Shown: piece after piece, positions 1 to 64,000 of the stretch
Layout of the letters: every line of letters begins with the position of its first letter
How positions within the stretch are numbered: the first letter of the stretch is position 1
DNA from: Colwellia sp. PAMC 20917
Lineage (GTDB): Bacteria > Pseudomonadota > Gammaproteobacteria > Enterobacterales > Alteromonadaceae
Length of the DNA stretch: 64,000 bases
Direction: 5' to 3'
Assembly: GCF_001767295.1 (NCBI RefSeq)
Contig: NZ_CP014944.1
Span: 1,178,001-1,242,000, forward strand
The notes under the pieces: model-generated
Database searches by the model: none
The model's input: only the letters and a program-made list of their open reading frames with translations
What the model was told of the DNA's origin: nothing
Translations under genes and position numbers: made by a program

Positions 1-852
1 TTTCCAAGTTGAGTATTCATCAATAACTATACGATAAGGAGAACTGGCTATTAATGTGTAAGGTTCTTGAGTCAAAGGGTGTAACACTACAAATAGTTCT
101 AAAATGTTCCTACCTTTTTCTGCTTTAATTCCAACAGAATAATATTGAGGATCAACATCTTTTGATAAAACGGTACCATCAGTAAGTGTGTAGTCGTAAT
201 CAGAATAACTTGTATGGTCCATTTTCCTGACGTCACTTAAAAAGTACTGTTTTATTATATGACCATCCTCATCATGCAATCCAACAAATGAATTGAATTG
301 TGAGTTAAAATGACCAATTCTTATAAACCTTAGCTTTTTTCCATTGGACCAGTGAAGCCAGCCAGTAGGACCATTTAAGTTTTTACTCAAAGAAAACTTA
401 GACACTCTTATTTTTCTCAGTTTTTCACTAATGCCCCTATTAACAAAGTATGTATTCGAAAAATAATAATAAGAACCAGGTGTGATAGAAATCTTCGCTT
501 GGGTTTCTCCTTGTTTATTACTACAGTAATAATCTGTAAAACCTATTTCGTGGTTGTTTGCCCAGATTTCATAACCAGCTTTTTCACAAAACTTCGTAAA
601 CCCTTCACGAAAATGCAGATCATTCGCTCCCCAGACCGACTCATGTCCCCTTTTATATAGTTGATTTTTACTCTGATAAAATAGCTTTTTTAACCAGACA
701 TCATATAACGTATCAAAATCAGAGTTTGCTTTAGCTATCATCTCATTTGACAGAAATAAAGAAAAATCGGGAGTATAAGAGGTTTTCGATTCTGTTGTGC
801 TTTTACAGCTAATCAGGGCAGTTAACATCACCAGAAATATTGCTTTATTCAT
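1..852 (-). CDS. Putative lipoprotein, 3' end beyond window
   Basis: An open frame runs on the minus strand from an ATG at 852-850 to the window edge, giving 284 codons with no stop, so the C-terminus is missing. The protein begins with a short basic-hydrophobic leader and a lipobox (LISC, Cys16), which predicts an outer-membrane or periplasmic lipoprotein. The mature part is rich in Tyr, Trp and Lys and mixes polar and aromatic residues, as in a beta-rich secreted domain. I do not recognise the family. A GGA lies about 9 bases before the ATG. It is the only gene in the first 1.9 kb and belongs to the putative ssrA-linked island. The reading frame is certain; the function is unknown. Confidence 0.6.
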   Translation of the reverse strand, partial: MNKAIFLVMLTALISCKSTTESKTSYTPDFSLFLSNEMIAKANSDFDTLYDVWLKKLFYQSKNQLYKRGHESVWGANDLHFREGFTKFCEKAGYEIWANNHEIGFTDYYCSNKQGETQAKISITPGSYYYFSNTYFVNRGISEKLRKIRVSKFSLSKNLNGPTGWLHWSNGKKLRFIRIGHFNSQFNSFVGLHDEDGHIIKQYFLSDVRKMDHTSYSDYDYTLTDGTVLSKDVDPQYYSVGIKAEKGRNILELFVVLHPLTQEPYTLIASSPYRIVIDEYSTWK

Positions 853-1989
853 TGAAATCCATAGATAAAATAATTCAATACATAAATTTATCACAATATA
901 CTGAGTATATTAAGACTTATTTGGAATAATTCAGTTTAGCTACTAAATATATGAAAAATATTCCCTAAAGTGGACATTAACAATAAATGAATCAGAGAAT
1001 ATAACTGTCCTGATTACAAAATCGTGGCCAAAGATAACTGTTATGAGTGATGTGATTGAGTGTCAGAGATCATGAAATCATCCAAAGTATTAAGCTTCGC
1101 TTGTCTTTAATCTGTTTCACATAATGAATTACCAATGAGCAAGGTGATTGCCTTGGTAATGTTACTCTTTACGTTTAATTGCATTCACTAAAATCGAAAA
1201 TAATGGTCGGAGCGTATAATTGTAATAATTTCGTATTATGACTCTAAGCCGACTTAAATTGAGGTGAGTATTAGTCAACATTTTTGACAGCTTTAGGCTC
1301 TGAACTGCCGTTAGCAACTCAAAAGCTAATGTCGGCAATTGGCTAACTGAAGAAGGCTCTAATACAATCTGACTCAATATTAAAAGGATAAGATATAGTT
1401 ATCCACATATATAAATATGCATTGTTTGACTATAAATATTACCGATTAATCGAATAATCTGACTGGCAAAGAAGACTATTTATTGTGGTGAATTCAAAGC
1501 GAAATTAGGACCGTTTTGTGCATTTTGCGACATTTTAGTAATATTATTTAAGTAATTAATTTATACATAGAAAATGCTACACATGCGCTAAAAATAAAAC
1601 GTTTAACTTGCAGAAGTTCGCTTTAAATTCTAATTTTGATTGGTTAGGTGATTTCCCTGTAAGTCATTATTAGGCCTTATAAGCCTATGGAAAATTGGTC
1701 ACATATGGATATTCAGGAAGAATATAATATAGTAATTAAGCTAGAATTCAGCTAAATCTCATTTCCTTTATGGCTATAGTTATATAGATTTGCTTAGGTG
1801 TTGGTTTAGCTTTTTCTGTAACCTTATGTGCGGACAGAGGGGTAAAGGTAAATTTGCATTGGTTAAACGGGCTTAATAAGTCGCTCAAGAGTGAAAATTT
1901 GCAGTTGGCTGTTTTCGCTCCGTTCAACATTTTACCCAACTACAAATTTCTCCTTAGCGGGGCTTTGGTACAATAATTAGAGATCAAAC
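853..1989. other. Long intergenic region, no convincing gene
   Basis: This 1.1 kb stretch is AT-rich. Its only open frames are short, lack good ribosome binding sites and resemble no family I know. The one recognisable element is a 25-base segment at 1325-1349 that matches 3223-3246 almost perfectly and belongs to the dispersed lipoprotein-start repeat described further on. The last 30 bases hold the probable promoter and leader of the first mscL gene. Nothing else can be supported. Confidence 0.5.
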
Positions 1990-2454
1990 ATGAAAAAGAT
2001 ACTTGATGAATATAAAGAGTTTGCGCTTAAAGGCAATGTAATGGATATGGCGATTGGTATCGTTATTGGCGGTGCATTTGCTACGATTGCTTCTAGCTTA
2101 GTTGCTAATATTATTGCACCAATTATAGGTTTGCTATCAAGTGGTGTGGATACTGTTGACTTGTTTCTCGTTTTAAAAGAAGGGGCAGTTGGAACGCCAT
2201 ATTTGAGCCTAGACCAAGCCAACAAAGATGGCGCTGTAACCCTTAGCTATGGTCTTTTTATTAACAGTGTTTTTAGCTTTCTTATTGTCTCCTGGATTAC
2301 ATTTATATTGATAAAAGCAATTAATAGAATCAATAGAAAAGAAGAAAGAGATATATTCAACAAAACCAAGGATTGCCCAATGTGCTTTTCAGAAATTCAT
2401 AAAAAAGCGATGATATGTCCTAATTGCACATCGAAAATCGAGACAATTACCTAA
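1990..2454 (+). CDS. mscL: Large-conductance mechanosensitive channel with C-terminal zinc ribbon
   Basis: MscL is an inner-membrane channel that opens under membrane tension and releases solutes during hypo-osmotic shock. The start (FALKGNVMDMAIGIVIGGAF) matches the MscL N-terminal helix and Gly-rich TM1. TM2 lies around residues 85-107 (LSYGLFINSVFSFLIVSWIT). The 154-residue length exceeds the usual ~136 because the normal C-terminal helical bundle is replaced or extended by a zinc ribbon with CPMC and CPNC pairs 16 residues apart (residues about 128-147). Zinc binding is inferred from the Cys4 pattern. A second, standard mscL follows 131 bp downstream on the same strand. The channel assignment is firm; the role of the zinc ribbon is unknown. 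Confidence 0.86.
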   Translation: MKKILDEYKEFALKGNVMDMAIGIVIGGAFATIASSLVANIIAPIIGLLSSGVDTVDLFLVLKEGAVGTPYLSLDQANKDGAVTLSYGLFINSVFSFLIVSWITFILIKAINRINRKEERDIFNKTKDCPMCFSEIHKKAMICPNCTSKIETIT

Positions 2455-2585
2455 CAAGGCGGAGCGCTTCGCGTTTGCAGTTTACGACGTTGGTATGACT
2501 TAGCTAGCAGTAAAAAAGGTTAGGGAATAGAAAGCACAAAGCGCTAATATAACTGCCACTATCAATGAACCAGAGAGACAAGGCT

Positions 2586-2990
2586 ATGAGCATGATTAAG
2601 GATTTCAAAAAATTTGCGGTGAAGGGAAATGTCGTCGACATGGCGGCCGGAATCGTTATTGGGGTGGCGTTCGGGAAAATCATCACAGCATTGGTTTCTG
2701 GGGTTATTATGCCTCCGATTGGCGTGCTATTAGGTGGCGTAAACTTTTCTGATTTAGCAATTGTCATCAAGGAGGCTGTAGGCGAAGCGCCAGCAGTGGT
2801 GATAAGTTACGGAGCATTTATTCAAACCATTGTTGATTTCACTATCATTGCATTTGTAATATTTATGGTTGTTATAGGAATCAATAAACTAAAGAAAAAA
2901 GAAGAGGAAGCGCCTGAAACTCCCAGCCCTCCTTCTAAGGAGGAGATGTTGCTAACGGAAATACGTGATTTACTTAAATCTAAATCATGA
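2586..2990 (+). CDS. mscL: Large-conductance mechanosensitive channel MscL
   Basis: This is a standard MscL of 134 residues. It begins [20 protein letters not shown], carries the TM1 sequence [20 protein letters not shown] and the MPPIG loop, has TM2 around residues 75-97, and ends in a charged helix with [16 protein letters not shown], the conserved C-terminal bundle. I start at 2586 rather than at an ATG seven codons earlier, because the family begins directly with M-S-x-I-K-x-F. It opens at near-lytic tension to rescue cells from hypo-osmotic shock. It is the second of two mscL genes in tandem. It is closer to the E. coli type than the zinc-ribbon paralogue, so the two were probably acquired or diverged separately rather than being a recent duplication. 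Confidence 0.92.
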
Positions 2991-3368
2991 TGACTGTTTG
3001 AAGATAAAATGTGTAACAAATCGCATGCAGTCGGACGCGGCATTATCGATACAAGATCTAATCGAATCTGTCCATTAGCTGTAATTGCTAATGTCTCTTT
3101 TACGCTAAGCGGAAGCTAGAACACTGTTATGTCTAACGTCTTTTGCAAGTCTTAAACCAGCCCCACAAGTGAGCAGAAAATCTTGGCTAATATTGCCCTA
3201 AATATGCTCCTGAATTTGCAAAGGCTAATGTCCGCAATTGGCTATCATTTGACCTAATGAACAACTGGTAGCTAAGCGCACCAAGGGAACATTAGCACTG
3301 ATAAATATTAGTGCTAAAAAATAAGCTTCTTGAGGGGTTGGGTTTAACCGTCACTAATGCCACTTTGC
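2991..3368. other. Intergenic region with degenerate repeat copies
   Basis: No gene is supported here. The stretch contains two simple hairpins: ATTAGC with GCTAAT near 3073-3091, and TTAGCACT with AGTGCTAA at 3292-3317. It also contains a degenerate copy of the lipoprotein-start repeat at 3223-3297. It leads directly into the first palindrome array. Confidence 0.5.
3223..3297 (-). repeat. Degenerate copy of small lipoprotein gene start
   Basis: Read on the minus strand, this segment aligns with the coding start of the small lipoprotein-like frame at 3640-3753. Shared blocks are TTGTTC, TTAGGTCAAA, TAGCCAAT and GGACATTAGC, with small gaps that break the frame. A further 25-base match lies at 1325-1349. 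It is best read as a decayed partial duplicate. Confidence 0.5.
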
Positions 3369-3646
3369 GGTCATAGACCATATGTTCCAAAATGGAACTA
3401 ACCACTCAATTGGTCAACAGATTGTTGACCAATTAAATATTGCAACAAGCTGTTGCAATAATGCCATCTTGAGAACAAAGGCTTGAACTCACAGCACTTA
3501 AGAGACATAGCAACGTACAAACTTTGCACATTGGGCGACATGCTCCAATATGGGATGTGCGATTAACACTAATTCTAATTATAGCGAATTCGCCATAATT
3601 AAAACTTTGCCTCAAAGCACTATTTGCAATATGCATTTTTTGCATA
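3369..3646. repeat. Palindrome array A (many unrelated short hairpins)
   Basis: A run of small perfect or near-perfect inverted repeats, mostly with 3-base loops and each with a different stem. They include GGTC/GACC at 3369-3379, GTTCCA/TGGAAC at 3384-3398, AATTGGTCAACA and its complement at 3408-3434, TATTGCAACA and its complement at 3438-3460, CTTTG/CAAAG at 3605-3617 and TATGCA/TGCATA at 3630-3646. A 26-base near-palindrome centred on GAATTC lies at 3576-3601 and recurs as a longer perfect version in array B at 4579-4608. The function is unknown. The structure is seen directly in the sequence. Confidence 0.75.
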
Positions 3647-3753
3647 ATCGTCAGTTCGCTATTGGCTAACTTTTGACCTAAAGAACAACCTGTAGCTAAT
3701 GTCAGGAAAGCGCACAAAGTTAGCATTAATAATTTGATGATGAACGACCGCAA
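3433..3753 (-). CDS. Doubtful small lipoprotein-like frame, possibly a remnant
   Basis: A 106-codon frame starts at a TTG and begins with a convincing lipoprotein leader (LLMLTLCAFLTLATGC, lipobox LATGC). The rest is made of residues encoded by the palindrome array, including an NYGEFAII stretch read from a GAATTC-centred palindrome. The ribosome binding site is poor. The leader recurs in degenerate form at 3223-3297 and 4390-4437. Either it is a real tiny lipoprotein whose C-terminus was overwritten by palindromes, or it is one of several decayed copies of a lipoprotein gene start. I favour the second reading. Confidence 0.25.
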   Translation of the reverse strand: MRSFIIKLLMLTLCAFLTLATGCSLGQKLANSELTIMQKMHIANSALRQSFNYGEFAIIRISVNRTSHIGACRPMCKVCTLLCLLSAVSSSLCSQDGIIATACCNI

Positions 3754-3839
3754 TGGTGGCTCAGGAGTCAGTTATGGTGATGTTCAATCGGGTTGGATGA
3801 TGCTATGACAGCTATGACTCCTGCAATGTAAAAGGCGAA

Positions 3840-4301
3840 TTAATAAATTCCAACATCAAGTCCGGCAGCCATTGTCATCCCAAGTTCTTCACATTGGTCA
3901 AGAAACGTTAATTGCCAGTCACCACGGCACACTAATGGTGGTCGAATCCAATTCCAACGCAAACCTGTACAGATCGATTCGACTGCCCGACAAGTACCAG
4001 TTCCATCATTCCCAGCACGAACATATAACGCACAAGGCAATCCCTGCTTTACTTCCAGACAAGGATAATAGCAGCGATCAAAAAAATCTTTCAAAGCTCC
4101 ACTCATATAACCGAGATTTTCAGTCGTCCCCAAAATTATCGCATCACATGCTAACACATCCTCATGTGTAGTTTCTAAAGGCGGTATCCAGCTTGTTTTA
4201 ACCTGTTCAATATCAGAATGCTGTGCACCTTTCAAGATCGCTTCAACCATTAATTGTGTATTTTCTGAAGGAGCATGCGCTACAATTAAAAGTTTTTTCA
4301 T
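3840..4301 (-). CDS. Flavodoxin-like / NADPH-dependent FMN reductase family protein
   Basis: This 153-residue protein starts MKKLLIVAHAPSENTQ, a flavodoxin-type first beta-strand and phosphate-binding loop. It carries GTTENLGYMSGALKDFFDRCYY at about residues 58-79, which resembles the FMN isoalloxazine-binding loop and following helix of FMN_red and flavodoxin-fold reductases. The middle (LPCALYVRAGNDGTG) fits the next strand and loop. It probably binds FMN in the cytoplasm and acts as a small redox carrier or quinone/FMN reductase; the substrate cannot be read from sequence. It stands alone between palindrome-rich non-coding stretches. The fold assignment is good and the specific reaction unknown. 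Confidence 0.7.
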   Translation of the reverse strand: MKKLLIVAHAPSENTQLMVEAILKGAQHSDIEQVKTSWIPPLETTHEDVLACDAIILGTTENLGYMSGALKDFFDRCYYPCLEVKQGLPCALYVRAGNDGTGTCRAVESICTGLRWNWIRPPLVCRGDWQLTFLDQCEELGMTMAAGLDVGIY

Positions 4302-4389
4302 TGGTCAACTCACTTTGACTTAAAATACCCCTTTGGAAATAAAGGTTCATCGAAGCTTAGTCCGTTTATAGTGACATAGTCAATTTAGC

Positions 4390-4437
4390 CACAAAGTTAG
4401 CATTAACAGTTTGATGACGAATGACCTCTGTGGTGGC
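4390..4437 (-). repeat. Decayed copy of small lipoprotein gene start
   Basis: This segment matches 3713-3760 at roughly 40 of 48 bases. On the minus strand it would read SFVIKLLMLTLWLN and then stop, against SFIIKLLMLTLCAFL in the copy at 3753. It is a truncated duplicate of the same lipoprotein leader. Confidence 0.6.
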
Positions 4438-4551
4438 ATCTTTCCCAGTTAGCTTATTCGTTTAATCGGTAATAATTGTCGTCAAAGAATGCATATATAT
4501 ATATCTGTGGAGAATATCGTATCTTTGTTAACATCGAACCTATGGTCGCAG

Positions 4552-4740
4552 TTGAGATCTCAATTTGCGTTCTCAAGTTTTAATTATGGCGAATTCGCCA
4601 TAATTAAACTTAAACTGGTCGAATTTGACCAGGTTAAAAGTATAGTTAATTGTGCAAACCTCTTTGCACAAACTTGAGGTCGAAATTTTCAACTTCAAGT
4701 TTTAATTATATCGAATTCGAGCTAATTAACTTTTCGATAT
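4552..4740. repeat. Palindrome array B (back-to-back palindromes)
   Basis: Nearly the whole stretch is made of successive palindromes. They are a perfect 12-base one (TTGAGATCTCAA, 4552-4563), a perfect 30-base one centred on GAATTC (4579-4608), CTGGTC/GACCAG around AATT (4615-4632), and TTGTGCAAA/TTTGCACAA with a 4-base loop (4650-4671). A 29-base imperfect one bounded by ACTTGA/TCAAGT (4672-4700) and a second GAATTC-centred near-palindrome (about 4702-4729) follow. The 30-base element is a perfected version of the one in array A. The function is unknown. Confidence 0.78.
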
Positions 4741-5182
4741 CGTCAAATGATGTGTATTGTTAAAGAATATTAGAAGGACTATATTCGTATCTTAGTGAAC
4801 ATAAACCTACCTAGTTTTGAGGACTAAATTAGGTCAGCAAAGTGGTATAAGTGATCTACGAGGTTAAATTTAGTAAACACAACATTTAGTGATTGGTTGA
4901 GCTAAGTGGATAGCCATTACAAAAAGACAGTTTGATTTAAAATATCAACAATAGGTAGTTTTGTTAATTCATTCTTAAAGCCATTAACTTTTTTTCTACC
5001 GTTAGCTCAGAAAGTAGGTGTGAATATACGATAGGGATAGTTCAACAAAACAATATTTACCATGAAAGTGTGGGTTATCGAAAAAAGACATGACTCAACC
5101 GACTAATGTTTCGCGCTGCACCGTGAGTTGCCCGATTAGATTTCTAAGAGATAATTGTTATTCATATTCAAGGAGAAAAATT

Positions 5183-5587
5183 ATGTTGAAAACAGTATTG
5201 AGTTGGGTTTTATGTTGGTCGTTATTAGCTTTATCTTTTTACTTACAAAAAAATGATATGGCAGTGTTTGTTTTACTTTGTGTTGGATATATTCCACTCG
5301 TCGTACTTTTATTCGTGTATATATTTCATCTAGGGGGCGGCTTTAACAAAAGCACACCTCTGCAAGATAAGAAGACCCTATGGAAAAATTTTAAGCTACC
5401 TCTTTTAACTATGCTTGTGATGACAATTTTGTTACTCACTACCCTGCACTTACCTCAAGAGAGTCAAGATGAACGGGCGGTAAAACTTCTTCTAGTATAT
5501 GCGATAGGAATGTTTCTTACTGCCATCGCATTAATGTCATTTGTCGATACTTTTATTTCAAAGAAACAATCAAAAGATAAGAAATAA
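5183..5587 (+). CDS. Small integral membrane protein, unknown function
   Basis: This 134-residue protein begins MLKTVLSWVLCWSLLALSFY. I chose this start because an AAGGAG ribosome binding site lies about 7 bases upstream; an ATG 31 codons earlier has none and would add an unrelated N-terminus. It has four predicted membrane segments at about residues 5-20, 28-50, 74-92 and 102-124, a short cytoplasmic loop rich in Lys, and a basic C-terminal tail (SKKQSKDKK). I do not recognise a family. It lies alone in the island, so context gives no hint of its function. Confidence 0.6.
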   Translation: MLKTVLSWVLCWSLLALSFYLQKNDMAVFVLLCVGYIPLVVLLFVYIFHLGGGFNKSTPLQDKKTLWKNFKLPLLTMLVMTILLLTTLHLPQESQDERAVKLLLVYAIGMFLTAIALMSFVDTFISKKQSKDKK

Positions 5588-5780
5588 TAAAAATTATCTG
5601 TAAGTAAAGCACGATAGTAGGCGGCAAAAAAGTAGCCCTGCCATAGTGAACTTCGCATCGTGAGACGTTCTAAACCAATTTATCTTTAGCCATATGAGCA
5701 AATAACGTTTCAATGCCAGCTCATTTTCACTTTTAGTCGAGCTACATTTCTACAGACATAAGTAAATAATAGGTCTACCT

Positions 5781-6053
5781 ATGATTTTAGACGCTATACA
5801 AAAAAAGACGCCGCATAAAAACCTAAATACCATGGAGGTCACGATATTAAATATTGATAGTTTCTTAAGGCAGTTAGGTAAGCCTAATCCCCCTGATTGG
5901 TTATTGGTCGCTGTTGATTGTCGAAATACAAAGCATCTTTACCTATTAACGAATGGTGGACTTGGCAATATAAACTGTGCGCCTATTGAGCAGTATCCAG
6001 CTGAAATGAAATATGGATTTTTATGCAAAAAATCAGTTAACTATATCATTTAG
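5781..6053 (+). CDS. Hypothetical small cytoplasmic protein
   Basis: A 90-residue frame starts with ATG, with AGG about 8 bases upstream. The sequence has no signal peptide or membrane segment. It contains a mixed alpha/beta stretch (DWLLVAVDCRNTKHLYLLTNGG) that looks like genuine coding sequence. I recognise no domain. It is followed by a 420-base gap and then another orphan island gene on the same strand. Confidence 0.45.
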   Translation: MILDAIQKKTPHKNLNTMEVTILNIDSFLRQLGKPNPPDWLLVAVDCRNTKHLYLLTNGGLGNINCAPIEQYPAEMKYGFLCKKSVNYII

Positions 6054-6475
6054 CAAAAAGTCATGAGCTACCACTTGCTATAATGATTACTGCGCTACGT
6101 CAGCGACATTTAATTGCTTATGCCCGTAAAAAAGAACATCAGCATGTTACTTATACTTATGTGGAGTGAAGCAGAGAGGAACGCTTCCCCTAGACAAACA
6201 GCACCTTTGGTGATCAGTAAGTATTCAAAAGGTTAGTCATAGGAAAACAAACTATGGGAAGTTGGATCATTGGTTGATATCAAAGTGACTCACAACGCAA
6301 CACATACGAATAATCAAATATAAATATTTGATGTCTACATTTAGCACTAAATATAAACCTTCCCTCTTTTACACTTTTCACAATATTCCTCTTCTGTCTG
6401 TATTGCCAGTTGCCCGTTTCAACTTCTGTTATTTAATAGATAGGGACTTAAAATTTTATTAACAGGAATAACAGA
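6054..6475. other. Intergenic region, nothing recognised
   Basis: This 420-base AT-rich stretch lies between two orphan genes. No supported frame, RNA or repeat is visible. The last 60 bases presumably hold the promoter of the 305-residue gene, which has an AGGA ribosome binding site. Confidence 0.4.
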
Positions 6476-7393
6476 ATGATTACTCAAACAATGAATATCA
6501 CTGACACTAACGATGTGATTAAAGCTGATTTGGCAAGTATCCCCGATGAGCAGTTAGTTGACTTTAAAGACCCCAATAAAAAGGGTTGTTTACTGCACAC
6601 AAAGCTTGTTGGACACATTCTTGGTATAAGCAGCGTTCAGGCAAGCCATATTATTGATGGGAATGCTGAACTGGCAAATGTATTAGTTGAGGTAGAAAAG
6701 AGTTTGATCAGAAAAAGCTTGCTTGAGCCTAAACTACAATTGGCTCTTCTTTACAATCCCGATGGTAGTTTTAAATACAAGATTGCTTCAAGTGATGAGT
6801 ACATTTTAACTGATGAAGACTTCATTCACGCTAACGACATGTCAGAGGTAGCGGATGCTGTAATAGCGATAACAGAACTCAACGGCAGAGCAGACCAACA
6901 AGTACTAAGTATCCTTGATGCTGACCTCAATATATATCGAGTAGAGCTAGATGATATTTCACCGCCCTCTTATAAATCAATTTATGACAGGATGTTTGGT
7001 AATTATCTAACCGCCATCGACATTGAATTTAACTACGATGTCAGCAACGGCGTAATAAAGGAAAACGGTGATGAATGGCCCGTAAGTTTTGAATTAATCA
7101 TTAATGATAACTATGTATTTGTCGAATTACTTCAAGACTATTCACAGGATCCTACTGATTTGGAAACGGCAGGATGCGAGATGCTAGTAAAAAAAGTGAC
7201 CTTTTCAGAATGTTTTCCTGGGAGTGGCTTCTTTTTTCTTAATTGTGATCGCCCTACTGATATGTTTTATGAAAAATTAGTCGAATTTATGACGCTGATA
7301 TTTCCTTACAGCGACATCCCTTCTTTTGAGGATTGTATTAGCTATAACAACAGTCTAGGTCCATCAGCTGTCGTAAAAAACAGTATCGTATAG
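6476..7393 (+). CDS. Hypothetical protein of the integrase module
   Basis: This 305-residue acidic protein has no signal peptide or membrane segment. The ATG has a clear AGGA 8 bases upstream. The first ~100 residues are helical (SVQASHIIDGNAELANVLVEVEKSLIRKSL). The rest is a mixed alpha/beta domain with Cys residues scattered near the end. I do not recognise the family. It sits just upstream of the excisionase-like and integrase genes on the same strand, 121 bp before the first, so it is likely island cargo or an accessory control gene. It could also be an orphan gene typical of Alteromonadales islands. Confidence 0.5.
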   Translation: MITQTMNITDTNDVIKADLASIPDEQLVDFKDPNKKGCLLHTKLVGHILGISSVQASHIIDGNAELANVLVEVEKSLIRKSLLEPKLQLALLYNPDGSFKYKIASSDEYILTDEDFIHANDMSEVADAVIAITELNGRADQQVLSILDADLNIYRVELDDISPPSYKSIYDRMFGNYLTAIDIEFNYDVSNGVIKENGDEWPVSFELIINDNYVFVELLQDYSQDPTDLETAGCEMLVKKVTFSECFPGSGFFFLNCDRPTDMFYEKLVEFMTLIFPYSDIPSFEDCISYNNSLGPSAVVKNSIV

Positions 7394-7514
7394 CATAAAA
7401 AATTCAACTTTTTGTACTGTTGCCCAGATTTTCCATTAAAAAACGTAAAATCAAGGCATCTGGCTTTGCAGCCAAGGGATATACTGGCTTTCCACAATAA
7501 TAAAGGACAAAAAA

Positions 7515-7709
7515 ATGCTTAATATATTACCGCTACATCAGTATTGTGAAATCTCAGGAGAGTCACAAACTGCAGTGATAAAAAGAATAGAACGGGGAAT
7601 TTGGATCGTAGGGCAGCATGTTATTAAAATCCCAAATGTTCGAGAGCGATGGATCGACATCATTGAAGTCGAAAAATGGGCTCGAAAAAATAAAAAAACG
7701 CGTGTTTAG
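7515..7709 (+). CDS. Excisionase-like small DNA-binding protein
   Basis: This 64-residue basic protein has the winged-helix pattern of phage and island excisionases: an N-terminal helix-turn-helix (LHQYCEISGESQTAVIKRI), a short wing (GIWIVGQHVIKIPNVRERWID) and a final basic helix (VEKWARKNKKTRV). Proteins of this kind bend DNA at attachment sites and steer the integrase toward excision. It has a strong AAGGA ribosome binding site and lies 29 bp upstream of the integrase gene on the same strand, the usual xis-int order. A hairpin overlaps its stop codon. The family assignment comes from size, motif pattern and context. Confidence 0.7.
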   Translation: MLNILPLHQYCEISGESQTAVIKRIERGIWIVGQHVIKIPNVRERWIDIIEVEKWARKNKKTRV

Positions 7710-7717
7710 CGCGTTTT
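7695..7717 (+). terminator. Hairpin terminator overlapping the xis stop codon
   Basis: AAAACGCG and CGCGTTTT form an 8-base stem around a 7-base loop containing the TAG stop of the excisionase-like gene, followed by ATTTT. It would uncouple excisionase from integrase transcription. Confidence 0.6.
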
Positions 7718-7738
7718 ATTTTAACTAGCTAAGAGTGA

Positions 7739-8890
7739 ATGATGAAAGACATAAACAACGATAAAAAACTCCCCAGAGGAGTGAGTATTAAAAAAAACAA
7801 ACTCAGTAACTCGTTACAATTGAGTTTTACATACAAAAACATCAAATGCCGTGAAATTTATCCATTTCGGGTAACAGATAGAAACATTACAAAAGCCAGT
7901 GACAAAGTCGGGGGTATTCGAGACCGAATTGAAAGCGGCACATTTAATTACGCTGATGAATTCCCAAAATCTTCAAAATTAAAGATATTTTCTAATATAA
8001 CTCATGATGTTAACGTAAAATACTATCTTGATGACTATATTGAAAACGCTGTTCGCCGCGGTTTATCACATACAACGATTAATAGTTATCGAAAATCAGT
8101 TACTGCATTAAAACCCTTGTGGAATTTTTCAGTTGTAAAACTGACAGCCAGAGAGGTTCTCAGTTTCATTGAGAACTCACCTCAAGCCCCTAAAACGATT
8201 AGAAACCGAATTTCGGTACTAAGATGCTCTTTAAATAAGGCAATTATTCAAAACATAATTACGATAGATCCAACATCACAAATTAATTTAACTGTATATA
8301 TATCAAATGAAAGAAAGCTCAATGCTCGGAAAAAACACAAAGATGTTTTGCCATTTAATGGTGAAGAAATTTATAACATTTTAAATAATTGTTCTGGTCA
8401 AGAAAACTATATTATTACCTTTTGTATTGAAACTGGATGCAGATCGGGTGAGTGGGCTGGTTTAAAGTGGTGTGATGTTAATTTTGACAGCAAAGAAGTC
8501 TGTTTAGTCGAAACATTTACTGAAAACCAAATAAAAGGAACAAAAAGTAATTTAGCTAGAACGGTACCCCTTTCAAACAAAGCTATCGAGGCACTTACTT
8601 CGCAATTTGAATTGACCGGAACCAATGGTGAATTTGTTTTTTTAAATAGTAAAATGAATCCATGGAACACGGATAGTTTTAGAAAACATCAATGGACAAA
8701 AATCATCAAAAAATCGGGTGTAAAATATCGTTATCCCTACCAACTACGTCACTCTTTTGCCACAAGAAATATCAGCGAAGGCATGAATTTATGGAAGTTA
8801 TCACAATTGATGGGACATAGATCACCTGAGATGCTTTTGAAACACTATGGCAATTTTCTTGATGATTATGAAAAGAAAATAAAGAAGTAA
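7739..8890 (+). CDS. int: Tyrosine recombinase / site-specific integrase
   Basis: This 383-residue phage-type integrase catalyses strand exchange between attP and attB. The N-terminal ~75 residues form an arm-binding domain with Lys-rich strands. The SAM-like core-binding domain spans about residues 90-180 (YLDDYIENAVRRGLSHTTINSYRKS). The catalytic domain follows, with the first Arg in ETGCRSGEWAGLKW, the H-x-x-R box in YPYQLRHSFATR, the second His in LMGHRSPEMLLKHY and the nucleophilic Tyr in that same HY pair. All key residues are present, so the enzyme looks active. The gene ends 150 bp before a tmRNA 3'-end sequence, which marks its attachment site. It lies downstream of an excisionase-like gene. 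Confidence in the family is high; the exact target gene is inferred. Confidence 0.92.
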   Translation: MMKDINNDKKLPRGVSIKKNKLSNSLQLSFTYKNIKCREIYPFRVTDRNITKASDKVGGIRDRIESGTFNYADEFPKSSKLKIFSNITHDVNVKYYLDDYIENAVRRGLSHTTINSYRKSVTALKPLWNFSVVKLTAREVLSFIENSPQAPKTIRNRISVLRCSLNKAIIQNIITIDPTSQINLTVYISNERKLNARKKHKDVLPFNGEEIYNILNNCSGQENYIITFCIETGCRSGEWAGLKWCDVNFDSKEVCLVETFTENQIKGTKSNLARTVPLSNKAIEALTSQFELTGTNGEFVFLNSKMNPWNTDSFRKHQWTKIIKKSGVKYRYPYQLRHSFATRNISEGMNLWKLSQLMGHRSPEMLLKHYGNFLDDYEKKIKK

Positions 8891-8904
8891 TAAATAAAAA
8901 GTAC

Positions 8905-8946
8905 AAAAACCTCAGCTATCATTTAACATGTCGGCTGAGATTTTTG
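8905..8946 (+). terminator. Probable terminator of the integrase gene
   Basis: CTCAGC at 8911-8916 pairs with GCTGAG at 8934-8939 and is followed by TTTTT, 21 bases after the integrase stop codon. The loop is long (17 bases). Confidence 0.55.
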
Positions 8947-9040
8947 TGTTTATTTAACATTATCAATTAATTAGATAATTAGAACAGAACATTCTTGGAA
9001 CACTCGCAATATAACCCCCTTAGTACTAAAGGGCCACAGA

Positions 9041-9078
9041 GAAATTCGACGGGGGTTCGATTCCCCCCCGCTCCACCA
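9041..9078 (+). other. ssrA: tmRNA (ssrA) 3'-end fragment, putative island attachment site
   Basis: The segment has a T-arm (GGGGG, TTCGATT loop, CCCCC), a seven-base acceptor strand (CCGCTCC) and ACCA. It is preceded by GAAATTCGAC, as at the 3' end of tmRNAs. Upstream bases around 9020-9040 (TAGTAC...) also resemble that region of ssrA. No room exists for a complete tmRNA or tRNA here, since the integrase gene lies just upstream, so it is a partial copy. Integration at ssrA 3' ends is common for islands with this type of integrase. The intact ssrA would then lie left of the window. A tRNA 3' end is the alternative. Confidence 0.62.
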
Positions 9079-9610
9079 AATAAAGACCTTTTTAATCCAT
9101 TAGTTATACCTAGTAACTTTTAGATTTGGCGATAAACAAACCACCGTTTATGATAAGAAACCGCTTAATTGCGGTTTTTTTATATCTAAAATCCCCTCCC
9201 CCTAAATTTTAGCTTTCATAACTTGGACATCCATTATAAAAATTTAAGAAAATTATTGGATACAAACATATAAATGCTTCCAGAAGTTATACGCAAAGCT
9301 ATCGAGTAGTTGAATAAAACTTATAATATTATTGAAAAAGTCTACATATGACGGGAATTACTGTTTATGGGGATTTAAAGCACACTTAACGATAGACGTT
9401 TTGAGTCCATCGCTTATTACATATTATTTCACAAAGTAACTTTGCTAAAAATAACTATGCTAATAGTTTTTCGTAGCATGTTATATTTTGTCGTCGTTTA
9501 AATCCATGGTGTTCATAATAAGCCGTTAACTAACCCCAATTGCCTATAACCTATAACACAATGAAACAAACGTCTAAAATCTTTTAGCGGCTTTTTATAT
9601 ATCAAAGGAC
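9079..9610. other. Intergenic region at the island-core junction
   Basis: Apart from a terminator-like hairpin at 9158-9182, I see nothing in this 530-base stretch. It separates the putative attachment site from the symporter gene, which runs toward it. Confidence 0.45.
9158..9182 (+). terminator. Rho-independent terminator
   Basis: AAACCGC and GCGGTTT form a stem around TTAATT and run into a T-tract. The position, 80 bases after the tmRNA 3' end, suggests it was the terminator of the original ssrA gene and was displaced with the 3' fragment. Confidence 0.7.
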
Positions 9611-11041
9611 TTATAACGTCTCTTTGGCTTTATTCGCGGTCCAGACACCGGGTTCTGTTTTGCCTTGTATTTCGACATCATCAAGTAAAAAAGTAGGCTT
9701 ACCATTTTCTTTGAGTTTCTCGCGAAAGTCTTTAGTTAAATTCAATACGGTTGGGGTCAGTAAAATAATGGCGTAGATATTCACCAGCGTCATTAACCCT
9801 AGCGCCATATCTGCTAATCCCCACACTTCTTTCAACGAAGCCGTTGCTCCCCAAAACACCATAAATAAATAAATGCTGGTATAAAAGAGTCGCCCTACTT
9901 TATTGTCTAGTTTAAATAAATGTAAATTACTCTCTGCATAAGCATAATTAGCAACCACAGAGGTGAAAGCGAATAAGGTAATCGCGGCGGCAACAAAATA
10001 GTTTCCACCACTACCAAAATGGCTCGTCATCGCATCTTGTGTCATTCGTATACCTTCCATTTCGCCACTGATATTAATATCTGACAACAAAATAACTACT
10101 GCTGTGCAACTACAAAGCACCATGGTATCTAAGAAAACCCCTAGCATTTGTACATACCCCTGAGCAACAGGATGATTAGGAACAGGTGAAGCGCCTGCGG
10201 CTGCATGAGGCACACTACCTGCTCCGGCCTCATTTGAATATAAGCCTCGTTGAATGCCATTCTTAATTGCTGCACCTAAAGCGCCGGCACCCGCTTCATT
10301 TAAACCAAAAGCTGAATAAAATATATCGACAAACATTGAGGGTAAAAGTTGAATATTCATCAAGGTAATAACGACCGCTGTCCCGACAAAGGCTAACCCC
10401 ATAAAAGGGACAATAAGTTCAGCAAATCGAGCAATACTACGCATGCCACCTACAACGATACTGCCGGCGAGTACCGCAATAACTATGCCTGAATATTCAC
10501 GAGGGATGGTAAAAGTATTGTTTAATGCATCTGCGATGGTGTTGGCTTGCATTGCACTAAAAGTAAGACCGTAGCCTAAAAAGAGACAAAGCGAAAAAAG
10601 AATAGCCAGCCAAGGTTTGTTGAGTCCTGCCCGAATATAATAAGCTGGGCCGCCCCTGAATTCTTTATGTTCATCTCGCACTTTATATAACTGGCCAAGA
10701 ACACTTTCAGCAAAGCCGGTCGCCATACCCAATAATGCAATGACCCACATCCAAAATACCGCGCCACTGCCACCCAGCGAAATAGCCATGGCAACACCCG
10801 CTAAATTACCCGTACCAACTCGCGCTGAAAGCCCCGTACATAGAGCTTGAAAAGAACTAATACCTGACTTGTCAGATTGCGTACTGCCTTTCATCACCGT
10901 AAACATATATTTGAATTGCAGTATCTGTATCCAGCGAAGTTTGAACGAAAACCAAAATCCGGCAAAAAGTAACAAGTAAATTAATATTTGGCCTTGGCCC
11001 CAAAGGATATTGTTGATAGCGCTTACAATCTCATTAACCAT
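9611..11041 (-). CDS. Alanine/glycine:cation symporter (AGCS family)
   Basis: This 476-residue inner-membrane transporter has about ten hydrophobic segments. It has the family hallmarks GISSFQALCTGLSARVGTGN near residue 60, the RGGPAYYIRAGL loop and NEAGAGSVPHAAA in the C-terminal half. AGCS proteins import alanine or glycine with Na+, which suits a marine cell. The minus-strand gene lies 94 bp downstream of a CtlX-like hydrolase gene with the same direction, so the two may be co-transcribed in an amino-acid or citrulline-use unit controlled by the divergent Lrp-type gene. The substrate is inferred from the family. Confidence 0.9.
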   Translation of the reverse strand: MVNEIVSAINNILWGQGQILIYLLLFAGFWFSFKLRWIQILQFKYMFTVMKGSTQSDKSGISSFQALCTGLSARVGTGNLAGVAMAISLGGSGAVFWMWVIALLGMATGFAESVLGQLYKVRDEHKEFRGGPAYYIRAGLNKPWLAILFSLCLFLGYGLTFSAMQANTIADALNNTFTIPREYSGIVIAVLAGSIVVGGMRSIARFAELIVPFMGLAFVGTAVVITLMNIQLLPSMFVDIFYSAFGLNEAGAGALGAAIKNGIQRGLYSNEAGAGSVPHAAAGASPVPNHPVAQGYVQMLGVFLDTMVLCSCTAVVILLSDINISGEMEGIRMTQDAMTSHFGSGGNYFVAAAITLFAFTSVVANYAYAESNLHLFKLDNKVGRLFYTSIYLFMVFWGATASLKEVWGLADMALGLMTLVNIYAIILLTPTVLNLTKDFREKLKENGKPTFLLDDVEIQGKTEPGVWTANKAKETL

Positions 11042-11135
11042 TTACTTGCCTTATTTACTCTTTAATTTTCAGTATAGTACGATACTTTTTTAAATTATAT
11101 GCTTAATTTTTTTGACTCAATCGTTAATCAATAAA

Positions 11136-12056
11136 TTATCTTTTTGACAAGTGAACCCCTGCCAACATGCAACGTACTGAGCCACCAGCCATTTCAATGG
11201 CAGAGACATTCAGAGGAACTAATTTCACTGTTTCTTCTAGCAAGGTTATTTGCTTTGGTGTTAATGCGTTATAGGCAGTTAACGAAAGCGCAAGTATGCG
11301 CCCTGAAGTCCCTTGCAATTCGAGTGCATTACCGCAAAATTGATTGATTTGCTGCTCAGTTAAATAAATAATTTTTTTACCTGCATTTTCAAAGCGCTTA
11401 ATAATTTCATCTCGGCGTTTAGGGTTGGTCATCATTTCAAACCCGGCCATGACAAAATCACTGCCAATACACATTAATACATTGGTATGGTAAACACGAG
11501 TGCCCTTTTTGTCTTGAGCATCGAAAACCATAGGTTCAAAATTAAAGTGAGCGCAAAAGCGTTCAAGGACATGTGAATCTGTTCTTTTTGAACTAACCGC
11601 ATAAGCAATGCGTTCAATATGGTCTAGCACCATAGCACCAGTACCCTCTAAGTAAATATCATCATATTCTAATCCAGAATAATCAAAAACGACTTGCACA
11701 CGATATTGTTGTTTAAGCATGGCGATAATGTCTGTGCGGCGTTCCTTGCGGCGATTTTTTGCATACATAGGGTAAATTGCGACTTGACCACCACTATGTG
11801 TTGAAAACCAATTATTAGGAAATACTGAATCGGGTGTTTCAAGTCCTTCATCTTCAAAGAGGTGAACAACAACCCCTTCTGCTGCAAGTATGGTTGCTGC
11901 GCTAGTTACTTGATCAAAAGCGAGGGTTTTAATTTGCTCTTGGTTTACAAGCTCTGTTGACTGAAAGCTATTGTCTTGCTTTGTTTCTTCGTTAGGAAAA
12001 AAGTGATGTGGGCGGATCATCACGACCGCATTTGGTGCTTGTGGAAATACTGGCAT
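11136..12056 (-). CDS. ctlX: Citrulline-utilisation hydrolase CtlX-like (amidinotransferase fold)
   Basis: This 306-residue protein has the five-bladed amidinotransferase/arginine deiminase fold. It begins APNAVVMIRPHHFFPN and has PDSVFPNNWFSTH, EGTGAMVLDH, an active-site His in YHTNVLM and a nucleophilic Cys in GGSVRCMLAGVHL at the C-terminus. Enzymes of this group hydrolyse guanidino or ureido compounds through a Cys thiouronium-type intermediate; CtlX is linked to citrulline breakdown. The protein is cytoplasmic. It is transcribed away from an Lrp/AsnC-type regulator with 200 bp between them, and toward an alanine-type symporter. A dimethylarginine dimethylaminohydrolase role is the main alternative. 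Confidence 0.82.
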   Translation of the reverse strand: MPVFPQAPNAVVMIRPHHFFPNEETKQDNSFQSTELVNQEQIKTLAFDQVTSAATILAAEGVVVHLFEDEGLETPDSVFPNNWFSTHSGGQVAIYPMYAKNRRKERRTDIIAMLKQQYRVQVVFDYSGLEYDDIYLEGTGAMVLDHIERIAYAVSSKRTDSHVLERFCAHFNFEPMVFDAQDKKGTRVYHTNVLMCIGSDFVMAGFEMMTNPKRRDEIIKRFENAGKKIIYLTEQQINQFCGNALELQGTSGRILALSLTAYNALTPKQITLLEETVKLVPLNVSAIEMAGGSVRCMLAGVHLSKR

Positions 12057-12215
12057 AATTTCTCTCTGTTACCTTGTATTTTATGCTTTATCATAATTTC
12101 TCTCTTGGCAGATAAAGCAGAGCGCTATACAAAGCTGTTATTTAACTGAACCCTATACTATCTGCTGAAGGTGCCAATCAAAATGGCAATATGTTGCAAT
12201 TATTGAGTAAATATT

Positions 12216-12249
12216 TATCATATTGTTTAGTTTTATTGTCAAAATGATA
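12216..12249. promoter_or_regulatory. Inverted repeat, possible Lrp-type operator
   Basis: TATCATATTG and CAAAATGATA form a 10-base inverted repeat with one mismatch and a 14-base spacer. It ends 14 bases before the start of the Lrp-like gene and lies in the divergent ctlX promoter region, the place expected for autoregulation. The binding protein is inferred. Confidence 0.45.
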
Positions 12250-12263
12250 ATTTGGAGCCGAGT

Positions 12264-12719
12264 ATGACCGAGAACAAGAACCTGAAGAAGCGGGTATTTC
12301 TTTACGATGCTATTGATAAAGAGCTCATTGCTATTTTACGCCTTGATGCTAGGGCCTCTATTTCTAAGTTGGCAAAATCACTCCACGTCTCGCGTGGCAC
12401 AGTACAAAATAGAATGGATCGACTGATTAATTCTGGCGCTATTTTAGGATTTACGATTCGAGCTCACGATGAGTTAGAAACTGAAGTCGTTAAAGCAATC
12501 ATGATGATAGAAGTTGTCGGTAGGTCGACCACACAAGTGATTAATAAACTGCGTGGTATTGCCCAACTTGATAAGATTCACACAACTAGCGGTACTTGAG
12601 ATTTAGTGGCTGAGGTTAAAACATCAAATTTACTCGAGTTTGATCACGTACTGCGAGATGTTAGAACAATAGAAGGTGTACTTAACAGTGAGACCCGTAT
12701 TCTTTTAAGCTCAGTTTAA
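12264..12719 (+). pseudogene. Lrp/AsnC family regulator interrupted by in-frame TGA
   Basis: The first 111 codons from the ATG (GGAG 9 bases upstream) encode an AsnC-type winged HTH (LIAILRLDARASISKLAKSLHVSRGTVQNRMDRLI, about residues 15-50) and the start of the RAM ligand domain. A TGA at 12597-12599 sits where the family has Trp (SGTWDL). The same frame then continues without a further stop to TAA at 12717, encoding DLVAEVKTSNLLEF and the rest of a normal C-terminus. A single TGG to TGA change therefore breaks an otherwise intact 151-residue protein. It may be a sequencing error, a real nonsense mutation or a truncated but DNA-binding regulator. It most likely controls the divergent ctlX and symporter genes. 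Confidence 0.8.
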
Positions 12720-12940
12720 GCATTTTCAATTCATCTATGATATTTATGGGTAATTCCATTCAAACCCCCTCTTTGTTAAAGCTAATGGCTTTAATTGCTA
12801 CTTATAAAATAACTTTCGCTTTTATCTCTGATAAAACACAATACTGGCGTTAATAACGATAGTATTTTTCAAGCAGTTTATGGATAATATCTCACTTTTA
12901 AAGAAATGCTCAATGTGGCATTTTAAGCTGAGCTTTACCT

Positions 12941-13879
12941 ATGCATAAAATTAGTGGTCGATGGCAACTGGGGTTGTTTTTATCCCTTACTACGGCAATA
13001 TTATGGGGCATTTTACCGATTGCGCTCAAAGAGCTATTGCAATATATGGACGTAAATACCATTACTTGGTTTCGTTTTCTTATTGCGGCCGTATTTTTGG
13101 GCGGATACTTAGTCATCACCAAACGCTTACCTTCATTATCATCACTTAAGAACAATAAAGTCATGGTATTAATGATACTTACCGTCTTTGGTTTATTAGC
13201 AAACTACATTCTCTATATGATGGGCTTGGCCTTAACATCACCAGAAAGCACACAGGTCATGATTCAAATAGCACCGATGTTATTACTTATTGGTGGTGTT
13301 TGTGTTTTTAAAGAGTCGTTTAATACCAAACAAAAAGTGGGCTTGTTAACCTTTATCTTAGGACTGGTATTGTTTTTTAATCAGCGATTTGAACAATTAT
13401 TTAGTTTTCAGGGTAACTATGCTCTTGGCCTTTTCTTTATTATTCTTGCGGCAATTCTTTGGGCTATTTATGCCTTAGCACAAAAGCAACTGTTGAAAAA
13501 TTTTGCCTCTGAAGAAATTATGATACTGATTTATTTAGCGGGAACCTTGGTGTTTTTACCGTTGTCGGCACCGTCTTTAGTGTTTGAACTAGATACCATA
13601 GGCTGGTTACTGTTGATTTTTTGTGGGGCAAATACGCTTTTGGCTTATGGCGCTTTTGCAGAGGCTCTTGAACATTGGGAAGCGTCTCGTGTTAGCGCAA
13701 CATTAGCCATAACTCCACTATTGACCTTAATTTTTATGCAGATCATTAATTATATTTCTCCAGGAGCGATTACAAACGAACCACTCAATACTACCAGTAT
13801 TATTGGTGCAGTGATCTTAGTTATTGGTTCTGGTGTTACGGCGTTAAGTAAAAATAAAGCCAAAATAGTATTAACCTAA
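12941..13879 (+). CDS. EamA/DMT family transporter
   Basis: This 312-residue protein has ten hydrophobic segments arranged as two EamA repeats. The first begins LTTAILWGILPIALKELL and the second FIILAAILWAIYALAQKQLL; the WG and WA pairs near the start of each repeat are typical. Members export or import small metabolites such as amino acids across the inner membrane; the substrate cannot be read from sequence. It lies 220 bp after the Lrp-like gene on the same strand and is followed by two terminator hairpins. Its position near ctlX and the alanine symporter suggests an amino-acid link, but this is weak. Confidence 0.85.
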   Translation: MHKISGRWQLGLFLSLTTAILWGILPIALKELLQYMDVNTITWFRFLIAAVFLGGYLVITKRLPSLSSLKNNKVMVLMILTVFGLLANYILYMMGLALTSPESTQVMIQIAPMLLLIGGVCVFKESFNTKQKVGLLTFILGLVLFFNQRFEQLFSFQGNYALGLFFIILAAILWAIYALAQKQLLKNFASEEIMILIYLAGTLVFLPLSAPSLVFELDTIGWLLLIFCGANTLLAYGAFAEALEHWEASRVSATLAITPLLTLIFMQIINYISPGAITNEPLNTTSIIGAVILVIGSGVTALSKNKAKIVLT

Positions 13880-13936
13880 TGGCTTAAATGTCGCAAGCAA
13901 ACCGACTCTTTTAAGCCATTAATTATAAATATTTAC

Positions 13937-13967
13937 CTGATAGCTCAGTCATTAACTATCAGTTTTT
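13937..13967 (+). terminator. Probable terminator of the EamA gene
   Basis: CTGATAG pairs with CTATCAG around a 12-base loop, followed by TTTTT, 58 bases past the stop codon. Confidence 0.5.
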
Positions 13968-13985
13968 AACCTTTACTAACTCAAT

Positions 13986-14010
13986 AAAACTGCCCGTATC
14001 GGGCAGTTTT
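13986..14010. terminator. Bidirectional terminator
   Basis: AAAACTGCCCG and its complement form a perfect 11-base stem with a TAT loop, flanked by A and T runs. It lies between convergent genes and can serve both the EamA gene and the minus-strand lipoprotein gene. Confidence 0.8.
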
Positions 14011-14168
14011 AAATTCAACAATCCCCAACAACGTCTTAAAATAACCTAGCTATATCGTATCGATTAAGTACTATAACCACAGGTTTTCAAGGCTATTGTC
14101 AGTGAACTATTTGGTAATAAATGACTACTATTGCACCCGAAACGATTCAACTGTCTATTTTATTTAAT

Positions 14169-15914
14169 CTACTGACTTGGTTTATTTTCAGCCCAAACAG
14201 CCGTACCTTTATAGGCAGTCTGAAAGATAAACAACCTATCTTCAGAATAAGTGACTTTTATTTCAGCTAAGCTAGGCATGTAACCTATTTTTTTATTTCT
14301 GATCGTAATATCTGATATTTCAGTTAGGCTTTGATCACTAACCATGTAATAAATAGTTTCTTCAAATGCTCCCCCAGTGATCCAAGAGAAAAGTAACTTA
14401 TTATCTAAGTTTTGAATATTAAAATAACTTCTATCTCCTGCTTCACCAATGCTAGCACCTCCAGAAGTAGTTTGCTCTGCGACAGTTATGACGTTTGAAG
14501 ATACCTTTACATCTGTTAGCAAACTATCACGGTTAATTATTCTGGCTTTAATTGCCTCGTCACTCAAACCTTCACATGTACTACAATATCCCCCTTGTAC
14601 CCATGAGAAAACAAAGCCATTATCGATGGGGGTTAAATCTTGGAATCGTGCAGTAGTTACATTATTTTCATCTATGATTGAAGGTTCAATTTTCCTGACA
14701 ACGTCAATATCAATGTCATTAATAAATTTTCCATAGGTAACTATAGCGAAATCATTATTATTTGACTCTTTAGTTGACCAAGAAACTAAAATTTGATTGT
14801 TACTAATAGCCGCTTTAATCGTATTATCAATAAGACCGTCTACATATTCATGAATAGAAAATATCTCTGAAGTGACACCCGAAGTATCAATGTAACGCCC
14901 CATGATATGTTCACTGCCATTTCCTGTTTTCCAGCGCCAAGTAACTAAATATTTATCACCATCAAAAAGAATGTTTATTTCTTTGTTGTTATTACTAAGT
15001 GAAAACTCTCGTTCTAAATATAAATCTATGTATTTACTATAAAATGATACAGGAATACGAACATCATCTAAAACCACTCCCGTTTTTGAGACTCTTTTAG
15101 CAACAAGGTGTCGATCATTATAATCAGCACCATATACAACGAGATATGAACCCTGACTGTATTTAGCATTGACATTTAAACAACCTAAAGATTTATCATC
15201 AATTAAAAATTGTTCACTAAAAGTGAGCTCCTGCGACATAATTTTGCCATAGAGCTGATATTCATTAGAATTCTGTGCTGATGGTTCACAAATCAACATT
15301 AAAAAATCATCATCTGCCTTTGTTACACTTATCTCGGTAGTCTCATGCGTTAATATACTCAGGTGCGACGTCTGGGCAATATAGCGAGAAACTTCTATAT
15401 ACCGATCAAACTCTTGGGCTTCCGAAAAAAAGAAAATAGAATAGTAAACGGAGTTCACTTCCACATAACTTTGCATAAATTTTAACGCAACATCGTCAAT
15501 ATTCGCCGTAAATATAACCTCTGTTCCCTCAAAGCTCGAAAAGTTAATGGGCTTAGAAGAGACTTCACTTATGTTTGAAAGTCCTTGCCTACTTTGAATA
15601 AAACTGTCAGTTTTTACGATAGTAATAACTTTAGGAGAAGTACCTTCGGAATAAAAAGTACTAAGTACAAGAGGCTCTGGATCAAGGCTTTGTTCTTGAT
15701 ACCAACTAAGAGGAATTTTTAAAGTGATCCCCCCTCTAAAAACAGCGTTATATTTGTTTGATATTTCATTTTTATATTTAATACTTTTATAATCAAGAGG
15801 AACAACGGCCACATCGGTGTTCGTTCCATTAGCTTTAGTGCTGTCACTACTAGAACCTCCTCCACATCCTTGAACAGATAAAATAAATAAAACAATCGTT
15901 ATTAACTTTTTCAC
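14169..15914 (-). CDS. Large lipoprotein with propeller-like repeats
   Basis: I start this gene at a GTG (15914) with AAAGGA upstream, giving 581 residues that begin VKKLITIVLFILSVQGCGGG, a lipoprotein signal with Cys at about position 17. An ATG 11 codons further up lacks a signal-like start. Residues ~60-190 resemble a PsbP/DUF1795-like domain (GGITLKIPLSWYQEQ). The rest contains five or six repeats with a W or Y core, such as YLVTWRWKTGNGSEHIMGRY, ILVSWSTKE, FVFSWVQGG and LLFSWITGG, each followed by a polar strand. This pattern suggests a beta-propeller. It is probably an outer-membrane or periplasmic lipoprotein. The function is unknown. It stands alone between convergent and divergent neighbours. 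Confidence 0.72.
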   Translation of the reverse strand: MKKLITIVLFILSVQGCGGGSSSDSTKANGTNTDVAVVPLDYKSIKYKNEISNKYNAVFRGGITLKIPLSWYQEQSLDPEPLVLSTFYSEGTSPKVITIVKTDSFIQSRQGLSNISEVSSKPINFSSFEGTEVIFTANIDDVALKFMQSYVEVNSVYYSIFFFSEAQEFDRYIEVSRYIAQTSHLSILTHETTEISVTKADDDFLMLICEPSAQNSNEYQLYGKIMSQELTFSEQFLIDDKSLGCLNVNAKYSQGSYLVVYGADYNDRHLVAKRVSKTGVVLDDVRIPVSFYSKYIDLYLEREFSLSNNNKEINILFDGDKYLVTWRWKTGNGSEHIMGRYIDTSGVTSEIFSIHEYVDGLIDNTIKAAISNNQILVSWSTKESNNNDFAIVTYGKFINDIDIDVVRKIEPSIIDENNVTTARFQDLTPIDNGFVFSWVQGGYCSTCEGLSDEAIKARIINRDSLLTDVKVSSNVITVAEQTTSGGASIGEAGDRSYFNIQNLDNKLLFSWITGGAFEETIYYMVSDQSLTEISDITIRNKKIGYMPSLAEIKVTYSEDRLFIFQTAYKGTAVWAENKPSQ

Positions 15915-16221
15915 ATATATTCCTTTATAAATATATTTTTTGGTCATTAAAATACCTTAACGAAAACGACTATCTGGTTTAACCGTTTTAAGTGGCGATA
16001 TATAATGAGCAAAAAGGGGATGAACGAAAAATAAAGTGTAACTTTTCTTTGTTCATTGATTTGTTATGTTGAAATTTTATCACGCTTTACAAAAAAAGTA
16101 ATATAACGCCAAACAACCACATTAACAAAAAATTAACGTTAAATCTTTAAAAGGTCGGTTTTAATATAAATAATGTTTGTTAGGCTAACTGAGATAATAA
16201 AATAGCGGGGGTATGGTGATT
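15915..16221. other. Intergenic region, nothing recognised
   Basis: This 307-base AT-rich gap holds the promoter side of the lipoprotein gene and the 3' side of the GGDEF remnant. No frame, RNA or repeat is supported. Confidence 0.4.
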
Positions 16222-16479
16222 CTAGTTTACTGTATGGATAATATTTACTGCTTCGTTGTCATTTTCTTTAGGTGTTTCTTGCATCTGACAAACGATATTT
16301 CGCCCACTGTTTTTAGCTTTATATAAAGCTACATCAGCAAGTTTTATCAGATCTTCTAATTCATTCATTTGAGCATTAAAATCAGCCACACCAAAACTTG
16401 CAGTAATGGAAAGAGAAAGACCATCATGTAAACACTCAGTAAGTTCTCGCTGCGACTTTGTTGAGTGGTTTTTCGGCAA
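16222..16479 (-). pseudogene. C-terminal fragment of a GGDEF diguanylate cyclase
   Basis: This 85-codon frame matches only the last third of a GGDEF domain: LSITASFGVADFNA, then LIKLADVALYKAKNSGRN, the typical final helix. The GG(D/E)EF signature, the nucleotide-binding half and any sensor domain are absent. The frame begins with a TTG and its upstream end overlaps the region before the oppositely oriented binding-protein gene. It therefore cannot make c-di-GMP and is best read as the decayed remainder of a larger gene cut by a deletion or rearrangement. Confidence 0.8.
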
Positions 16480-16529
16480 CTTTAGTGTTAATCTTTTTTA
16501 TCTATAAATCAAGGAAGATTAACCCCACA

Positions 16530-17315
16530 GTGAATATCTACAATAAAATCAAAATTTTAATTTTATTACTTAGCTTTTTTACGCTATCAACAAGCTCACA
16601 AGAGATTACTTTTCAGCCTCATATTGAAATCGTAACCGAGCACCTGCCCCCTTTTCAAATAGATACACCCAATAAAGTAATGGGATTTGCCACAGAAATA
16701 GTATCTTCGGCGCTGTCGAGTACACCGTACACATTTAATATCAGTGTCTATCCGTGGGCGAGATCACTTAATATGGCTTTGAATAAAGAAAACACCTGTA
16801 TCTATTCTATTGCCCGAACCCCTGCACGTGAAGAGCAATTTATTTGGGTAAATACCATCGCCGAGCGTAATATTTCTTTTATCGGTTTAACTGAACGAAA
16901 GCTAAGTATTACTTCATTAGAAGATGCAAAAAAACATATGATTGCCGTGATCCGTGACGATGTTACCCACCAACTTTTAGTGAAAGAAGGCTTTACAGAA
17001 GGTCTTAATTTATTTGTCGTTAATAATACTCATTCATTATTAATGCTGTTAGCTAAGCGTAAGAGTATCGATTTAATTTTAGCCGACGGATATACCATTA
17101 AGTATCGCGCTCAATTTAATAATTTAAACCCTAATTTATTTGAAAATGTTTACCAACTAAATACAAAGCCGTTAGACTATTATTTTGCCTGTAATATAAA
17201 AACATCACCCTATATAATTGAACAGTTACGCTATGCAATTAATCAACTGAAGATAACGGGAAAGATTGATAAAATAATCAGTGAGTGGCAATATCCTGTT
17301 ATAAGAGTTAATTAA
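16530..17315 (+). CDS. Periplasmic SBP_bac_3-type binding protein
   Basis: This is a solute-binding-protein fold of about 260 residues. The chosen GTG start gives a clean signal peptide (IKILILLLSFFTLSTSSQ). An AAGGA lies 14 bases upstream, a little far, and frames opening earlier add an unlikely N-terminus. The mature protein has IEIVTEHLPPFQ, MGFATEIVSSAL, YPWARSLNMAL and CIYSIARTPAREEQFIWV, the pattern of SBP_bac_3 proteins common in Alteromonadales that are not tied to an ABC transporter. No permease or ATPase gene lies nearby. It may sense or bind a small amino-acid-like ligand for a signalling partner. It precedes a LytTR-type gene on the same strand by 66 bp. Confidence 0.78.
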   Translation: MNIYNKIKILILLLSFFTLSTSSQEITFQPHIEIVTEHLPPFQIDTPNKVMGFATEIVSSALSSTPYTFNISVYPWARSLNMALNKENTCIYSIARTPAREEQFIWVNTIAERNISFIGLTERKLSITSLEDAKKHMIAVIRDDVTHQLLVKEGFTEGLNLFVVNNTHSLLMLLAKRKSIDLILADGYTIKYRAQFNNLNPNLFENVYQLNTKPLDYYFACNIKTSPYIIEQLRYAINQLKITGKIDKIISEWQYPVIRVN

Positions 17316-17381
17316 CGATAAAAACTTTATTGATAGTTTTAGTGTTATTAATTTTAAAAATCGGCAGCTAACGGTTAATAT

Positions 17382-17927
17382 ATGATACTTTTCTCTTCCA
17401 TTTTATATACTTTTGCTATTGGTTTGTTTCCAATCACTTTTATGTATCTTGTCAATCGCCATGCACAGAAAACGGCTTTACCAAGACAAGTTATCCAAAC
17501 TGACAATGCAACCAATCAACAAAATGAAAATGTTGTTAATAGTGAGCGATTATCAACTCTGCCATTAGCCTTAACCGGTGATAATAAAGGCGAAAAATTG
17601 CACTTAGCTTTATCACAGCTGTTATTTATAAAGTCTGCTGACAATTACTGTGAGTTAGCCATTATTAAAGATAACAACGTTAGCTATCAATTATTACGCA
17701 GTTCACTGATCAGTATCTTAAAACAACTTCCTGTTGACTCAACGGTGGTGCGCTGCCATCGCTCTTATGCCGTAAACCTAGCCTTAGTAGAACTTAGCAC
17801 CGGCAATGCTGGCGGTTTAAAATTAATGATGAAGCCCCTTAACGTTACTATCCCCGTATCTCGTTCTTATAAAACAAGCCTTGTCATTAGTCCCAAAAGC
17901 TTGTTAATCACCCCAATACATTGTTAG
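17382..17927 (+). CDS. LytTR-domain DNA-binding protein, apparently N-terminally truncated
   Basis: Residues ~70-170 form a LytTR DNA-binding domain (LSQLLFIKSADNYCELAI, LLRSSLISILKQLP, VVRCHRSYAVNLALVE, NVTIPVSRSY). The N-terminus holds one hydrophobic segment (ILYTFAIGLFPITFMYLV). Related membrane-anchored LytTR proteins usually carry several more segments before it, so this 181-residue version looks shortened. An in-frame stop lies just upstream of the ATG and no good ribosome binding site is visible. It would act as a membrane-tethered transcription regulator. Its neighbours include a GGDEF remnant and a frameshifted CPBP gene, which supports local decay. The domain is certain; whether the gene is functional is not. 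Confidence 0.7.
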   Translation: MILFSSILYTFAIGLFPITFMYLVNRHAQKTALPRQVIQTDNATNQQNENVVNSERLSTLPLALTGDNKGEKLHLALSQLLFIKSADNYCELAIIKDNNVSYQLLRSSLISILKQLPVDSTVVRCHRSYAVNLALVELSTGNAGGLKLMMKPLNVTIPVSRSYKTSLVISPKSLLITPIHC

Positions 17928-18025
17928 TAATACCTTTTATATTAGCTTACCCCTAATTTATGGATATTAAATTGAGTGTTAGTCATGCTTAATTTGAAAT
18001 TTAAACTTTAGTTAAGCAGGTAAAT

Positions 18026-18842
18026 ATGAATAACAAAATTAAAGCACTAATAATGAGCACTACCTTTATATTCTGTCGCTATATGATGAAATACTTTTGG
18101 GGTGACACTTGGAGTGAAGCTTTACTGGCACTAGATAATCAATCCCACCTTTTATTAACACCCGCGAGCTACCTCTTTATATAGTCCCTTAGTGTTAGTG
18201 GCAAGCTTACTATTTAAGGACGTTGATTTAACTGAAATTTTAGGCTTAAAAATAGTAGGATTTCAACATTACTTTTTAGCGGCTGTTGCCTGTTGCTTGC
18301 CGATGACAATCGGTTACGCCTATTTAAGTAGCGAGTTGAACCTTGCCCTATCAGGGATAATGGTTGGCTCGGTATACGCAGGTGTGTTCGAAGAAATTCT
18401 TTTTAGAGCGGTATTATTTGGCGTTTTATTTCGATATTGCCACTTAGGATTTATACCTGCTGCCTTATTTAGTTCGGTTATCTTTGGTTTTGGGCACATA
18501 TATCAAGGGCATGACCTAATATCAGCCTTTGCAGCTTTTGCGATAACTTCGGTCGCCGGTACTTGGTTTGCATGGTTATTTTGTGAATCTGGTTATCGAA
18601 TTTGGTTTCCTTTGTGGATGCATATTTTCATGAATGCAGCTTACGGAATATTTGGCATGTCAGGTGGTGCAGCGGGAGACTTAGCGGGCAATATATTTAA
18701 AGCAAGCTCAATTATTTTAACTTTGCTTTACATTCATCTGCTTGTTTGCCGTGGTAAAAAGCGTGAAATAACCTTTTTAAACTTGTGGAAAAGTCAGTCG
18801 ACCACAAGTACAAAAGCGACATTAACCACTCAAAGTATTTAA
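18026..18842 (+). pseudogene. CPBP family intramembrane protease, frameshifted
   Basis: An ATG at 18026 with AGG upstream opens a frame reading MNNKIKALIMSTTFIFCRYM that stops at about 18182. The remainder (PLVLVASLLFKDVDLTEILG onward) continues in another frame to 18842. Together they give about 270 residues, the usual CPBP length. The C-terminal part carries the family's glutamate motif (FEEILFRAVLFG), GFGHIYQG and a HIFMNAAYG helix, the membrane-embedded metal-binding sites. CPBP proteins are CAAX-protease-like intramembrane enzymes. One indel near 18170-18190 therefore breaks the gene unless the sequence is wrong. An alternative is a shorter protein started at an internal TTG or GTG near 18192. 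It lies 12 bp before a PspB-like gene. Confidence 0.72.
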
Positions 18843-18854
18843 AGGGAATTAACT

Positions 18855-19103
18855 ATGTTTGAATTATTTTTAGTCATGATAATACTGACATCACCAATAT
18901 TAATTATTATCTTGGTTCGCCATTACTTTCGTTACAAATCAGCAGCCAATCAACAATTATTAGCGTTACAAAAAGAAAGTAATAGTCATACCGCCATATC
19001 AACACAAAAGAAATTAGCTATACTGATTGAACGAGTGATCGTACTGGAGAAAATCGTCACCGATAGCAATACTACACTTCGCCAAGAGATAAAAAAATTA
19101 TAA
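18855..19103 (+). CDS. Small PspB-like membrane protein
   Basis: This 82-residue protein has one N-terminal membrane helix (LFLVMIILTSPILIIILV) followed by a basic stretch and a C-terminal amphipathic coiled coil (KLAILIERVIVLEKIVTDSNTTLRQEI). The layout and the RIxxLE-type coiled coil resemble phage-shock protein PspB and related small envelope-stress proteins. It follows the CPBP gene by 12 bp and may be translationally coupled. No pspA or pspC is nearby, so it is an orphan relative and its role is uncertain. Confidence 0.55.
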   Translation: MFELFLVMIILTSPILIIILVRHYFRYKSAANQQLLALQKESNSHTAISTQKKLAILIERVIVLEKIVTDSNTTLRQEIKKL

Positions 19104-19209
19104 TGATGTTACTGCTATCTCTGCTATATGACCGTAATTATTAAGTCGCTAACTCGACCTAAACAGTGGTATCGGTGTTGTTCGTTATTTTATCAACAAA
19201 AGTGACGCC

Positions 19210-19572
19210 TTAACGCTGATATTCATGGGCCTTTAAAACATCTAATGAGACCACTGTTAGTGCTTTTTGGTTAGTTGCCTCAAGCACAATAGGTGGAGCA
19301 ACATTGGCTGCAATAGCGTGATACCAACGCACAGCGCATAAACACCATTTATCACCCGCTTTTAAGCCGGGAAAATTATATTGATAATTAGGGCTGATCA
19401 GATCATTGCCTTGTAATTTTGAGAACTGGAGAAAATCGTCGGTCATAATTGCGCAGACACTGTGGTTACCAAAGTCTACTTCGGGCACAAAACAAAACCC
19501 TTTTCGGGTATAGCCCGTATTGCTACAACATAACTCTAAATCTGTACCTAATACATTCAATTGATTGTCCAT
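19210..19572 (-). CDS. DUF2237 family protein
   Basis: This 120-residue protein carries the conserved features of DUF2237: NVLGTDLELCC at the start, TRKGFC, HSVCAIMTDDFLQFSK, GNDLISPN, FPGLKAGDKWCLCAVRW and APPIVLEATNQKAL. The many conserved Cys residues are typical of the family, whose biochemical role is unknown. It is cytoplasmic. Its start codon is only 11 bases from that of the divergent UbiG-like gene, so the two promoters must overlap neighbouring coding sequence. The family assignment is firm. Confidence 0.9.
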   Translation of the reverse strand: MDNQLNVLGTDLELCCSNTGYTRKGFCFVPEVDFGNHSVCAIMTDDFLQFSKLQGNDLISPNYQYNFPGLKAGDKWCLCAVRWYHAIAANVAPPIVLEATNQKALTVVSLDVLKAHEYQR

Positions 19573-19583
19573 AAAGGTGCCTT

Positions 19584-20417
19584 GTGTTAATTAACAAAAA
19601 TAAAATGGATATACCTACCATGTTAGACAAAAGTAAGCTTAGTCCAGTGAAAAATAATACCATTAAACACACGCCAGCTGGTAATTTTAGTCCAGCAGAA
19701 ATCGCTAAATTTAATAAGTTCGCTGAAAGTTGGTGGGATCCAAACGGTCAATACAAAACGGCACTCGAATTCAATCGAGTACGCGTGGCGTATTTTATTG
19801 CAGAAATTTGCGCCTTCTATGGTCGCGATCCTAATCATATAGCACCACTGCTAGGATTAAAAATTTTAGATGTTGGCTGCGGCGCAGGTCTGGTTTGCGA
19901 ACCTTTAGCAAAAGCCGGAGCCACAGTGGTCGGTATAGACGTGAGTGAGATAAGTATTGAAGTAGCAAAACGCCATGCGGTGAAATCTCAACTTGATATT
20001 GAGTATCGCCACGAACATGCGCAACATACCAGCATAAGCGATGAACATCGCTACGATGTGGTGATTAATGCGGAGGTCATCGAGCATGTACCTAACCAAA
20101 AAGACTTAGTAAAACAGTGTAGCCAATTATGCAAAGTGGGTGGCTGTGTGGTAATGGCAACGCTAAATCGCACGATTAAATCCTACTTAGTCGGCATTCT
20201 TGGCGCTGAATATATTATGCGTTATTTACCTATAGGTACACACAGCTGGCGTGCCTTTGTAACACCACTTGAATTAAACACTATGGCGACGCTAGCACAT
20301 ATGCACTTGGTGACAGAAATTGGCATGGCCTACAGTCTCCTAACCAAAAATTGGCGTACAACCTCAAGTTTAGAAGTCAATTATGTACAACTATATAAAC
20401 GACTAACAGCCAGTTAA
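19584..20417 (+). CDS. ubiG: UbiG-like SAM-dependent O-methyltransferase
   Basis: This 277-residue protein has a class I SAM-binding fold: motif I LDVGCGAGLVCEPLAKAGA, motif II VVGIDVSEISIEVAKRHA, then VVINAEVIEHV. The N-terminal signature (FNKFAESWWDPNGQYKTALE) and C-terminal HSWRAFVTPLEL match the 3-demethylubiquinol/polyprenyl-dihydroxybenzoate methyltransferase UbiG. It would add the two O-methyl groups of ubiquinone at the inner membrane face. I start at the GTG with AAAGG 6 bases upstream; ATGs at 19605 and 19620 are alternatives. The sequence looks nearer to the alphaproteobacterial variant than to the enteric one, so a second, diverged UbiG or a related enzyme is possible. Confidence 0.75.
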   Translation: MLINKNKMDIPTMLDKSKLSPVKNNTIKHTPAGNFSPAEIAKFNKFAESWWDPNGQYKTALEFNRVRVAYFIAEICAFYGRDPNHIAPLLGLKILDVGCGAGLVCEPLAKAGATVVGIDVSEISIEVAKRHAVKSQLDIEYRHEHAQHTSISDEHRYDVVINAEVIEHVPNQKDLVKQCSQLCKVGGCVVMATLNRTIKSYLVGILGAEYIMRYLPIGTHSWRAFVTPLELNTMATLAHMHLVTEIGMAYSLLTKNWRTTSSLEVNYVQLYKRLTAS

Positions 20418-20743
20418 CCTTTCAATAATATCGGCTATAGGAAACAGACAATCACTTATTTAAATAGCCGATAATTGCCTGATAATAAATGTAAACGTGC
20501 CAACATATTCACGCTGCTAAGCAATACCAAGATCAATGACAGGTCAACGGGGTAGTGCCCCCTAATGATAGAAAACACCTGTTTGGACAGATACCTGCTA
20601 CTTTATTTACTAAAAAATCGTAATCTTACCTTGCAATAACACTCGTTTTATTATTAATACAATACTAATAGGTAAACACTGTGCAATAGAGTAAGTATTA
20701 ATATCTTAATTTTCCATCAATCAAAATTGGCTAGAAAGCCGAT
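20418..20743. other. Intergenic region with one inverted repeat
   Basis: TCGGCTA at 20431-20437 pairs with TAGCCGA at 20465-20471 around a long loop. There is no T-run, so it is not a clear terminator. Nothing else is recognised. Confidence 0.4.
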
Positions 20744-21496
20744 ATGAATAATATAGTTAAGCAAGCGATTGTTGTTATATTATTGTTTGTATTCTCATGG
20801 GCAAGTTATGCTCAGCAACTGAGATTTGTTACAGAAGATTTACCCCCCTTTCATTTTATGGGCGCAGATAACAAACCTGCTGGAGCTTTAGTTGAAGTTA
20901 TTGAAGCTTTAATGATTAAAACTCAGTTTTCTGCTCAAATCGAGTTTATACCTTTTGCACGTAGTTATGATTTAGCCCTAAATAATAAAAATATTTTTAT
21001 GCTCTCTTTAATGAAGAGTTCTGACCGCAAAGATCTTTTCCAGTGGGTTGGTCAAATATTCAAGAGCAAAGCTTTTTTGGTGGGTCTTCGCAACCGCGAA
21101 GATATCAATATTAGTAATATTGAAGAGGCAAAGTCGTTTGTCGTGGGTACAATCCGTGGCTATCACTCGGAGCAATATTTAAAAAACACAGGCTTTCTAG
21201 AGCAAAAAAATTTACATTTGTCCGTTAGTTATAAACATATGTGGAGCATGCTCTTTGAACAACGAATAGACTTTATTTTAACAAACTTTATTGCAGTAGA
21301 TAGAGAAATGAAGAGTATTGGGTTTAACAAAGATGACATTAAACCTTTTATTGAACTACATGATTTTCCTGGCGATCTTTTCATCGCGACTGGACTTAAA
21401 ACAGCAGATAAAACAGTGACTATTTTATCTGCTGCATTACAACAAATAAAAGCCGATGGCACCTATAAAAACATTATGGATAAGTGGGGTTTATAA
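20744..21496 (+). CDS. Periplasmic SBP_bac_3-type binding protein
   Basis: This 250-residue protein has a signal peptide (VVILLFVFSWASYAQQ) and the SBP_bac_3 pattern RFVTEDLPPFHFMG, PAGALVEVIEALM, IEFIPFARSYDLAL and FVVGTIRGYHSEQYL. It is one of three such orphan binding proteins in the window (also near 16.5 and 38.9 kb), each without an ABC permease or ATPase. The family is often used in Alteromonadales as stand-alone ligand-binding proteins, possibly for amino-acid-like cues. It is a single gene with its own promoter; the function is otherwise unknown. Confidence 0.8.
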   Translation: MNNIVKQAIVVILLFVFSWASYAQQLRFVTEDLPPFHFMGADNKPAGALVEVIEALMIKTQFSAQIEFIPFARSYDLALNNKNIFMLSLMKSSDRKDLFQWVGQIFKSKAFLVGLRNREDINISNIEEAKSFVVGTIRGYHSEQYLKNTGFLEQKNLHLSVSYKHMWSMLFEQRIDFILTNFIAVDREMKSIGFNKDDIKPFIELHDFPGDLFIATGLKTADKTVTILSAALQQIKADGTYKNIMDKWGL

Positions 21497-21892
21497 GTAG
21501 CATAAATGCTATTCAACCAATCCATTTCGGCTCTAGTAACCATGAGGTCCTTGAAATCAAGCCTCAAGGAATGGCAGTTTATTACTTAGACATAGTTTAT
21601 CAAATTTTAGGCCTAGTGATCAGGCCCAGCTTTTTACAAAGATGAACGACAGGATATTGTTCATAATCTCCGTAATTGTTTATTTCACCACATAGCTTTA
21701 ATCAGCAAAGTTATAATTTAGCTGTTGACGTGCTAATTGTTAGATTAGCACGTAGCAAATTAATACAGGTTCATTTTTCAAAGCCAACTCTTAATGTTTT
21801 TCTGATGACTAACATAGTCATAAAATTCAAGTTTCTATTTTTAATACATTGTTGTTCGAAATGTTGTTAGAAGAAAATAAAGGCCATAAGTC
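21497..21892. other. Intergenic region with a perfect hairpin upstream of prsT
   Basis: ACGTGCTAAT and its complement ATTAGCACGT form a perfect 10-base stem with a 6-base loop at 21728-21753, 140 bp before the TPR gene. It is not followed by a T-run, so it may be an operator or RNA structure rather than a terminator. Nothing else is recognised. Confidence 0.5.
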
Positions 21893-24718
21893 ATGATGAA
21901 AAAAATACGGAAATTAATTATCTCCTTTATTCAAATCACTGCCGTGTTAATGGTAAATACGGTAATGGCAGCAAACAGTGAAAAAAACCATTATGAAGCT
22001 GCACTTCAAGCATATAACCAAGGAGATATTGAAACAGCTTATATTCATTTAAAAAATGCTTTGCAGCAAAGTGAACGTAATTTACCGGCTAAATTATTAC
22101 TCGCCAAGGTTTTAATTGATAAAAATTCTTACCCTGCTGCTGAGCAAGAGCTCAATGATCTACTTGCTCAAGGTGTTGATAATAATTTAATTGTTTTTCC
22201 ACTTGGTGAGAGCATTTTAAATCAAGGTAAATTTGATCAAGCCTTAACGTTTGCCAGTAAGATGACGCTTAAAAAAGAAGGCGAGTTAGCGTATAGCCAA
22301 ATAAAAGCACGAGCTTATGTCAGCTTAGATGACCTAAAAAACGCCCAAATAACCTACCAAAGTATCCTCACTCTGTATGCCAATAATATTGACGCATTAT
22401 TAGGGTTAGCAACGGTTTATATTTATCAAAAAAATAATATCAAAGCTAAGGTACTGCTTACTAAAGCAAACAAAATTGCGCCTAATAACGAAATACTCTG
22501 GCAATTAAAAGGTCACCTTGCTCGTAGTGATGGTCAATTTAATGATGCTATTAACTACTTAACTAAAGCGAATGAACTGAATCCGAAAAACATTGAAACG
22601 TTGCGAATTTTAATTGGCTGTTATGTCGATATTCAAAACTTTAACATGGCTAATCAGGTTGCTGACAAAGTACTTGAGGTCGCAGAAAATGACCCTCAAA
22701 CAACATTTATGAAGGCCCTCATTTTAAAAGAGCTTAACCAAGTAGAATTATCAATAAAAGTGCTTGTTGAACTCAGTAATCAATTATCTAAGCTTGATGA
22801 GTCATATCTCCTTTCTCAACCACAATTATTATTGCTTGATGCCATGAGTAGTTATGCTCAAGAAAATTGGATACAAGCTGAAAGTAAATTCAAAAGGTAT
22901 CTAAGTCAAAGCTCTACTCAAACTGAAATGAGTGAAATCATGTTGCTTGCTGATGTTTACCAGCAACAGCAAGAGCCAAAACATGCCTTATTATTACTCG
23001 AAAAAAATGAGAAAGATCTGATCTTCAATAAACAGTACGCCTTGATATTAGCTGGCTTATATCTTAAATTTGACCAAAATTATAAAGCTGATTTTGTTTT
23101 ATCAAAACTGCGCGTTGATTACCCTAAAGATGAAGCGGTGTTGATTCTCTCAGCCAATGTACTAGAAGGCTCAGGCCGTATTGAACAAGCACTTGCTTTA
23201 TTAGAAGACGCAAATATCAAAGGGGGTGAAAATTATCAATACGCTTTATCACTGTTGTCATTAAGGGTAGGTGCTTTTCAAAAAAGCTTAAATTATATAA
23301 CACCATTAACCGATATTTATCCAGAAAATGTTAGCTATCATTTGATAACTGCACAAATATTGATTGAATTGCAACAATTTAGCCAAGCCCAAAAAATTAT
23401 AGAAAGATTGTATCTAAAACAGCCACAAAATAGTGAAATCAGTACCAGTTATGCATTATTACAACTTAATCTTGGCAAACTAGACTTAGCAAGAAAGATA
23501 TTGAGCGATGTACTAAATAAAAATAAAAATAATAATCAAAGTGCATTATTACTTGCCAAAGTTGAATATCGTCTTGGTAATAAAGAGGCGGCTATTGCTG
23601 GGTTTGAGCAGCAAGCTAAAATACCATCGGTAAAGACAGTTGCACTAACTGAGTTAACGAATATTTATATTGCTGAACAAAAATGGCAAGATGCACTGTT
23701 AGTTATTGACCAAATGTTGCGGGATAACAGACTAAATATTCAAGCTTTATTTAAAAAAGCTGAAGTATTATTATTATTAGAGCAACCAAAAAAGTCTCAA
23801 CGTAAATTAGATATATTGGCGGGATTGGTTGATGAAAATGTGCCACTATTAATGAAACTAAGTCGACTACAACTAAAAGTAGAAGACTTTGCTGGCGCAG
23901 AGTATAGTCGGGAAAAAGCCTTTAAATTTGCTCCTAATTCACTACCCATTGTTATTGAACTTATTAAGATTAAAATTCAGTTAAATAAAATTAACGAAGC
24001 CATTGAGTTACTTGCACAAACTCAACAAAGAATACCTAAAGACAATGTCGAGCTTACTATTTTACAAGGCGATATTTATAATGCTGGCAATAATAAGCTT
24101 CAAGCTTTTAATTCATACTTAAAGGCGGTTAAGCAAGATCATACTAATTTAACGGCTTTAAGCAAGTTATATCAAATCAGTAAAACAGCCTCTTTGTCAG
24201 AAAAATTTATTGCCGAATTAAACAAGCTTATCACTGAATATCCTCAATTATTATTGCATCGCCATTTGTTGGCGGATCATTTACTAGAAAACAAACACTT
24301 TGAAAAAGCAAAAAAACAATATCAAATACTGCTTAAAAATAATATACCACCAACAAAAAGAGCGTTAGCACTGAATAATTTAGCGACTATTTATATTAGA
24401 GATAAGAGCTTTGCTTTGGCAATAGAAACCGCTAAACAAGCTTTGAACCTTGACCCTAGAATGCCTTCCATTATAGATACTATTGGCTGGGCATTGGTTT
24501 TATCTGAAGAGTTAGATTTGGGTCTATCTTACTTAAGACAGGCATTCAGTTTATCTTCCACTAGCCCAGATATTCAGTACCATATTGCTTATACCCTAGC
24601 GAAGTTGCAGCGTATCCATGAGGCAAAAAAAGTATTAATTAAATTAATCGCTTTACCTGATGATTTTGAAGAACATCAATTGGCTCAACAATTATTTGAT
24701 AAATTAGAAAAAAAATAA
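21893..24718 (+). CDS. prsT: PEP-CTERM system TPR-repeat protein PrsT-like
   Basis: This 941-residue secreted protein has a signal peptide of about 24 residues (cleaved after VMA) and then about twenty tetratricopeptide repeats from residue 30 to the end, including KNHYEAALQAYNQGDIETAYIHLKNAL, IDALLGLATVYIYQKNNI and LNNLATIYIRDKSFALAIETAKQALNLDP. Length and repeat style match the PEP-CTERM-associated TPR protein PrsT, although that family is usually a lipoprotein and I see no lipobox here. It is directly followed by two PEP-CTERM genes, which supports the assignment. It is thought to assist export or assembly of sorted proteins and exopolysaccharide. The exosortase gene is not in the window. 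Confidence 0.8.
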   Translation: MMKKIRKLIISFIQITAVLMVNTVMAANSEKNHYEAALQAYNQGDIETAYIHLKNALQQSERNLPAKLLLAKVLIDKNSYPAAEQELNDLLAQGVDNNLIVFPLGESILNQGKFDQALTFASKMTLKKEGELAYSQIKARAYVSLDDLKNAQITYQSILTLYANNIDALLGLATVYIYQKNNIKAKVLLTKANKIAPNNEILWQLKGHLARSDGQFNDAINYLTKANELNPKNIETLRILIGCYVDIQNFNMANQVADKVLEVAENDPQTTFMKALILKELNQVELSIKVLVELSNQLSKLDESYLLSQPQLLLLDAMSSYAQENWIQAESKFKRYLSQSSTQTEMSEIMLLADVYQQQQEPKHALLLLEKNEKDLIFNKQYALILAGLYLKFDQNYKADFVLSKLRVDYPKDEAVLILSANVLEGSGRIEQALALLEDANIKGGENYQYALSLLSLRVGAFQKSLNYITPLTDIYPENVSYHLITAQILIELQQFSQAQKIIERLYLKQPQNSEISTSYALLQLNLGKLDLARKILSDVLNKNKNNNQSALLLAKVEYRLGNKEAAIAGFEQQAKIPSVKTVALTELTNIYIAEQKWQDALLVIDQMLRDNRLNIQALFKKAEVLLLLEQPKKSQRKLDILAGLVDENVPLLMKLSRLQLKVEDFAGAEYSREKAFKFAPNSLPIVIELIKIKIQLNKINEAIELLAQTQQRIPKDNVELTILQGDIYNAGNNKLQAFNSYLKAVKQDHTNLTALSKLYQISKTASLSEKFIAELNKLITEYPQLLLHRHLLADHLLENKHFEKAKKQYQILLKNNIPPTKRALALNNLATIYIRDKSFALAIETAKQALNLDPRMPSIIDTIGWALVLSEELDLGLSYLRQAFSLSSTSPDIQYHIAYTLAKLQRIHEAKKVLIKLIALPDDFEEHQLAQQLFDKLEKK

Positions 24719-24885
24719 ACAAAATTTACAACAACCTAACAAATAAAGGTAATTACATTTACAATTAAGTGTGTATTTATTGTACAAATGCCCTGCTCCC
24801 ACCTATTATATATTGTGTAAAGTATACAACTTATGGATTAAGTTTTTCCTTCTGTAATTTTAAGATATATGACATGGAGTCTACT

Positions 24886-26034
24886 ATGCAGCGCCTCACA
24901 CACCTCTTATTTATCTTAACGATAATCTTAGTTTCTAGTGCAAACGCAAGTTTTCACCCTCTGTTAGATTCAGACCTCAATGATCTATCAGTCTATGCTA
25001 ACGGTACGATAACAATGGCTGATGGTGTGATTACTCATGGTAATATGCAGGCCCTCACCACAATAACATTAGCGGCCAATGGCCAAGTTGGTGGCAATAT
25101 TGAGGCTGGCTCTACAGCAACCCTAAGCGATAATGTTATTGTCAATGGCTATATAGAAGCGAGCACTACCGCAACGCTAGGCGCCAATGTAAACGTTATC
25201 GGTAAGGTTCAAACGGGTACCACAGCAACCTTCGGCGCCGGTGTGTATGTTGAGGGAAATATTGAAGCAGGAAGCACAGTAACATTAGAGCAAAATGCAG
25301 AGGTTATGGGGAATGTTGTAGCAGGAACCACAGTGACCATAGCTGCGGGGTCACATATTTATCAAGATGTTGATGCCGGAACTACGGCAACCATTGCTGA
25401 TGATGTAGACATTGATGGAGACCTTACCAGCAGCTCATCAAAAGCCCCACCTCCTGCTCCTGTTGTTACCAGTAAAGAAAATCAAATTACCACGGTGCAA
25501 GCCGAGCTAAAAGCATTGGTAACCGATGGAGAACTAGATTGGGATGATTTTGGCGACAACGATGAGTCACTCGTCGCTGGCGTCTATAATTCTGTTAATT
25601 ATCTCACTATTGCCGCAGGAAAAACACTGACCTTAGATGGCAATGGTATGGATGGCTCTTGGGTTTTCAATATTGCCAATAATCTAAGCTTTGGCATTAA
25701 CTCCAAGGTCGTATTGTTAAACGTCACCGATAACAGCAGTATTCTTTGGAACGTACTGGGAGAAAGCACAGCAGGCTTAACATCACTTGGGGCAGGTGCA
25801 GAAGTTAGAGGTCATATTCTTTCTAAGGGAGCCATTGATGGCGGGGCTATTTCTTTAGTAACAGGTATAGGTGACAGTTGTGGTGGTGTTTTTTCAGCAA
25901 CTAGTACTGTCACATTTGCCGCAAGTAGTATCATTGGACATCAAGGTTGCGGGGCGGTTGACGTACCTGAGCCTGCCACTATTTGGTTATTAGGTTTAGG
26001 TCTATTTATGATAGTAAATAGAAAGCAGAGATAA
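24886..26034 (+). CDS. PEP-CTERM secreted protein with beta-helix and ice-binding-like domain
   Basis: This 382-residue protein has a signal peptide (LLFILTIILVSSANA). I chose this ATG because GGAG lies 8 bases upstream. Residues ~35-170 hold seven or eight repeats of about 18 residues with a TTxTLxxxxxVxGNIEAG rhythm, a right-handed beta-helix. Residues ~185-340 resemble the DUF3494 ice-binding fold (AGVYNSVNYLTIAAGKTLTL, GSWVFNI, ILWNVLG, LGAGAEVRGHIL). The tail VPEPATIWLLGLGLFMIVNRK is a PEP-CTERM sorting signal for exosortase. It is exported and probably attached or released at the cell surface; ice or polymer binding is inferred from the fold. Its last 164 bp are repeated in tandem downstream. 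Confidence 0.85.
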   Translation: MQRLTHLLFILTIILVSSANASFHPLLDSDLNDLSVYANGTITMADGVITHGNMQALTTITLAANGQVGGNIEAGSTATLSDNVIVNGYIEASTTATLGANVNVIGKVQTGTTATFGAGVYVEGNIEAGSTVTLEQNAEVMGNVVAGTTVTIAAGSHIYQDVDAGTTATIADDVDIDGDLTSSSSKAPPPAPVVTSKENQITTVQAELKALVTDGELDWDDFGDNDESLVAGVYNSVNYLTIAAGKTLTLDGNGMDGSWVFNIANNLSFGINSKVVLLNVTDNSSILWNVLGESTAGLTSLGAGAEVRGHILSKGAIDGGAISLVTGIGDSCGGVFSATSTVTFAASSIIGHQGCGAVDVPEPATIWLLGLGLFMIVNRKQR

Positions 26035-26726
26035 ATGACAGTTGTGGTGGTGTTTTTTTAGTAAGCTGTACCGTCACATTCGCTGCAACAATCAGTATCA
26101 TTGGACATCAAGGTTGCGGGGCGGTTGACGTACCTGAGCCTGCCACTATTTGGTTATTGGGTTCAGGTTTAAACATAGCTATGATAGTGAATAGAAAGCA
26201 CAGATAAATGACAATTATGGTGGTGTTTTTTCAGCAACCAGTACCGTCACATTTGCTGCAACAATCAGTATCATTGGACATCAAGGTTGCGGGGCGGTTG
26301 ACGTACCTGAGCCTGCCACTATTTGGTTATTAGGTTTAGGTATATTTATGATCGTGAATAGAAAGCACGATAAATGACAATTATGGTGGTGTTTTTTCAG
26401 CAACCAGTACCGTCACATTTGCTGCAACAATCGGTATCATTGGACATCAAGGTTGCGGGGCCGTTGACGTACCTGAGCCTGCCACTATTTGGTTATTGGG
26501 TTTAGGTTCAGGTTTAAACATAGCTATGATAGTGAATAGAAAGCACAGATAAATGACAGTTATGATGGTGTTTTTTTCAGTAAGCACTACCGTCACATTT
26601 GCTGCAACAATCAGTATCATTAGACATCAAGGTTGCGGGGCGGTTGACGTACCTGAGCCTGCCACTATTTGGTTATTGGGTTCAGGTTTAAACATAGTTA
26701 TGATCGTGAATAGAAAGCACAGATAA
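25873..26726 (+). repeat. Five tandem copies of the PEP-CTERM 3' cassette
   Basis: The 3' end of the first PEP-CTERM gene (unit 1, 25873-26036) is followed by four diverged copies starting at 26037, 26210, 26376 and 26555, with lengths of about 164 to 179 bp. Each starts GACA(G/A)TT, contains the near-invariant core GGACATCAAGGTTGCGGGG and encodes a PEP-CTERM tail ending in a stop. Several indels are multiples of three. Copies 2 to 4 keep an open frame; copy 5 has one extra T in a poly-T run. Each copy begins immediately after the previous stop with an overlapping TAAATGACA. Confidence 0.9.
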
Positions 26727-27072
26727 CCTTTGAATATTTAAAAATCTCGTCTAGATGGCCTTTATATTTGTGCTAACTATTCATTTTGGCTATGGCTCGT
26801 TTTTACTACGTTATTTAACAAGTACTATTATAATTGTGATTCTCTCGCATTACATCACGTTAACCTATGGGCACATTATGTTAACCTCTGGGCACATTAC
26901 GTTAACTTGTCGACATATCACCTACTCGACAATAAAAAATAAAAGTAAATATTTACAGTGACTTACGATATGTATGTTTAAATAACAAACAACATACCGT
27001 CTTATCTGCTATTATACAGTTGTACAATTCTTGGAATAAGTTTTTTTGTTCTGTAAAAATTAAGTTTTTTAT
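26727..27072. other. Intergenic region before the second PEP-CTERM gene
   Basis: It contains a 21 bp tandem repeat (26857-26919). Just before the next gene (about 27026-27070) it shows a sequence similar to that before the first PEP-CTERM gene: TTCTGTAA followed by an A/T run. The shared leader suggests both genes arose by duplication and may be regulated together. Confidence 0.45.
26857..26919 (+). repeat. 21 bp tandem repeat, three copies
   Basis: Three 21-base units each begin A(C/T)GTTAAC and continue CTATGGGCACAT or a variant. The spacing is exactly 21 bases (starts 26857, 26878, 26899). It is non-coding and each unit includes the palindrome GTTAAC. Confidence 0.75.
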
Positions 27073-28308
27073 ATGCTGAACGCTTGGCTATATAAAATGG
27101 TGTCTAATTTGAAACTTATCAACTCAATCCTCTGTATTTTGGTGTTGTTTGCTGTGCCTAGCGCACAAGCGAGCTTTCAACCTTTACTAGGCTCAGAACT
27201 AAATAACCAGTCGCTTTATGCCAGTGGTTACATATCTATGGGCGCACGAACAACTATTGGTGGCAATATTCAAAGTGCTACTGCGATAACACTGGCAGCT
27301 AATGCAATTGTCGGTGGTAACGTTGAGGCTGGAACCGCAGTAACACTTGGCGAAGCTGCCGGTGTAAAGGGTTACATTCAAAGCGCAACAACTGTTACCC
27401 TAGGCGCTTCTGCTGTTGTCGACGGCTCTATTATTGCAGGTACCACGGCAACTATTGGTGCGAGTGCAAAAGTTGATGGCGAGCTGAGCGCTGGCACAAC
27501 AGTAACCATAGCGGCAACCGTTGCGGTTGGCGGCAATGTTTTGGCTGGCAGCACAGTAACCGTTGGTGCAGGTTCACTTCTCGGGGGCGATGTTGATGCT
27601 GGAACCACCACCACTATTGGTGCAGATGTTGGTATCGTTGGCGCGCTTACTGCTAATTCTTTGAAAATAGTTGCACTGCCACCCATCGTTGATAGTCAGG
27701 AAGCGCTCATTATGTCTGTGCAACAAGATATAAAAGATATGGGGACAGGAACAGAACTTGTATCAACCACTTTTGGCACCAACGACGAAACACTTGAGGC
27801 GGGTATTTACAGCACGGTAAATTATTTAACCATAGCGATAGGTAAAACCTTAACACTTGATGGTAAAGGTATCGATGGCTCTTGGATTTTTAATATCGCC
27901 AACTATCTGACATTCTCTGCAAACTCAACAGTGATATTGAAAGATGTTACCGATAACAGCACTATTATCTGGAATGTTCTTGGCGATAAAACCGGCTCAG
28001 CAGGTTACACACAACTCGGCGCCGGCGCTGAGGCTAGAGGTTATATTTTTGCTAGAGGTTTTGTTCAAACAGGTGCTGATTCAATGATAGCAGGCATAGG
28101 CGATGATTGTGGCGGCGCTTATTCAGCAAGTAATTTTATTGAATTTGGTGCTGATACTGTTATTGGTAAAAAAGATTGTACCAATGGCGAGTCCAGAGCT
28201 TCTGCAGATAGCATTGCCGTCACTCAAGTTCCCGAGCCTTCAACACTGTGGTTATTCGCTCTAGCACTTTTCGGTTTAGCAATTAAAGCGCAACGTAAAA
28301 AACTTTAA
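27073..28308 (+). CDS. PEP-CTERM secreted protein with beta-helix and ice-binding-like domain
   Basis: This 411-residue paralogue of the protein at 24.9 kb has a signal peptide (ILCILVLFAVPSAQA), about nine beta-helix repeats (VGGNVEAGTAVTLGEAAGV style, residues ~45-200), a DUF3494-like domain (AGIYSTVNYLTIAIGKTLTL, GSWIFNI, IIWNVLG, LGAGAEARGYIF) and the sorting tail VPEPSTLWLFALALFGLA followed by basic residues. The gene has no 3' repeats, in contrast to its neighbour. An IS4 element begins 11 bases after its stop. It should be processed by an exosortase encoded elsewhere. The ligand, whether ice, polysaccharide or none, is not shown by sequence. Confidence 0.85.
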   Translation: MLNAWLYKMVSNLKLINSILCILVLFAVPSAQASFQPLLGSELNNQSLYASGYISMGARTTIGGNIQSATAITLAANAIVGGNVEAGTAVTLGEAAGVKGYIQSATTVTLGASAVVDGSIIAGTTATIGASAKVDGELSAGTTVTIAATVAVGGNVLAGSTVTVGAGSLLGGDVDAGTTTTIGADVGIVGALTANSLKIVALPPIVDSQEALIMSVQQDIKDMGTGTELVSTTFGTNDETLEAGIYSTVNYLTIAIGKTLTLDGKGIDGSWIFNIANYLTFSANSTVILKDVTDNSTIIWNVLGDKTGSAGYTQLGAGAEARGYIFARGFVQTGADSMIAGIGDDCGGAYSASNFIEFGADTVIGKKDCTNGESRASADSIAVTQVPEPSTLWLFALALFGLAIKAQRKKL

Positions 28309-28319
28309 ATTCAATATCA

Positions 28320-29783
28320 CCAATAAAAAGGCTCCTTTGGGATAATGCCGATCAGTTAAGCAATTTATAGCTTGATTAATTTGCTAATGAGATCAAAATC
28401 CAGTGATTGATATCACTGGATTTTTTTTATGCAACTTTCTACCGCGCTTTCTTTAGTTAATTCAAATAACGTCACCGAGTTCCAAAACTTAGCAGAAATT
28501 TTGTCTCCAGAAATTATTAGTGCGGGACTAAAAGAACACGGAATATCTACCATTCGAAAGCGTAAGCTGCCTATGGAAAATATGGTGTGGGCTGTCATTG
28601 GCATGGCATTGTTTCGCAAGTTTCCAATGCGTCAAATGCTTAATCAGTTGGATATTATTTTACCCAGCGGTATCCCCTATGTTGCATCTAGTGCGGTCAC
28701 GCAAGCGAGAAAAAAACTCGGTAGCAAAGTTATAGAAACAGTCTTTCAACAAACGCAACAACAATGGAACCATGATGCTAATCATGGTCAGTGGTGTGGT
28801 TTAAACCTTTTAGGTGTCGATGGTGTTGTGTGGCGAGTGCCCGATACCGATGAAAATAATGAAGAGTTTGCCAAAACAGGGACGCAACATGGCAAAGCCA
28901 GTTACCCTCAAGTACGTATGGTGTGTCAGATGGAATTAACGAGCCATTTATTGACTAACAGTGTCTTTGATAGTGTTGAAGTTAACGAGATGAATCTTGC
29001 GTTAGGGTTAATTGATAAAACACCTGATAATAGTTTAACGCTGTTCGACCGTGGATTTTATTCATTAGGCTTGTTACATCGCTGGCAAAGTACAGGTAAC
29101 ACAAGGCATTGGTTAATGCCACTCAAAAAAAATACACAATATGAAGTTATCAATAGTTTTGGAAGACAAGATAAATTAATCCAATTAACCACAACACCTC
29201 AGTCACGAAAAAAGTTTCCAGAATTACCTAAAACGATGCAAGCACGGCTCATCACCAAAAAAGTGAAAGGAAAAGACCTTCAAATACTCACTTCGATGAC
29301 AGATCCTATGCGCTTTCCATCCGCTGATATTGTTGATTTATATGCCCACCGATGGGAAATTGAGTTGGGATTTAGGGAAATGAAACAGTCGCTATTGGAC
29401 AATCGATTCACATTACGAAGTAATCAACCAGAGCTTATTAGGCAAGAGCTTTGGGGGATATTATTGGCTTATAATTTAATCCGTTATCAAATGGTATTAA
29501 TGGCTAAATCGCTAGACGGTGTCCACCCCAATCAACTGAGTTTTAATGGCGCTTCAATGCATATTATTCACGAATTAACCCAGTTGTCATTCTGCACGCC
29601 AGGTAACATTCCCAAATACACAATGAATATTACAAAGTCGGCTAAGCAATTCGTTTTACCCGGTAGGCGAGAACGGCAATATCCGAGAATGTTGAAATGT
29701 TCAAAGAATAGGTACCCTGTTAAAAGTAAAAATGCCGTTCACCTTAAGTGAACGGCATTATCCTTTGGGAGCCTTTTTATTGG
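28320..29783 (+). mobile_element. IS4 family insertion sequence
   Basis: A complete element of about 1.46 kb lies between imperfect terminal inverted repeats. Both ends start CCAATAAAAAGGCTCC on their own strand and share GGATAATGCCG further in, about 34 bases in all. One transposase fills the element. No target duplication is obvious at the flanks, so the copy may be old or its flank rearranged. A hairpin (GCCGTTCAC/GTGAACGGC) lies just after the transposase gene. Confidence 0.88.
28429..29751 (+). CDS. IS4 family transposase
   Basis: This 440-residue DDE transposase has the first Asp in [10 protein letters not shown], the second in [10 protein letters not shown] and the catalytic Glu in the YREK signature [15 protein letters not shown] with exact family spacing. 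The N-terminal 100 residues form the usual helical DNA-binding region. The frame is intact, so the element may be active. It cuts and pastes its own element; the 34-base ends lie 109 bp upstream of the start and 32 bp downstream of the stop. Confidence 0.93.
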
Positions 29784-29796
29784 GTCTTTGGCTAAT

Positions 29797-30798
29797 TTAT
29801 GATCTTAACGTTAGTGTAACCAAGGCAATGCCATGATCGGTACTTTCGCCATCTCGTTCAAAGATAGGATTAATTAAATGTCTATCATAGGTGTCGTACG
29901 CACTGACCTGATAAAGACTATCGTGATAACTAGCGTCAAAATCACATGATAATAATATATAATCAAGTACTGAACTGCTCGCACCAAAATAATGTGTCGG
30001 AGTGCGCTGTATTTTTTCTTCTTGAGGAGTTTCATTGCTCACTGCAACTTGAAATAAATCCCAAGCATCTTGCAAGCAATATTTAGCAAGATAGGCATCA
30101 CGGTCAATGGCCGAGACAAACCTTAGGGTGTTAGTCAGTAGATGACTTAGCACACCATCAGTTAAGGTATTATTGAAGTCGCCCATTAATACCATCGGCT
30201 GACCGGTAGTCTCGCGCCGCGCTATGATTTCAATCATTAATAACGTCGCTTCACTGCCACGTTGTATCGTTGAGCCCCAACCACCTGCCACTTGTGCTTT
30301 TAGGCTTTCAATTATGGTTTGCTCTGGCGTGCGACTTATATTTTTATCATCGACTTCAATCATAGAGCGCTTAGATTTAAAGTGCACAACATAACAATCA
30401 CAGTTACCCATATGAGGCACATCAACCGTTGCCCTTAACACTTTTCGGCTAAAAGAGAATTCATCGGTTAAACCTAATGATAGTGCAAGCTCAGTGTTTG
30501 CTTCTACCGCGGCAACTTCAACAATAGGGTAACGAGATGCAATGGCAACAACAGGACGTTTGTAAATAAAATCATCTATCACATGAGGTTCATCAACCAC
30601 GGCAAAATAACAATAGCCCTGCTCTGCAACTAATTGCTCTAGAGATTCGGGACTAAAGACTTCTTGAAAGCCAATAATGTCAGGTTGAAATTCATGTAAA
30701 TATTCAGCAATCCAATGTTGCTTTTTACGCCACTGCTCAGCACTATAAATTCGTTCAAATTCATAGAAAGCATTGGGCGGCTCAAGATAATTAAACAA
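29797..30798 (-). CDS. Endonuclease/exonuclease/phosphatase (EEP) family protein
   Basis: This is an EEP-fold hydrolase. Its motifs are DIIGFQEVFSPESL (catalytic Glu), VVHFKSKRS, LMGDFNNTL and STDHGIALVTL (Asp-His pair). The in-frame sequence continues upstream of the TTG given here, reading VSNLQLKIATFN, and the N of TFN is the usual metal-site Asn. The true protein therefore starts earlier, but no ATG, GTG or TTG lies between an upstream stop at about 30970 and this point; a CTG at 30849 and ATA or ATT codons are the only options. It probably acts on a phosphodiester such as a nucleic acid, sphingomyelin-like or inositol phosphate substrate; this cannot be resolved. It is transcribed beside the DnaQ-like gene. 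Confidence 0.8.
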   Translation of the reverse strand: MFNYLEPPNAFYEFERIYSAEQWRKKQHWIAEYLHEFQPDIIGFQEVFSPESLEQLVAEQGYCYFAVVDEPHVIDDFIYKRPVVAIASRYPIVEVAAVEANTELALSLGLTDEFSFSRKVLRATVDVPHMGNCDCYVVHFKSKRSMIEVDDKNISRTPEQTIIESLKAQVAGGWGSTIQRGSEATLLMIEIIARRETTGQPMVLMGDFNNTLTDGVLSHLLTNTLRFVSAIDRDAYLAKYCLQDAWDLFQVAVSNETPQEEKIQRTPTHYFGASSSVLDYILLSCDFDASYHDSLYQVSAYDTYDRHLINPIFERDGESTDHGIALVTLTLRS

Positions 30799-30964
30799 AT
30801 TAAAGGTCGCTATTTTAAGCTGTAAATTTGATACCGCTACAGAAGGCAGTATGGGATCTATTTCTTCTGGGGCTTTTTTATCTGGATAGTCGATAATGTT
30901 AACTCTAATAAACGTTGAACGAAGAGTATACCTGAGATAAAAAATTAAAAACCAACAAGATAAA

Positions 30965-31579
30965 TTACCATCTAGTTAACAGCTTACTTACGTCACTTTT
31001 TGCTGTCTTTGATAACTTCTGTATTAATGCAAAAGGTACAAACTCGTGGTTAATTTTTTCTTCGATATCATCAAGCATCAACAACCACAATTTTGCCGTC
31101 ATCTCAGCATCAAATAACGCCCGATGAAACGCCCCATCTGATGGAATATTTTTATAACGAATCAGCGTACCTAATTTATGATTAGGCGCGTCTATATTTA
31201 TTCTGCGCGAGACAAGTAATGAACAAATAAATTGCCCAAAATATTTTCGATTAATGTTATTAAGCTCAGCGTTCAGGAATTTTTGATCAAAGGACGCATT
31301 ATGGGCAAGTAAATTATCGTCACCCAGAAAATCGGCAAATTGTGTCATCACTTCACCACAAGAGCCGACATTAGCAAGCATTTGATTAGATATTCCGGTG
31401 TATTGCTCAATAAAACCACTGATCCTAAAACCAGGATTCATTAATGATTGAAATTTATCGGTAACTTTACCGTCTACAATTCTAACCGCACCTATCTCTA
31501 TCGCTCTATCACCTTGATTGGGTGATAATCCTGTGGTTTCAAAATCAAGTACCACTAACGAATTGGCATTTTCATGCAT
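30965..31579 (-). CDS. DnaQ-like 3'-5' exonuclease
   Basis: This 204-residue DEDDh exonuclease has ExoI VVLDFETTGLSP, ExoII LLAHNASFDQKFL and ExoIII FHRALFDAEMTAKLW, so all acidic residues and the His are present. It resembles the proofreading subunit of DNA polymerase III and stand-alone exonucleases such as ExoX. It acts on DNA or RNA 3' ends in the cytoplasm. It is divergent from the SOS-controlled umuDC operon, 150 bp away, which suggests a repair link. It lies upstream of the EEP gene on the same strand, with about 130 bp between. Confidence 0.9.
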   Translation of the reverse strand: MHENANSLVVLDFETTGLSPNQGDRAIEIGAVRIVDGKVTDKFQSLMNPGFRISGFIEQYTGISNQMLANVGSCGEVMTQFADFLGDDNLLAHNASFDQKFLNAELNNINRKYFGQFICSLLVSRRINIDAPNHKLGTLIRYKNIPSDGAFHRALFDAEMTAKLWLLMLDDIEEKINHEFVPFALIQKLSKTAKSDVSKLLTRW

Positions 31580-31698
31580 CTAAGTTAACCCTATAAATTT
31601 ATGCAGCGCTGATTTTAACGGCTCTATTTCAAAATGAAAGTAATCATTACTCATAAGCAATGTTAAATTATTCTGTTCAATAATCAACTTAGAAACTA

Positions 31699-31718
31699 TA
31701 CTGTATAAAAACACAGGT
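31699..31718. promoter_or_regulatory. LexA box (SOS operator)
   Basis: TACTGTATAAAAACACAGGT contains CTGT-N8-ACAG, the LexA consensus of gammaproteobacteria, 13 bases before the umuD start codon and overlapping its likely promoter. It predicts SOS induction of umuDC. Confidence 0.85.
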
Positions 31719-31730
31719 GAGATTTAAGTA

Positions 31731-32144
31731 ATGAAAGTTATTCCTATTTACATTGAAGCAGGTATTTCAGGGTTTGAATCACCCGCAGCCGAATATAAAG
31801 AACTGGGGTTATCACTAGATAAACTCCTTATTAGGCATCCTAATGCCACATTTATTGGCCAAGCATCTGGCGAGTCCATGCAGGGTGTGGGCATTTTTGA
31901 TGGTGATTTACTTATCGTTGATCGTTCACTCACCGCCAGAAATGGTGATGTCATCGTGGCAAATTACAATGGTTGCTTTGTCTGTAAGTTGATTGATAAA
32001 AAGCAAGCTCGGCTGTTATCAGCGTCTAAAGATTTTGCGCCAGTTAGCATCAAGCCCGGAGACGACTTTCAATTAGAAGGTATTGTTACTCGCTCTATTC
32101 GACTCCATCATCAAGCTCCTGAATTAACCGCATGTATGCATTAG
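31731..32144 (+). CDS. umuD: DNA polymerase V accessory protein UmuD
   Basis: This 137-residue S24-type self-cleaving protein has a probable cleavage site at Ala10-Gly11 (IEAGISGFESPAAEY), the nucleophilic Ser49 in GQASGESMQGVGI and the general-base Lys86 in GCFVCKLI. RecA-stimulated cleavage yields UmuD', which joins UmuC to form translesion polymerase V. The gene is preceded by a LexA box and overlaps umuC by 13 bases, indicating translational coupling. The N-terminal arm before the cleavage site is shorter than in E. coli. Confidence 0.93.
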   Translation: MKVIPIYIEAGISGFESPAAEYKELGLSLDKLLIRHPNATFIGQASGESMQGVGIFDGDLLIVDRSLTARNGDVIVANYNGCFVCKLIDKKQARLLSASKDFAPVSIKPGDDFQLEGIVTRSIRLHHQAPELTACMH

Positions 32145-33388
32145 TTGATGCAGTATCTTTTTATGCCAGCGCAGAGAAAGTCTTCGACCCGAGCATAAGA
32201 AACAAGCCCGTTGTTGTTTTAACGAATAACGACGGCTGCATTTGTGCTGTTTGTCCTATTGCTCGACGGCTGGGCATTCCAAAATTCACCCCCTATTTTC
32301 AGATAAAAGACTTACTACATAAGCATGGTGTAGTGGTACGCTCTTCCAACTACGAGCTATATGCTGACTTAAGTGAAAGAATGATGAATGTTATTGCGAG
32401 GTATTGTGATGACCAATATATTTACTCAATTGATGAGTCATTTTTACATTTTAAAAACTATAGTGGCGTTATTAAAGATTGGCACCAATACGGCCATGAA
32501 ATAAGACGTGCTATTTGGAAAGAAACCCGACTACCGGTGGGAGTTGGCTTTGGCACAACATCAACCTTAGCTAAAGCAGCAAATCATGCAGCTAAAAAAC
32601 TTGACGGTTACCAGGGTGTTGCCATTATTGATAACGCGCAAAGTGCGAAAGAAATATTAGAAAAAATGGCAGTAAATCAAGTTTGGGGTATTGGTAATAA
32701 AATATCTCAGCGACTAAAACAGCAAAATATTAGCACGGCTTATCAATTATCAATGCAGTGCCCTAAGATTATGCGCAAGCAATTTAGTGTTGTCACTGAA
32801 CGTACGGTTAACGAATTAAAGGGGATTAGCTGTTTAAGCTGGGATGATGTAAAAGCACCTAAACGGGAAATATTCTCTACACGTAGTTTTGGTCAACGTA
32901 TTGTCGATATACATACATTACAAGCAGCCTTAACCACCCATAGTACGATAGTCGCTAAAAAAGTAAGGCGTCAGTCTTCACTTATCAAAAAACTGCTCGT
33001 GTTCGCTTCAAGCTCACCCCATGATGAAAATTATTACAAACAAACAATGGTTTATACTTTTCCCTTAGCAACAGATAATAGTTGTGATATTGCTACAGCG
33101 GTCAGTTTAATACTCGCTGAAATATTTATACCCGGTGTGCATTTTTATCGTTGTGGTGTCGGTGCAATCGCCTTGGAAAGCAGACAACATCAACAAGCTG
33201 ATTTATTTTTATCTGATCATTCAAACCCAATACTAATGAATTGTCTTGATAGTATTAATAGTCGTTACGGTAAGGGGACATTGACCTTGGGCGCAGAGGG
33301 AAAATCAGACTCCTGGCAAATGAAACGGCACTTTTTAAGTCCACAGTATACAAGTAACTGGCAAGACATCCCCAAAATTAGTTGCTAA
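32132..33388 (+). CDS. umuC: DNA polymerase V catalytic subunit UmuC
   Basis: This 418-residue Y-family polymerase starts MYALVDAVSFYASAEKVFDP and has the NNDGCICAVCPIARRLGI loop and the catalytic pair in YSIDESFLHF. The thumb and little-finger domains follow, ending with a typical DUF4113-like tail. It carries out error-prone translesion synthesis with UmuD'. It overlaps umuD by 13 bases in an SOS operon. Its last ~75 bp are repeated four more times directly after the stop codon in 83 bp units. Confidence 0.95.
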   Translation: MYALVDAVSFYASAEKVFDPSIRNKPVVVLTNNDGCICAVCPIARRLGIPKFTPYFQIKDLLHKHGVVVRSSNYELYADLSERMMNVIARYCDDQYIYSIDESFLHFKNYSGVIKDWHQYGHEIRRAIWKETRLPVGVGFGTTSTLAKAANHAAKKLDGYQGVAIIDNAQSAKEILEKMAVNQVWGIGNKISQRLKQQNISTAYQLSMQCPKIMRKQFSVVTERTVNELKGISCLSWDDVKAPKREIFSTRSFGQRIVDIHTLQAALTTHSTIVAKKVRRQSSLIKKLLVFASSSPHDENYYKQTMVYTFPLATDNSCDIATAVSLILAEIFIPGVHFYRCGVGAIALESRQHQQADLFLSDHSNPILMNCLDSINSRYGKGTLTLGAEGKSDSWQMKRHFLSPQYTSNWQDIPKISC

Positions 33389-33720
33389 ACAAATGAAAAA
33401 ACACTTTTTAAGTCAACAACACAAGAGTAACTACAAGTAACTGGCAAGACATACCCAAAATTAGTTGCTAAACAAATGAAAAAACACTTTTTAAGTCAAC
33501 AACACAAGAGTAACCACAAGTAACTGGCGAGACATACCCAAAATTAGTTGCTAAACAAATGAAACAACACTTTTTAAGTCAACAACACAAGAGTAACCAC
33601 AAGTAACTGGCAAGACACACCCAAAATTAGTTGCTAAACAAATGAAAAAACACTTTTTAAGTCAACAACACAAGGGTAACCACGAGTAACTGGCAAGACA
33701 TCCCCAAAATTAGCTGTTAG
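33389..33720 (+). repeat. Four 83 bp tandem repeats derived from the umuC 3' end
   Basis: The motif AAAATTAGTTGCTAAACAAA occurs in the umuC end and then, with small changes, four more times; the common TTAG starts lie at 33378, 33461, 33544, 33627 and 33710, exactly 83 bases apart. Each unit also has CACTTTTTAAGTC and GTAACTGGC(A/G)AGACA, as in the umuC tail, plus about ten extra bases. 83 is not a multiple of three, so the frame changes between units, but the copied umuC stop lies in each. Four units follow the gene's own copy. Confidence 0.92.
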
Positions 33721-33811
33721 TGTTATTAGTAAGTTTAGTCACGGCAACCTTGAACTCATAATATTCAAGGCTAAAGTTGCTAGTGGTATAAAATGTCAAA
33801 GGGCTACCACC

Positions 33812-35035
33812 TTAAAAGATGTTCACCCCCCACTTTAATGCGTCGTAATAACAATTTAACAGTCTAGTTTCAGAAATTTTATTACTGTCAATAGAACGAG
33901 GAACACGCTTACTCGTTGATACTTCATAATGCTTAGCCAATGTTAATAGTTCTGACAATTCACCTTGTTGCTCAGATAACGCCAGTTTGATATCAGATGA
34001 AAAAATAAAACTCTTTACAATATCTGCCATGGGTAAATTTAATATGGCATCTAAATTACTCAATATTCCGGTTAGAAAAGCCTTTTCTTTAAGGTGACTA
34101 AATGATTTTTCTTTCGTTATGAGTTCCATCATTTTAGCGCGTACTAAAGACTCGATAAAAAGTTCTGGCGAACTTTCAGATGATAATGCTGACATTGATA
34201 TAATGGCAACATACGGCTTTATTTTATCTGTTCCCAAATAGGTAATAGCTTGCTTAATAGAGCTGATTTCAATATTGCCGCACTCTGTCGCACTGTTTAC
34301 CAACTTTAATATACCGCTCACTAACGTTACATCACGGCTAATAATTTCAGTCAGTTGGTTGAAGTCTAAGTGTGGTTTGTAGGCTTCTAAAAAAAGTTGA
34401 ATTAAATTAACTTTTAGAGGAGATATAGACGTGCCGGACTTTATCTCGGGTTTGTGAAAAAAATAGCCTTGATAATAATCTATGGCTAGCGCTTTAAATT
34501 GTTGGTACTGCTGATTCGTTTCAATGCGTTCAACAATTATTTTTATATGACTATTAGTTGATAATAGGCGTTTTTTCAGCCCTTCTATTTGAGTGAAAGT
34601 AACCTGTTCAATGTCAACTTTAATAATAGAGATATATGGAAAAAACACTTCCCATTTACTTTCGAAATCATAATTATCCAACGCAATGACATAACCCTTT
34701 TTATGAAGTTGAGCAACATTAAAAATAAGTTCATCAGAGATGTTTACTGTTTCTATAATTTCAACCACGATATCTTTTGGGTTAAAGAGCAAAGGCGATT
34801 TTTGTAATAAGGTAAACTCATCAAAATTAATAAAGGCCAATTTTCCAAGGCAAACATCGGCTAGATCACCCAATATATGGTTTTGAAGTATAACTTTTGA
34901 AGTTGCTTTTTCTGGAGAATCGCCATTAAATACATTCTCTAAACTGTCTCTAAAGAGTAATTCATAACCGATAGTTTTAAGATTTATATCTAAAATCGCT
35001 TGCCTTGCGATGAAAGTGTTTAATACTATTTCCAT
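33812..35035 (-). CDS. EAL-HDOD signalling protein (YuxH-like)
   Basis: This 407-residue cytoplasmic protein has an N-terminal EAL-like domain (residues ~1-200, with YELLFRD in place of the active EAL loop, DIVVEIIETV and YVIALDNYDFE). A C-terminal HDOD domain follows (~200-400, LFLEAYKPHLDFNQLTEIISRDVTLVSGILKLVNSA). The EAL motif is degenerate, so c-di-GMP hydrolysis is unlikely and it probably binds or senses a partner, as is common in EAL-HDOD proteins. It is transcribed away from the DUF342 gene; a divergent pair of signalling or surface genes is suggested. Confidence 0.85.
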   Translation of the reverse strand: MEIVLNTFIARQAILDINLKTIGYELLFRDSLENVFNGDSPEKATSKVILQNHILGDLADVCLGKLAFINFDEFTLLQKSPLLFNPKDIVVEIIETVNISDELIFNVAQLHKKGYVIALDNYDFESKWEVFFPYISIIKVDIEQVTFTQIEGLKKRLLSTNSHIKIIVERIETNQQYQQFKALAIDYYQGYFFHKPEIKSGTSISPLKVNLIQLFLEAYKPHLDFNQLTEIISRDVTLVSGILKLVNSATECGNIEISSIKQAITYLGTDKIKPYVAIISMSALSSESSPELFIESLVRAKMMELITKEKSFSHLKEKAFLTGILSNLDAILNLPMADIVKSFIFSSDIKLALSEQQGELSELLTLAKHYEVSTSKRVPRSIDSNKISETRLLNCYYDALKWGVNIF

Positions 35036-35356
35036 TAATAAAACCTATGAGATTTCGTCCTTTAATAGTAGTTGCTCTTCCTAGAAAATCTATGTAAATA
35101 TTTATAAAACATAATAAAACCTATCAACGTATGGTTAGTTAGGTGTACAGTGACATTAGACTAAAAAACACGCATTAAAAGATTAAAACGAGTCAATAAA
35201 CTTTAATCTTGTCAATTCAGTGAACAGGCTGAATTTATTAGTATTCAAAGAATAAACAATATTACAGCAGTAGCCGTAAACACCTTATTTATTAGCAATT
35301 AACCTCAATTTAAATGATAAAGTTGATATTAATGCAGACAAATCAATGAAGAATAT
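35036..35356. other. Divergent intergenic region, nothing specific
   Basis: This 321-base gap lies between divergent EAL-HDOD and DUF342 genes. An inverted AAGATTAAA/TTTAATCTT pair lies around 35176-35208. No frame or RNA is supported. Promoters for both genes should lie here. Confidence 0.4.
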
Positions 35357-37030
35357 ATGTGTGATATAAAATTAACACTTCAAAACGAAGATAAAGATTT
35401 ATTAATGACCATCACGCCTGTTAAAGGACAGCCAAAAGCTAACTTAAAAAAACTACAAACAACATTCAAATTATCTACATATTCTACTTTTTTACTGATT
35501 GACGGGGCGATGGAGTTACTATTAGCAGAAGTGACTAAAAGTGATGAGAGTGATGAATCCAAAACGGCGACAGGTACAAGTTCAATCATAGCAAATGCTG
35601 TTGATGCGAATTTAAAGGTCACGTTGGGCCCTGAAAACATGTCAGCTACATTAGAATTTATCGCAGCTTATGGTGGTAAAGCCATTGAAAATACTGATGT
35701 TATTAATGTATTAAAAGAAAACAATATAACCAAGGGTATCATTAAAGAAAACCTCATCAATATTGTAAAGGAGGGGCAGTTACTTCAAGGAGGTAAAAGT
35801 ATATCTACCGAAATAGCAAAAGGTAAAATGAGCAGAAATGGAAAGGATGGTTACGTAAAATATTTAGTCGATAACCCCGCAGAGCAAATTATGTGTCCTA
35901 AAAAGCTCGAAAATGGCAATGTAGATATGCGTGAATTAGGTAATTTAATTCATGTAAAAGCAGGTAAAAAATTAGCTAAGCTAATACCACCAACCGATGG
36001 TGTTAAAGGCTTTGATGTAAGCGGAGCGGATATAGATGCAGTCTCAGGTGAAACATGTTTTCTAGAGGAGTCTGAAGGTTCGTCTTTTTTAGATGAAAAC
36101 AACAACATTCTTGTTGCTGCTATTGATGGTATGCCCAAGTATTTAGATAATAGTGTCGCGGTGCACAAGTTACTAGAAATTGAAAATATAGATGTTGGCA
36201 CCGGAAATATTCGTTTTGATGGCTCTATTTATGTGCAAGGCAATGTTTGTGAAGGTATGCAATTATCCGCAACTGAAGACATCGTCATTGGTGGGTTAGT
36301 TGAAACCGCTTCAATTTCTGCAGGCGGCAATATATCGATTGCACTGGGCATTATTGGTCGACAAATATCAGACAAAAATAAGTTAAAAAACACTACAATG
36401 ATCAAAGCAGATGGAGATATTAGCGCGCAGTTTGCACAATATGTTGATTTTTTTTGTAAAAAAGACCTTAACATTACACAATATATTTCTCATAGCCACA
36501 TTACAGTTGAAGGTGATTTATGGGTGGGTAATATCGCTAATGACAAAGCGGATGGAAAGTTGTTTGGTAGCCATGTACTCGCAGGAGGTTCCGTTCATTT
36601 AGGCACTCTTGGTTCAGCTTGTGGCGCAATGACCTATTTAAATTTCAATTATTGGCCCAAAATTGTCGAAGAATTAAAAATAAGTGCAGATGAAGCAAAC
36701 TATAAAATAATTAGGCGCTTACCTAGAATATATAAATTATTACAAAAGGCTAACGACCTAGATAACGAAAATACTAAACAGATAAATCGTATTACCCATG
36801 CATTAAAGCAGCACTTATACTTGTTAGGTAAACTCAATAAAGAATGGCTAGAAAAAGCGAATAATATCAATGAGCATTTAGCGATTTTTGAGCTAACAGC
36901 ATATCAGTCAATACTTTCAGGTGTAAATATTGAAGTCGCCAATAAAAACTATGCTTTTAAGCGTGACCATGAAGCCACACAGATAAAGTGGCTTGAAAAT
37001 AAAATCAGTATAGAGCCAATAGTTAATTAA
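35357..37030 (+). CDS. DUF342 (FapA-like) polymer-forming protein
   Basis: This 557-residue protein has an N-terminal alpha/beta region (DATLKVTLGPENMSATLEFIAAYGG), then a DUF342/FapA core rich in beta-helix strands (GSIYVQGNVCEGMQLSATED, IVIGGLVETASISAGGNISI, HVLAGGSVHLGTLGSACG), and a C-terminal helical region. FapA-like proteins are cytoplasmic. In other bacteria the family is linked to flagellar assembly and c-di-GMP-type control. It is divergent from an EAL-HDOD gene, which fits a surface or motility signalling role. The specific function is unknown. Confidence 0.82.
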   Translation: MCDIKLTLQNEDKDLLMTITPVKGQPKANLKKLQTTFKLSTYSTFLLIDGAMELLLAEVTKSDESDESKTATGTSSIIANAVDANLKVTLGPENMSATLEFIAAYGGKAIENTDVINVLKENNITKGIIKENLINIVKEGQLLQGGKSISTEIAKGKMSRNGKDGYVKYLVDNPAEQIMCPKKLENGNVDMRELGNLIHVKAGKKLAKLIPPTDGVKGFDVSGADIDAVSGETCFLEESEGSSFLDENNNILVAAIDGMPKYLDNSVAVHKLLEIENIDVGTGNIRFDGSIYVQGNVCEGMQLSATEDIVIGGLVETASISAGGNISIALGIIGRQISDKNKLKNTTMIKADGDISAQFAQYVDFFCKKDLNITQYISHSHITVEGDLWVGNIANDKADGKLFGSHVLAGGSVHLGTLGSACGAMTYLNFNYWPKIVEELKISADEANYKIIRRLPRIYKLLQKANDLDNENTKQINRITHALKQHLYLLGKLNKEWLEKANNINEHLAIFELTAYQSILSGVNIEVANKNYAFKRDHEATQIKWLENKISIEPIVN

Positions 37031-37200
37031 TTGAAATAACTTAAATGAATTAACCTTCGAACACCGTACTGATTCACTAGAGAAACCTTAGATTTTTAAA
37101 TATTTATCCGTGTATAATCCTAGAATATTAATGACTCAGCAATAAATCACCGAGTTCACCACAGATATTGCTCAAATTAATGAACAGCACAGCCATCACT

Positions 37201-38553
37201 TTATAAGTTCTGCATGCGCTTTTTTAATCTCTCTAAATCAATCGCGTTTGAGCGTACTGTAAGTTTAATGTGACTATACTCATAGTCTTCCTTGGTAACA
37301 CTCATGCTCGATCGAATTTCACCTATGATACCTTTAGCGGTATAAGGAATAATAATCTCATCTTCAATCATATCGTCCTGCGCTGCGTTAACAATATATT
37401 TATGCAGCTTAGTGATATCAAGAGGATTTCGAGTAGAGGTGATCATAGCATCAGGAAACTCTTCCATCAGTGCTTGTTGTTGCTCAATACTAAGTTGATC
37501 AGATTTGTTGAGTACCAGTAATTTCTTACTGTCTTCAACACCGACTTCTGCCAGCACTTCGTGCACGACATCGAGTTGTGAACGAAAGGAAGCATCCGAA
37601 GCATCAACCACATATAAGAGTAACGAAGCATCATGAGCTTCGGCTAAGGTTGAATGGAATGAGGCAACCAAATCGTGCGGCAACTTTTTAATAAATCCAA
37701 CCGTGTCTGACACTAATATCCGTGGTTGTGTGGCTGGGTATAGTGCACGAACGGTGGTATCAAGTGTTGCAAAAAGTTTGTTTTCGCCAACAACATCACT
37801 ACCGGTAATCGCTCGCATCATTGATGATTTACCCGCATTGGTATATCCCACCAATGCCACACAAAAAAGCTCAGAACGTTGAGTACGTCGGCCTTTCATT
37901 TCATGTTGAACACTGACCAATTCGCGTTTAAGGTCGGCTAATTGGTCGCGTACTGCTCGGCGGTTAAGTTCAAGTGTTGTTTCACCTGCACCTTTACCCA
38001 TCTGACGTTCTTTATCACCACATGATGTTTCACGAAGTCGTGGTGCTACATAATTAAGACGAGCAATTTCAACTTGTAGCTTTGCTGTTTTAGTACGGGC
38101 ATGACGACTAAATATTTCAATAATAATACCGGTGCGATCAAACACCTCTACACCTAACTGATTTTCGACGTTACGCAGTTGAGATGGGCTTAAGTCACAA
38201 TCAAAGACCACGACATCTGCACAACCAAAGGGCAGGTTTTCTGATGGAATATCTGAAGGTACAGCAGAGATGTCAGTTTCATCGAGTAAATCATCAGCGT
38301 CATCCAAGCCTTCAACGACACCCTGGTTACCCGTAAGGTGAGCTATTTCTGCTAATTTCCCCAAGCCCAGTACATTAACTTTCTTAGTCGAACTCTGCTT
38401 TTGAGATTGAGTGCCAACCACTTTGAAGCCAAGTGTTGTCACTAAGCGCGCAAGCTCTGCAAGTGATTCTGTTGCTTCATCACCTTTAAAGTGCGGTGTG
38501 CAAATAGAAATAAGTAAAGCGTTAGTAAGTGATGCTTTTGCTGTTAGTTGCAT
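37201..38553 (-). CDS. hflX: HflX family GTPase
   Basis: This 450-residue ribosome-associated GTPase has a G1 P-loop GYTNAGKSS, switch region ATLDTTVRAL, G3 DTVGFIKKLP, G4 LNKSD and G5 STR. The N-terminal HflX domain carries VEVFDRTGIIIEIFSRHARTKTAKLQVEIA and the Gly-rich GAGETTLELNRR linker. HflX splits or rescues stalled ribosomes under stress. It has an acidic insertion near residues 80-110 compared with E. coli HflX. It is a single gene, not in the usual miaA-hfq-hflX operon, so a second canonical hflX may exist elsewhere. The family is certain. Confidence 0.9.
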   Translation of the reverse strand: MQLTAKASLTNALLISICTPHFKGDEATESLAELARLVTTLGFKVVGTQSQKQSSTKKVNVLGLGKLAEIAHLTGNQGVVEGLDDADDLLDETDISAVPSDIPSENLPFGCADVVVFDCDLSPSQLRNVENQLGVEVFDRTGIIIEIFSRHARTKTAKLQVEIARLNYVAPRLRETSCGDKERQMGKGAGETTLELNRRAVRDQLADLKRELVSVQHEMKGRRTQRSELFCVALVGYTNAGKSSMMRAITGSDVVGENKLFATLDTTVRALYPATQPRILVSDTVGFIKKLPHDLVASFHSTLAEAHDASLLLYVVDASDASFRSQLDVVHEVLAEVGVEDSKKLLVLNKSDQLSIEQQQALMEEFPDAMITSTRNPLDITKLHKYIVNAAQDDMIEDEIIIPYTAKGIIGEIRSSMSVTKEDYEYSHIKLTVRSNAIDLERLKKRMQNL

Positions 38554-38900
38554 AATTATTTATGTTAGTGCACCTGAAGTGCAAACCTAAGTTTTTATCT
38601 AAAGTAGTGTTATCCTACGCTGTTATAGCTAAGCTTTATAGGGCAATGGCAGACTAAATAGCGAGTTTATTTTAGTTGATAAGAAATCACTGAATGATGT
38701 CGGTAGCAGATCCCACGATTAAGAGAATAAACGCGGCTTAGTATGATGCACGCGATTATGATTCACCGCCAACTAAAAGCCTAAAACTTGCTGTAATCTA
38801 TTAATAAAAGATTAATAATATCAACAGATTTAAATTACCTTATTTACTATTATTTAACTACACTCTTAATCAATGAACAATTAGTTGTGGTGTTATATTC
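38554..38900. other. Divergent intergenic region, nothing specific
   Basis: This 347-base gap lies between divergent hflX and a binding-protein gene. No frame, repeat or RNA is seen. Confidence 0.4.
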
Positions 38901-39653
38901 ATGTCAAAAATATTAAGCGGCCTACTTTTTACCTATCTACTTTTATTCTCAACGGTGTCAACGGCGCAGCAAGTCATAAAAGTGGGTGTCGGTAACTTTC
39001 CTCCTTATTTTATTGAAAAAGGCACACAAGGCTTATTTGTTGAAATCATTGATGAAATATTCAAAAAGCTGCCACAATATAAAGTGCAATACATCCCCAT
39101 GAGTAATAACCGGATCTTACATGAAATTAACTATGGTAAGTCAATTGATGTTGCTTCTAATGTTTTTCCCAGTTCAAAAGTAAAAGCCTACTTATCAGAG
39201 CCGGTGTTTCGCTTTAGAGATGTAGCAGTTTCGAAAAAGTCAGCTCAGTTAATTATTAATAATATAAGTGACTTGCAAGGAAAGTCTATTGTCGCATACC
39301 AAGGAGCTACAGAGCTGCTTGGTGAACAATTTAAGAATATAGCAAAAGAAAATACAAAATATTCAGAGCATGCCCACCCTAAAGATACCACTCAACTGAT
39401 GCTTTCTGGAGAAAAGGTGATTAGAGTCGGTGATATCAACGTATTTTGGTATGATTTAAATAATAAATATTATAGTGATGAAGCGAGCATAGCCCGTAAC
39501 AATTTTACCGTACATTATTTATGGCCCTTTACCTACTCGAATATGGCTTTTAAAGACAAGTCACTAAAAGATGCGGTAAATAAAGTGATCAAAGAATTAA
39601 AACAAAATGGCTCAATAGAAAAAATTTATGCAAGCCATGAAATGCAAAAGTAA
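38901..39653 (+). CDS. Periplasmic SBP_bac_3-type binding protein
   Basis: This 250-residue protein has a signal peptide (LLFTYLLLFSTVSTAQQ). The mature SBP_bac_3 pattern is VGVGNFPPYFIEKG, FVEIIDEIFKKLPQY, YIPMSNNRILHEIN and KSIVAYQGATELL. It is a third orphan relative of the proteins at 16.5 and 20.7 kb, with no transporter genes beside it. It binds a small ligand, probably amino-acid-like, in the periplasm. Its transcription seems independent. Confidence 0.8.
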   Translation: MSKILSGLLFTYLLLFSTVSTAQQVIKVGVGNFPPYFIEKGTQGLFVEIIDEIFKKLPQYKVQYIPMSNNRILHEINYGKSIDVASNVFPSSKVKAYLSEPVFRFRDVAVSKKSAQLIINNISDLQGKSIVAYQGATELLGEQFKNIAKENTKYSEHAHPKDTTQLMLSGEKVIRVGDINVFWYDLNNKYYSDEASIARNNFTVHYLWPFTYSNMAFKDKSLKDAVNKVIKELKQNGSIEKIYASHEMQK

Positions 39654-40168
39654 GTTGCAGGGACTTATGACGACTCAATAACAATGCTTTATATTACGCA
39701 ATAGAGACAAGGTAGAGTATCTTATATTTCAACTCAATTGCTGTAATCAAGTGCCCGTAAGTAATTTTGCTTTAAGCCTGTTAACACTTTTTATCTATTA
39801 CCTATTATCAGTTAAAGTCCACCCATAATAAATAAGACGGATAGTAACAGGTTACAGAAAACGCAATACCGTTATTTAACATCACCACACTGCCGCTTAG
39901 CGTTATATAATCATAATGAGCGTGCTTTGTAGTACTTCTTTTACGATAACAAATTTATTAGAGGTCAATAACTCTTTCATGGGTAAAGGTGCACTTGGGT
40001 CTGTTATCGCTTACCAGCCATCATCCCAAGGTACCGTAACGGCTGCTACTATTATCGTGAACATTAATGACACTAAAAAAACAGCCTTAAAATTAAATAG
40101 TGATTTTCAATTAATTATTCGTTAACTTAGTTAGTTGATGCGCTAAAATTAAAAAGGTTACAACTTTT
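39654..40168. other. Intergenic region with one weak frame
   Basis: A 69-codon frame at 39916-40125 (MSVLCSTSFTITNLLEV) lies in this gap. It has no good ribosome binding site and no known family, so I do not call it a gene. The rest is AT-rich sequence carrying the promoter of the sigma factor gene. Confidence 0.4.
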
Positions 40169-40834
40169 TTGAAAAAACAATCTTCCGCTACTTTAAGCCA
40201 AGATATCGATAAAGAAGATGAACTAGTTGAGGGGCTGATCAATAATAATGCTTTCGCTTACGAGGCATTAGTACGTCAATACAGCGCAAAAATGTATACC
40301 CTTGCATGGCGCTTTTTTTCCACCGATGACGATGCACAAGAGTGTTTACAAAAAACCTTCATTCAAGTTTTTAACAATATCACCTCTTTTAAAAAAAATT
40401 CAAACCTGTCCACTTGGCTGCACCGTATTACGGTAAATGAAGCGCTAATGATGCTTCGACAAAGAAAAAGGCAAAACACTACCTCAATAGAAACATTTTA
40501 TCAGCAATACAATGACTATGGAGAGCGTACGCAATTTGCCGATAATTTAGGCCATAGCTTAAACGATAACCTAAATAATAATATTGAAATGCTATTTGAA
40601 AAAGGTGAAGCAAAATTATCGCTTAATAATATTATTTACCAACTTCCTGAGAAATATTGTAACGTTTTACTGCTTAGAGACATCCAAGAACTAAGTACCA
40701 AAGAAACGGCTGAAATTTTAGCAATATCTGAAGCTTCAGTGAAAACTCAATTACACCGAGCTAGGTTACTTTTAAAAACTATTTTAGAACAGGAAGACAT
40801 AAAGAACGCAGAAAAAAATTGGAAGGTAAACTGA
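40169..40834 (+). CDS. ECF-type RNA polymerase sigma factor
   Basis: This 221-residue sigma-70 family protein starts at TTG, with AAGG about 12 bases upstream. Region 2 is about residues 25-95 (YEALVRQYSAKMYTLAWRFF, DAQECLQKTFIQVFNNI, LSTWLHRITVNEALMMLR). Region 4 is about residues 150-205 (LPEKYCNVLLLRDIQELSTKETAEILAISEASVKTQLHRAR). It lacks region 1.1 and most of region 3, as ECF sigmas do. The anti-sigma gene starts one base after its stop, so the two are co-translated. It likely responds to an envelope or redox stress. The target genes are unknown. Confidence 0.9.
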   Translation: MKKQSSATLSQDIDKEDELVEGLINNNAFAYEALVRQYSAKMYTLAWRFFSTDDDAQECLQKTFIQVFNNITSFKKNSNLSTWLHRITVNEALMMLRQRKRQNTTSIETFYQQYNDYGERTQFADNLGHSLNDNLNNNIEMLFEKGEAKLSLNNIIYQLPEKYCNVLLLRDIQELSTKETAEILAISEASVKTQLHRARLLLKTILEQEDIKNAEKNWKVN

Positions 40835-40835
40835 T

Positions 40836-41117
40836 ATGTTAATGATTAAGCGATTAATAGCCCAGCACATGCCAGGTATGTTGACCTGCGAAGAGGTTGA
40901 CAATTTTCTATATGATTTTCATGGCGGTAATTTATCTTACATTGAAAGCTTTAAATTTAAACTGCACTTAAGTATGTGCCCAGAATGCAGAGATTACTTA
41001 GAGGGCTATAAAAATGCCATTCGTCTTTCTCAAACAGGGTTTATTAAAGCAGAGCAGAGCCCAGAGGTCCCAGAAGATCTTATACAAGCTATCTTAAAGA
41101 GTCGAACGTCTAAATAG
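40836..41117 (+). CDS. Zinc-binding anti-sigma factor (ZAS type)
   Basis: This 93-residue cytoplasmic protein has the H-x3-C-x2-C anti-sigma motif in FKLHLSMCPECRDYLEGY (zf-HC2 family), preceded by CEEVDNFLYDFHGGNL. It should sequester the adjacent ECF sigma factor and release it on a signal, possibly thiol oxidation or zinc loss. It starts one base after the sigma stop codon. It is short and has no membrane segment, which suggests a cytoplasmic redox-type sensor. Confidence 0.85.
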   Translation: MLMIKRLIAQHMPGMLTCEEVDNFLYDFHGGNLSYIESFKFKLHLSMCPECRDYLEGYKNAIRLSQTGFIKAEQSPEVPEDLIQAILKSRTSK

Positions 41118-41156
41118 TTCATTTTATTAATTCTACTATTGGAAATTTAAAAAAGA

Positions 41157-41725
41157 ATGATCATCAGTCAATTGGAAATTATTGAACAAGGTCAGTTGTA
41201 TCTTAATACTGTCTCTAAAAAAATTATACACAAATCGTTCAACCTAACTTTATCAGTTCTGCAGGCACCCATATGCGGCATATTATTGATCATTATTTAG
41301 CGATAATGTCAGGTATTGAAAATAAGTTGATTAACTATGATCTTAGGATGCGTGGTGGCCAAATAGAGTTATCTCCTGAACTTGCTATCGCTAAATTAAA
41401 TGAAATAGCTAATTGGATTCAAGGCATGTCCGAAGACAAGCTCAATCAAGTGATAACATTAGCGACAGAAGTATCGGTAACCAATAAAAATATACAAAAA
41501 CTACAAACCTCTGTTGCTAGAGAATTAGTTTTTGTCGGTAGCCATGCTACTCATCACTATGCGATGATTGCTCAGATAACTTTTGCTCAAAAAAATGCGC
41601 TACAAGCAACCGAATTACCCCAAGATTTTGGCTTGGCGCCTGCTACAGCAACTTTTTTAAGACAGTGTAATGAACAATCTACTGATGCTAAAAGTAAAAA
41701 TAAACTTTTATCTGTGATTAATTAA
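41157..41725 (+). pseudogene. DinB-like family protein with poly-A frameshift
   Basis: An ATG at 41157 opens a frame MIISQLEIIEQGQLYLNTVSKK, after which it shifts at a run of seven A (41217-41223). The adjacent frame continues NYTQIVQPNFISSAGTHMRHIIDHYLAIMSG to 41725. With one more A the gene would read through as a normal ~190-residue DinB-like (DUF1569/YfiT-type) four-helix protein, including the metal-ligand His residues (RHIIDHYL and SHATHHYAMIAQI). It may be an indel error, a real pseudogene or ribosomal slippage. The downstream part alone can start at ATG 41273. The stop abuts the NRDE start, so they are coupled. Confidence 0.78.
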
Positions 41726-42472
41726 ATGTGCACGTTAACGTATTTACTCAATGATAATGGTTATGAGTTATTTTTCAATCGTGATGAACAACGTTCTCGC
41801 TTATTAGCTATTCCCCCTAAATATTATCCAATAAGTGGCGCCATTTATCCCGTAGACCCTGTTGGTGCGGGTACATGGATAGCTGTCAGCAAAAAAGGCT
41901 TATCGCTCGCTTTATTAAATAATTACCAAGCACCCGCAAATAATCACGATAACGTGATCAGTCGTGGGCAACTTATTCTTTCTTTACTGCAAAACCAAAC
42001 GAGTGTTATTGAGCAATTAGAAACTATGGACCTAAAGGTTTTCCAACCTTTTCAACTGTGCATATTTCCTGAAGATTTATCGATTCAAAAACCCAAAATT
42101 CACTGCGTAAAGTGGAATGGTAAACAACTTATTGAGGTAAGCGTAGATGGTAAGGCTGACTTACCAATAACATCATCAAGTCTTGATTTTATTGATGTCA
42201 GCCAAATGAGAAAATATCGCTTTGAACAGTCCGTTAATGGTAAAGAATCATTATCAAAGCAACACAACGACTTTCATTTTTCAACAGAAAAAGACGGTAA
42301 GTATGCGGTTAATATGCAAAGAAAAGATGCGAGAACAGTCAGCATCTCTCACTTATCAATAAAAAATCATTTCGCTAAAGAAAGTGAAATTTTTTTTGAG
42401 TACTTTGATAATGTTGTACAAAAATCTCACACAGTTTTGTCTCCAAAAGAAGAGAGCATTGAATTCGCTTAA
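41726..42472 (+). CDS. NRDE (TANGO2-like) family protein
   Basis: This 248-residue protein begins MCTLTYLLNDNGYELFFNRDEQ, which contains the conserved Cys2 and the NRDE motif. It continues AGTWIAVSKKGLSLALLNNYQAP, typical of NRDE/TANGO2 proteins, which have an Ntn-hydrolase-like fold. The bacterial role is unknown. Its ATG immediately follows the stop of the DinB-like gene, so translation is probably coupled. It ends 12 bases before the convergent acyltransferase gene. Confidence 0.85.
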   Translation: MCTLTYLLNDNGYELFFNRDEQRSRLLAIPPKYYPISGAIYPVDPVGAGTWIAVSKKGLSLALLNNYQAPANNHDNVISRGQLILSLLQNQTSVIEQLETMDLKVFQPFQLCIFPEDLSIQKPKIHCVKWNGKQLIEVSVDGKADLPITSSSLDFIDVSQMRKYRFEQSVNGKESLSKQHNDFHFSTEKDGKYAVNMQRKDARTVSISHLSIKNHFAKESEIFFEYFDNVVQKSHTVLSPKEESIEFA

Positions 42473-42484
42473 TATTTATTATTC

Positions 42485-44278
42485 TCAAATGGCACTTAGC
42501 TCATCACTGTTATCATAATTTATATACGCGGTTTTAGATGAACCTAAATAAAGTTTTAATAGCTTGTCAGGTGCAGCTGGTAAATTAACACTAAGCAACA
42601 AGCCTGGCGTGTCATTGAAATTAACATCTATGCCCGTGCAATGAAATTTAGCCCCTAACTTATAATATTGTTTCAATAATACCGGGACATCTTTACCGTC
42701 TTCTTCGATGCCCATCACTAAGGCCGACAACTGATTTAACGAGACAGGTGCTGCGCTAATAAAATCTTTTACTTCTGGATGAAGTTGCCCGGCAAAGGAT
42801 TTTTTAGCGCTAACGCCCTCTTTATCTGTCACCATAATTTCATCAATTAAGGCAACTGAGCGAGGGTCATATAGTTTACTTAATGATACCGTGCCATACA
42901 ATGTTCGGTAATGTGGGTTTTGACAGACAAAAGCGCCAATGCCTTTCCATAATAACAATAAGCCATGAAAACTGTTTTGGTGCGCAGCAATGATAAATGA
43001 ACGGCCCATTTCTAAACAAGGTTGTTGTTGATTAATAAACTCAGGCGCAAAATCAAACATTTGCGCAAGATAAAGTTGTGATACATCGCCATTTTTTTGT
43101 AAAAGGTCGGTCTGTCCTATTCGATAGGCACCAATAATCTCTTCATTTTTATGATCAAAAATAAATAAATGCATGTACGTTGCATCAAATTTATCGGTAT
43201 CGCACGCTTCACCACTCCCTTCATCTAAAGTTCTAAACGTTATTTCTCGTAATCGAGTGATTTCTTCTACACAATGCGGAATTTGTTGTTGATAACCATA
43301 ATAGACAGAGAATGACTTAAAATCTAATAAGTGTTGTATTTCAGGCAGTTGAGCAAGCTCTTTTTTCATTAATTTTTTATCCACCATAGGAATAACCGCT
43401 TCAAATGATGTTCTTTGCTCATGCTCAAGCCAAGGGCTAAAATAGTTATCATCATTTAAATAGCATTGTAAGCGGACAAAATCATTCATTCTTTTAGTAC
43501 CATTAAATTCATTAAGTTGCTTTATGGTGAGCAGATTATTGGTTTTTAAAGCGATGTTATGTGCTTGTAATTTAAACATTTCATGCGCTAACATTAGTAG
43601 TCGAAAACGATAATAAACTCTCCCCAGATTATGAAAAAGTTTGCTATTAGCACCTGATATAAAAACAGGTAAGATAGGCGAGTCTGTTTTTGTGGCAAGC
43701 TTAATTGCAAGTCGATTCCAATCAGCATCGGCAATTCGTTGTTTATCCGCTTGAAAAAAAGAAACACGCCCTGCAGGAAATATGACCAACAAGCCATCTT
43801 TTTCGAGATGTCGAAAACATTGTTTTATTGCTAAGCCATTGATCAAAGCTTTAGGCTTTAATGGATTAGCAAAGATAAAGTAATCTTTAATTTCTTTAAA
43901 TATTGTTAAACCGACGTTTGCCATGACTTTGGTATCAGCACGAACTTCGGTTAATAAGTGCGCAACAATAACCCCTTCAATCATGCCATAAGGATGGTTA
44001 CAGACAATAATACAACGGCCACGTTGCGGTATTTTTGCCAAAACACCATTAATACCAGAAACCTGAACACCTAAACCATTGAGTAATTTTTGTGAAAATT
44101 CTTGTTTGTTTAATCCAGATAATTCACAAGACTCATAAACCCTGCGCAGTTTACTTATCCCTAATAACTTATCCCAAAAAGGCCCGGTAATTTTAAGCAT
44201 TGTGCCCAGCAATGTATTAGGCGCCATAGCCGCAAGGCGTAAATCTGAATAAGGTTTTTCTAGTGGTTCATTGTTCAT
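42485..44278 (-). CDS. olsF: OlsF-like bifunctional acyltransferase (ornithine lipid synthesis)
   Basis: This 597-residue protein is a fusion. The N-terminal half (~1-290) is a lysophospholipid acyltransferase with VCNHPYGMIEG (residues 92-102) and LVIFPAGRVSFFQ, like OlsA. The C-terminal half (~300-597) is a GNAT-type N-acyltransferase of the OlsB type (EITRLREITFRTLDEGSGEACDTD, GAYRIGQTD, LEMGRSFI, LYGTVSLSKLY). OlsF makes ornithine lipids from ornithine by two acylations, replacing separate olsA and olsB genes. Ornithine lipids replace phospholipids under phosphate limitation. It is a single gene on the minus strand. The fold of both halves is clear; substrate specificity is inferred from the family. 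Confidence 0.85.
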   Translation of the reverse strand: MNNEPLEKPYSDLRLAAMAPNTLLGTMLKITGPFWDKLLGISKLRRVYESCELSGLNKQEFSQKLLNGLGVQVSGINGVLAKIPQRGRCIIVCNHPYGMIEGVIVAHLLTEVRADTKVMANVGLTIFKEIKDYFIFANPLKPKALINGLAIKQCFRHLEKDGLLVIFPAGRVSFFQADKQRIADADWNRLAIKLATKTDSPILPVFISGANSKLFHNLGRVYYRFRLLMLAHEMFKLQAHNIALKTNNLLTIKQLNEFNGTKRMNDFVRLQCYLNDDNYFSPWLEHEQRTSFEAVIPMVDKKLMKKELAQLPEIQHLLDFKSFSVYYGYQQQIPHCVEEITRLREITFRTLDEGSGEACDTDKFDATYMHLFIFDHKNEEIIGAYRIGQTDLLQKNGDVSQLYLAQMFDFAPEFINQQQPCLEMGRSFIIAAHQNSFHGLLLLWKGIGAFVCQNPHYRTLYGTVSLSKLYDPRSVALIDEIMVTDKEGVSAKKSFAGQLHPEVKDFISAAPVSLNQLSALVMGIEEDGKDVPVLLKQYYKLGAKFHCTGIDVNFNDTPGLLLSVNLPAAPDKLLKLYLGSSKTAYINYDNSDELSAI

Positions 44279-44697
44279 AAAGTCTTCAGTTATAAGGAAA
44301 TGATTATATTAACGCGATCGAAGGGCTTCCCCGTTAACTCTCGATACTATTTTAGATGTTACACGCAAGATAAAGGTTACAAATTTGACAAAAAAATAAA
44401 GCACTAATAATATTTTTATCACACAAAGGCTAAATTTATCAATTAGAGCTATAACACGCTTGTATTTAGCCTATGCCCCACCCCCTCGACAAAGGTATAT
44501 AGTCTTTAAGTGCATTACGGGCACTTGTAACTTAAGTGCTTGATAAAATTAAGTTAACCATAGTAATTACCTCGTATGTTCTTGCTAAATTAATTTCATA
44601 AAACGTGCATTTTACTTAATTTTAACTAAGGTTATAAAACAGGTAATAATACTGACACGCTAAGTTTAATGGCCTTTCTTATCTAGCGGCTATAAAG
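44279..44697. other. Intergenic region, nothing recognised
   Basis: This 419-base gap lies between two minus-strand genes. No supported frame, RNA, repeat or terminator is visible beyond AT-rich sequence. Confidence 0.4.
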
Positions 44698-45309
44698 TTA
44701 TTGAACAAGCCAAGATTGTTCAATAACAATTTCTTCATTTTTATATATTTTAGCGGTAAATAACTGACCCGAATTGATAATGCCCACACCTTTAGGCGTG
44801 CCAGTCATAATAATATCTCCATCTTCAAGGGTTAAGAAACTTTGTATATCAGTGATTAATATTTCAGGTTTGTTAATCATCAGTGGATAATTAGCGAATT
44901 GTATAAGAAGGTTATCTATAAATAACTCCATCTTATAACTTTTATAATCGCCATCACAGTTAACAAAGTTGCTAAATACGGCCGATTTATCAAAAGCTTT
45001 AGCTCGCTCCCAAGGTAGACCTTTTGATTTAAGTACATTTTGAAGTTTTCTTTTTGTCAGATCTAAGCCAAAGCCTATACCAGAGATTTTATTGTTCTTA
45101 ATAATAAAACTGATCTCACCTTCATAGTGTATTTCATCAGATTGATGGTTTTCTATCTCATTAGAGATGGCGGAGTTAGGCTTAATAAAAACGACCGGCT
45201 CTGCGGGAACTTCATTGTTTAGTTCTTCAATATGCTCGACGTAATTTCGGCCAATGCAGACAACCTTTGAAGGGATAAAGTCGAGACCATCATGCTTAAC
45301 ACTGTTCAT
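44698..45309 (-). CDS. Fumarylacetoacetate hydrolase (FAH) family protein
   Basis: This 203-residue protein begins FIPSKVVCIGRNYVEHIEELNN and has VVFIKPNSAISN, the metal-binding Glu pair in IHYEGEISFII, WERAKAFDKSAVFS and IMTGTPKGVGII, the FAH signature. Members hydrolyse or decarboxylate 2-oxo acids such as acylpyruvates (YcgM-like) in the cytoplasm. The gene stands alone. An IS200/IS605 element begins about 170 bp upstream of its start. Confidence 0.88.
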   Translation of the reverse strand: MNSVKHDGLDFIPSKVVCIGRNYVEHIEELNNEVPAEPVVFIKPNSAISNEIENHQSDEIHYEGEISFIIKNNKISGIGFGLDLTKRKLQNVLKSKGLPWERAKAFDKSAVFSNFVNCDGDYKSYKMELFIDNLLIQFANYPLMINKPEILITDIQSFLTLEDGDIIMTGTPKGVGIINSGQLFTAKIYKNEEIVIEQSWLVQ

Positions 45310-45475
45310 TTATGCTGTTCCTTTGTCTTAATTCGTTAACTTAATCTTTATTAATATCCGTTAACGAAGCCATCGGCTAGAGAATAGCTAAGTAAAACAC
45401 CCTAGCATCAAAATCGTAACATAGGATAACTTAATCATTTATTGATATTGTAGATAAATATAATTTAGTGAACTA

Positions 45476-47236
45476 CCCCGCGACTTCGCTTCGCTCTGAT
45501 CACGGGGCTTCTGCAATCTAGCTTTTGATAACTAGGCTGCTTCTTTTTTCTCAGATCCCACACCAAACTTTGATTGCTCAAAGACTTTCATTTTAGAAGG
45601 TGATTTCTGCTGAAATTTGGGCAACGCCCTAGCTAATATCCCATTAGCTATTAACTCTTTTTCGCCTGTGTCTGCAACAGATTTAGCTGCTGCTAAATCT
45701 CTGCACTGTACTAATCCACAGCTCTCACAGGAAAATTCTCGCACACTCAAATCGAATTTATGCTCATACTTACATCCATAGCAAATGCCGGAAGATTTCA
45801 CAAACCGACCAATTTCATGGTAAACAACTCCATTTAATTCAGCCTTATACCTGGTTAATTCAGTGATCATTCCCATCACATTATCATTCACCATCTGGCC
45901 ATTAAATTGCTGCATTCCTTTCACGTTTAAATCCTCAAACACGATAATATCGCTACTCTTGGCTATCGAGCATGATACTTCGTGAGCGAACGCTAGGCGT
46001 TGGCTAGAGATTTTACCGTGAATTTTGTTTAAACGTGATTTTGTTTTGTGCCAGCGATTCGAACCTTTCTTACGACGGCTCAACTGGACTTGAATTTGTT
46101 TTAATTTCGTTGATGACTTCTTCAAAACTTTCGGGTTTTCAACGTACAGACCATTTGAGCCGACAACCGTATAGTGGCTGTTGATGTCATAGCCCACAAG
46201 TGTTAATAGCACTTGCTTTTTACTCTTGCACTCGACTTTTTGAGTCAGTGAAACGTACCACTTCCCGTGCCTCATCTTGAAGGTTGCTGACTTGATTTTA
46301 CTTTTAAGTTTACGATGAAGTGCAATTTTAACCGTACCAATTTTTGGAATAGTGATGCCGTTATTTACCAGTCTTATATTTTCATTCGTATTGACCGAGC
46401 GGTAGCTATCATCGTGAAGTTTCTTCTGCTTAAAGCTGACCTTGAAAGTCGGAAACTTTTGAAGCCTGCCTTTATTGAATGAATTCTTTAGTGCTGTTTC
46501 AAGGTCACGAGCCACTTGTTGTGAAGCCGCAGAGTCAAAATCTTTGAGCCATGAGAATTCATCGAACATTTTTAAATCTTTTATCAGCGATGCCATTTCA
46601 TTGTAAAAAAGAAATGTTTTATCGTACCGATATCGACGCATATTTTCAGATAGCAACAAGTTCCATACGCCACGGGCGTATGCTCCAAACTCAACGAGTT
46701 TGACTTCTTGTTCTGCCGTCGGCTTGAGCCGATAATTGTATCTGAGCGTCTTTTTCATACACTGTATAGACTACTGTACAAGCCGAGATTGTCAAGTGGA
46801 ATATCAAACGAATTCACATTGTAAGCACATAATTGCTCTGCATTTAATTCTCGTGGTTAAATATCGAAAGCAACTACTTTTTGGCGATATGGGAGAGTTT
46901 GTAAAGCAGGCTGTTTTAGACATATCAGATAGTTCTGACTTTTCAGTTGAGGAGATTGAAGTAGACAAGGATCACATCCATATACTTCTGATAATTTCTC
47001 CAAGATATGCCATTGGGCAACATGTTAGAAGGATTAAGCAGCAGACAAATAAGTTGATTTGGAAGAGGTATCCAAGCCTGAAAAAGCAGTTTTGGATTGA
47101 GAATACTTTCTGGTCTGATGGATATTTTGTTTGTTCTGTCGGCAATGCTTCCGTTGATACAATTCGCAAATACATTAAAGAAAAGGATAGTTTATCGATT
47201 CATCCCCGCGACTTTCGCTTCGCTCGGATCACGGGG
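45476..47236. mobile_element. IS200/IS605 family element with tnpA and tnpB
   Basis: The element is bounded by near-identical imperfect hairpins on the same strand at 45476-45507 and 47204-47236. Each runs CCCCGCGACTT...GATCACGGGG around CGCTTCGCT. No target duplication is expected in this family, which moves as single-stranded DNA. It holds divergent tnpB and tnpA genes, the IS605/IS608 arrangement. The left hairpin lies just past the tnpB stop, where the family's guide-type RNA is usually encoded. The exact ends may lie a few bases outside the hairpins. Confidence 0.88.
45532..46758 (-). CDS. tnpB: TnpB-like RNA-guided nuclease of IS605
   Basis: This 408-residue protein has a RuvC-like fold with acidic residues D191 (VGYDINSHYTVVG), E275 (IVFEDLNVKGM) and D354 (CRDLAAAKS). 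A zinc ribbon lies between the last two (C326/C329 and C344/C347). The N-terminal part has the usual helical DNA-recognition region. TnpB proteins are ancestors of Cas12 and cut DNA guided by an RNA transcribed from the element end. All active-site residues are present. It is divergent from tnpA. Its 3' end and the left hairpin probably encode the guide RNA. Confidence 0.9.
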   Translation of the reverse strand: MKKTLRYNYRLKPTAEQEVKLVEFGAYARGVWNLLLSENMRRYRYDKTFLFYNEMASLIKDLKMFDEFSWLKDFDSAASQQVARDLETALKNSFNKGRLQKFPTFKVSFKQKKLHDDSYRSVNTNENIRLVNNGITIPKIGTVKIALHRKLKSKIKSATFKMRHGKWYVSLTQKVECKSKKQVLLTLVGYDINSHYTVVGSNGLYVENPKVLKKSSTKLKQIQVQLSRRKKGSNRWHKTKSRLNKIHGKISSQRLAFAHEVSCSIAKSSDIIVFEDLNVKGMQQFNGQMVNDNVMGMITELTRYKAELNGVVYHEIGRFVKSSGICYGCKYEHKFDLSVREFSCESCGLVQCRDLAAAKSVADTGEKELIANGILARALPKFQQKSPSKMKVFEQSKFGVGSEKKEAA

Positions 47237-47257
47237 TTTTCTCGACAGGTTCGATAA
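46796..47257 (+). CDS. tnpA: IS200-type Y1 transposase TnpA
   Basis: I start this gene at GTG 46796, which gives 153 residues: VEYQTNSHCKHIIALHLILV, then the HUH pair in VDKDHIHILLIISP and the catalytic Tyr in TIRKYIKEK near residue 127. TnpA cuts and joins single-stranded element ends at the hairpins. The C-terminus runs through the right hairpin, adding about 20 non-typical residues. It is divergent from tnpB, with the two starts about 40 bases apart. The catalytic residues are intact. Confidence 0.88.
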   Translation: MEYQTNSHCKHIIALHLILVVKYRKQLLFGDMGEFVKQAVLDISDSSDFSVEEIEVDKDHIHILLIISPRYAIGQHVRRIKQQTNKLIWKRYPSLKKQFWIENTFWSDGYFVCSVGNASVDTIRKYIKEKDSLSIHPRDFRFARITGFSRQVR

Positions 47258-47352
47258 ATCTTGAAAGGAATTGCAAAAAATCTTGTAGCTAGATTAGCCA
47301 AATCGGATAAATCAGGGGAGTGAATAATTGAAGTGAAGTAAAAGTAGCGATT

Positions 47353-47391
47353 TAGTCGAAGCTTAGTGGTTATACCGCTAAGATTCGACTT
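47353..47391. terminator. Hairpin downstream of the IS605 element
   Basis: AGTCGAA with TTCGACT and CTTAG with CTAAG form a two-part stem. A second hairpin (CCCTCAA/TTGAGGG, 47400-47427) follows. Neither has a strong T-run, so termination is possible but not certain. Confidence 0.4.
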
Positions 47392-47439
47392 AAATCATTC
47401 CCTCAACTCATGGTGTTGAATTGAGGGTTTATCTTGTTA

Positions 47440-47607
47440 TTAAGCTTGGTATATCCATTCTAAAAAACATTTAGAATCGGTGTTATTGCCAAACTTGATT
47501 AACTTAGTACCATTTTGATCGTTAACAACAACATTATGTTTGTTAACTGAAATGAAATTAATAGGTGATTTAATTGAATAAATCATTCCTTTATATGTAT
47601 AAGACAT
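47440..47607 (-). CDS. Small hypothetical protein
   Basis: This 55-residue frame begins MSYTYKGMIYSIKSPINFIS with AAAGAG about 10 bases upstream; an in-frame start 16 codons earlier is less well supported. It reads as a compact beta-rich protein (NKHNVVVNDQNGTKLIKFGN) with no signal or membrane segment. I recognise no family. It is flanked by a 322-base non-coding stretch. Confidence 0.4.
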   Translation of the reverse strand: MSYTYKGMIYSIKSPINFISVNKHNVVVNDQNGTKLIKFGNNTDSKCFLEWIYQA

Positions 47608-47655
47608 AATAAAACTCTTTAATTTGCGCTGCTGCGCATTAATAATAAAAGCCAT

Positions 47656-47977
47656 ATTACTGTGTGAAAACGTTTAGATATTTATAAATATCTGATCAAG
47701 AAATAATGGATCTTGATAACCTCAGACAACAATTTAGGCTTAGTAATTTGAGTGATGACTGACTGTGAAAGGGAAAGACATAACATTGATTATCACAAGT
47801 ACTAATAACAAGGGATAATAGGTTAAATAAACGAGAGGGGGATAATTAACAAAACAACTATAAACAGCTTAAACGTGAAAGTAAACATTTTTTTCAATTA
47901 TTATCTATTTATTATTGTTTAGCCTCTATTTCTTAAATTTTAAAAAGTAGAGGCTTAATACTATGAAAATCTATCGC
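47656..47977. other. Intergenic region, nothing recognised
   Basis: This 322-base AT-rich gap lies between a small hypothetical gene and the peroxiredoxin gene. No supported feature is seen in it. Confidence 0.4.
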
Positions 47978-48556
47978 TTATTTGATGGTACTTAACTGCT
48001 GGTATAAATCGACAAACTTTACACGCTTGCGATAACCTTCAAAAAAGTATTTATAATCGATAGTCCCTGCGGGGTTAATAATCACAACACCAGGATAAGG
48101 AATACCATAATTATCATCGCCCATTTGGTAATCTTTATTAAGAATACCATAGGCTTTTACCGTCGCCGCCGCTTGATCTGACAACAAAGGATAGGTTAAT
48201 TGATGCGCCTTAGAGAAACCGTTTAAGATGTCAGTACTGTCATAAGAAATAGCCGCAACACCGTAACCTAACGCTTTAAATTTATCAGCATATTCATTGA
48301 ATTCAATTAAGTGGCGTTTACAAAAGGGACACCAGTCAGCTGAACGAAAAAATAAGATGATCAATCCTTTTTCAGCGGTTAAGTCCGCAATGTTAACCAC
48401 TGATTTTTTTACATCTGTTACTGTTAAAGCCGGTGCTTTATCACCCACTTTAGGCCCAACGTTTATTGAAGTCTGCTCGGCAAAAGCGTTGTTAATAAAA
48501 AGCATCGAGAAAAGCAAACTGACAATGACCGCTATATATTTTTTGTTATGAACCAT
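47978..48556 (-). CDS. Exported peroxiredoxin / thioredoxin-like protein
   Basis: This 192-residue protein has a signal peptide (VIVSLLFSMLFINNAFAEQ) and an AhpC/TSA-type domain. It has PKVGDKAPALTVTD, then GLIILFFRSADWCPFCKRHL (CPFC active site), YPLLSDQAAATVKAYGI and YPGVVIINPAGTI. It is a periplasmic peroxide or disulphide-handling redoxin. The CPFC pair makes both thioredoxin-like and peroxiredoxin-like action possible. It is a single gene 100 bp after the amidase gene on the same strand. Confidence 0.82.
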   Translation of the reverse strand: MVHNKKYIAVIVSLLFSMLFINNAFAEQTSINVGPKVGDKAPALTVTDVKKSVVNIADLTAEKGLIILFFRSADWCPFCKRHLIEFNEYADKFKALGYGVAAISYDSTDILNGFSKAHQLTYPLLSDQAAATVKAYGILNKDYQMGDDNYGIPYPGVVIINPAGTIDYKYFFEGYRKRVKFVDLYQQLSTIK

Positions 48557-48660
48557 AATTTTTATAAACTCTTATATGAAGTAAATGTTTGTACTAAAAC
48601 TATAGACCGTACATTTGCATTATTTACTTCATCTATTTGTTATTAATTTACCAGAGATAA

Positions 48661-50196
48661 TTACTGTAGTTTTGGCGCAACGCGATGTTGAGTCGCTTGT
48701 TCATAACCAAAAGCAGCTTCAATCAAGATACCTTCTTGTAACTTGCCGGAAAACATTGATAAGCCAACAGGTAAGCCATGTACATAGCCCATAGGTAGTG
48801 TAATATGAGGGTAACCTGATATTGCCGCAGCAGAAGATGCAGCACCTAAATAATGGTCGCCATTAACCCAATCAATTTTCCACGCGGGTCCTGTAGTTGG
48901 GGCAATAATCATATCAAGATTGTGCTTTTCAAGTAACGCATCAATACCTGCTTGTTGTGTTAAACGTTTCGCTTTAGCGAGTGCATCAAGATAAACTTTA
49001 TCAGTAATGTCCCCTTTAGCTTGTGCCATCAAAAATATTTCTTGTCCAAAATATTTCATTTCAACATCAGCATTTATTTTATTGAATTCAATCATTTCAC
49101 TGAGTGATTTTGGCATGCCTGGTGCTGTTTTTGAAAGATACTTATTGAGCTCGTCTTTAAATTCATAAAGCAGCACTTCAAATTCAGCATCGCCCCACTG
49201 ATCTTTGTTTTCAAAATTAACGTCGTCTACGATCACTGCACCTTGGCTTTTAAGGTCTTGTACTGCCTGACTAAAAACATTGTCTAGCCCTTGATGATAA
49301 CCCATTAGATTTCGAGCAATACCGATACGCTTACCTTTAAGACCATCAAGCTTTAAATGTGAGAGGTAATCTATCGTTGAAGACATTACATCTTGATCAC
49401 TTGGGTCTGCTTTTACCATTGCCGCTAACAAAATAACCGCATCGGTTACATTCCTCGCCATAGGACCCGCTGTATCTTGGCTATGCGCAATAGGGATAAT
49501 ACCGTCGCGGCTAACGGTACCTAAGGTTGGTTTTATTCCAACAACACCATTAATTGCCGCTGGACAAGTCACTGAACCATCAGTTTCAGTACCAATTGTT
49601 ACCGTAGCAAAGTGAGCCGCTGCAGCAATACCAGAACCTGAACTAGAGCCACAAGGACTAGTTGTTATATCGTAAGGGTTTTTACTTTGTCCATATAAAC
49701 CGCTCCAACCACTTGATGAAGCAGTTGAGCGAAAGTTTGCCCATTCACTTAGATTGGTTTTTCCTAAGATAATCGCACCAGCTTCTTTGAGTTGCTTAAC
49801 CAAAAAAGCATCATCATCTGGAAAATTATTGGCTAAAGCAGTTGAACCTGCTGTGTTTGCCATACCATCAGTAGTATCTATATTGTCTTTAAGTAGAATA
49901 GGAATACCATGCAAGCTGCCTTTAAAGCCATTTTTAAGGAAATAAAGGTCAAGTGCTTTAGCTTGCTTGAGGGCATTTTTATTTAATTGCACCACTGAAT
50001 TTAGCGTCATTCCTTTGTCATCATATGTCGCAATGCGTTTTAAATAGAATTGCACCAATTGTTCGCTAGTTAATTGTTTACTTTGCATTTGCTGATGAAT
50101 GTCGTTAATGGTGGTATTTTCATTAATATCGGCACGAACATTAAAAGCCATTACCGAGCAAAAAAATAATAAAGCTAACGGTTGAAAAATTTTCAT
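48661..50196 (-). CDS. Exported amidase (amidase signature family)
   Basis: This ~511-residue protein has a signal peptide (LALLFFCSVMAFNVRA). I start at the ATG with AGGA 8 bases upstream; an ATG nine codons earlier lacks one. The amidase signature is complete: the catalytic Lys in HGIPILLKDNIDT, the Gly/Ser-rich CGSSSGSGIAAAA and the nucleophilic Ser in TETDGSVTCPAAINGVVGIKPT. It hydrolyses amide bonds in the periplasm; the substrate is unknown (peptide amides, aryl amides and others are possible). It follows the glucan-locus transporter gene by 170 bp but is separated from it by a terminator. Confidence 0.9.
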   Translation of the reverse strand: MKIFQPLALLFFCSVMAFNVRADINENTTINDIHQQMQSKQLTSEQLVQFYLKRIATYDDKGMTLNSVVQLNKNALKQAKALDLYFLKNGFKGSLHGIPILLKDNIDTTDGMANTAGSTALANNFPDDDAFLVKQLKEAGAIILGKTNLSEWANFRSTASSSGWSGLYGQSKNPYDITTSPCGSSSGSGIAAAAHFATVTIGTETDGSVTCPAAINGVVGIKPTLGTVSRDGIIPIAHSQDTAGPMARNVTDAVILLAAMVKADPSDQDVMSSTIDYLSHLKLDGLKGKRIGIARNLMGYHQGLDNVFSQAVQDLKSQGAVIVDDVNFENKDQWGDAEFEVLLYEFKDELNKYLSKTAPGMPKSLSEMIEFNKINADVEMKYFGQEIFLMAQAKGDITDKVYLDALAKAKRLTQQAGIDALLEKHNLDMIIAPTTGPAWKIDWVNGDHYLGAASSAAAISGYPHITLPMGYVHGLPVGLSMFSGKLQEGILIEAAFGYEQATQHRVAPKLQ

Positions 50197-50311
50197 CTTA
50201 ATTCCTAAAGTATAACGTTGCACATTTTATAATTTAAATTGGGGGCACTTGTCTATAGAGGGCTAATAATTAAACGAAAAGAATCTTTAATTGCTGTTAT
50301 TAAATCGATAC

Positions 50312-50345
50312 AAAAAACGATAAGTCTTTTAATACTTATCGTTTT
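50312..50345. terminator. Bidirectional terminator after the MFS gene
   Basis: AACGATAAGT and its complement ACTTATCGTT form a 10-base stem with an 8-base loop, flanked by A and T runs. It lies 22 bases past the MFS stop on the minus strand and separates the glucan operon from the amidase gene. Confidence 0.75.
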
Positions 50346-50366
50346 ATAAGCTTATCTTTATCTCAA

Positions 50367-51779
50367 TTAAGCTTTTGAATGTTCCTGTACTTTCGTCCAA
50401 GCCAACGCTGAAATTGCGAGTGCAATAGCACTAATTTGAAAAACTACACTTTTATCGGCAACTTTACTGATGAATAAACCAATAGCTAAGCTAACCAACA
50501 ACTGCGGTAATACAACAGACAAGTTGAATAGGCCCATATATAGGCCCATACGAGACTGTTCAACCTTTTCAGACATAATGGCAAACGGTAAACTAATAAT
50601 AGCAGACCAACCAATTCCTAATAGCGCCATAAGTAAGTAAAGCACTTCTTTTACATCTCCAAACATGACGACTAATCCATAGCCAACGGCCATACTGGCA
50701 ATGCAATAGGTATGGGTTTTTACTCGTCCTATTTTTTTAGCGATCGGTTCAAGCACAAATGCCGGTAATAAAGCAGACACTGCACTTAAAATGAGAAAAC
50801 TCATCGCGATAACTTTGCCTAAATCATCGTCTGACAAACTTGGCATTTTGTCTTGAAGAAAAGCAATAATAAAAACAAACATCGTTTGTACGCCAATCCA
50901 ACTGAAGGAATGAGCGGCTAATACTTTTCTAAAACCAATGCTATTATCACTGCGACTCTCTTTTGCAAATAAAGTAATAACAACAAAATACAAGGTAATG
51001 ATTGCCGCAATAACTTCAGCCCAGTAATGATCGGTTTTTATACCTGATATTTGTAAAGCCATCGCATAAATATCGTAAATAATGAAGCCCCACAAGGGTT
51101 TTATATTCATCAATACCATTGTAAACGAGACTTTCTCTTGAACAACATCGCGTTGACTTACTAATAATTCTTTGGGCTCGCTAATAAAAAAAGGTGCTAA
51201 TATTGATAGAAAAAACACTAATCCTGCGCCTAAATAAATAAGTATAAAGTTCCCCCACGTAGCACCAACCGCATAAGCCAATACACCAAAAGAGCCTGAT
51301 ACCGTTTGCATCCAGGTATAACCTTTAGTGCGAGCATCACCTTCAGGGGTTACATCCGCGATAATGGCACGTGTTGGATTAAAACTAATATTTATCGATA
51401 AATCTAAGGTTAACGCAACAGCAATCGCTACACCGAGCAATCCTGAGATACCAAGTGATGAAGAGACAATATCAATATTGGGTAAAGCCAATAACATCAT
51501 AGCGGCTAACACACCACCGATGAGGATAAACGGACGTCGACGGCCATTCCAAAACCAAACATTATCGCTAATAATACCAACAATAACTTGTCCTAAAATC
51601 CCCGCAATCGGTCCTGCGGCCCACACTAAGCCAACCTGATGAATATCAAGACCGTATTGAGTAGTTAATATCCAACTAAGCGCTGATATCTGTACTGATA
51701 AAGCAAACCCCATCGCTGTCGCGGGTAAGCTCAATAGCATGTAGAAAGATTTACTAAGGTTTTTTTGAATGGCCAACAT
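50367..51779 (-). CDS. MFS sugar transporter (SLC45/maltose-sucrose type)
   Basis: This 470-residue protein has 12 predicted membrane segments. It begins LSLPATAMGFALSVQISALSWILTTQ and has VGLVWAAGPIAGILGQVIVGIISD, NGRRRPFILIGG and YTWMQTVSGSFG, which match the glycoside MFS/SLC45 group used for maltose and sucrose uptake in Alteromonadales and Sphingomonads. It should import maltose or maltodextrin across the inner membrane. It is the last gene of a minus-strand operon behind a TonB receptor, a halogenase, an ASPIC/UnbV lipoprotein and a haloperoxidase-like lipoprotein; a terminator follows. Confidence 0.85.
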   Translation of the reverse strand: MLAIQKNLSKSFYMLLSLPATAMGFALSVQISALSWILTTQYGLDIHQVGLVWAAGPIAGILGQVIVGIISDNVWFWNGRRRPFILIGGVLAAMMLLALPNIDIVSSSLGISGLLGVAIAVALTLDLSINISFNPTRAIIADVTPEGDARTKGYTWMQTVSGSFGVLAYAVGATWGNFILIYLGAGLVFFLSILAPFFISEPKELLVSQRDVVQEKVSFTMVLMNIKPLWGFIIYDIYAMALQISGIKTDHYWAEVIAAIITLYFVVITLFAKESRSDNSIGFRKVLAAHSFSWIGVQTMFVFIIAFLQDKMPSLSDDDLGKVIAMSFLILSAVSALLPAFVLEPIAKKIGRVKTHTYCIASMAVGYGLVVMFGDVKEVLYLLMALLGIGWSAIISLPFAIMSEKVEQSRMGLYMGLFNLSVVLPQLLVSLAIGLFISKVADKSVVFQISAIALAISALAWTKVQEHSKA

Positions 51780-51821
51780 TTTTTATTATTCTCTTTTTAT
51801 TATTTGCAGTCGCATTAAAGG

Positions 51822-53819
51822 TTATTGATTAAAATAGTCTTGTACAAATTCAAAACTATTTTTACCTATTTTCTCACCAATTAAGCGACCGGTAATATCA
51901 TCGGCAGGTGGATGAATACCTCCCCAAATACGTGACAGACTACATTGATCAGAAGCATCTTGATAAGTCGCCCATTGCAGGGTCATATTGACACTTGGCC
52001 CTTGTTCAAAAACTAAAAACTCATTGGCAACCACGTCAAATTGGCTCATTCCACCAGGAAAGAATCGCGAACCTGTCATTGCGGTCATTAATTCGGCAGC
52101 GGCTCTAGAATAAGTCGAATGCCCAGATACATAACCGGCAAAAGGTGGGGTTACAAAAGAAGGACGCTGATAAGGCCACCAATTCTCAGCTAAAATCCAA
52201 TCAACACCGGCTTTATCAGTAGCGGGGTTGTTAATGTAATCGGGACCTTTCCAGCCATAAATTTTAATTTTTCCGAAATTTTGCTTATTATCCCCTGCTA
52301 GTGCATCGTTCGCTCCAACAAGTTCGATGTAACCATCAACAAGAAGAATTCCGTTAAGGTGATAAGAAGGTAATTGCTCATCGCTACTTTGTCCTAGGTC
52401 AGCCATTGCACGAATGGCTGAAACAGGTCGAATATAATCGTAGCGCCCCTTAATCCCCCAAGCTGCGATTGCCGCGTCATGCATAGTGCCCCCCATGGCA
52501 AAATAGCTTTTTATATCCCATTCTAAATGACCTAATATTTCGCCAGTACCCGCCCAACGTTTTTCAAGTAAATTATGGTCGCTAACGGTATTTAGGATGA
52601 CAAACCAGTGACCCGGCGGTGTTTCAGATTCAGGACCGTCTGCCCAGAATTCGGCGAGTACTCGGCCATAGTCACCACGAGGCACTATCTGCTCTTGGTA
52701 AGGTTGGTTAGTTACTGGGTTAAGGGTATAACCGGCACTAGTATCTCCACCGTCAAGTTGATTATAAAACTCATTATATTGAGAAAAAGTTGTTGGAAAG
52801 CTATTAATGTTACCGATACTTTTTGGCGATATATCCCATTCAACACCATCGTTCTCATCTAAATGAGCTGACCATATCGCGACTAACGAAAAGCCCCACT
52901 TATATAAATCTGCTGTATCTGAACCTATTAACGGCGGCATCCCTGGATCATGGTAAACCTGATAGTCAAATCCATCACGGGTAAAAACAGTTTTGTCATT
53001 TGCAGATAAAGAAAATGGAACAACTTGTCCCCATTCTGGGCTTAGAAATTCAGGCATATCGTCAACCGGGTTTCCTGCTTGATCAATATATCCCTGAATA
53101 GAAAGGGGTTGCCAGCGATTTAAGTCAACGATAGTCGGGTTACCCGACTGGCCAGCTCCCAAAGCTAACGCAGGGTTAACCGATTGGTAATGGCGGTTAC
53201 TGTAAAATTGTTGTTCGTTAGCGCCATCTTGTAAACCAAAGTTGATATAGCATTGGGCAATAGCATTACCAAGTGCTGCAGCTGAACCATTAACATAGTC
53301 GACAGAAGTATCATCGACATCAAAGCCTAAGCGCGTCATTAAAGCATCGGCTGTGGCAATAATATTATTGGCTCCAGGTGATAAGCGAAAACGATGTTTG
53401 ATCATTTTATAACTGGCGAAACTTATCGCTTGCTCTTGAAAAGGGATAATGTCGATTGGCAAATCAACGGCTTGTGCAAGACAGTTAAACCCAGCAACAT
53501 TATTGCCCCATAAAAAAGGCTTCACTTGTGGGCGATAAACAGACCAAGCGTCGAACATTGCTGATGAAATATGAAATAAATTTCGAGCATGTACTGTAGG
53601 GCGCGCATAGTCATTTCGTATTGCATGCAGTAAAACTTCATTCCACTGTCTTGCAACTGACTGTCCACTTCGCTCAGGTGTTATTGTTATTGGCGCGGCA
53701 ACAATCACTTCATTTTTACTGCTTGAACTTGAACCACCACAAGCCGTTAATAATAATGGGCTTAACATGAGTGGCAGGATAATATTTTTTACTATTTTCA
53801 TTTTGCTCGGCTTAATCAT
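51822..53819 (-). CDS. Vanadium-haloperoxidase/PAP2-fold lipoprotein
   Basis: This 665-residue secreted lipoprotein has lipobox LLTAC followed by GGSSSSS. It contains all three parts of the vanadium haloperoxidase/acid phosphatase active site: K-x6-RP (residues 457-465, KGRYDYIRP), SGHS (565-568) and SRxxxGxHxxxD (about 629-640, SRIWGGIHPPAD). Vanadium haloperoxidases oxidise halides with H2O2, while PAP2 phosphatases share the same site, so the reaction cannot be fixed from sequence. The length and the ~450-residue N-terminal extension fit the long secreted vHPO-related group in marine bacteria. It lies 42 bp before the sugar transporter gene and 78 bp after the CRTAC1-like gene in the same operon. 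An internal ATG six codons in is an alternative start. Confidence 0.83.
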   Translation of the reverse strand: MIKPSKMKIVKNIILPLMLSPLLLTACGGSSSSSKNEVIVAAPITITPERSGQSVARQWNEVLLHAIRNDYARPTVHARNLFHISSAMFDAWSVYRPQVKPFLWGNNVAGFNCLAQAVDLPIDIIPFQEQAISFASYKMIKHRFRLSPGANNIIATADALMTRLGFDVDDTSVDYVNGSAAALGNAIAQCYINFGLQDGANEQQFYSNRHYQSVNPALALGAGQSGNPTIVDLNRWQPLSIQGYIDQAGNPVDDMPEFLSPEWGQVVPFSLSANDKTVFTRDGFDYQVYHDPGMPPLIGSDTADLYKWGFSLVAIWSAHLDENDGVEWDISPKSIGNINSFPTTFSQYNEFYNQLDGGDTSAGYTLNPVTNQPYQEQIVPRGDYGRVLAEFWADGPESETPPGHWFVILNTVSDHNLLEKRWAGTGEILGHLEWDIKSYFAMGGTMHDAAIAAWGIKGRYDYIRPVSAIRAMADLGQSSDEQLPSYHLNGILLVDGYIELVGANDALAGDNKQNFGKIKIYGWKGPDYINNPATDKAGVDWILAENWWPYQRPSFVTPPFAGYVSGHSTYSRAAAELMTAMTGSRFFPGGMSQFDVVANEFLVFEQGPSVNMTLQWATYQDASDQCSLSRIWGGIHPPADDITGRLIGEKIGKNSFEFVQDYFNQ

Positions 53820-53897
53820 AAGGTCTACTTATTATTTTTATACTTATTTTGATTCTAACAATTATTGGCTCGCGACTAAATAATTAGTCAATAGCGC

Positions 53898-55622
53898 CTA
53901 AATACGCTCGATAGTTACAAATTTATTGACCGCTACTTGAGTGATCACTGACTCTTCGCCATCAGGCCACACTACACGTATATGGGTTATTATTGACGAC
54001 TTACCTAAACCAAAGTGTGCTTCAACCGGGTTTTGTGAGACATAATTTGTTCCTGATTTTAATTCCCGCATTTGACGAATATCACCACTACTGACATATA
54101 TCCTTGCCCCTAATGCCTGAGAATTACTGGTTGCATCAACCAATTTGATATTGATAAAGTTATTCTGCCCCGTTTTACTGCCGCCATTATTACAAAACAA
54201 CTTAGGTGGCTCATCATGGTTAGCAATATAAATATCTTGATCACCGTCTTTGTCATAATCAAAACATACTAAGCCTCGCCCCATCGACTTGTCATCAATA
54301 CCGACATCGATGGATGACTCTTTAAAAGTACCATCGCCATTAGCAAGAAAGAGTCGAGAAGGATCGTCTAAAAACATTTTTTCAATATTTTCGCCATACA
54401 TACCATTAACAACAAATAAATCTTGTAAACCATCGTTATTAAAATCACTAAAACAAGTCGCCCATGCCCAAGAGCTATGACGAACACCAAGCTCGTCTGT
54501 TTTATCAAGAAAAGTGCCATCGCCCTGATTCTGATAAAAGCGATTGCCTGGAGACAGCCAACCTAACTTTGCCGGTTCGTCTCGATAAGATATTGCGCTA
54601 ACAAACCAGTCTAAGTCGCCATCATTGTCGTAGTCAGCTACTGCTGAGCCCATGCCGGTATTATCTGTTATCACTTCATGGTCAGTGATATCGGTAAACG
54701 TGCCATCTTTATTGTTTTTGTAAAGACGGGTTTGCGCATAATCTGTCACTAAGAGTAGGTCGACCCAACCATCGTTATTAATATCAGAGAATGTTGCGGT
54801 TAAGGTTTTATCGGCATTACTGGTATTTTTTATACCGGCTTCAAAGGTGACATCTGAAAAGGTTGAATCGCCATTATTCCGCCAAAAATAGGCAAAGTAA
54901 CCGCTACGTTCTTCGGTCCAATGAGTAACAAACAAATCAAGGTCACCATCTTTATCGTAGTCAGCCCAAGTGCCTGAAAAATTATTACCCGGCAGTACCA
55001 GACCTGAGCTTTCAGTAATGTCTAGGTATTGTTCATTTCCTTGATTAACATAAAGCTTTGCCGCATCGCCACCGACACCACCAACAAATAAATCTAATAA
55101 GCCGTCACCATTAAAATCACCAAAAGCAGGACCACTGCCTTTATTTTTTTGAGCAACACCTGAAAAGCTAGCTCGGTCAGTAAAGGTACCATCACCTTGA
55201 TTTTTTAATAAAACATTGGCTTGCCCTTCACCACCTATCGCGTATAAATCTACCCAGCCATCATTGTCAAAATCACCTGCCGCCACACCACCAGACATAC
55301 CTAATACGCCATCACCATCGGGCATTGAATGGCTAAAGGTAATACCCGCTTGTTGAGAGATTTCCGAAAACTGTAATGATTGCGCACTATTTTCAACGCC
55401 ATGGCACTGATGACTAGCGCTGCCAATGGCAGCCAGCTCGGTAACCTTTGCAGCAATACCCGCAACTTGTGGCCCAATTAAAACAGGTGCTTCAACACCT
55501 GTTTTCTCAACAGGCTTATCGTTACTCGCGCTTCCACCACCACAACCTGATAGCGCAGTAAGTGTGAAACTTAATAAGAAAAAGAAGGGGAAAGCGTAAA
55601 GTGATGATCGCGTGTTTTTCAT
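53898..55622 (-). CDS. CRTAC1-like ASPIC/UnbV and FG-GAP repeat lipoprotein
   Basis: This ~574-residue lipoprotein has lipobox LSGC. I start at the ATG with AGG about 9 bases upstream. The body has six to seven VCBS/FG-GAP calcium-binding repeats with the pattern DFNGDGLLDLFVGG, DYDKDGDLDLFVTH or DYDNDGDLDWFVSA, forming a beta-propeller. The C-terminal ASPIC/UnbV domain (YVSSGDIRQMRELKSGTNYVSQ...HFGLGKSSIITHIRVVWPDGE) is the hallmark of CRTAC1 relatives. It is anchored outside the inner membrane, with unknown ligand or substrate. It is 5-20 bp from the halogenase gene and 78 bp from the haloperoxidase-like gene, so they are one operon. Confidence 0.88.
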   Translation of the reverse strand: MKNTRSSLYAFPFFFLLSFTLTALSGCGGGSASNDKPVEKTGVEAPVLIGPQVAGIAAKVTELAAIGSASHQCHGVENSAQSLQFSEISQQAGITFSHSMPDGDGVLGMSGGVAAGDFDNDGWVDLYAIGGEGQANVLLKNQGDGTFTDRASFSGVAQKNKGSGPAFGDFNGDGLLDLFVGGVGGDAAKLYVNQGNEQYLDITESSGLVLPGNNFSGTWADYDKDGDLDLFVTHWTEERSGYFAYFWRNNGDSTFSDVTFEAGIKNTSNADKTLTATFSDINNDGWVDLLLVTDYAQTRLYKNNKDGTFTDITDHEVITDNTGMGSAVADYDNDGDLDWFVSAISYRDEPAKLGWLSPGNRFYQNQGDGTFLDKTDELGVRHSSWAWATCFSDFNNDGLQDLFVVNGMYGENIEKMFLDDPSRLFLANGDGTFKESSIDVGIDDKSMGRGLVCFDYDKDGDQDIYIANHDEPPKLFCNNGGSKTGQNNFINIKLVDATSNSQALGARIYVSSGDIRQMRELKSGTNYVSQNPVEAHFGLGKSSIITHIRVVWPDGEESVITQVAVNKFVTIERI

Positions 55623-55642
55623 TTGAATACCTATCAATAACT

Positions 55643-57232
55643 TTATTTATTAATGAGCTTGTCATTAATAAACTGTTGGTGATCAGCAAAATTTACTGAA
55701 CAGCGTTGAATAAACTGGTCTATATGCGCTAAGTCATATTTATGTGCGGCATCAAGAGCCTGCTCGCCAAATTTTTCGGCGAGTCGTTTGTCTTGTGACA
55801 ACTCAGGAAAAATACCGTAACCGGCAAGCATAGCATGCCAAGAAACTGGTGGGTAAAAACTCACCATACCTGGTTGAATTAGGGCTTTGTTTAAATCATC
55901 ACCCGCGACCCAGCACTGTACTATTTTCTTTAAATTGTTAGATATATTGGGATTTATGCTATTTTTTCGCCAGTACTCGGTGTCGTCACGCGAACTTAAG
56001 CGATAATGAGCGACAATATAATCGCGAATGCCATCAAAACGATGATTCATTTTTTCATTAAATCTATCTTGATAAATATTGCTGTATTCACCGAGAGAAA
56101 AATCATCAATAAAACCTTCAATACTCTCTTGGACAAAATGTAAAGCGGTCGCTTCAAGGGGCTCAATAAAGCCTTGCGACAAGCCAATAGCGACACAGTT
56201 TTTGTGCCAATGTTGTTTAACTCGCCCTACTTTCATTTTTAAGTGACGAACGTCAATGGCTTCATCGACCAATGAAAGTTTTTCTCGTAACTCAAGCTCT
56301 GCTTGTTCGCCAGTGCAGTGCTTCGAACTATAAACATAGCCATTTCCAGTGCGGTTAGTTAGCGGAATATCCCACGCCCAACCACATTTCATCGCAGTAG
56401 CAATAGTTTGTGAGTTAAGACCTTGCTGAGCGTTTTCATCTCTTGCTACAGAGATGGTCACAGCACTGTCATTAAATAAGTTATCTTTAAAACTGATAAA
56501 AGGTACTTTTAATGTTTTTTGTAAAAGTAGGCTGTTAAAACCTGAGCAATCAACAAAAAAATCACCGGCAATGACCTCGCCGTTATCAAGTGTTAACGAT
56601 TGAATGTCGCCAGCATCATTTACGTTTACCTCATCAACTTGCGCCAAAATATGCTTAACACCTTTTTTCTGCGCAACTTTTCCTAAAAACTTCCCCAATA
56701 AAATGGCATCAAAGTGATAGCCATAGCCAATATCGAAAGGAAAATTATATTCGCCAACCGCAGATTTTTTTTGTTTAGCTAATTGTGCAGACAAAAAGAA
56801 ACGATCGGGATGACAATCGACGTTAAAGCCTTTGCGACGATACTGAGTGTTATAGACAAAGGCAGGAGCCGTATGGGCATCGATAAGCGAAGTAAAAGGA
56901 TGAAAATAACTTTCAAAACCTACTCGTGTTGACCAGCCATTGAATAATATGCCATTTTTATAGGTCGCATTGCATTGCGGCATCCATTCTTGTTCGGTGA
57001 CACCTATTTTATCAAAGAAGCTTTTTAATTGTGGTGTAGAGCCTTCACCAACACCAATAACACCAAGCGAAGGAGATTCAATTAATGTTATTGAAACGGG
57101 GTGGTTTTGCCACTTTTCAACCATTAAATTAGCGGTCATCCAACCTGCAGTACCACCACCTAAAATCACCATGTTAAGTTTTTTTGGGGAAGTGCTTTGT
57201 GCTGTTTTATCTGGGCAGGCTGAATTTATCAT
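55643..57232 (-). CDS. Flavin-dependent (tryptophan-type) halogenase
   Basis: This 529-residue FAD protein has the dinucleotide motif GGGTAGW (residues 25-31), the halogenase signature WxWxIP (275-280, GWAWDIP), a catalytic-Lys candidate K92 in TYKNGILF and the Glu site in GFIEPLEATALHF (E347 or E350, equivalent to PrnA E346). The protein is cytoplasmic. Such enzymes use FADH2, O2 and halide to make HOX that halogenates tryptophan or another aromatic. A TonB receptor gene lies just upstream and a CRTAC1-like gene just downstream in one operon. Halogenases of this type are often found next to TonB receptors in Alteromonadales and Xanthomonadales, where their substrate is unknown. The active site looks intact. 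Confidence 0.88.
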   Translation of the reverse strand: MINSACPDKTAQSTSPKKLNMVILGGGTAGWMTANLMVEKWQNHPVSITLIESPSLGVIGVGEGSTPQLKSFFDKIGVTEQEWMPQCNATYKNGILFNGWSTRVGFESYFHPFTSLIDAHTAPAFVYNTQYRRKGFNVDCHPDRFFLSAQLAKQKKSAVGEYNFPFDIGYGYHFDAILLGKFLGKVAQKKGVKHILAQVDEVNVNDAGDIQSLTLDNGEVIAGDFFVDCSGFNSLLLQKTLKVPFISFKDNLFNDSAVTISVARDENAQQGLNSQTIATAMKCGWAWDIPLTNRTGNGYVYSSKHCTGEQAELELREKLSLVDEAIDVRHLKMKVGRVKQHWHKNCVAIGLSQGFIEPLEATALHFVQESIEGFIDDFSLGEYSNIYQDRFNEKMNHRFDGIRDYIVAHYRLSSRDDTEYWRKNSINPNISNNLKKIVQCWVAGDDLNKALIQPGMVSFYPPVSWHAMLAGYGIFPELSQDKRLAEKFGEQALDAAHKYDLAHIDQFIQRCSVNFADHQQFINDKLINK

Positions 57233-57275
57233 TAATTTTTACTGCTTAAAAAATTACCATGACTATCGACAAATA

Positions 57276-57305
57276 AAAAAGGTGTGGTTTCAACCACACC
57301 TTTTT
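57276..57305 (-). terminator. Terminator between the TonB receptor and halogenase genes
   Basis: AAAAAGGTGTGGTT and its complement AACCACACCTTTTT form a 14-base stem with a 2-base loop, 10 bases past the receptor stop on the minus strand. It likely sets the ratio of receptor to downstream operon transcripts. Confidence 0.85.
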
Positions 57306-57315
57306 AAGTTTTCAT

Positions 57316-60300
57316 TTACATTGAATAATTAATACCAAAGTAAACCGTGCGACCAAAGTACTGAATTGTTCCGGTACGTGAAGTATCACCAAAGTAAGAA
57401 ATATTCGGTTCGTCTGTTAAGTTATCAACAGAAACGACTCCTTGTAGATTCTCAGTAAAGTTATACGACATTTGTGCAGAAATAATCGTTTCTTCTTGGA
57501 AATACGCTGATTGTGAATCACCGATCGCAATTTGACGACTCAAGTATTCTGCGCGATGACGCGCACTAACACGTGCGGTGAACAAATCTTCGTAATCATA
57601 AAAAAGTGTTGCACTAAATACGCGCGGTGATAAACCTTCGATTGGACCTGGCTGACCATCTTCACCTGGTACATTTGACGGACGTTCGATTTCACTTTCG
57701 GTGTAAGAAAAATTGATGTTAGCGCCTAAGCCTTTCCACATATCAGGTAAAAAGGTAAAAGTTTGCGTATATCCAATTTCAATACCACGAATATAACCCG
57801 CCTCTGCGTTATTAGCGGCGTGTGAATAAGTGCCATTTTCCCAAACGAGTGGTTCGCCAATGGGCTCCCCTGTTTCGCTATCGTACTCAGCATGCGTCTT
57901 GTCGTCAGGTATTGCTGGTACAGCAATACCATTAGCCTGATAATCAAAATTCTTATCTGTGGTTGTACCTGGCATGTTTTCAATGTCTTTGTTCCAAATA
58001 GCAAAAACAAACGCGCCATCGGTTTCAGAGAAATAATGCTCATAAGAAATATCAATTTGATCTGCATAAAACGGACGTATTGATGGGCTAGTTGAACTGT
58101 CTAAATCAATATAGTTTCGACCGTCATCCGCTGAATTAAATCTAAAGTTACCGCTGTTAGCCATTGATGGCATATCTGGACGTGACATAACTTTTGAGTA
58201 AGCAAAACGTAATTGGTCGTCTTCAGATAATTGAATATTCAAATTTAAAGATGGTAATAAATCATTATAACTTTCGCTGACTGTTTCACGGCGGAATTCG
58301 TCGCTTGTACCGCCAACATCATCATAAATTACATCACCATTACCCGCTCCCACATTGACTAAACCTGTGCTGCTTTGTTTAGAGCCAACATAGCGAAGAC
58401 CTACATTGCCGCTTAACGGTAAACCAAACAGTTCAGCGTTTAGGTTTAATTGCACGTAAGCTGCGGTAACTTCTTCTTCAACAATATTATTTTGAGTCAT
58501 TGTCCAGCTATGATTCCAGTCACGTACTGGCGTACGATCAACATTTGGGATCCAAGCATTTAAAATATCGTTGTTGTTAACCGCTAAGAAACTCGGCATA
58601 CCCGGTAAGTCACCGTTAATACTTGTTACTGTGGAGTTTTCATTGGATAATGGAAAAGGAGCAAAACGTTCTGTTTCTATCGGGTTACCTTCTTCATCGG
58701 TACCTGCATAAGTGATGTATTGACCATTACGCATATTTGCGTCGGTAGTACCATATAAGAAACGACCACGGCCCAATTCATATTCACGCTCCGATAAACG
58801 GGCACCAAATTCAACTGAACTAAAGATGTCACTTTCAAGTTGGTAAGCGAAATCAACACGTACAGCATTTGATTCATTTGACTCGATACTTGGATACGAC
58901 TCTGCACTGGTTACCATCATGTGGTCGGTATCGGTAAAGTCTTGGTTAAAGGCTAAATCAGGGTTTTCTAAGCCATTAAGTTTATAGCTAAAGATGATGT
59001 CGTTATCAATAATAGGGGTTGCTGCGCTAGAGTCTTTAAAATAAGCCATACGCATAACTTGATCTTTGCTGGTCTCTTTACCTTGAGAATGGGCAAAATC
59101 AACGGTCATTAATAAATCATCATTAATTTCCCATTCACCCTTTAAACCAAATGAGCTTAATTCACTGTTGGTCGTATTATCATCGGCTTGTGTTTGAATA
59201 TTTAAGCTACGATCAGAACCTTTATAAGGTGGCGCAATGGCATCACCATTAGGATTACGAGCAATGGTACCACCGATAAGTGCGCCGTTAGCAATAAGCG
59301 GATCGGTTAAGAGTAAAGACTGTCCTGGGCTGGCAATGTTGTTTATGCCTGATATACGTAAACCACGATCCCATTTTTCTGAGTCAAACTTTGAATGAAA
59401 ACCATCAAATTGGAAACGTAAATCATCACGAGGTTCCCAATTTAACGCCAAAACAAAAGCATCACGACTATCTTCACCACCACGTTCATTAACTTCAAAG
59501 CCAGATGAAACTAATAGACTTTCTGGACCGCCATCATATGTTTCTGATAAATCTCGGTCGTCAAATTGATAGTTTACGAAACGGCTCGACACAGTAGGCT
59601 GAAACATACCGGCGTAACCCAATGAAAGACCAAGCGTGTCATCTAAGAATTTTGCTTGATAAGAAGCGGTTAAGCGGCGACCAAAATCAGCAGAATCTTC
59701 ATTGCCAGCAGCGGCATCATTCCAATTTCCGTGAGCAGAAAAACGAAAGCTAGTTTCTTTTTCATTATCTAGTGCATTAGCGGTTTCTAGTTCAATAGTA
59801 CCAGCAATACCGCCTTCTATAAGCGACGCTTTTTGTGATTTATACACTTGCGCTTGCTTAATTAATTCTGAAGGAAATTGATCAAACTGAACTGAGCGTC
59901 CACCTGCTGTTGAAACTTGTTCACGACCATTCAATGTCGAAAATACAAAGCCACCTGATAAACCACGAATATTCAGCTCGCTTGATTGGCCATCGATTCG
60001 TACTGAGGTAACACCTGGCAAGCGTGTTAAAGAGTCGGCTATAGATACATCGGGTAAACCGCCAATGTCGTCAGCTGATATCGCATCAACGACAGTGTCT
60101 GAAAAACGTTTAGTGTTTAAAGACTTAATAATACTGCCTCTAAAACCTCTAACTTCAATAACTTCTACTGCATTTTCTTTTTCTTCTAATGTTTTTGGTT
60201 TGTTAACGTTAACAGTTTGCGCTTTTACTTCTTCTTGAGCATCTTGAGCAAAACTGGGAACACTAGCAAATGATAAACCCGCAGCTATTAAGCTGAGTGT

Positions 60301-60327
60301 TAATATATTTGGCTTGAATTTGTTCAT
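57316..60327 (-). CDS. TonB-dependent receptor, alpha-glucan uptake type
   Basis: This 1003-residue outer-membrane receptor has a signal peptide ending SFAQ and a TonB-box-like VEVIEVRGFRGSI (residues ~54-66). The plug domain spans about residues 70-190 (VVDAISADDIGGLPDVSIADSLTRLPGVTSVRIDG, IRGLSGGFVFSTLNGRE). A ~800-residue 22-strand barrel follows, ending YFGINYSM with terminal aromatic Met. The TIGR01782-style long receptor of Xanthomonas and Caulobacter is typical for oligosaccharide uptake. It is probably the maltodextrin or starch-oligomer importer of this locus. It heads the halogenase operon and is divergent from a lipoprotein gene that carries a LacI-type operator. Confidence 0.88.
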   Translation of the reverse strand: MNKFKPNILTLSLIAAGLSFASVPSFAQDAQEEVKAQTVNVNKPKTLEEKENAVEVIEVRGFRGSIIKSLNTKRFSDTVVDAISADDIGGLPDVSIADSLTRLPGVTSVRIDGQSSELNIRGLSGGFVFSTLNGREQVSTAGGRSVQFDQFPSELIKQAQVYKSQKASLIEGGIAGTIELETANALDNEKETSFRFSAHGNWNDAAAGNEDSADFGRRLTASYQAKFLDDTLGLSLGYAGMFQPTVSSRFVNYQFDDRDLSETYDGGPESLLVSSGFEVNERGGEDSRDAFVLALNWEPRDDLRFQFDGFHSKFDSEKWDRGLRISGINNIASPGQSLLLTDPLIANGALIGGTIARNPNGDAIAPPYKGSDRSLNIQTQADDNTTNSELSSFGLKGEWEINDDLLMTVDFAHSQGKETSKDQVMRMAYFKDSSAATPIIDNDIIFSYKLNGLENPDLAFNQDFTDTDHMMVTSAESYPSIESNESNAVRVDFAYQLESDIFSSVEFGARLSEREYELGRGRFLYGTTDANMRNGQYITYAGTDEEGNPIETERFAPFPLSNENSTVTSINGDLPGMPSFLAVNNNDILNAWIPNVDRTPVRDWNHSWTMTQNNIVEEEVTAAYVQLNLNAELFGLPLSGNVGLRYVGSKQSSTGLVNVGAGNGDVIYDDVGGTSDEFRRETVSESYNDLLPSLNLNIQLSEDDQLRFAYSKVMSRPDMPSMANSGNFRFNSADDGRNYIDLDSSTSPSIRPFYADQIDISYEHYFSETDGAFVFAIWNKDIENMPGTTTDKNFDYQANGIAVPAIPDDKTHAEYDSETGEPIGEPLVWENGTYSHAANNAEAGYIRGIEIGYTQTFTFLPDMWKGLGANINFSYTESEIERPSNVPGEDGQPGPIEGLSPRVFSATLFYDYEDLFTARVSARHRAEYLSRQIAIGDSQSAYFQEETIISAQMSYNFTENLQGVVSVDNLTDEPNISYFGDTSRTGTIQYFGRTVYFGINYSM

Positions 60328-60881
60328 TGTTTCATATTCCTAATAATATGTATTATCGAGAAGCCCCTACTTACACTTGCACTATGGTTGATAACGCACA
60401 GCGAGTTGGAGTCAATTATTTTTATGAGATATTCCCTATCTATTTATGTTTCAAGATTTACGGTGACAACTTCATAGTAATCATTTTTTACACAGTTACA
60501 ACCGATTACCCATCAGTGAACTTTAGTAATAAGATGGTTTTAGAAAGCAAGCAAACTCGTTATTTCCTTTGATTACATAACCTTAAAAAATGAAAGTCAG
60601 AATAAAAGCAGATTACTGCAAGTCTTTGAATACGTATTCATAACATCAGCATTAGGTTTTATAGTCAACGCGGCATAACATCGTTCCCCAGTGAAAGGAT
60701 GATGAAATTAGATTCAACATAACCTGAAGCTACTTTTTAATGGATGATTAAGACCGTTTTTTGATTACGTGACAGTAACAATATAAAGCAATAACAATTA
60801 TTAAAATAAAAACAACGTACTAAGTTTGCTATATACATAACGGCTTAGCACCTTATCAACATTTAAGTGGAGATGTCATTT
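60328..60881. other. Divergent regulatory region of the glucan locus
   Basis: This region lies between the divergent TonB receptor gene and the plus-strand lipoprotein gene. It contains the perfect palindrome TGAATACGTATTCA at 60627-60640, about 240 bp before the lipoprotein start and 300 bp before the receptor start, so one operator could control both. I see no other frame or repeat. Confidence 0.55.
60627..60640. promoter_or_regulatory. LacI-family (MalR-like) operator
   Basis: TGAATACGTATTCA is a perfect palindrome with a central CG step, the shape of LacI-family operators, in the promoter region of the glucan genes. A similar imperfect copy precedes the pullulanase-type gene at 63162-63177. 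The binding regulator (MalR-like) is inferred and not in the window. Confidence 0.6.
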
Positions 60882-63020
60882 ATGACTGGTTATATGAAAC
60901 AATTATCGTTTGCTACGTTAGCCGTATTGGTTAGTGTATTAGCAGGCTGTGGAGGAAGTGATGAAAGTAATGCTGTTACTGAATCCCCTCTTTGGTGTAA
61001 GTCACCAGAAACAATTAACGAAATGGGTAATGCATGTGAATTAGTTATTACCCCCTGTAATTACCCTGAAGTTGCCAACCCTGATACTCAACTTTGTGAA
61101 ATGAGCAAAGAGGCATGGATTGATGGCTCTAACGGTATCACTATGCCCGTGCCAGCTTACACACCAGCGGCAAACGAATTAGTTATTTATTTTCAATTTG
61201 AAACACCAACGGATGGCAGTGCGATAGATTATAACCTTGCCGGTTTACACGCTTGGAATAACGCTGACTGTAACTCCTATGCAGATTTTGATCGTCCTGA
61301 AGGGACCACACCTTGGGGCTCTTCATTAGCGTGGACAGGTATTGATGATAATTTTGGCGCCTATTGGGTAATGAATACTATCGATCCACCTAATTGTATT
61401 AACTTTATTGTTTACGATGCTATTGGTTCAGTTAAATTTTCAGGTGAAGATGATATTCTTGTTGATATAAGCACAGTTAATACCGGTGAATTATTCTTAC
61501 TAGAAAAAGAAACCACTATATTTCCGTTCCCACGAACGTTTGCCTCTTTAGTTGTTCCTGGTGGCTCAACACCAGCACCTTTAGAGTGTGAAGCGCCACT
61601 TATTGCTAATGAAGCGGGTGACGAGTGTGTAACCGACCCTAATGCAGTGCCAACTATTGTTGATGGCGCAGCTGAACTTTATTTACGCGGCCTCATTGAC
61701 TGGGAAACCACAGACGACAGCAATAAATTTGTTTACTCTGAAGGTGTCTACACCATGGCACTAGCCGTTACAGGCTCAGCGACAGCTTATAATTTCAAAG
61801 TTGCTGATGCAGATTGGAATGTTATCAATGCCTTTGGCGCAAGTGAAGGTGATGAAACAGTCGTTCTTGGCGAAAGTAAAACATTGATTGCCAGTGAAGA
61901 GCTAGGTAAAAACATTAGCCTTACCATTCCTAACAACGGTAACTACCAGTTCATTTTAGATATTTCAGATACTGAAGCACCAACGTTAACTGTTATTGAA
62001 GTTGCTTATGACAAAGTACTTTATGTTAAAGGCGACATGAACGAATGGGCTAATGCCCTTCCTATGGTATATAAGGGTGAAAATATCTACACCTCTTTAC
62101 ATCCATTAGAAATGCAAGACTATGCCTTTAAAGTGGCTGATGCTAACTGGACTGATGAGACTAATTTCGGTATTGCCACCGAAGGTGCCGTTGTGCCACT
62201 TGATACCGCCACCACATTAGTTTTTGGTGAAAATGTTGCTCAAAACATTAATTTCACTGCCGCTGCAGCGGGTACTTATCGATTTATACTTGATGCCACC
62301 AATAAAGGTGCCCCAATATTAACAATTGAGAATGCAGTACCTTATTCAGGTCGCACTTTGTATTTAAAAGGTGACATGAACGATTGGTCAACAACACCTA
62401 ACTTTGACTTTGCACTTACCGACACCACTTACGTGGTAAATGCATTGATTGATAACACTAAAAAGTATGGCTTTAAAATAGCGTCAGATGGCTGGGAAAA
62501 CGATTCTACTATGGGTGCTTTTGCTGGCGAAGGTGATATTGTTATCGGTGAAGAAAAATTATTAACCTTACCGGGTGAAGATAATATTGCCATTGAAGTG
62601 ACTGAAAATAAAATATTAACCTTCACTTTAGATGCGACTGATTTCACCGCGCCTAAATTAACAGTAACCGAAGCGCCTGCCCCTTACCAAGAACGTACTA
62701 TGTACCTTAAAGGCGATATGAATGGATGGGCTACCGAAGAAGCTTATATACTAACTTATGCTGCAGGTATTTATACAATAGAAACGTTATTACCCGTTCG
62801 TAGCTATAATTTTAAAATTGCCTCTGCTGATTGGGAAGAAGACTCTACAGTTGGCGGTGTTGTTGATGATAATATCTTAACCGCCGGTGAAGCAAAAACC
62901 TTAACATTACCCGGTGCTGATATTACTTTTGATGTAACTAAAGAAGCGACTTATGTCTTTACATTGAACGCAATTAACCCATCAAGACCTATGTTAACGA
63001 TTACTGAGAAAACCAACTAA
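60882..63020 (+). CDS. Alpha-glucan-binding-type lipoprotein with PUD and four repeats
   Basis: This ~712-residue lipoprotein (VLVSVLAGCGG lipobox) starts at ATG 60882 with GGAG 9 bases upstream. After a Cys-rich linker it has a PUD/pullulanase-associated domain (NELVIYFQFETPTDGSAIDYNLAGLHAWNN, PPNCINFIVYDA). Four repeats of about 105 residues follow, each with LYLKGDMNxW and YNFKIASADWEEDST-type strands, at about residues 265, 372, 478 and 590. They resemble SusE-like starch-binding or CBM modules. It is an outer-membrane surface glucan-binding protein by context, paired with the divergent TonB receptor. A pullulanase-type gene follows on the same strand, 273 bp away. Confidence 0.8.
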   Translation: MTGYMKQLSFATLAVLVSVLAGCGGSDESNAVTESPLWCKSPETINEMGNACELVITPCNYPEVANPDTQLCEMSKEAWIDGSNGITMPVPAYTPAANELVIYFQFETPTDGSAIDYNLAGLHAWNNADCNSYADFDRPEGTTPWGSSLAWTGIDDNFGAYWVMNTIDPPNCINFIVYDAIGSVKFSGEDDILVDISTVNTGELFLLEKETTIFPFPRTFASLVVPGGSTPAPLECEAPLIANEAGDECVTDPNAVPTIVDGAAELYLRGLIDWETTDDSNKFVYSEGVYTMALAVTGSATAYNFKVADADWNVINAFGASEGDETVVLGESKTLIASEELGKNISLTIPNNGNYQFILDISDTEAPTLTVIEVAYDKVLYVKGDMNEWANALPMVYKGENIYTSLHPLEMQDYAFKVADANWTDETNFGIATEGAVVPLDTATTLVFGENVAQNINFTAAAAGTYRFILDATNKGAPILTIENAVPYSGRTLYLKGDMNDWSTTPNFDFALTDTTYVVNALIDNTKKYGFKIASDGWENDSTMGAFAGEGDIVIGEEKLLTLPGEDNIAIEVTENKILTFTLDATDFTAPKLTVTEAPAPYQERTMYLKGDMNGWATEEAYILTYAAGIYTIETLLPVRSYNFKIASADWEEDSTVGGVVDDNILTAGEAKTLTLPGADITFDVTKEATYVFTLNAINPSRPMLTITEKTN

Positions 63021-63062
63021 TCAAACAAACTTACTATTGATGTAGTAAATACATCTCATTGT

Positions 63063-63090
63063 AAAAACCGTGATTTATCACGGTTTTTTT
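63063..63090 (+). terminator. Rho-independent terminator
   Basis: AAAAACCGTGA and its complement TCACGGTTTTT form an 11-base stem with a TTTA loop, followed by a T-run, 43 bases past the lipoprotein stop codon. Confidence 0.85.
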
Positions 63091-63161
63091 ATGCCTATAA
63101 TTCCCTTATCAATCGTCAACAAAACGTCGCTAAACAGTAAATAAAAGGTCATAAATCTGTC

Positions 63162-63177
63162 TTGAATACGTATGTAA
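63162..63177. promoter_or_regulatory. Second LacI-family (MalR-like) operator
   Basis: TTGAATACGTATGTAA shares TGAATACGTAT with the perfect palindrome at 60627; the right half has mismatches. It lies 117 bp before the pullulanase-type gene. A shared upstream GTCTT supports a common regulator. Confidence 0.5.
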
Positions 63178-63293
63178 TGGCTATTCATTAACCAGTCGAC
63201 TCTTTAGTATGAAGGAATAATTAAAAATAATATTTATCTAGTGTAGCTCAAATGTACAACAGATAAATATTGCATAAACCTAAGAGTGATAAG

Positions 63294-64000
63294 ATGACAA
63301 TAATTCAATTTAAAAAGGTTGCCCTAATAGCAACGGTCACCACCGCATTAAGTGCCTGTGGCGGTGGAAGCAGTGATGGTGGTGATAAAGTTAAGACACC
63401 TGACAAGGTGAACAATACGCCAACTATGACGAGTTTCAGCCATGAAATTATTGAGTCATCTCCTAAGGAAATCGTTTATTCATGGTCTGTTACCGATAGT
63501 GACGGCGATGCATTATCTTGTCAATTATCTCCAGGCAATGGCTTAACAACAGTGACCATCGCTGATTGTGCAAACAATACATCAACAACCGTGACCTCAT
63601 CGGGCGCAGGAAACTATCAGGCAAGCTTGACCGTTACCGACCCGAGTAATGCTAGTGCGACTGCTAGCCTGACCTTTGATATTGCTACAGCGGGATTACC
63701 AGCGCCAATGGTTACTGCAGGGGATAACGAGTTAGTCATTTTCTATAACCGCGCAGACGCAACTTACAGCAATTGGATCATACATTTATGGAACAACGAG
63801 ACATGTGACGCTTATGCCAACGCCGATACTGACTGGGCAACAGGGCAAGCACAAACAGGGCTAGATCCAAATTATGGCGCTTACTGGCTTATCGATTTAA
63901 AAGCAGGTTATGGCGACTGTGCTAACTTTATTATCCATAAAGGTGATGATAAAGACTTAGGTGGCATCGACCATCAAGCTGATTTAAGCGGCGATCGCAT
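63294..64000 (+). CDS. Pullulanase-type lipoprotein, N-terminal part only
   Basis: An ATG at 63294 opens a frame of 235 codons that continues past the window edge. It begins with a lipoprotein leader (LIATVTTALSACGGG) and then a Ser/Asp-rich linker (SSDGGDKVKTPD). Next is a cadherin-like or PKD-type segment (VYSWSVTDSDGDALSCQLSPG, GAGNYQASLTVTDPS). A PUD domain (NELVIFYNRADATYSNWIIHLWNNETCDAY, NYGAYWLIDLKAGYGDCANFIIHKGDD) follows, as seen at the start of pullulanases. The glycosidase domain is not in the window. It likely debranches or binds alpha-glucan on the cell surface. The context of a glucan TonB receptor and binding lipoprotein supports this. Confidence 0.75.
   Translation, partial: MTIIQFKKVALIATVTTALSACGGGSSDGGDKVKTPDKVNNTPTMTSFSHEIIESSPKEIVYSWSVTDSDGDALSCQLSPGNGLTTVTIADCANNTSTTVTSSGAGNYQASLTVTDPSNASATASLTFDIATAGLPAPMVTAGDNELVIFYNRADATYSNWIIHLWNNETCDAYANADTDWATGQAQTGLDPNYGAYWLIDLKAGYGDCANFIIHKGDDKDLGGIDHQADLSGDR

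Follow-up and report, generated by a model that had tools for sequence, protein, structure and literature searches.

In marine bacteria, genes for halogenation enzymes are commonly interpreted in terms of natural products, competition or detoxification. Sus-type starch uptake combines a TonB receptor with lipoproteins, GH97 and GH13 enzymes and SusG_CBM58-type parts. In the Shewanella MalR regulon, a LacI regulator, the TonB receptor OmpMal, amylases, SusB and sugar permeases are brought under one regulator (PMC2996990). The main text of that paper contains neither "halogenase" nor "haloperoxidase". For Colwellia sp. MT41, transcripts of rebH/prnA type became more abundant in the presence of dispersant or oil, and the authors suggest a role in competition (PMC11337851). 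In the open-access literature, no paper was found that joins a vanadium haloperoxidase (VHPO) with CRTAC1 or ASPIC, nor one that joins a tryptophan halogenase with a TonB-dependent receptor and maltose, or with TonB, LacI and a regulon, which is weak evidence, as subscription papers lie mostly outside that literature.

The locus described here lies in a 64,000-nucleotide stretch of the Colwellia sp. PAMC 20917 genome (the window) and would wire one member of each of two main halogenation classes to glucan feeding. Taken as a whole, it is best explained, we believe with moderate confidence, as an alpha-glucan operon that combines a CRTAC1-VHPO module with a receptor-halogenase pair common in its family.

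Organization of the operon

The open reading frames of the window confirm the coordinates of all five genes, and with them the minus-strand set at 50367-60327 that the earlier note had described (Table 1). From receptor to flavin-dependent halogenase (FDH), CRTAC1, VHPO and transporter, the intergenic gaps are 83, 5, 78 and 42 bases; an in-frame ATG 15 bases inside the CRTAC1 gene is a likely start. The common strand and the short gaps agree with the single operon proposed earlier, and the five genes likely form one transcript despite a terminator-like hairpin between the receptor and FDH genes. The scan that gave this hairpin returned 12 terminator-like sites in the region against 11.2 expected. 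Folding of native sequences predicted a hairpin in the post-receptor gap of all seven other loci, the gap of an eighth (L076) having only 11 bases. An amidase gene lies 143 bases past the operon on the same strand, followed after 104 bases by a peroxiredoxin-like gene.

Table 1. Features of the operon and its surroundings, in positions of the window
Feature	Position	Strand	Evidence and remarks
TonB-dependent receptor, TonB-Xanth-Caul type, operon gene 1	57316..60327	-	TIGR01782 562.7 bits (cut-off 310); Plug and beta-barrel Pfam domains
Flavin-dependent tryptophan-halogenase family protein (FDH)	55643..57232	-	PF04820 (Trp_halogenase) 425.7 bits
CRTAC1-like FG-GAP beta-propeller lipoprotein with ASPIC/UnbV domain	53898..55637	-	PF13517, PF07593; lipobox LSGC-GGGS
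Vanadium-haloperoxidase-like (VHPO) lipoprotein	51822..53819	-	PF22778, PF21167; lipobox LTAC-GGSS
MFS sugar transporter, kin of GPH/SLC45 group	50367..51779	-	MFS_1 91.9 bits, MFS_2 41.1 bits
Terminator-like hairpin, receptor/FDH gap	57276..57305	-	13-pair stem, loop of 4, T-rich tail
Amidase, possible read-through from operon	48661..50223	-	PF01425; also downstream of the operon in closest relative L017
Peroxiredoxin-like protein, possible read-through	47978..48556	-	AhpC-TSA; signal-like N-terminus; also downstream in L017
Divergent lipoprotein with PUD and SusG_CBM58-type domains	60867..63020	+	PF20756 35.4 bits, PF03714 31.9 bits, both above cut-off; lipobox LAGC-GGSD
Operator palindrome TGAATACGTATTCA, between operon and divergent PUD gene	60627..60640	no strand	Pattern search
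Second operator-like site TGAATACGTATGTA, upstream of pullulanase gene	63163..63176	no strand	Pattern search
Pullulanase gene L142:1271-5485	start ~63270		Extends beyond window end

Pfam and NCBIfam models bear out the identities given earlier to the receptor, the FDH, the CRTAC1-like protein and the VHPO, the last scoring 38.3 bits for VCPO_2nd and 32.6 bits for DUF6851 (cut-off 27 each). The label "SLC45-like" stands as kinship only: the transporter is called SLC45/GPH-related and nothing narrower because its score against the sucrose/proton symporter model TIGR01301, 63.6 bits, is far below the cut-off of 511.

Alpha-glucan setting and predicted operator

The sequence TGAATACGTATTCA is a perfect palindrome between the receptor gene and the divergent PUD/SusG_CBM58 gene. 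Across the whole genome, a single contig of 4.68 Mb, its exact form occurs at two sites, the second preceding a GH13 amylase gene. The widened palindrome TRMATACGTATKYA has 8 sites genome-wide and its reversed-pattern control none, and all 8 lie about 60-300 bases upstream of alpha-glucan or sugar transporter genes. One separates the window operon from the PUD gene; four belong to two pullulanases, one GH97 enzyme and one GH13 amylase; two belong to a run of phosphorylase, GlgB and amylase genes that diverges from a LacI gene; and one is upstream of a second SLC45-like gene. Because the pattern was widened after five of the eight sites had been inspected, only the three new ones (a pullulanase, the GH97 and the second phosphorylase-operon site) count as independent support.

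Two of the eight sites adjoin the LacI-family gene L122:7970-9013, whose product is taken, by gene position, to be the candidate regulator of the sites. A common operator before alpha-glucan genes is thereby found together with a LacI-family gene beside the sites, as in a MalR-type regulon. The palindrome also precedes the receptor gene, with no more than one mismatch, in the related loci L017, L022, L025 and L076. The alpha-glucan setting, inferred in the earlier note, gains support from the divergent PUD/SusG_CBM58 lipoprotein gene and the operator sites, and the assignment of the window operon to alpha-glucan uptake under a predicted LacI-type (MalR-like) operator is well supported. Two putative halogen-handling enzymes appear to be switched on together with starch uptake.

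The flavin-dependent halogenase

The best PDB match of the FDH is the thermophilic tryptophan halogenase 5lv9 (E 4.2e-99), and 2pyx and 6frl, presumably a Shewanella protein and BrvH, were matched as well. Residues K92, W285, W287 and E360 are kept in 35 of 35 rows of the family alignment and P290 in 33. We take K92 and E360 to be the catalytic Lys and Glu, and W285 and W287 to lie in the WxWxIP motif, so that the residue set of flavin-dependent halogenases is present. No signal peptide was found in the FDH sequence, and the protein is therefore taken as cytoplasmic; the proposed division between a cytoplasmic FDH and an exported VHPO holds, the latter carrying lipoprotein signals.

The FDH family occurs in 93 of 147 genomes, the source genome included, often in several copies; the source genome has two further FDH genes side by side, downstream of a TonB receptor gene. 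The 18 best-scoring places (L103-L120) contain 19 FDH genes above 500 bits, 9 of them directly after a same-strand TonB receptor gene and 18 with a receptor in the same stretch. The palindrome, with at most one mismatch, lies within 700 bases upstream of the receptor in 9 of these 18 loci (L105 offers only 66 upstream bases, and no receptor was found in L114); the reversed palindrome has at least three mismatches in every FDH locus tested. In this family, predicted intact FDHs commonly follow a glucan-type receptor, so the window is no special case in this respect. On the FDH tree, CRTAC1-linked members need four changes, three of them forced by well-supported branches, with gains and losses of the linkage not distinguishable.

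Within the examined stretches, an FDH accompanies the VHPO in 5 of 80 VHPO loci, and an obligatory FDH-VHPO pair is accordingly rejected. Halogenation beside sugar uptake had been called unexpected. The pairing of the two enzymes is indeed rare; half of the surprise is ordinary, since FDHs of this family often adjoin a TonB receptor at loci that lack a VHPO.

The vanadium haloperoxidase-like lipoprotein

A search of genome contigs gave at least 579 VHPO relatives, from which 80 loci were kept. Strong relatives occur in 11 of the 147 genomes, the source genome included, and two more (G023 and G048) have weak partial matches only. By sequence, the nearest kin among the matches listed is in the Colwellia MAG DT_21, and identity to Bacteroidota kin is about 60%. 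The taxon label of one locus, L050 (Dehalococcoidia), is doubtful, as it is near-identical to L053 from a proteobacterial bin.

The seven vanadate residues K457, R464, S565, G566, H567, R630 and H636 are kept in 88 of 88 aligned rows, among which at least two loci are entered twice, and the aspartate of SRX5HX3D is also kept throughout. Residues W454 (K-3) and F560 (S-5) persist in at least 97% of the rows. They are likely equivalents of Trp350 and Phe397 of the fungal enzyme VCPO, because they lie at what we take to be the motif spacing of that enzyme and because the profile alignment to the bacterial iodoperoxidase 4cit runs through TPPF..Y.SGH. Counterparts of both residues of the proposed VCPO halide site are hence found (PMC9144378). 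The family is strongly conserved and apparently uncharacterised.

The predicted model (pLDDT 85.2, pTM 0.87) has a full-length haloperoxidase fold, with TMt 0.76 and TMq 0.54 against NapH1. All 18 PDB matches by Foldseek at E 0.001 or below are haloperoxidases or their homologues. This bears on the suggestion of PAP2-type phosphate release, by which the VHPO would be an acid phosphatase freeing phosphate from phosphorylated glucans or other esters. The active-site residues are common to haloperoxidases and PAP2-type phosphatases (PMC9144378), and apo-VCPO can dephosphorylate, according to the title of 3bb0. Over the full length of the model, however, haloperoxidases match with E values down to 5.7e-18 and phosphatases at 0.36 or worse, so the closest folds are not acid phosphatases; W454 and F560 are also kept. 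An acid phosphatase identity was marked down on the fold of the model, and we regard this reading as highly improbable.

An alternative that keeps the fold is a non-halogenating protein, either a NapH3-like rearrangement enzyme or a binding protein, acting with CRTAC1 on sugars or small molecules. NapH3, titled a homologue catalysing an alpha-hydroxyketone rearrangement, is among the top Foldseek matches of the VHPO model, and an aldo/keto reductase gene follows the VHPO gene in L022 and L025 and the FDH gene in L104, a locus without VHPO. The CRTAC1 model could add to this picture, its next matches after murine CRTAC1 being lectins of fungi that bind GlcNAc, followed by aldos-2-ulose dehydratase (8% identity). 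NapH3, however, has SGF where all 88 VHPO rows have SGH, and the conservation of the VCPO-type Trp and Phe likewise speaks against this alternative. A non-halogenating role is thus possible but unlikely.

Related loci

The earlier note called for a survey of five-family linkage. Besides the window, the complete set occurs in only one of 80 VHPO loci (L017), and partial sets occur in L022, L025 and L076. The outcome which that note named as refuting its reading, a lack of linkage in other genomes, is therefore seen in part. An FDH is present in L022, where the transporter is absent from the gene run; L025 has a PUD-type gene, receptor, CRTAC1, VHPO, aldo/keto reductase and transporter without FDH. 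In L076, a Cellvibrionales MAG, the receptor, a fused CRTAC1-VHPO, GH97, GH13, GH43, esterase and SLC45-like genes stand in a row, and upstream of the receptor is the palindrome with one mismatch. L026 joins VHPO and CRTAC1 to a GH13 amylase. In L030 and L031, VHPO-CRTAC1 lies between an opposite-strand FDH-receptor pair and a GH20 gene group with amidohydrolase, SIS, BadF-type kinase and MFS genes, which is read as a putative route of GlcNAc use.

All of these loci were picked by similarity to the window VHPO, FDH or CRTAC1, many are MAG fragments and the trees are quick, so the counts describe kin of the window proteins and not bacteria generally. The 147-genome set overlaps the locus records (L103 and L017 hold the same genes on contigs of equal length, 156826), and counts from the two are not additive.

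The rarity of the whole set and the strong VHPO match in just 11 of 147 genomes would suit a history in which VHPO and FDH are passengers of horizontal transfer, sharing no task with the sugar operon. This is countered by the alpha-glucan-type operator of the operon, by the distant fused relative in the glucan-type gene run of L076 with the same palindrome, and by CRTAC1-VHPO at the GlcNAc-type loci L030 and L031. The operator and L076 also speak against chance co-location, and the passenger account appears distinctly unlikely.

Alpha-glucan genes were not recognised in most of the 80 VHPO loci, the neighbours of which are partly annotated; glucan is therefore unlikely to be the general VHPO substrate, and a glucan-specific substrate was marked down. 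Same-strand VHPO neighbours (137 of 148 tallied by Pfam, 11 omitted) include TonB Plug 14 times, ASPIC 11, Aldedh 7, Trp_halogenase 5 and many singletons, a spread from which no single pathway emerges. A TonB receptor lies within four genes of the VHPO in at least 24 of 79 loci, as judged with three home-made profiles (L039 was not placed). The alpha-glucan, GlcNAc-type and other loci together suggest a general use at feeding sites and not a glucan-specific reaction.

CRTAC1 as the common part

The CRTAC1-like protein matches CRTAC1 itself (9etn), both by profile search (E 3.5e-40) and with its predicted model (pLDDT 86.7; E 2.6e-27), and its FG-GAP propeller is followed by ASPIC/UnbV as in that family. 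CRTAC1 and VHPO form one fused protein in 33 of 80 VHPO loci and adjoin each other in 15 more (9 on the same strand, 6 on opposite strands). No CRTAC1 was found near the VHPO in the other 32; the flanks reach 2.5 kb or more on either side in 26 of these and are shorter in 6. On a quick tree of 86 rows, three changes are needed to account for fusion. The Flavobacteria L080, L086, L091 and L093 are separated there from the fused rows of Gammaproteobacteria, and a single clade of fused rows is rejected (p-AU 1.8e-5). One gain followed by splits may also explain this distribution. The VHPO-CRTAC1 link looks functional, since relatives often fuse the two.

CRTAC1 at 280 bits or more occurs at 16 places in 11 of the 147 genomes, the source genome included, and every one of them adjoins a VHPO or a TonB receptor or its gene run. 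The VHPO is adjacent, or one gene away (L125), at 9 of the places. At the other 7 (L144-L150) a TonB receptor is adjacent or in the same gene run, and no VHPO was found in the examined stretches; the L148 contig is only 6 kb, so a VHPO may lie beyond it. The order receptor-FDH-CRTAC1 occurs without VHPO in L144 and L145, the latter beside GH20.

As judged by these neighbourhoods, CRTAC1 is the hub, the part common to both predicted halogenation enzymes, and the strongest links are CRTAC1-VHPO and CRTAC1-TonB receptor. These had not been singled out in the earlier interpretation, which is partly supported overall. The operon would then be a merger of a receptor-FDH module and a CRTAC1-VHPO module.

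Export and proposed mechanism

Among VHPO ORFs no longer than 900 aa, 37 of 53 carry a simple lipobox pattern, with some loci counted twice and one ORF being a truncated fusion; so do 21 of 29 unfused CRTAC1 ORFs, again with some loci counted twice. Some of these hits are questionable. Conversely, inspection by eye of several ORFs that failed to match reveals a cysteine behind a signal-like segment, or a predicted start that makes the ORF too long. Lipoproteins with Gly after the cysteine are generally sent to the outer membrane. The window VHPO, CRTAC1 and PUD proteins all have Gly directly after the lipobox cysteine, and their predicted signals mark them as putative envelope lipoproteins. 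In Bacteroidota, the VHPO of L046 carries a type IX (T9SS) sorting domain (27.7 bits, cut-off 27).

Most likely, an exported, lipid-anchored haloperoxidase with a propeller adaptor would turn seawater halide and H2O2 into hypohalite while the cell feeds on glucan. Its placement on the cell surface or within the periplasm is proposed because of the lipoprotein signals on VHPO and CRTAC1 and the L046 sorting domain. Loaded with vanadate, the VHPO would use H2O2 to oxidise bromide, iodide or chloride at the outer membrane. Docking at the receptor or a glycan, the CRTAC1 propeller could tether the VHPO, and the tethered enzyme would release hypohalite at the feeding site. Its most likely use would be local oxidative chemistry during feeding, namely H2O2 removal and reactive halogen directed at competitors or the food particle. 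Among the annotated genes, however, none that would produce H2O2 was noticed. The two halogen-based uses suggested in the earlier note, modification of a glycan-linked aromatic and defence of the sugar resource, are candidates as well. The FDH would be a separate, cytoplasmic partner of TonB receptors.

A bolder proposal gives CRTAC1-like propellers a general adaptor role: docked at receptors or glycans, they would join two unrelated halogenation classes to TonB-dependent sugar uptake. The docked haloperoxidase would attack polysaccharide with hypobromite formed from seawater bromide and H2O2, as a halide-mediated equivalent of the lytic monooxygenases that H2O2 drives. We consider this proposal very doubtful. 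If the VHPO works as a haloperoxidase, bacteria taking up polymers could regularly supply the sea with reactive halogen, and roles open to testing would follow for bacterial CRTAC1 and many receptor-linked flavin halogenases.

Comparison with known systems

The Shewanella MalR regulon has parts similar to those at the Colwellia sites, the likeness being one of gene content; its MalT is a MelB-like symporter (PMC2996990). With the Sus system, the Colwellia glucan genes have in common a TonB receptor with lipoproteins, GH97, GH13 and SusG_CBM58-type parts. No SusD was found among the window genes scanned with Pfam and NCBIfam; in the window operon, CRTAC1 and VHPO occupy adjoining places.

Among single proteins, the FDH resembles tryptophan halogenases, 5lv9 most closely, in its catalytic Lys and Glu and its WxWxIP motif. 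Unlike these enzymes, it follows a TonB receptor in sugar loci, and no biosynthetic cluster is seen around it. Murine CRTAC1 (9etn) has the same FG-GAP propeller and ASPIC/UnbV domain, whereas the window protein is a predicted lipoprotein of a bacterium, encoded next to TonB receptor and halogenation enzyme genes. Finally, the window VHPO is like the bacterial enzymes NapH1 (3w35), XhnO11 (9l8x) and iodoperoxidase (4cit/4usz) and the fungal VCPO (1vnc) in its fold, its K..R..SGH..R..H site and its Trp and Phe, at 13-18% identity in structural alignments. It differs from the known haloperoxidases as a predicted lipoprotein, paired or fused with a CRTAC1 propeller and linked by an operator to sugar uptake.

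Gene neighbourhoods and the intergenic hairpin

The gap 3′ of the TonB receptor gene is predicted to form a hairpin in the window. Folding with no shuffled baseline predicts one in this gap in seven further loci as well, three from the set chosen for the vanadium-haloperoxidase-like protein (VHPO; L017, L022, L025) and four from the set chosen for the flavin-dependent halogenase (FDH; L104, L105, L107, L111). One possible role of the hairpin is to lower expression of the genes that follow; another is to protect the receptor's mRNA. Three glucan-type loci carry an aldo/keto reductase gene after VHPO or FDH, and none was seen among the genes of the window's operon. Two additional FDH genes lie behind another TonB receptor in the same genome.

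Three very long proteins (1759-1879 aa) combine CRTAC1 and VHPO; in those of L050 and L053 the CRTAC1 match spans almost 1000 residues, as if this part were doubled. Other VHPO genes follow a ~1150-aa protein family, one member of which (from L020) gave no Pfam match at 1e-5. Among VHPO neighbours in Bacteroidota loci L046, L051 and L067 are members of sulfatase, DUF1501 and PSD1/PSCyt clusters, labelled by scanning one member per cluster.

Features in the window and fetched loci (coordinates within each locus unless stated)
Feature	Coordinates	Position
Predicted hairpin	window 57276-57305	directly 3′ of receptor stop codon
Aldo/keto reductase	L022:11999-12919	after VHPO
Aldo/keto reductase	L025:11966-12883	after VHPO
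Aldo/keto reductase	L104:10994-11914	after FDH
Two adjacent FDH genes	G000:C1:3138784-3141744 (L121, own genome)	behind TonB receptor
CRTAC1-VHPO	L050:3365-8644	
CRTAC1-VHPO	L053:6626-11908	
CRTAC1-VHPO	L044:6191-11830	
~1150-aa protein	L018:6391-9834	directly upstream of VHPO
~1150-aa protein	L019:6427-9876	directly upstream of VHPO
~1150-aa protein	L021:6377-9826	directly upstream of VHPO
~1150-aa protein	L020:4365-7817	upstream of VHPO, two genes between
TnpB-like/Y1-transposase-like pair	window 45532-47257	

Elsewhere in the window, a minus-strand TnpB-like gene overlaps a small, divergent plus-strand gene that resembles a Y1 transposase, as judged by eye; the pair is perhaps an IS200/IS605-type element.
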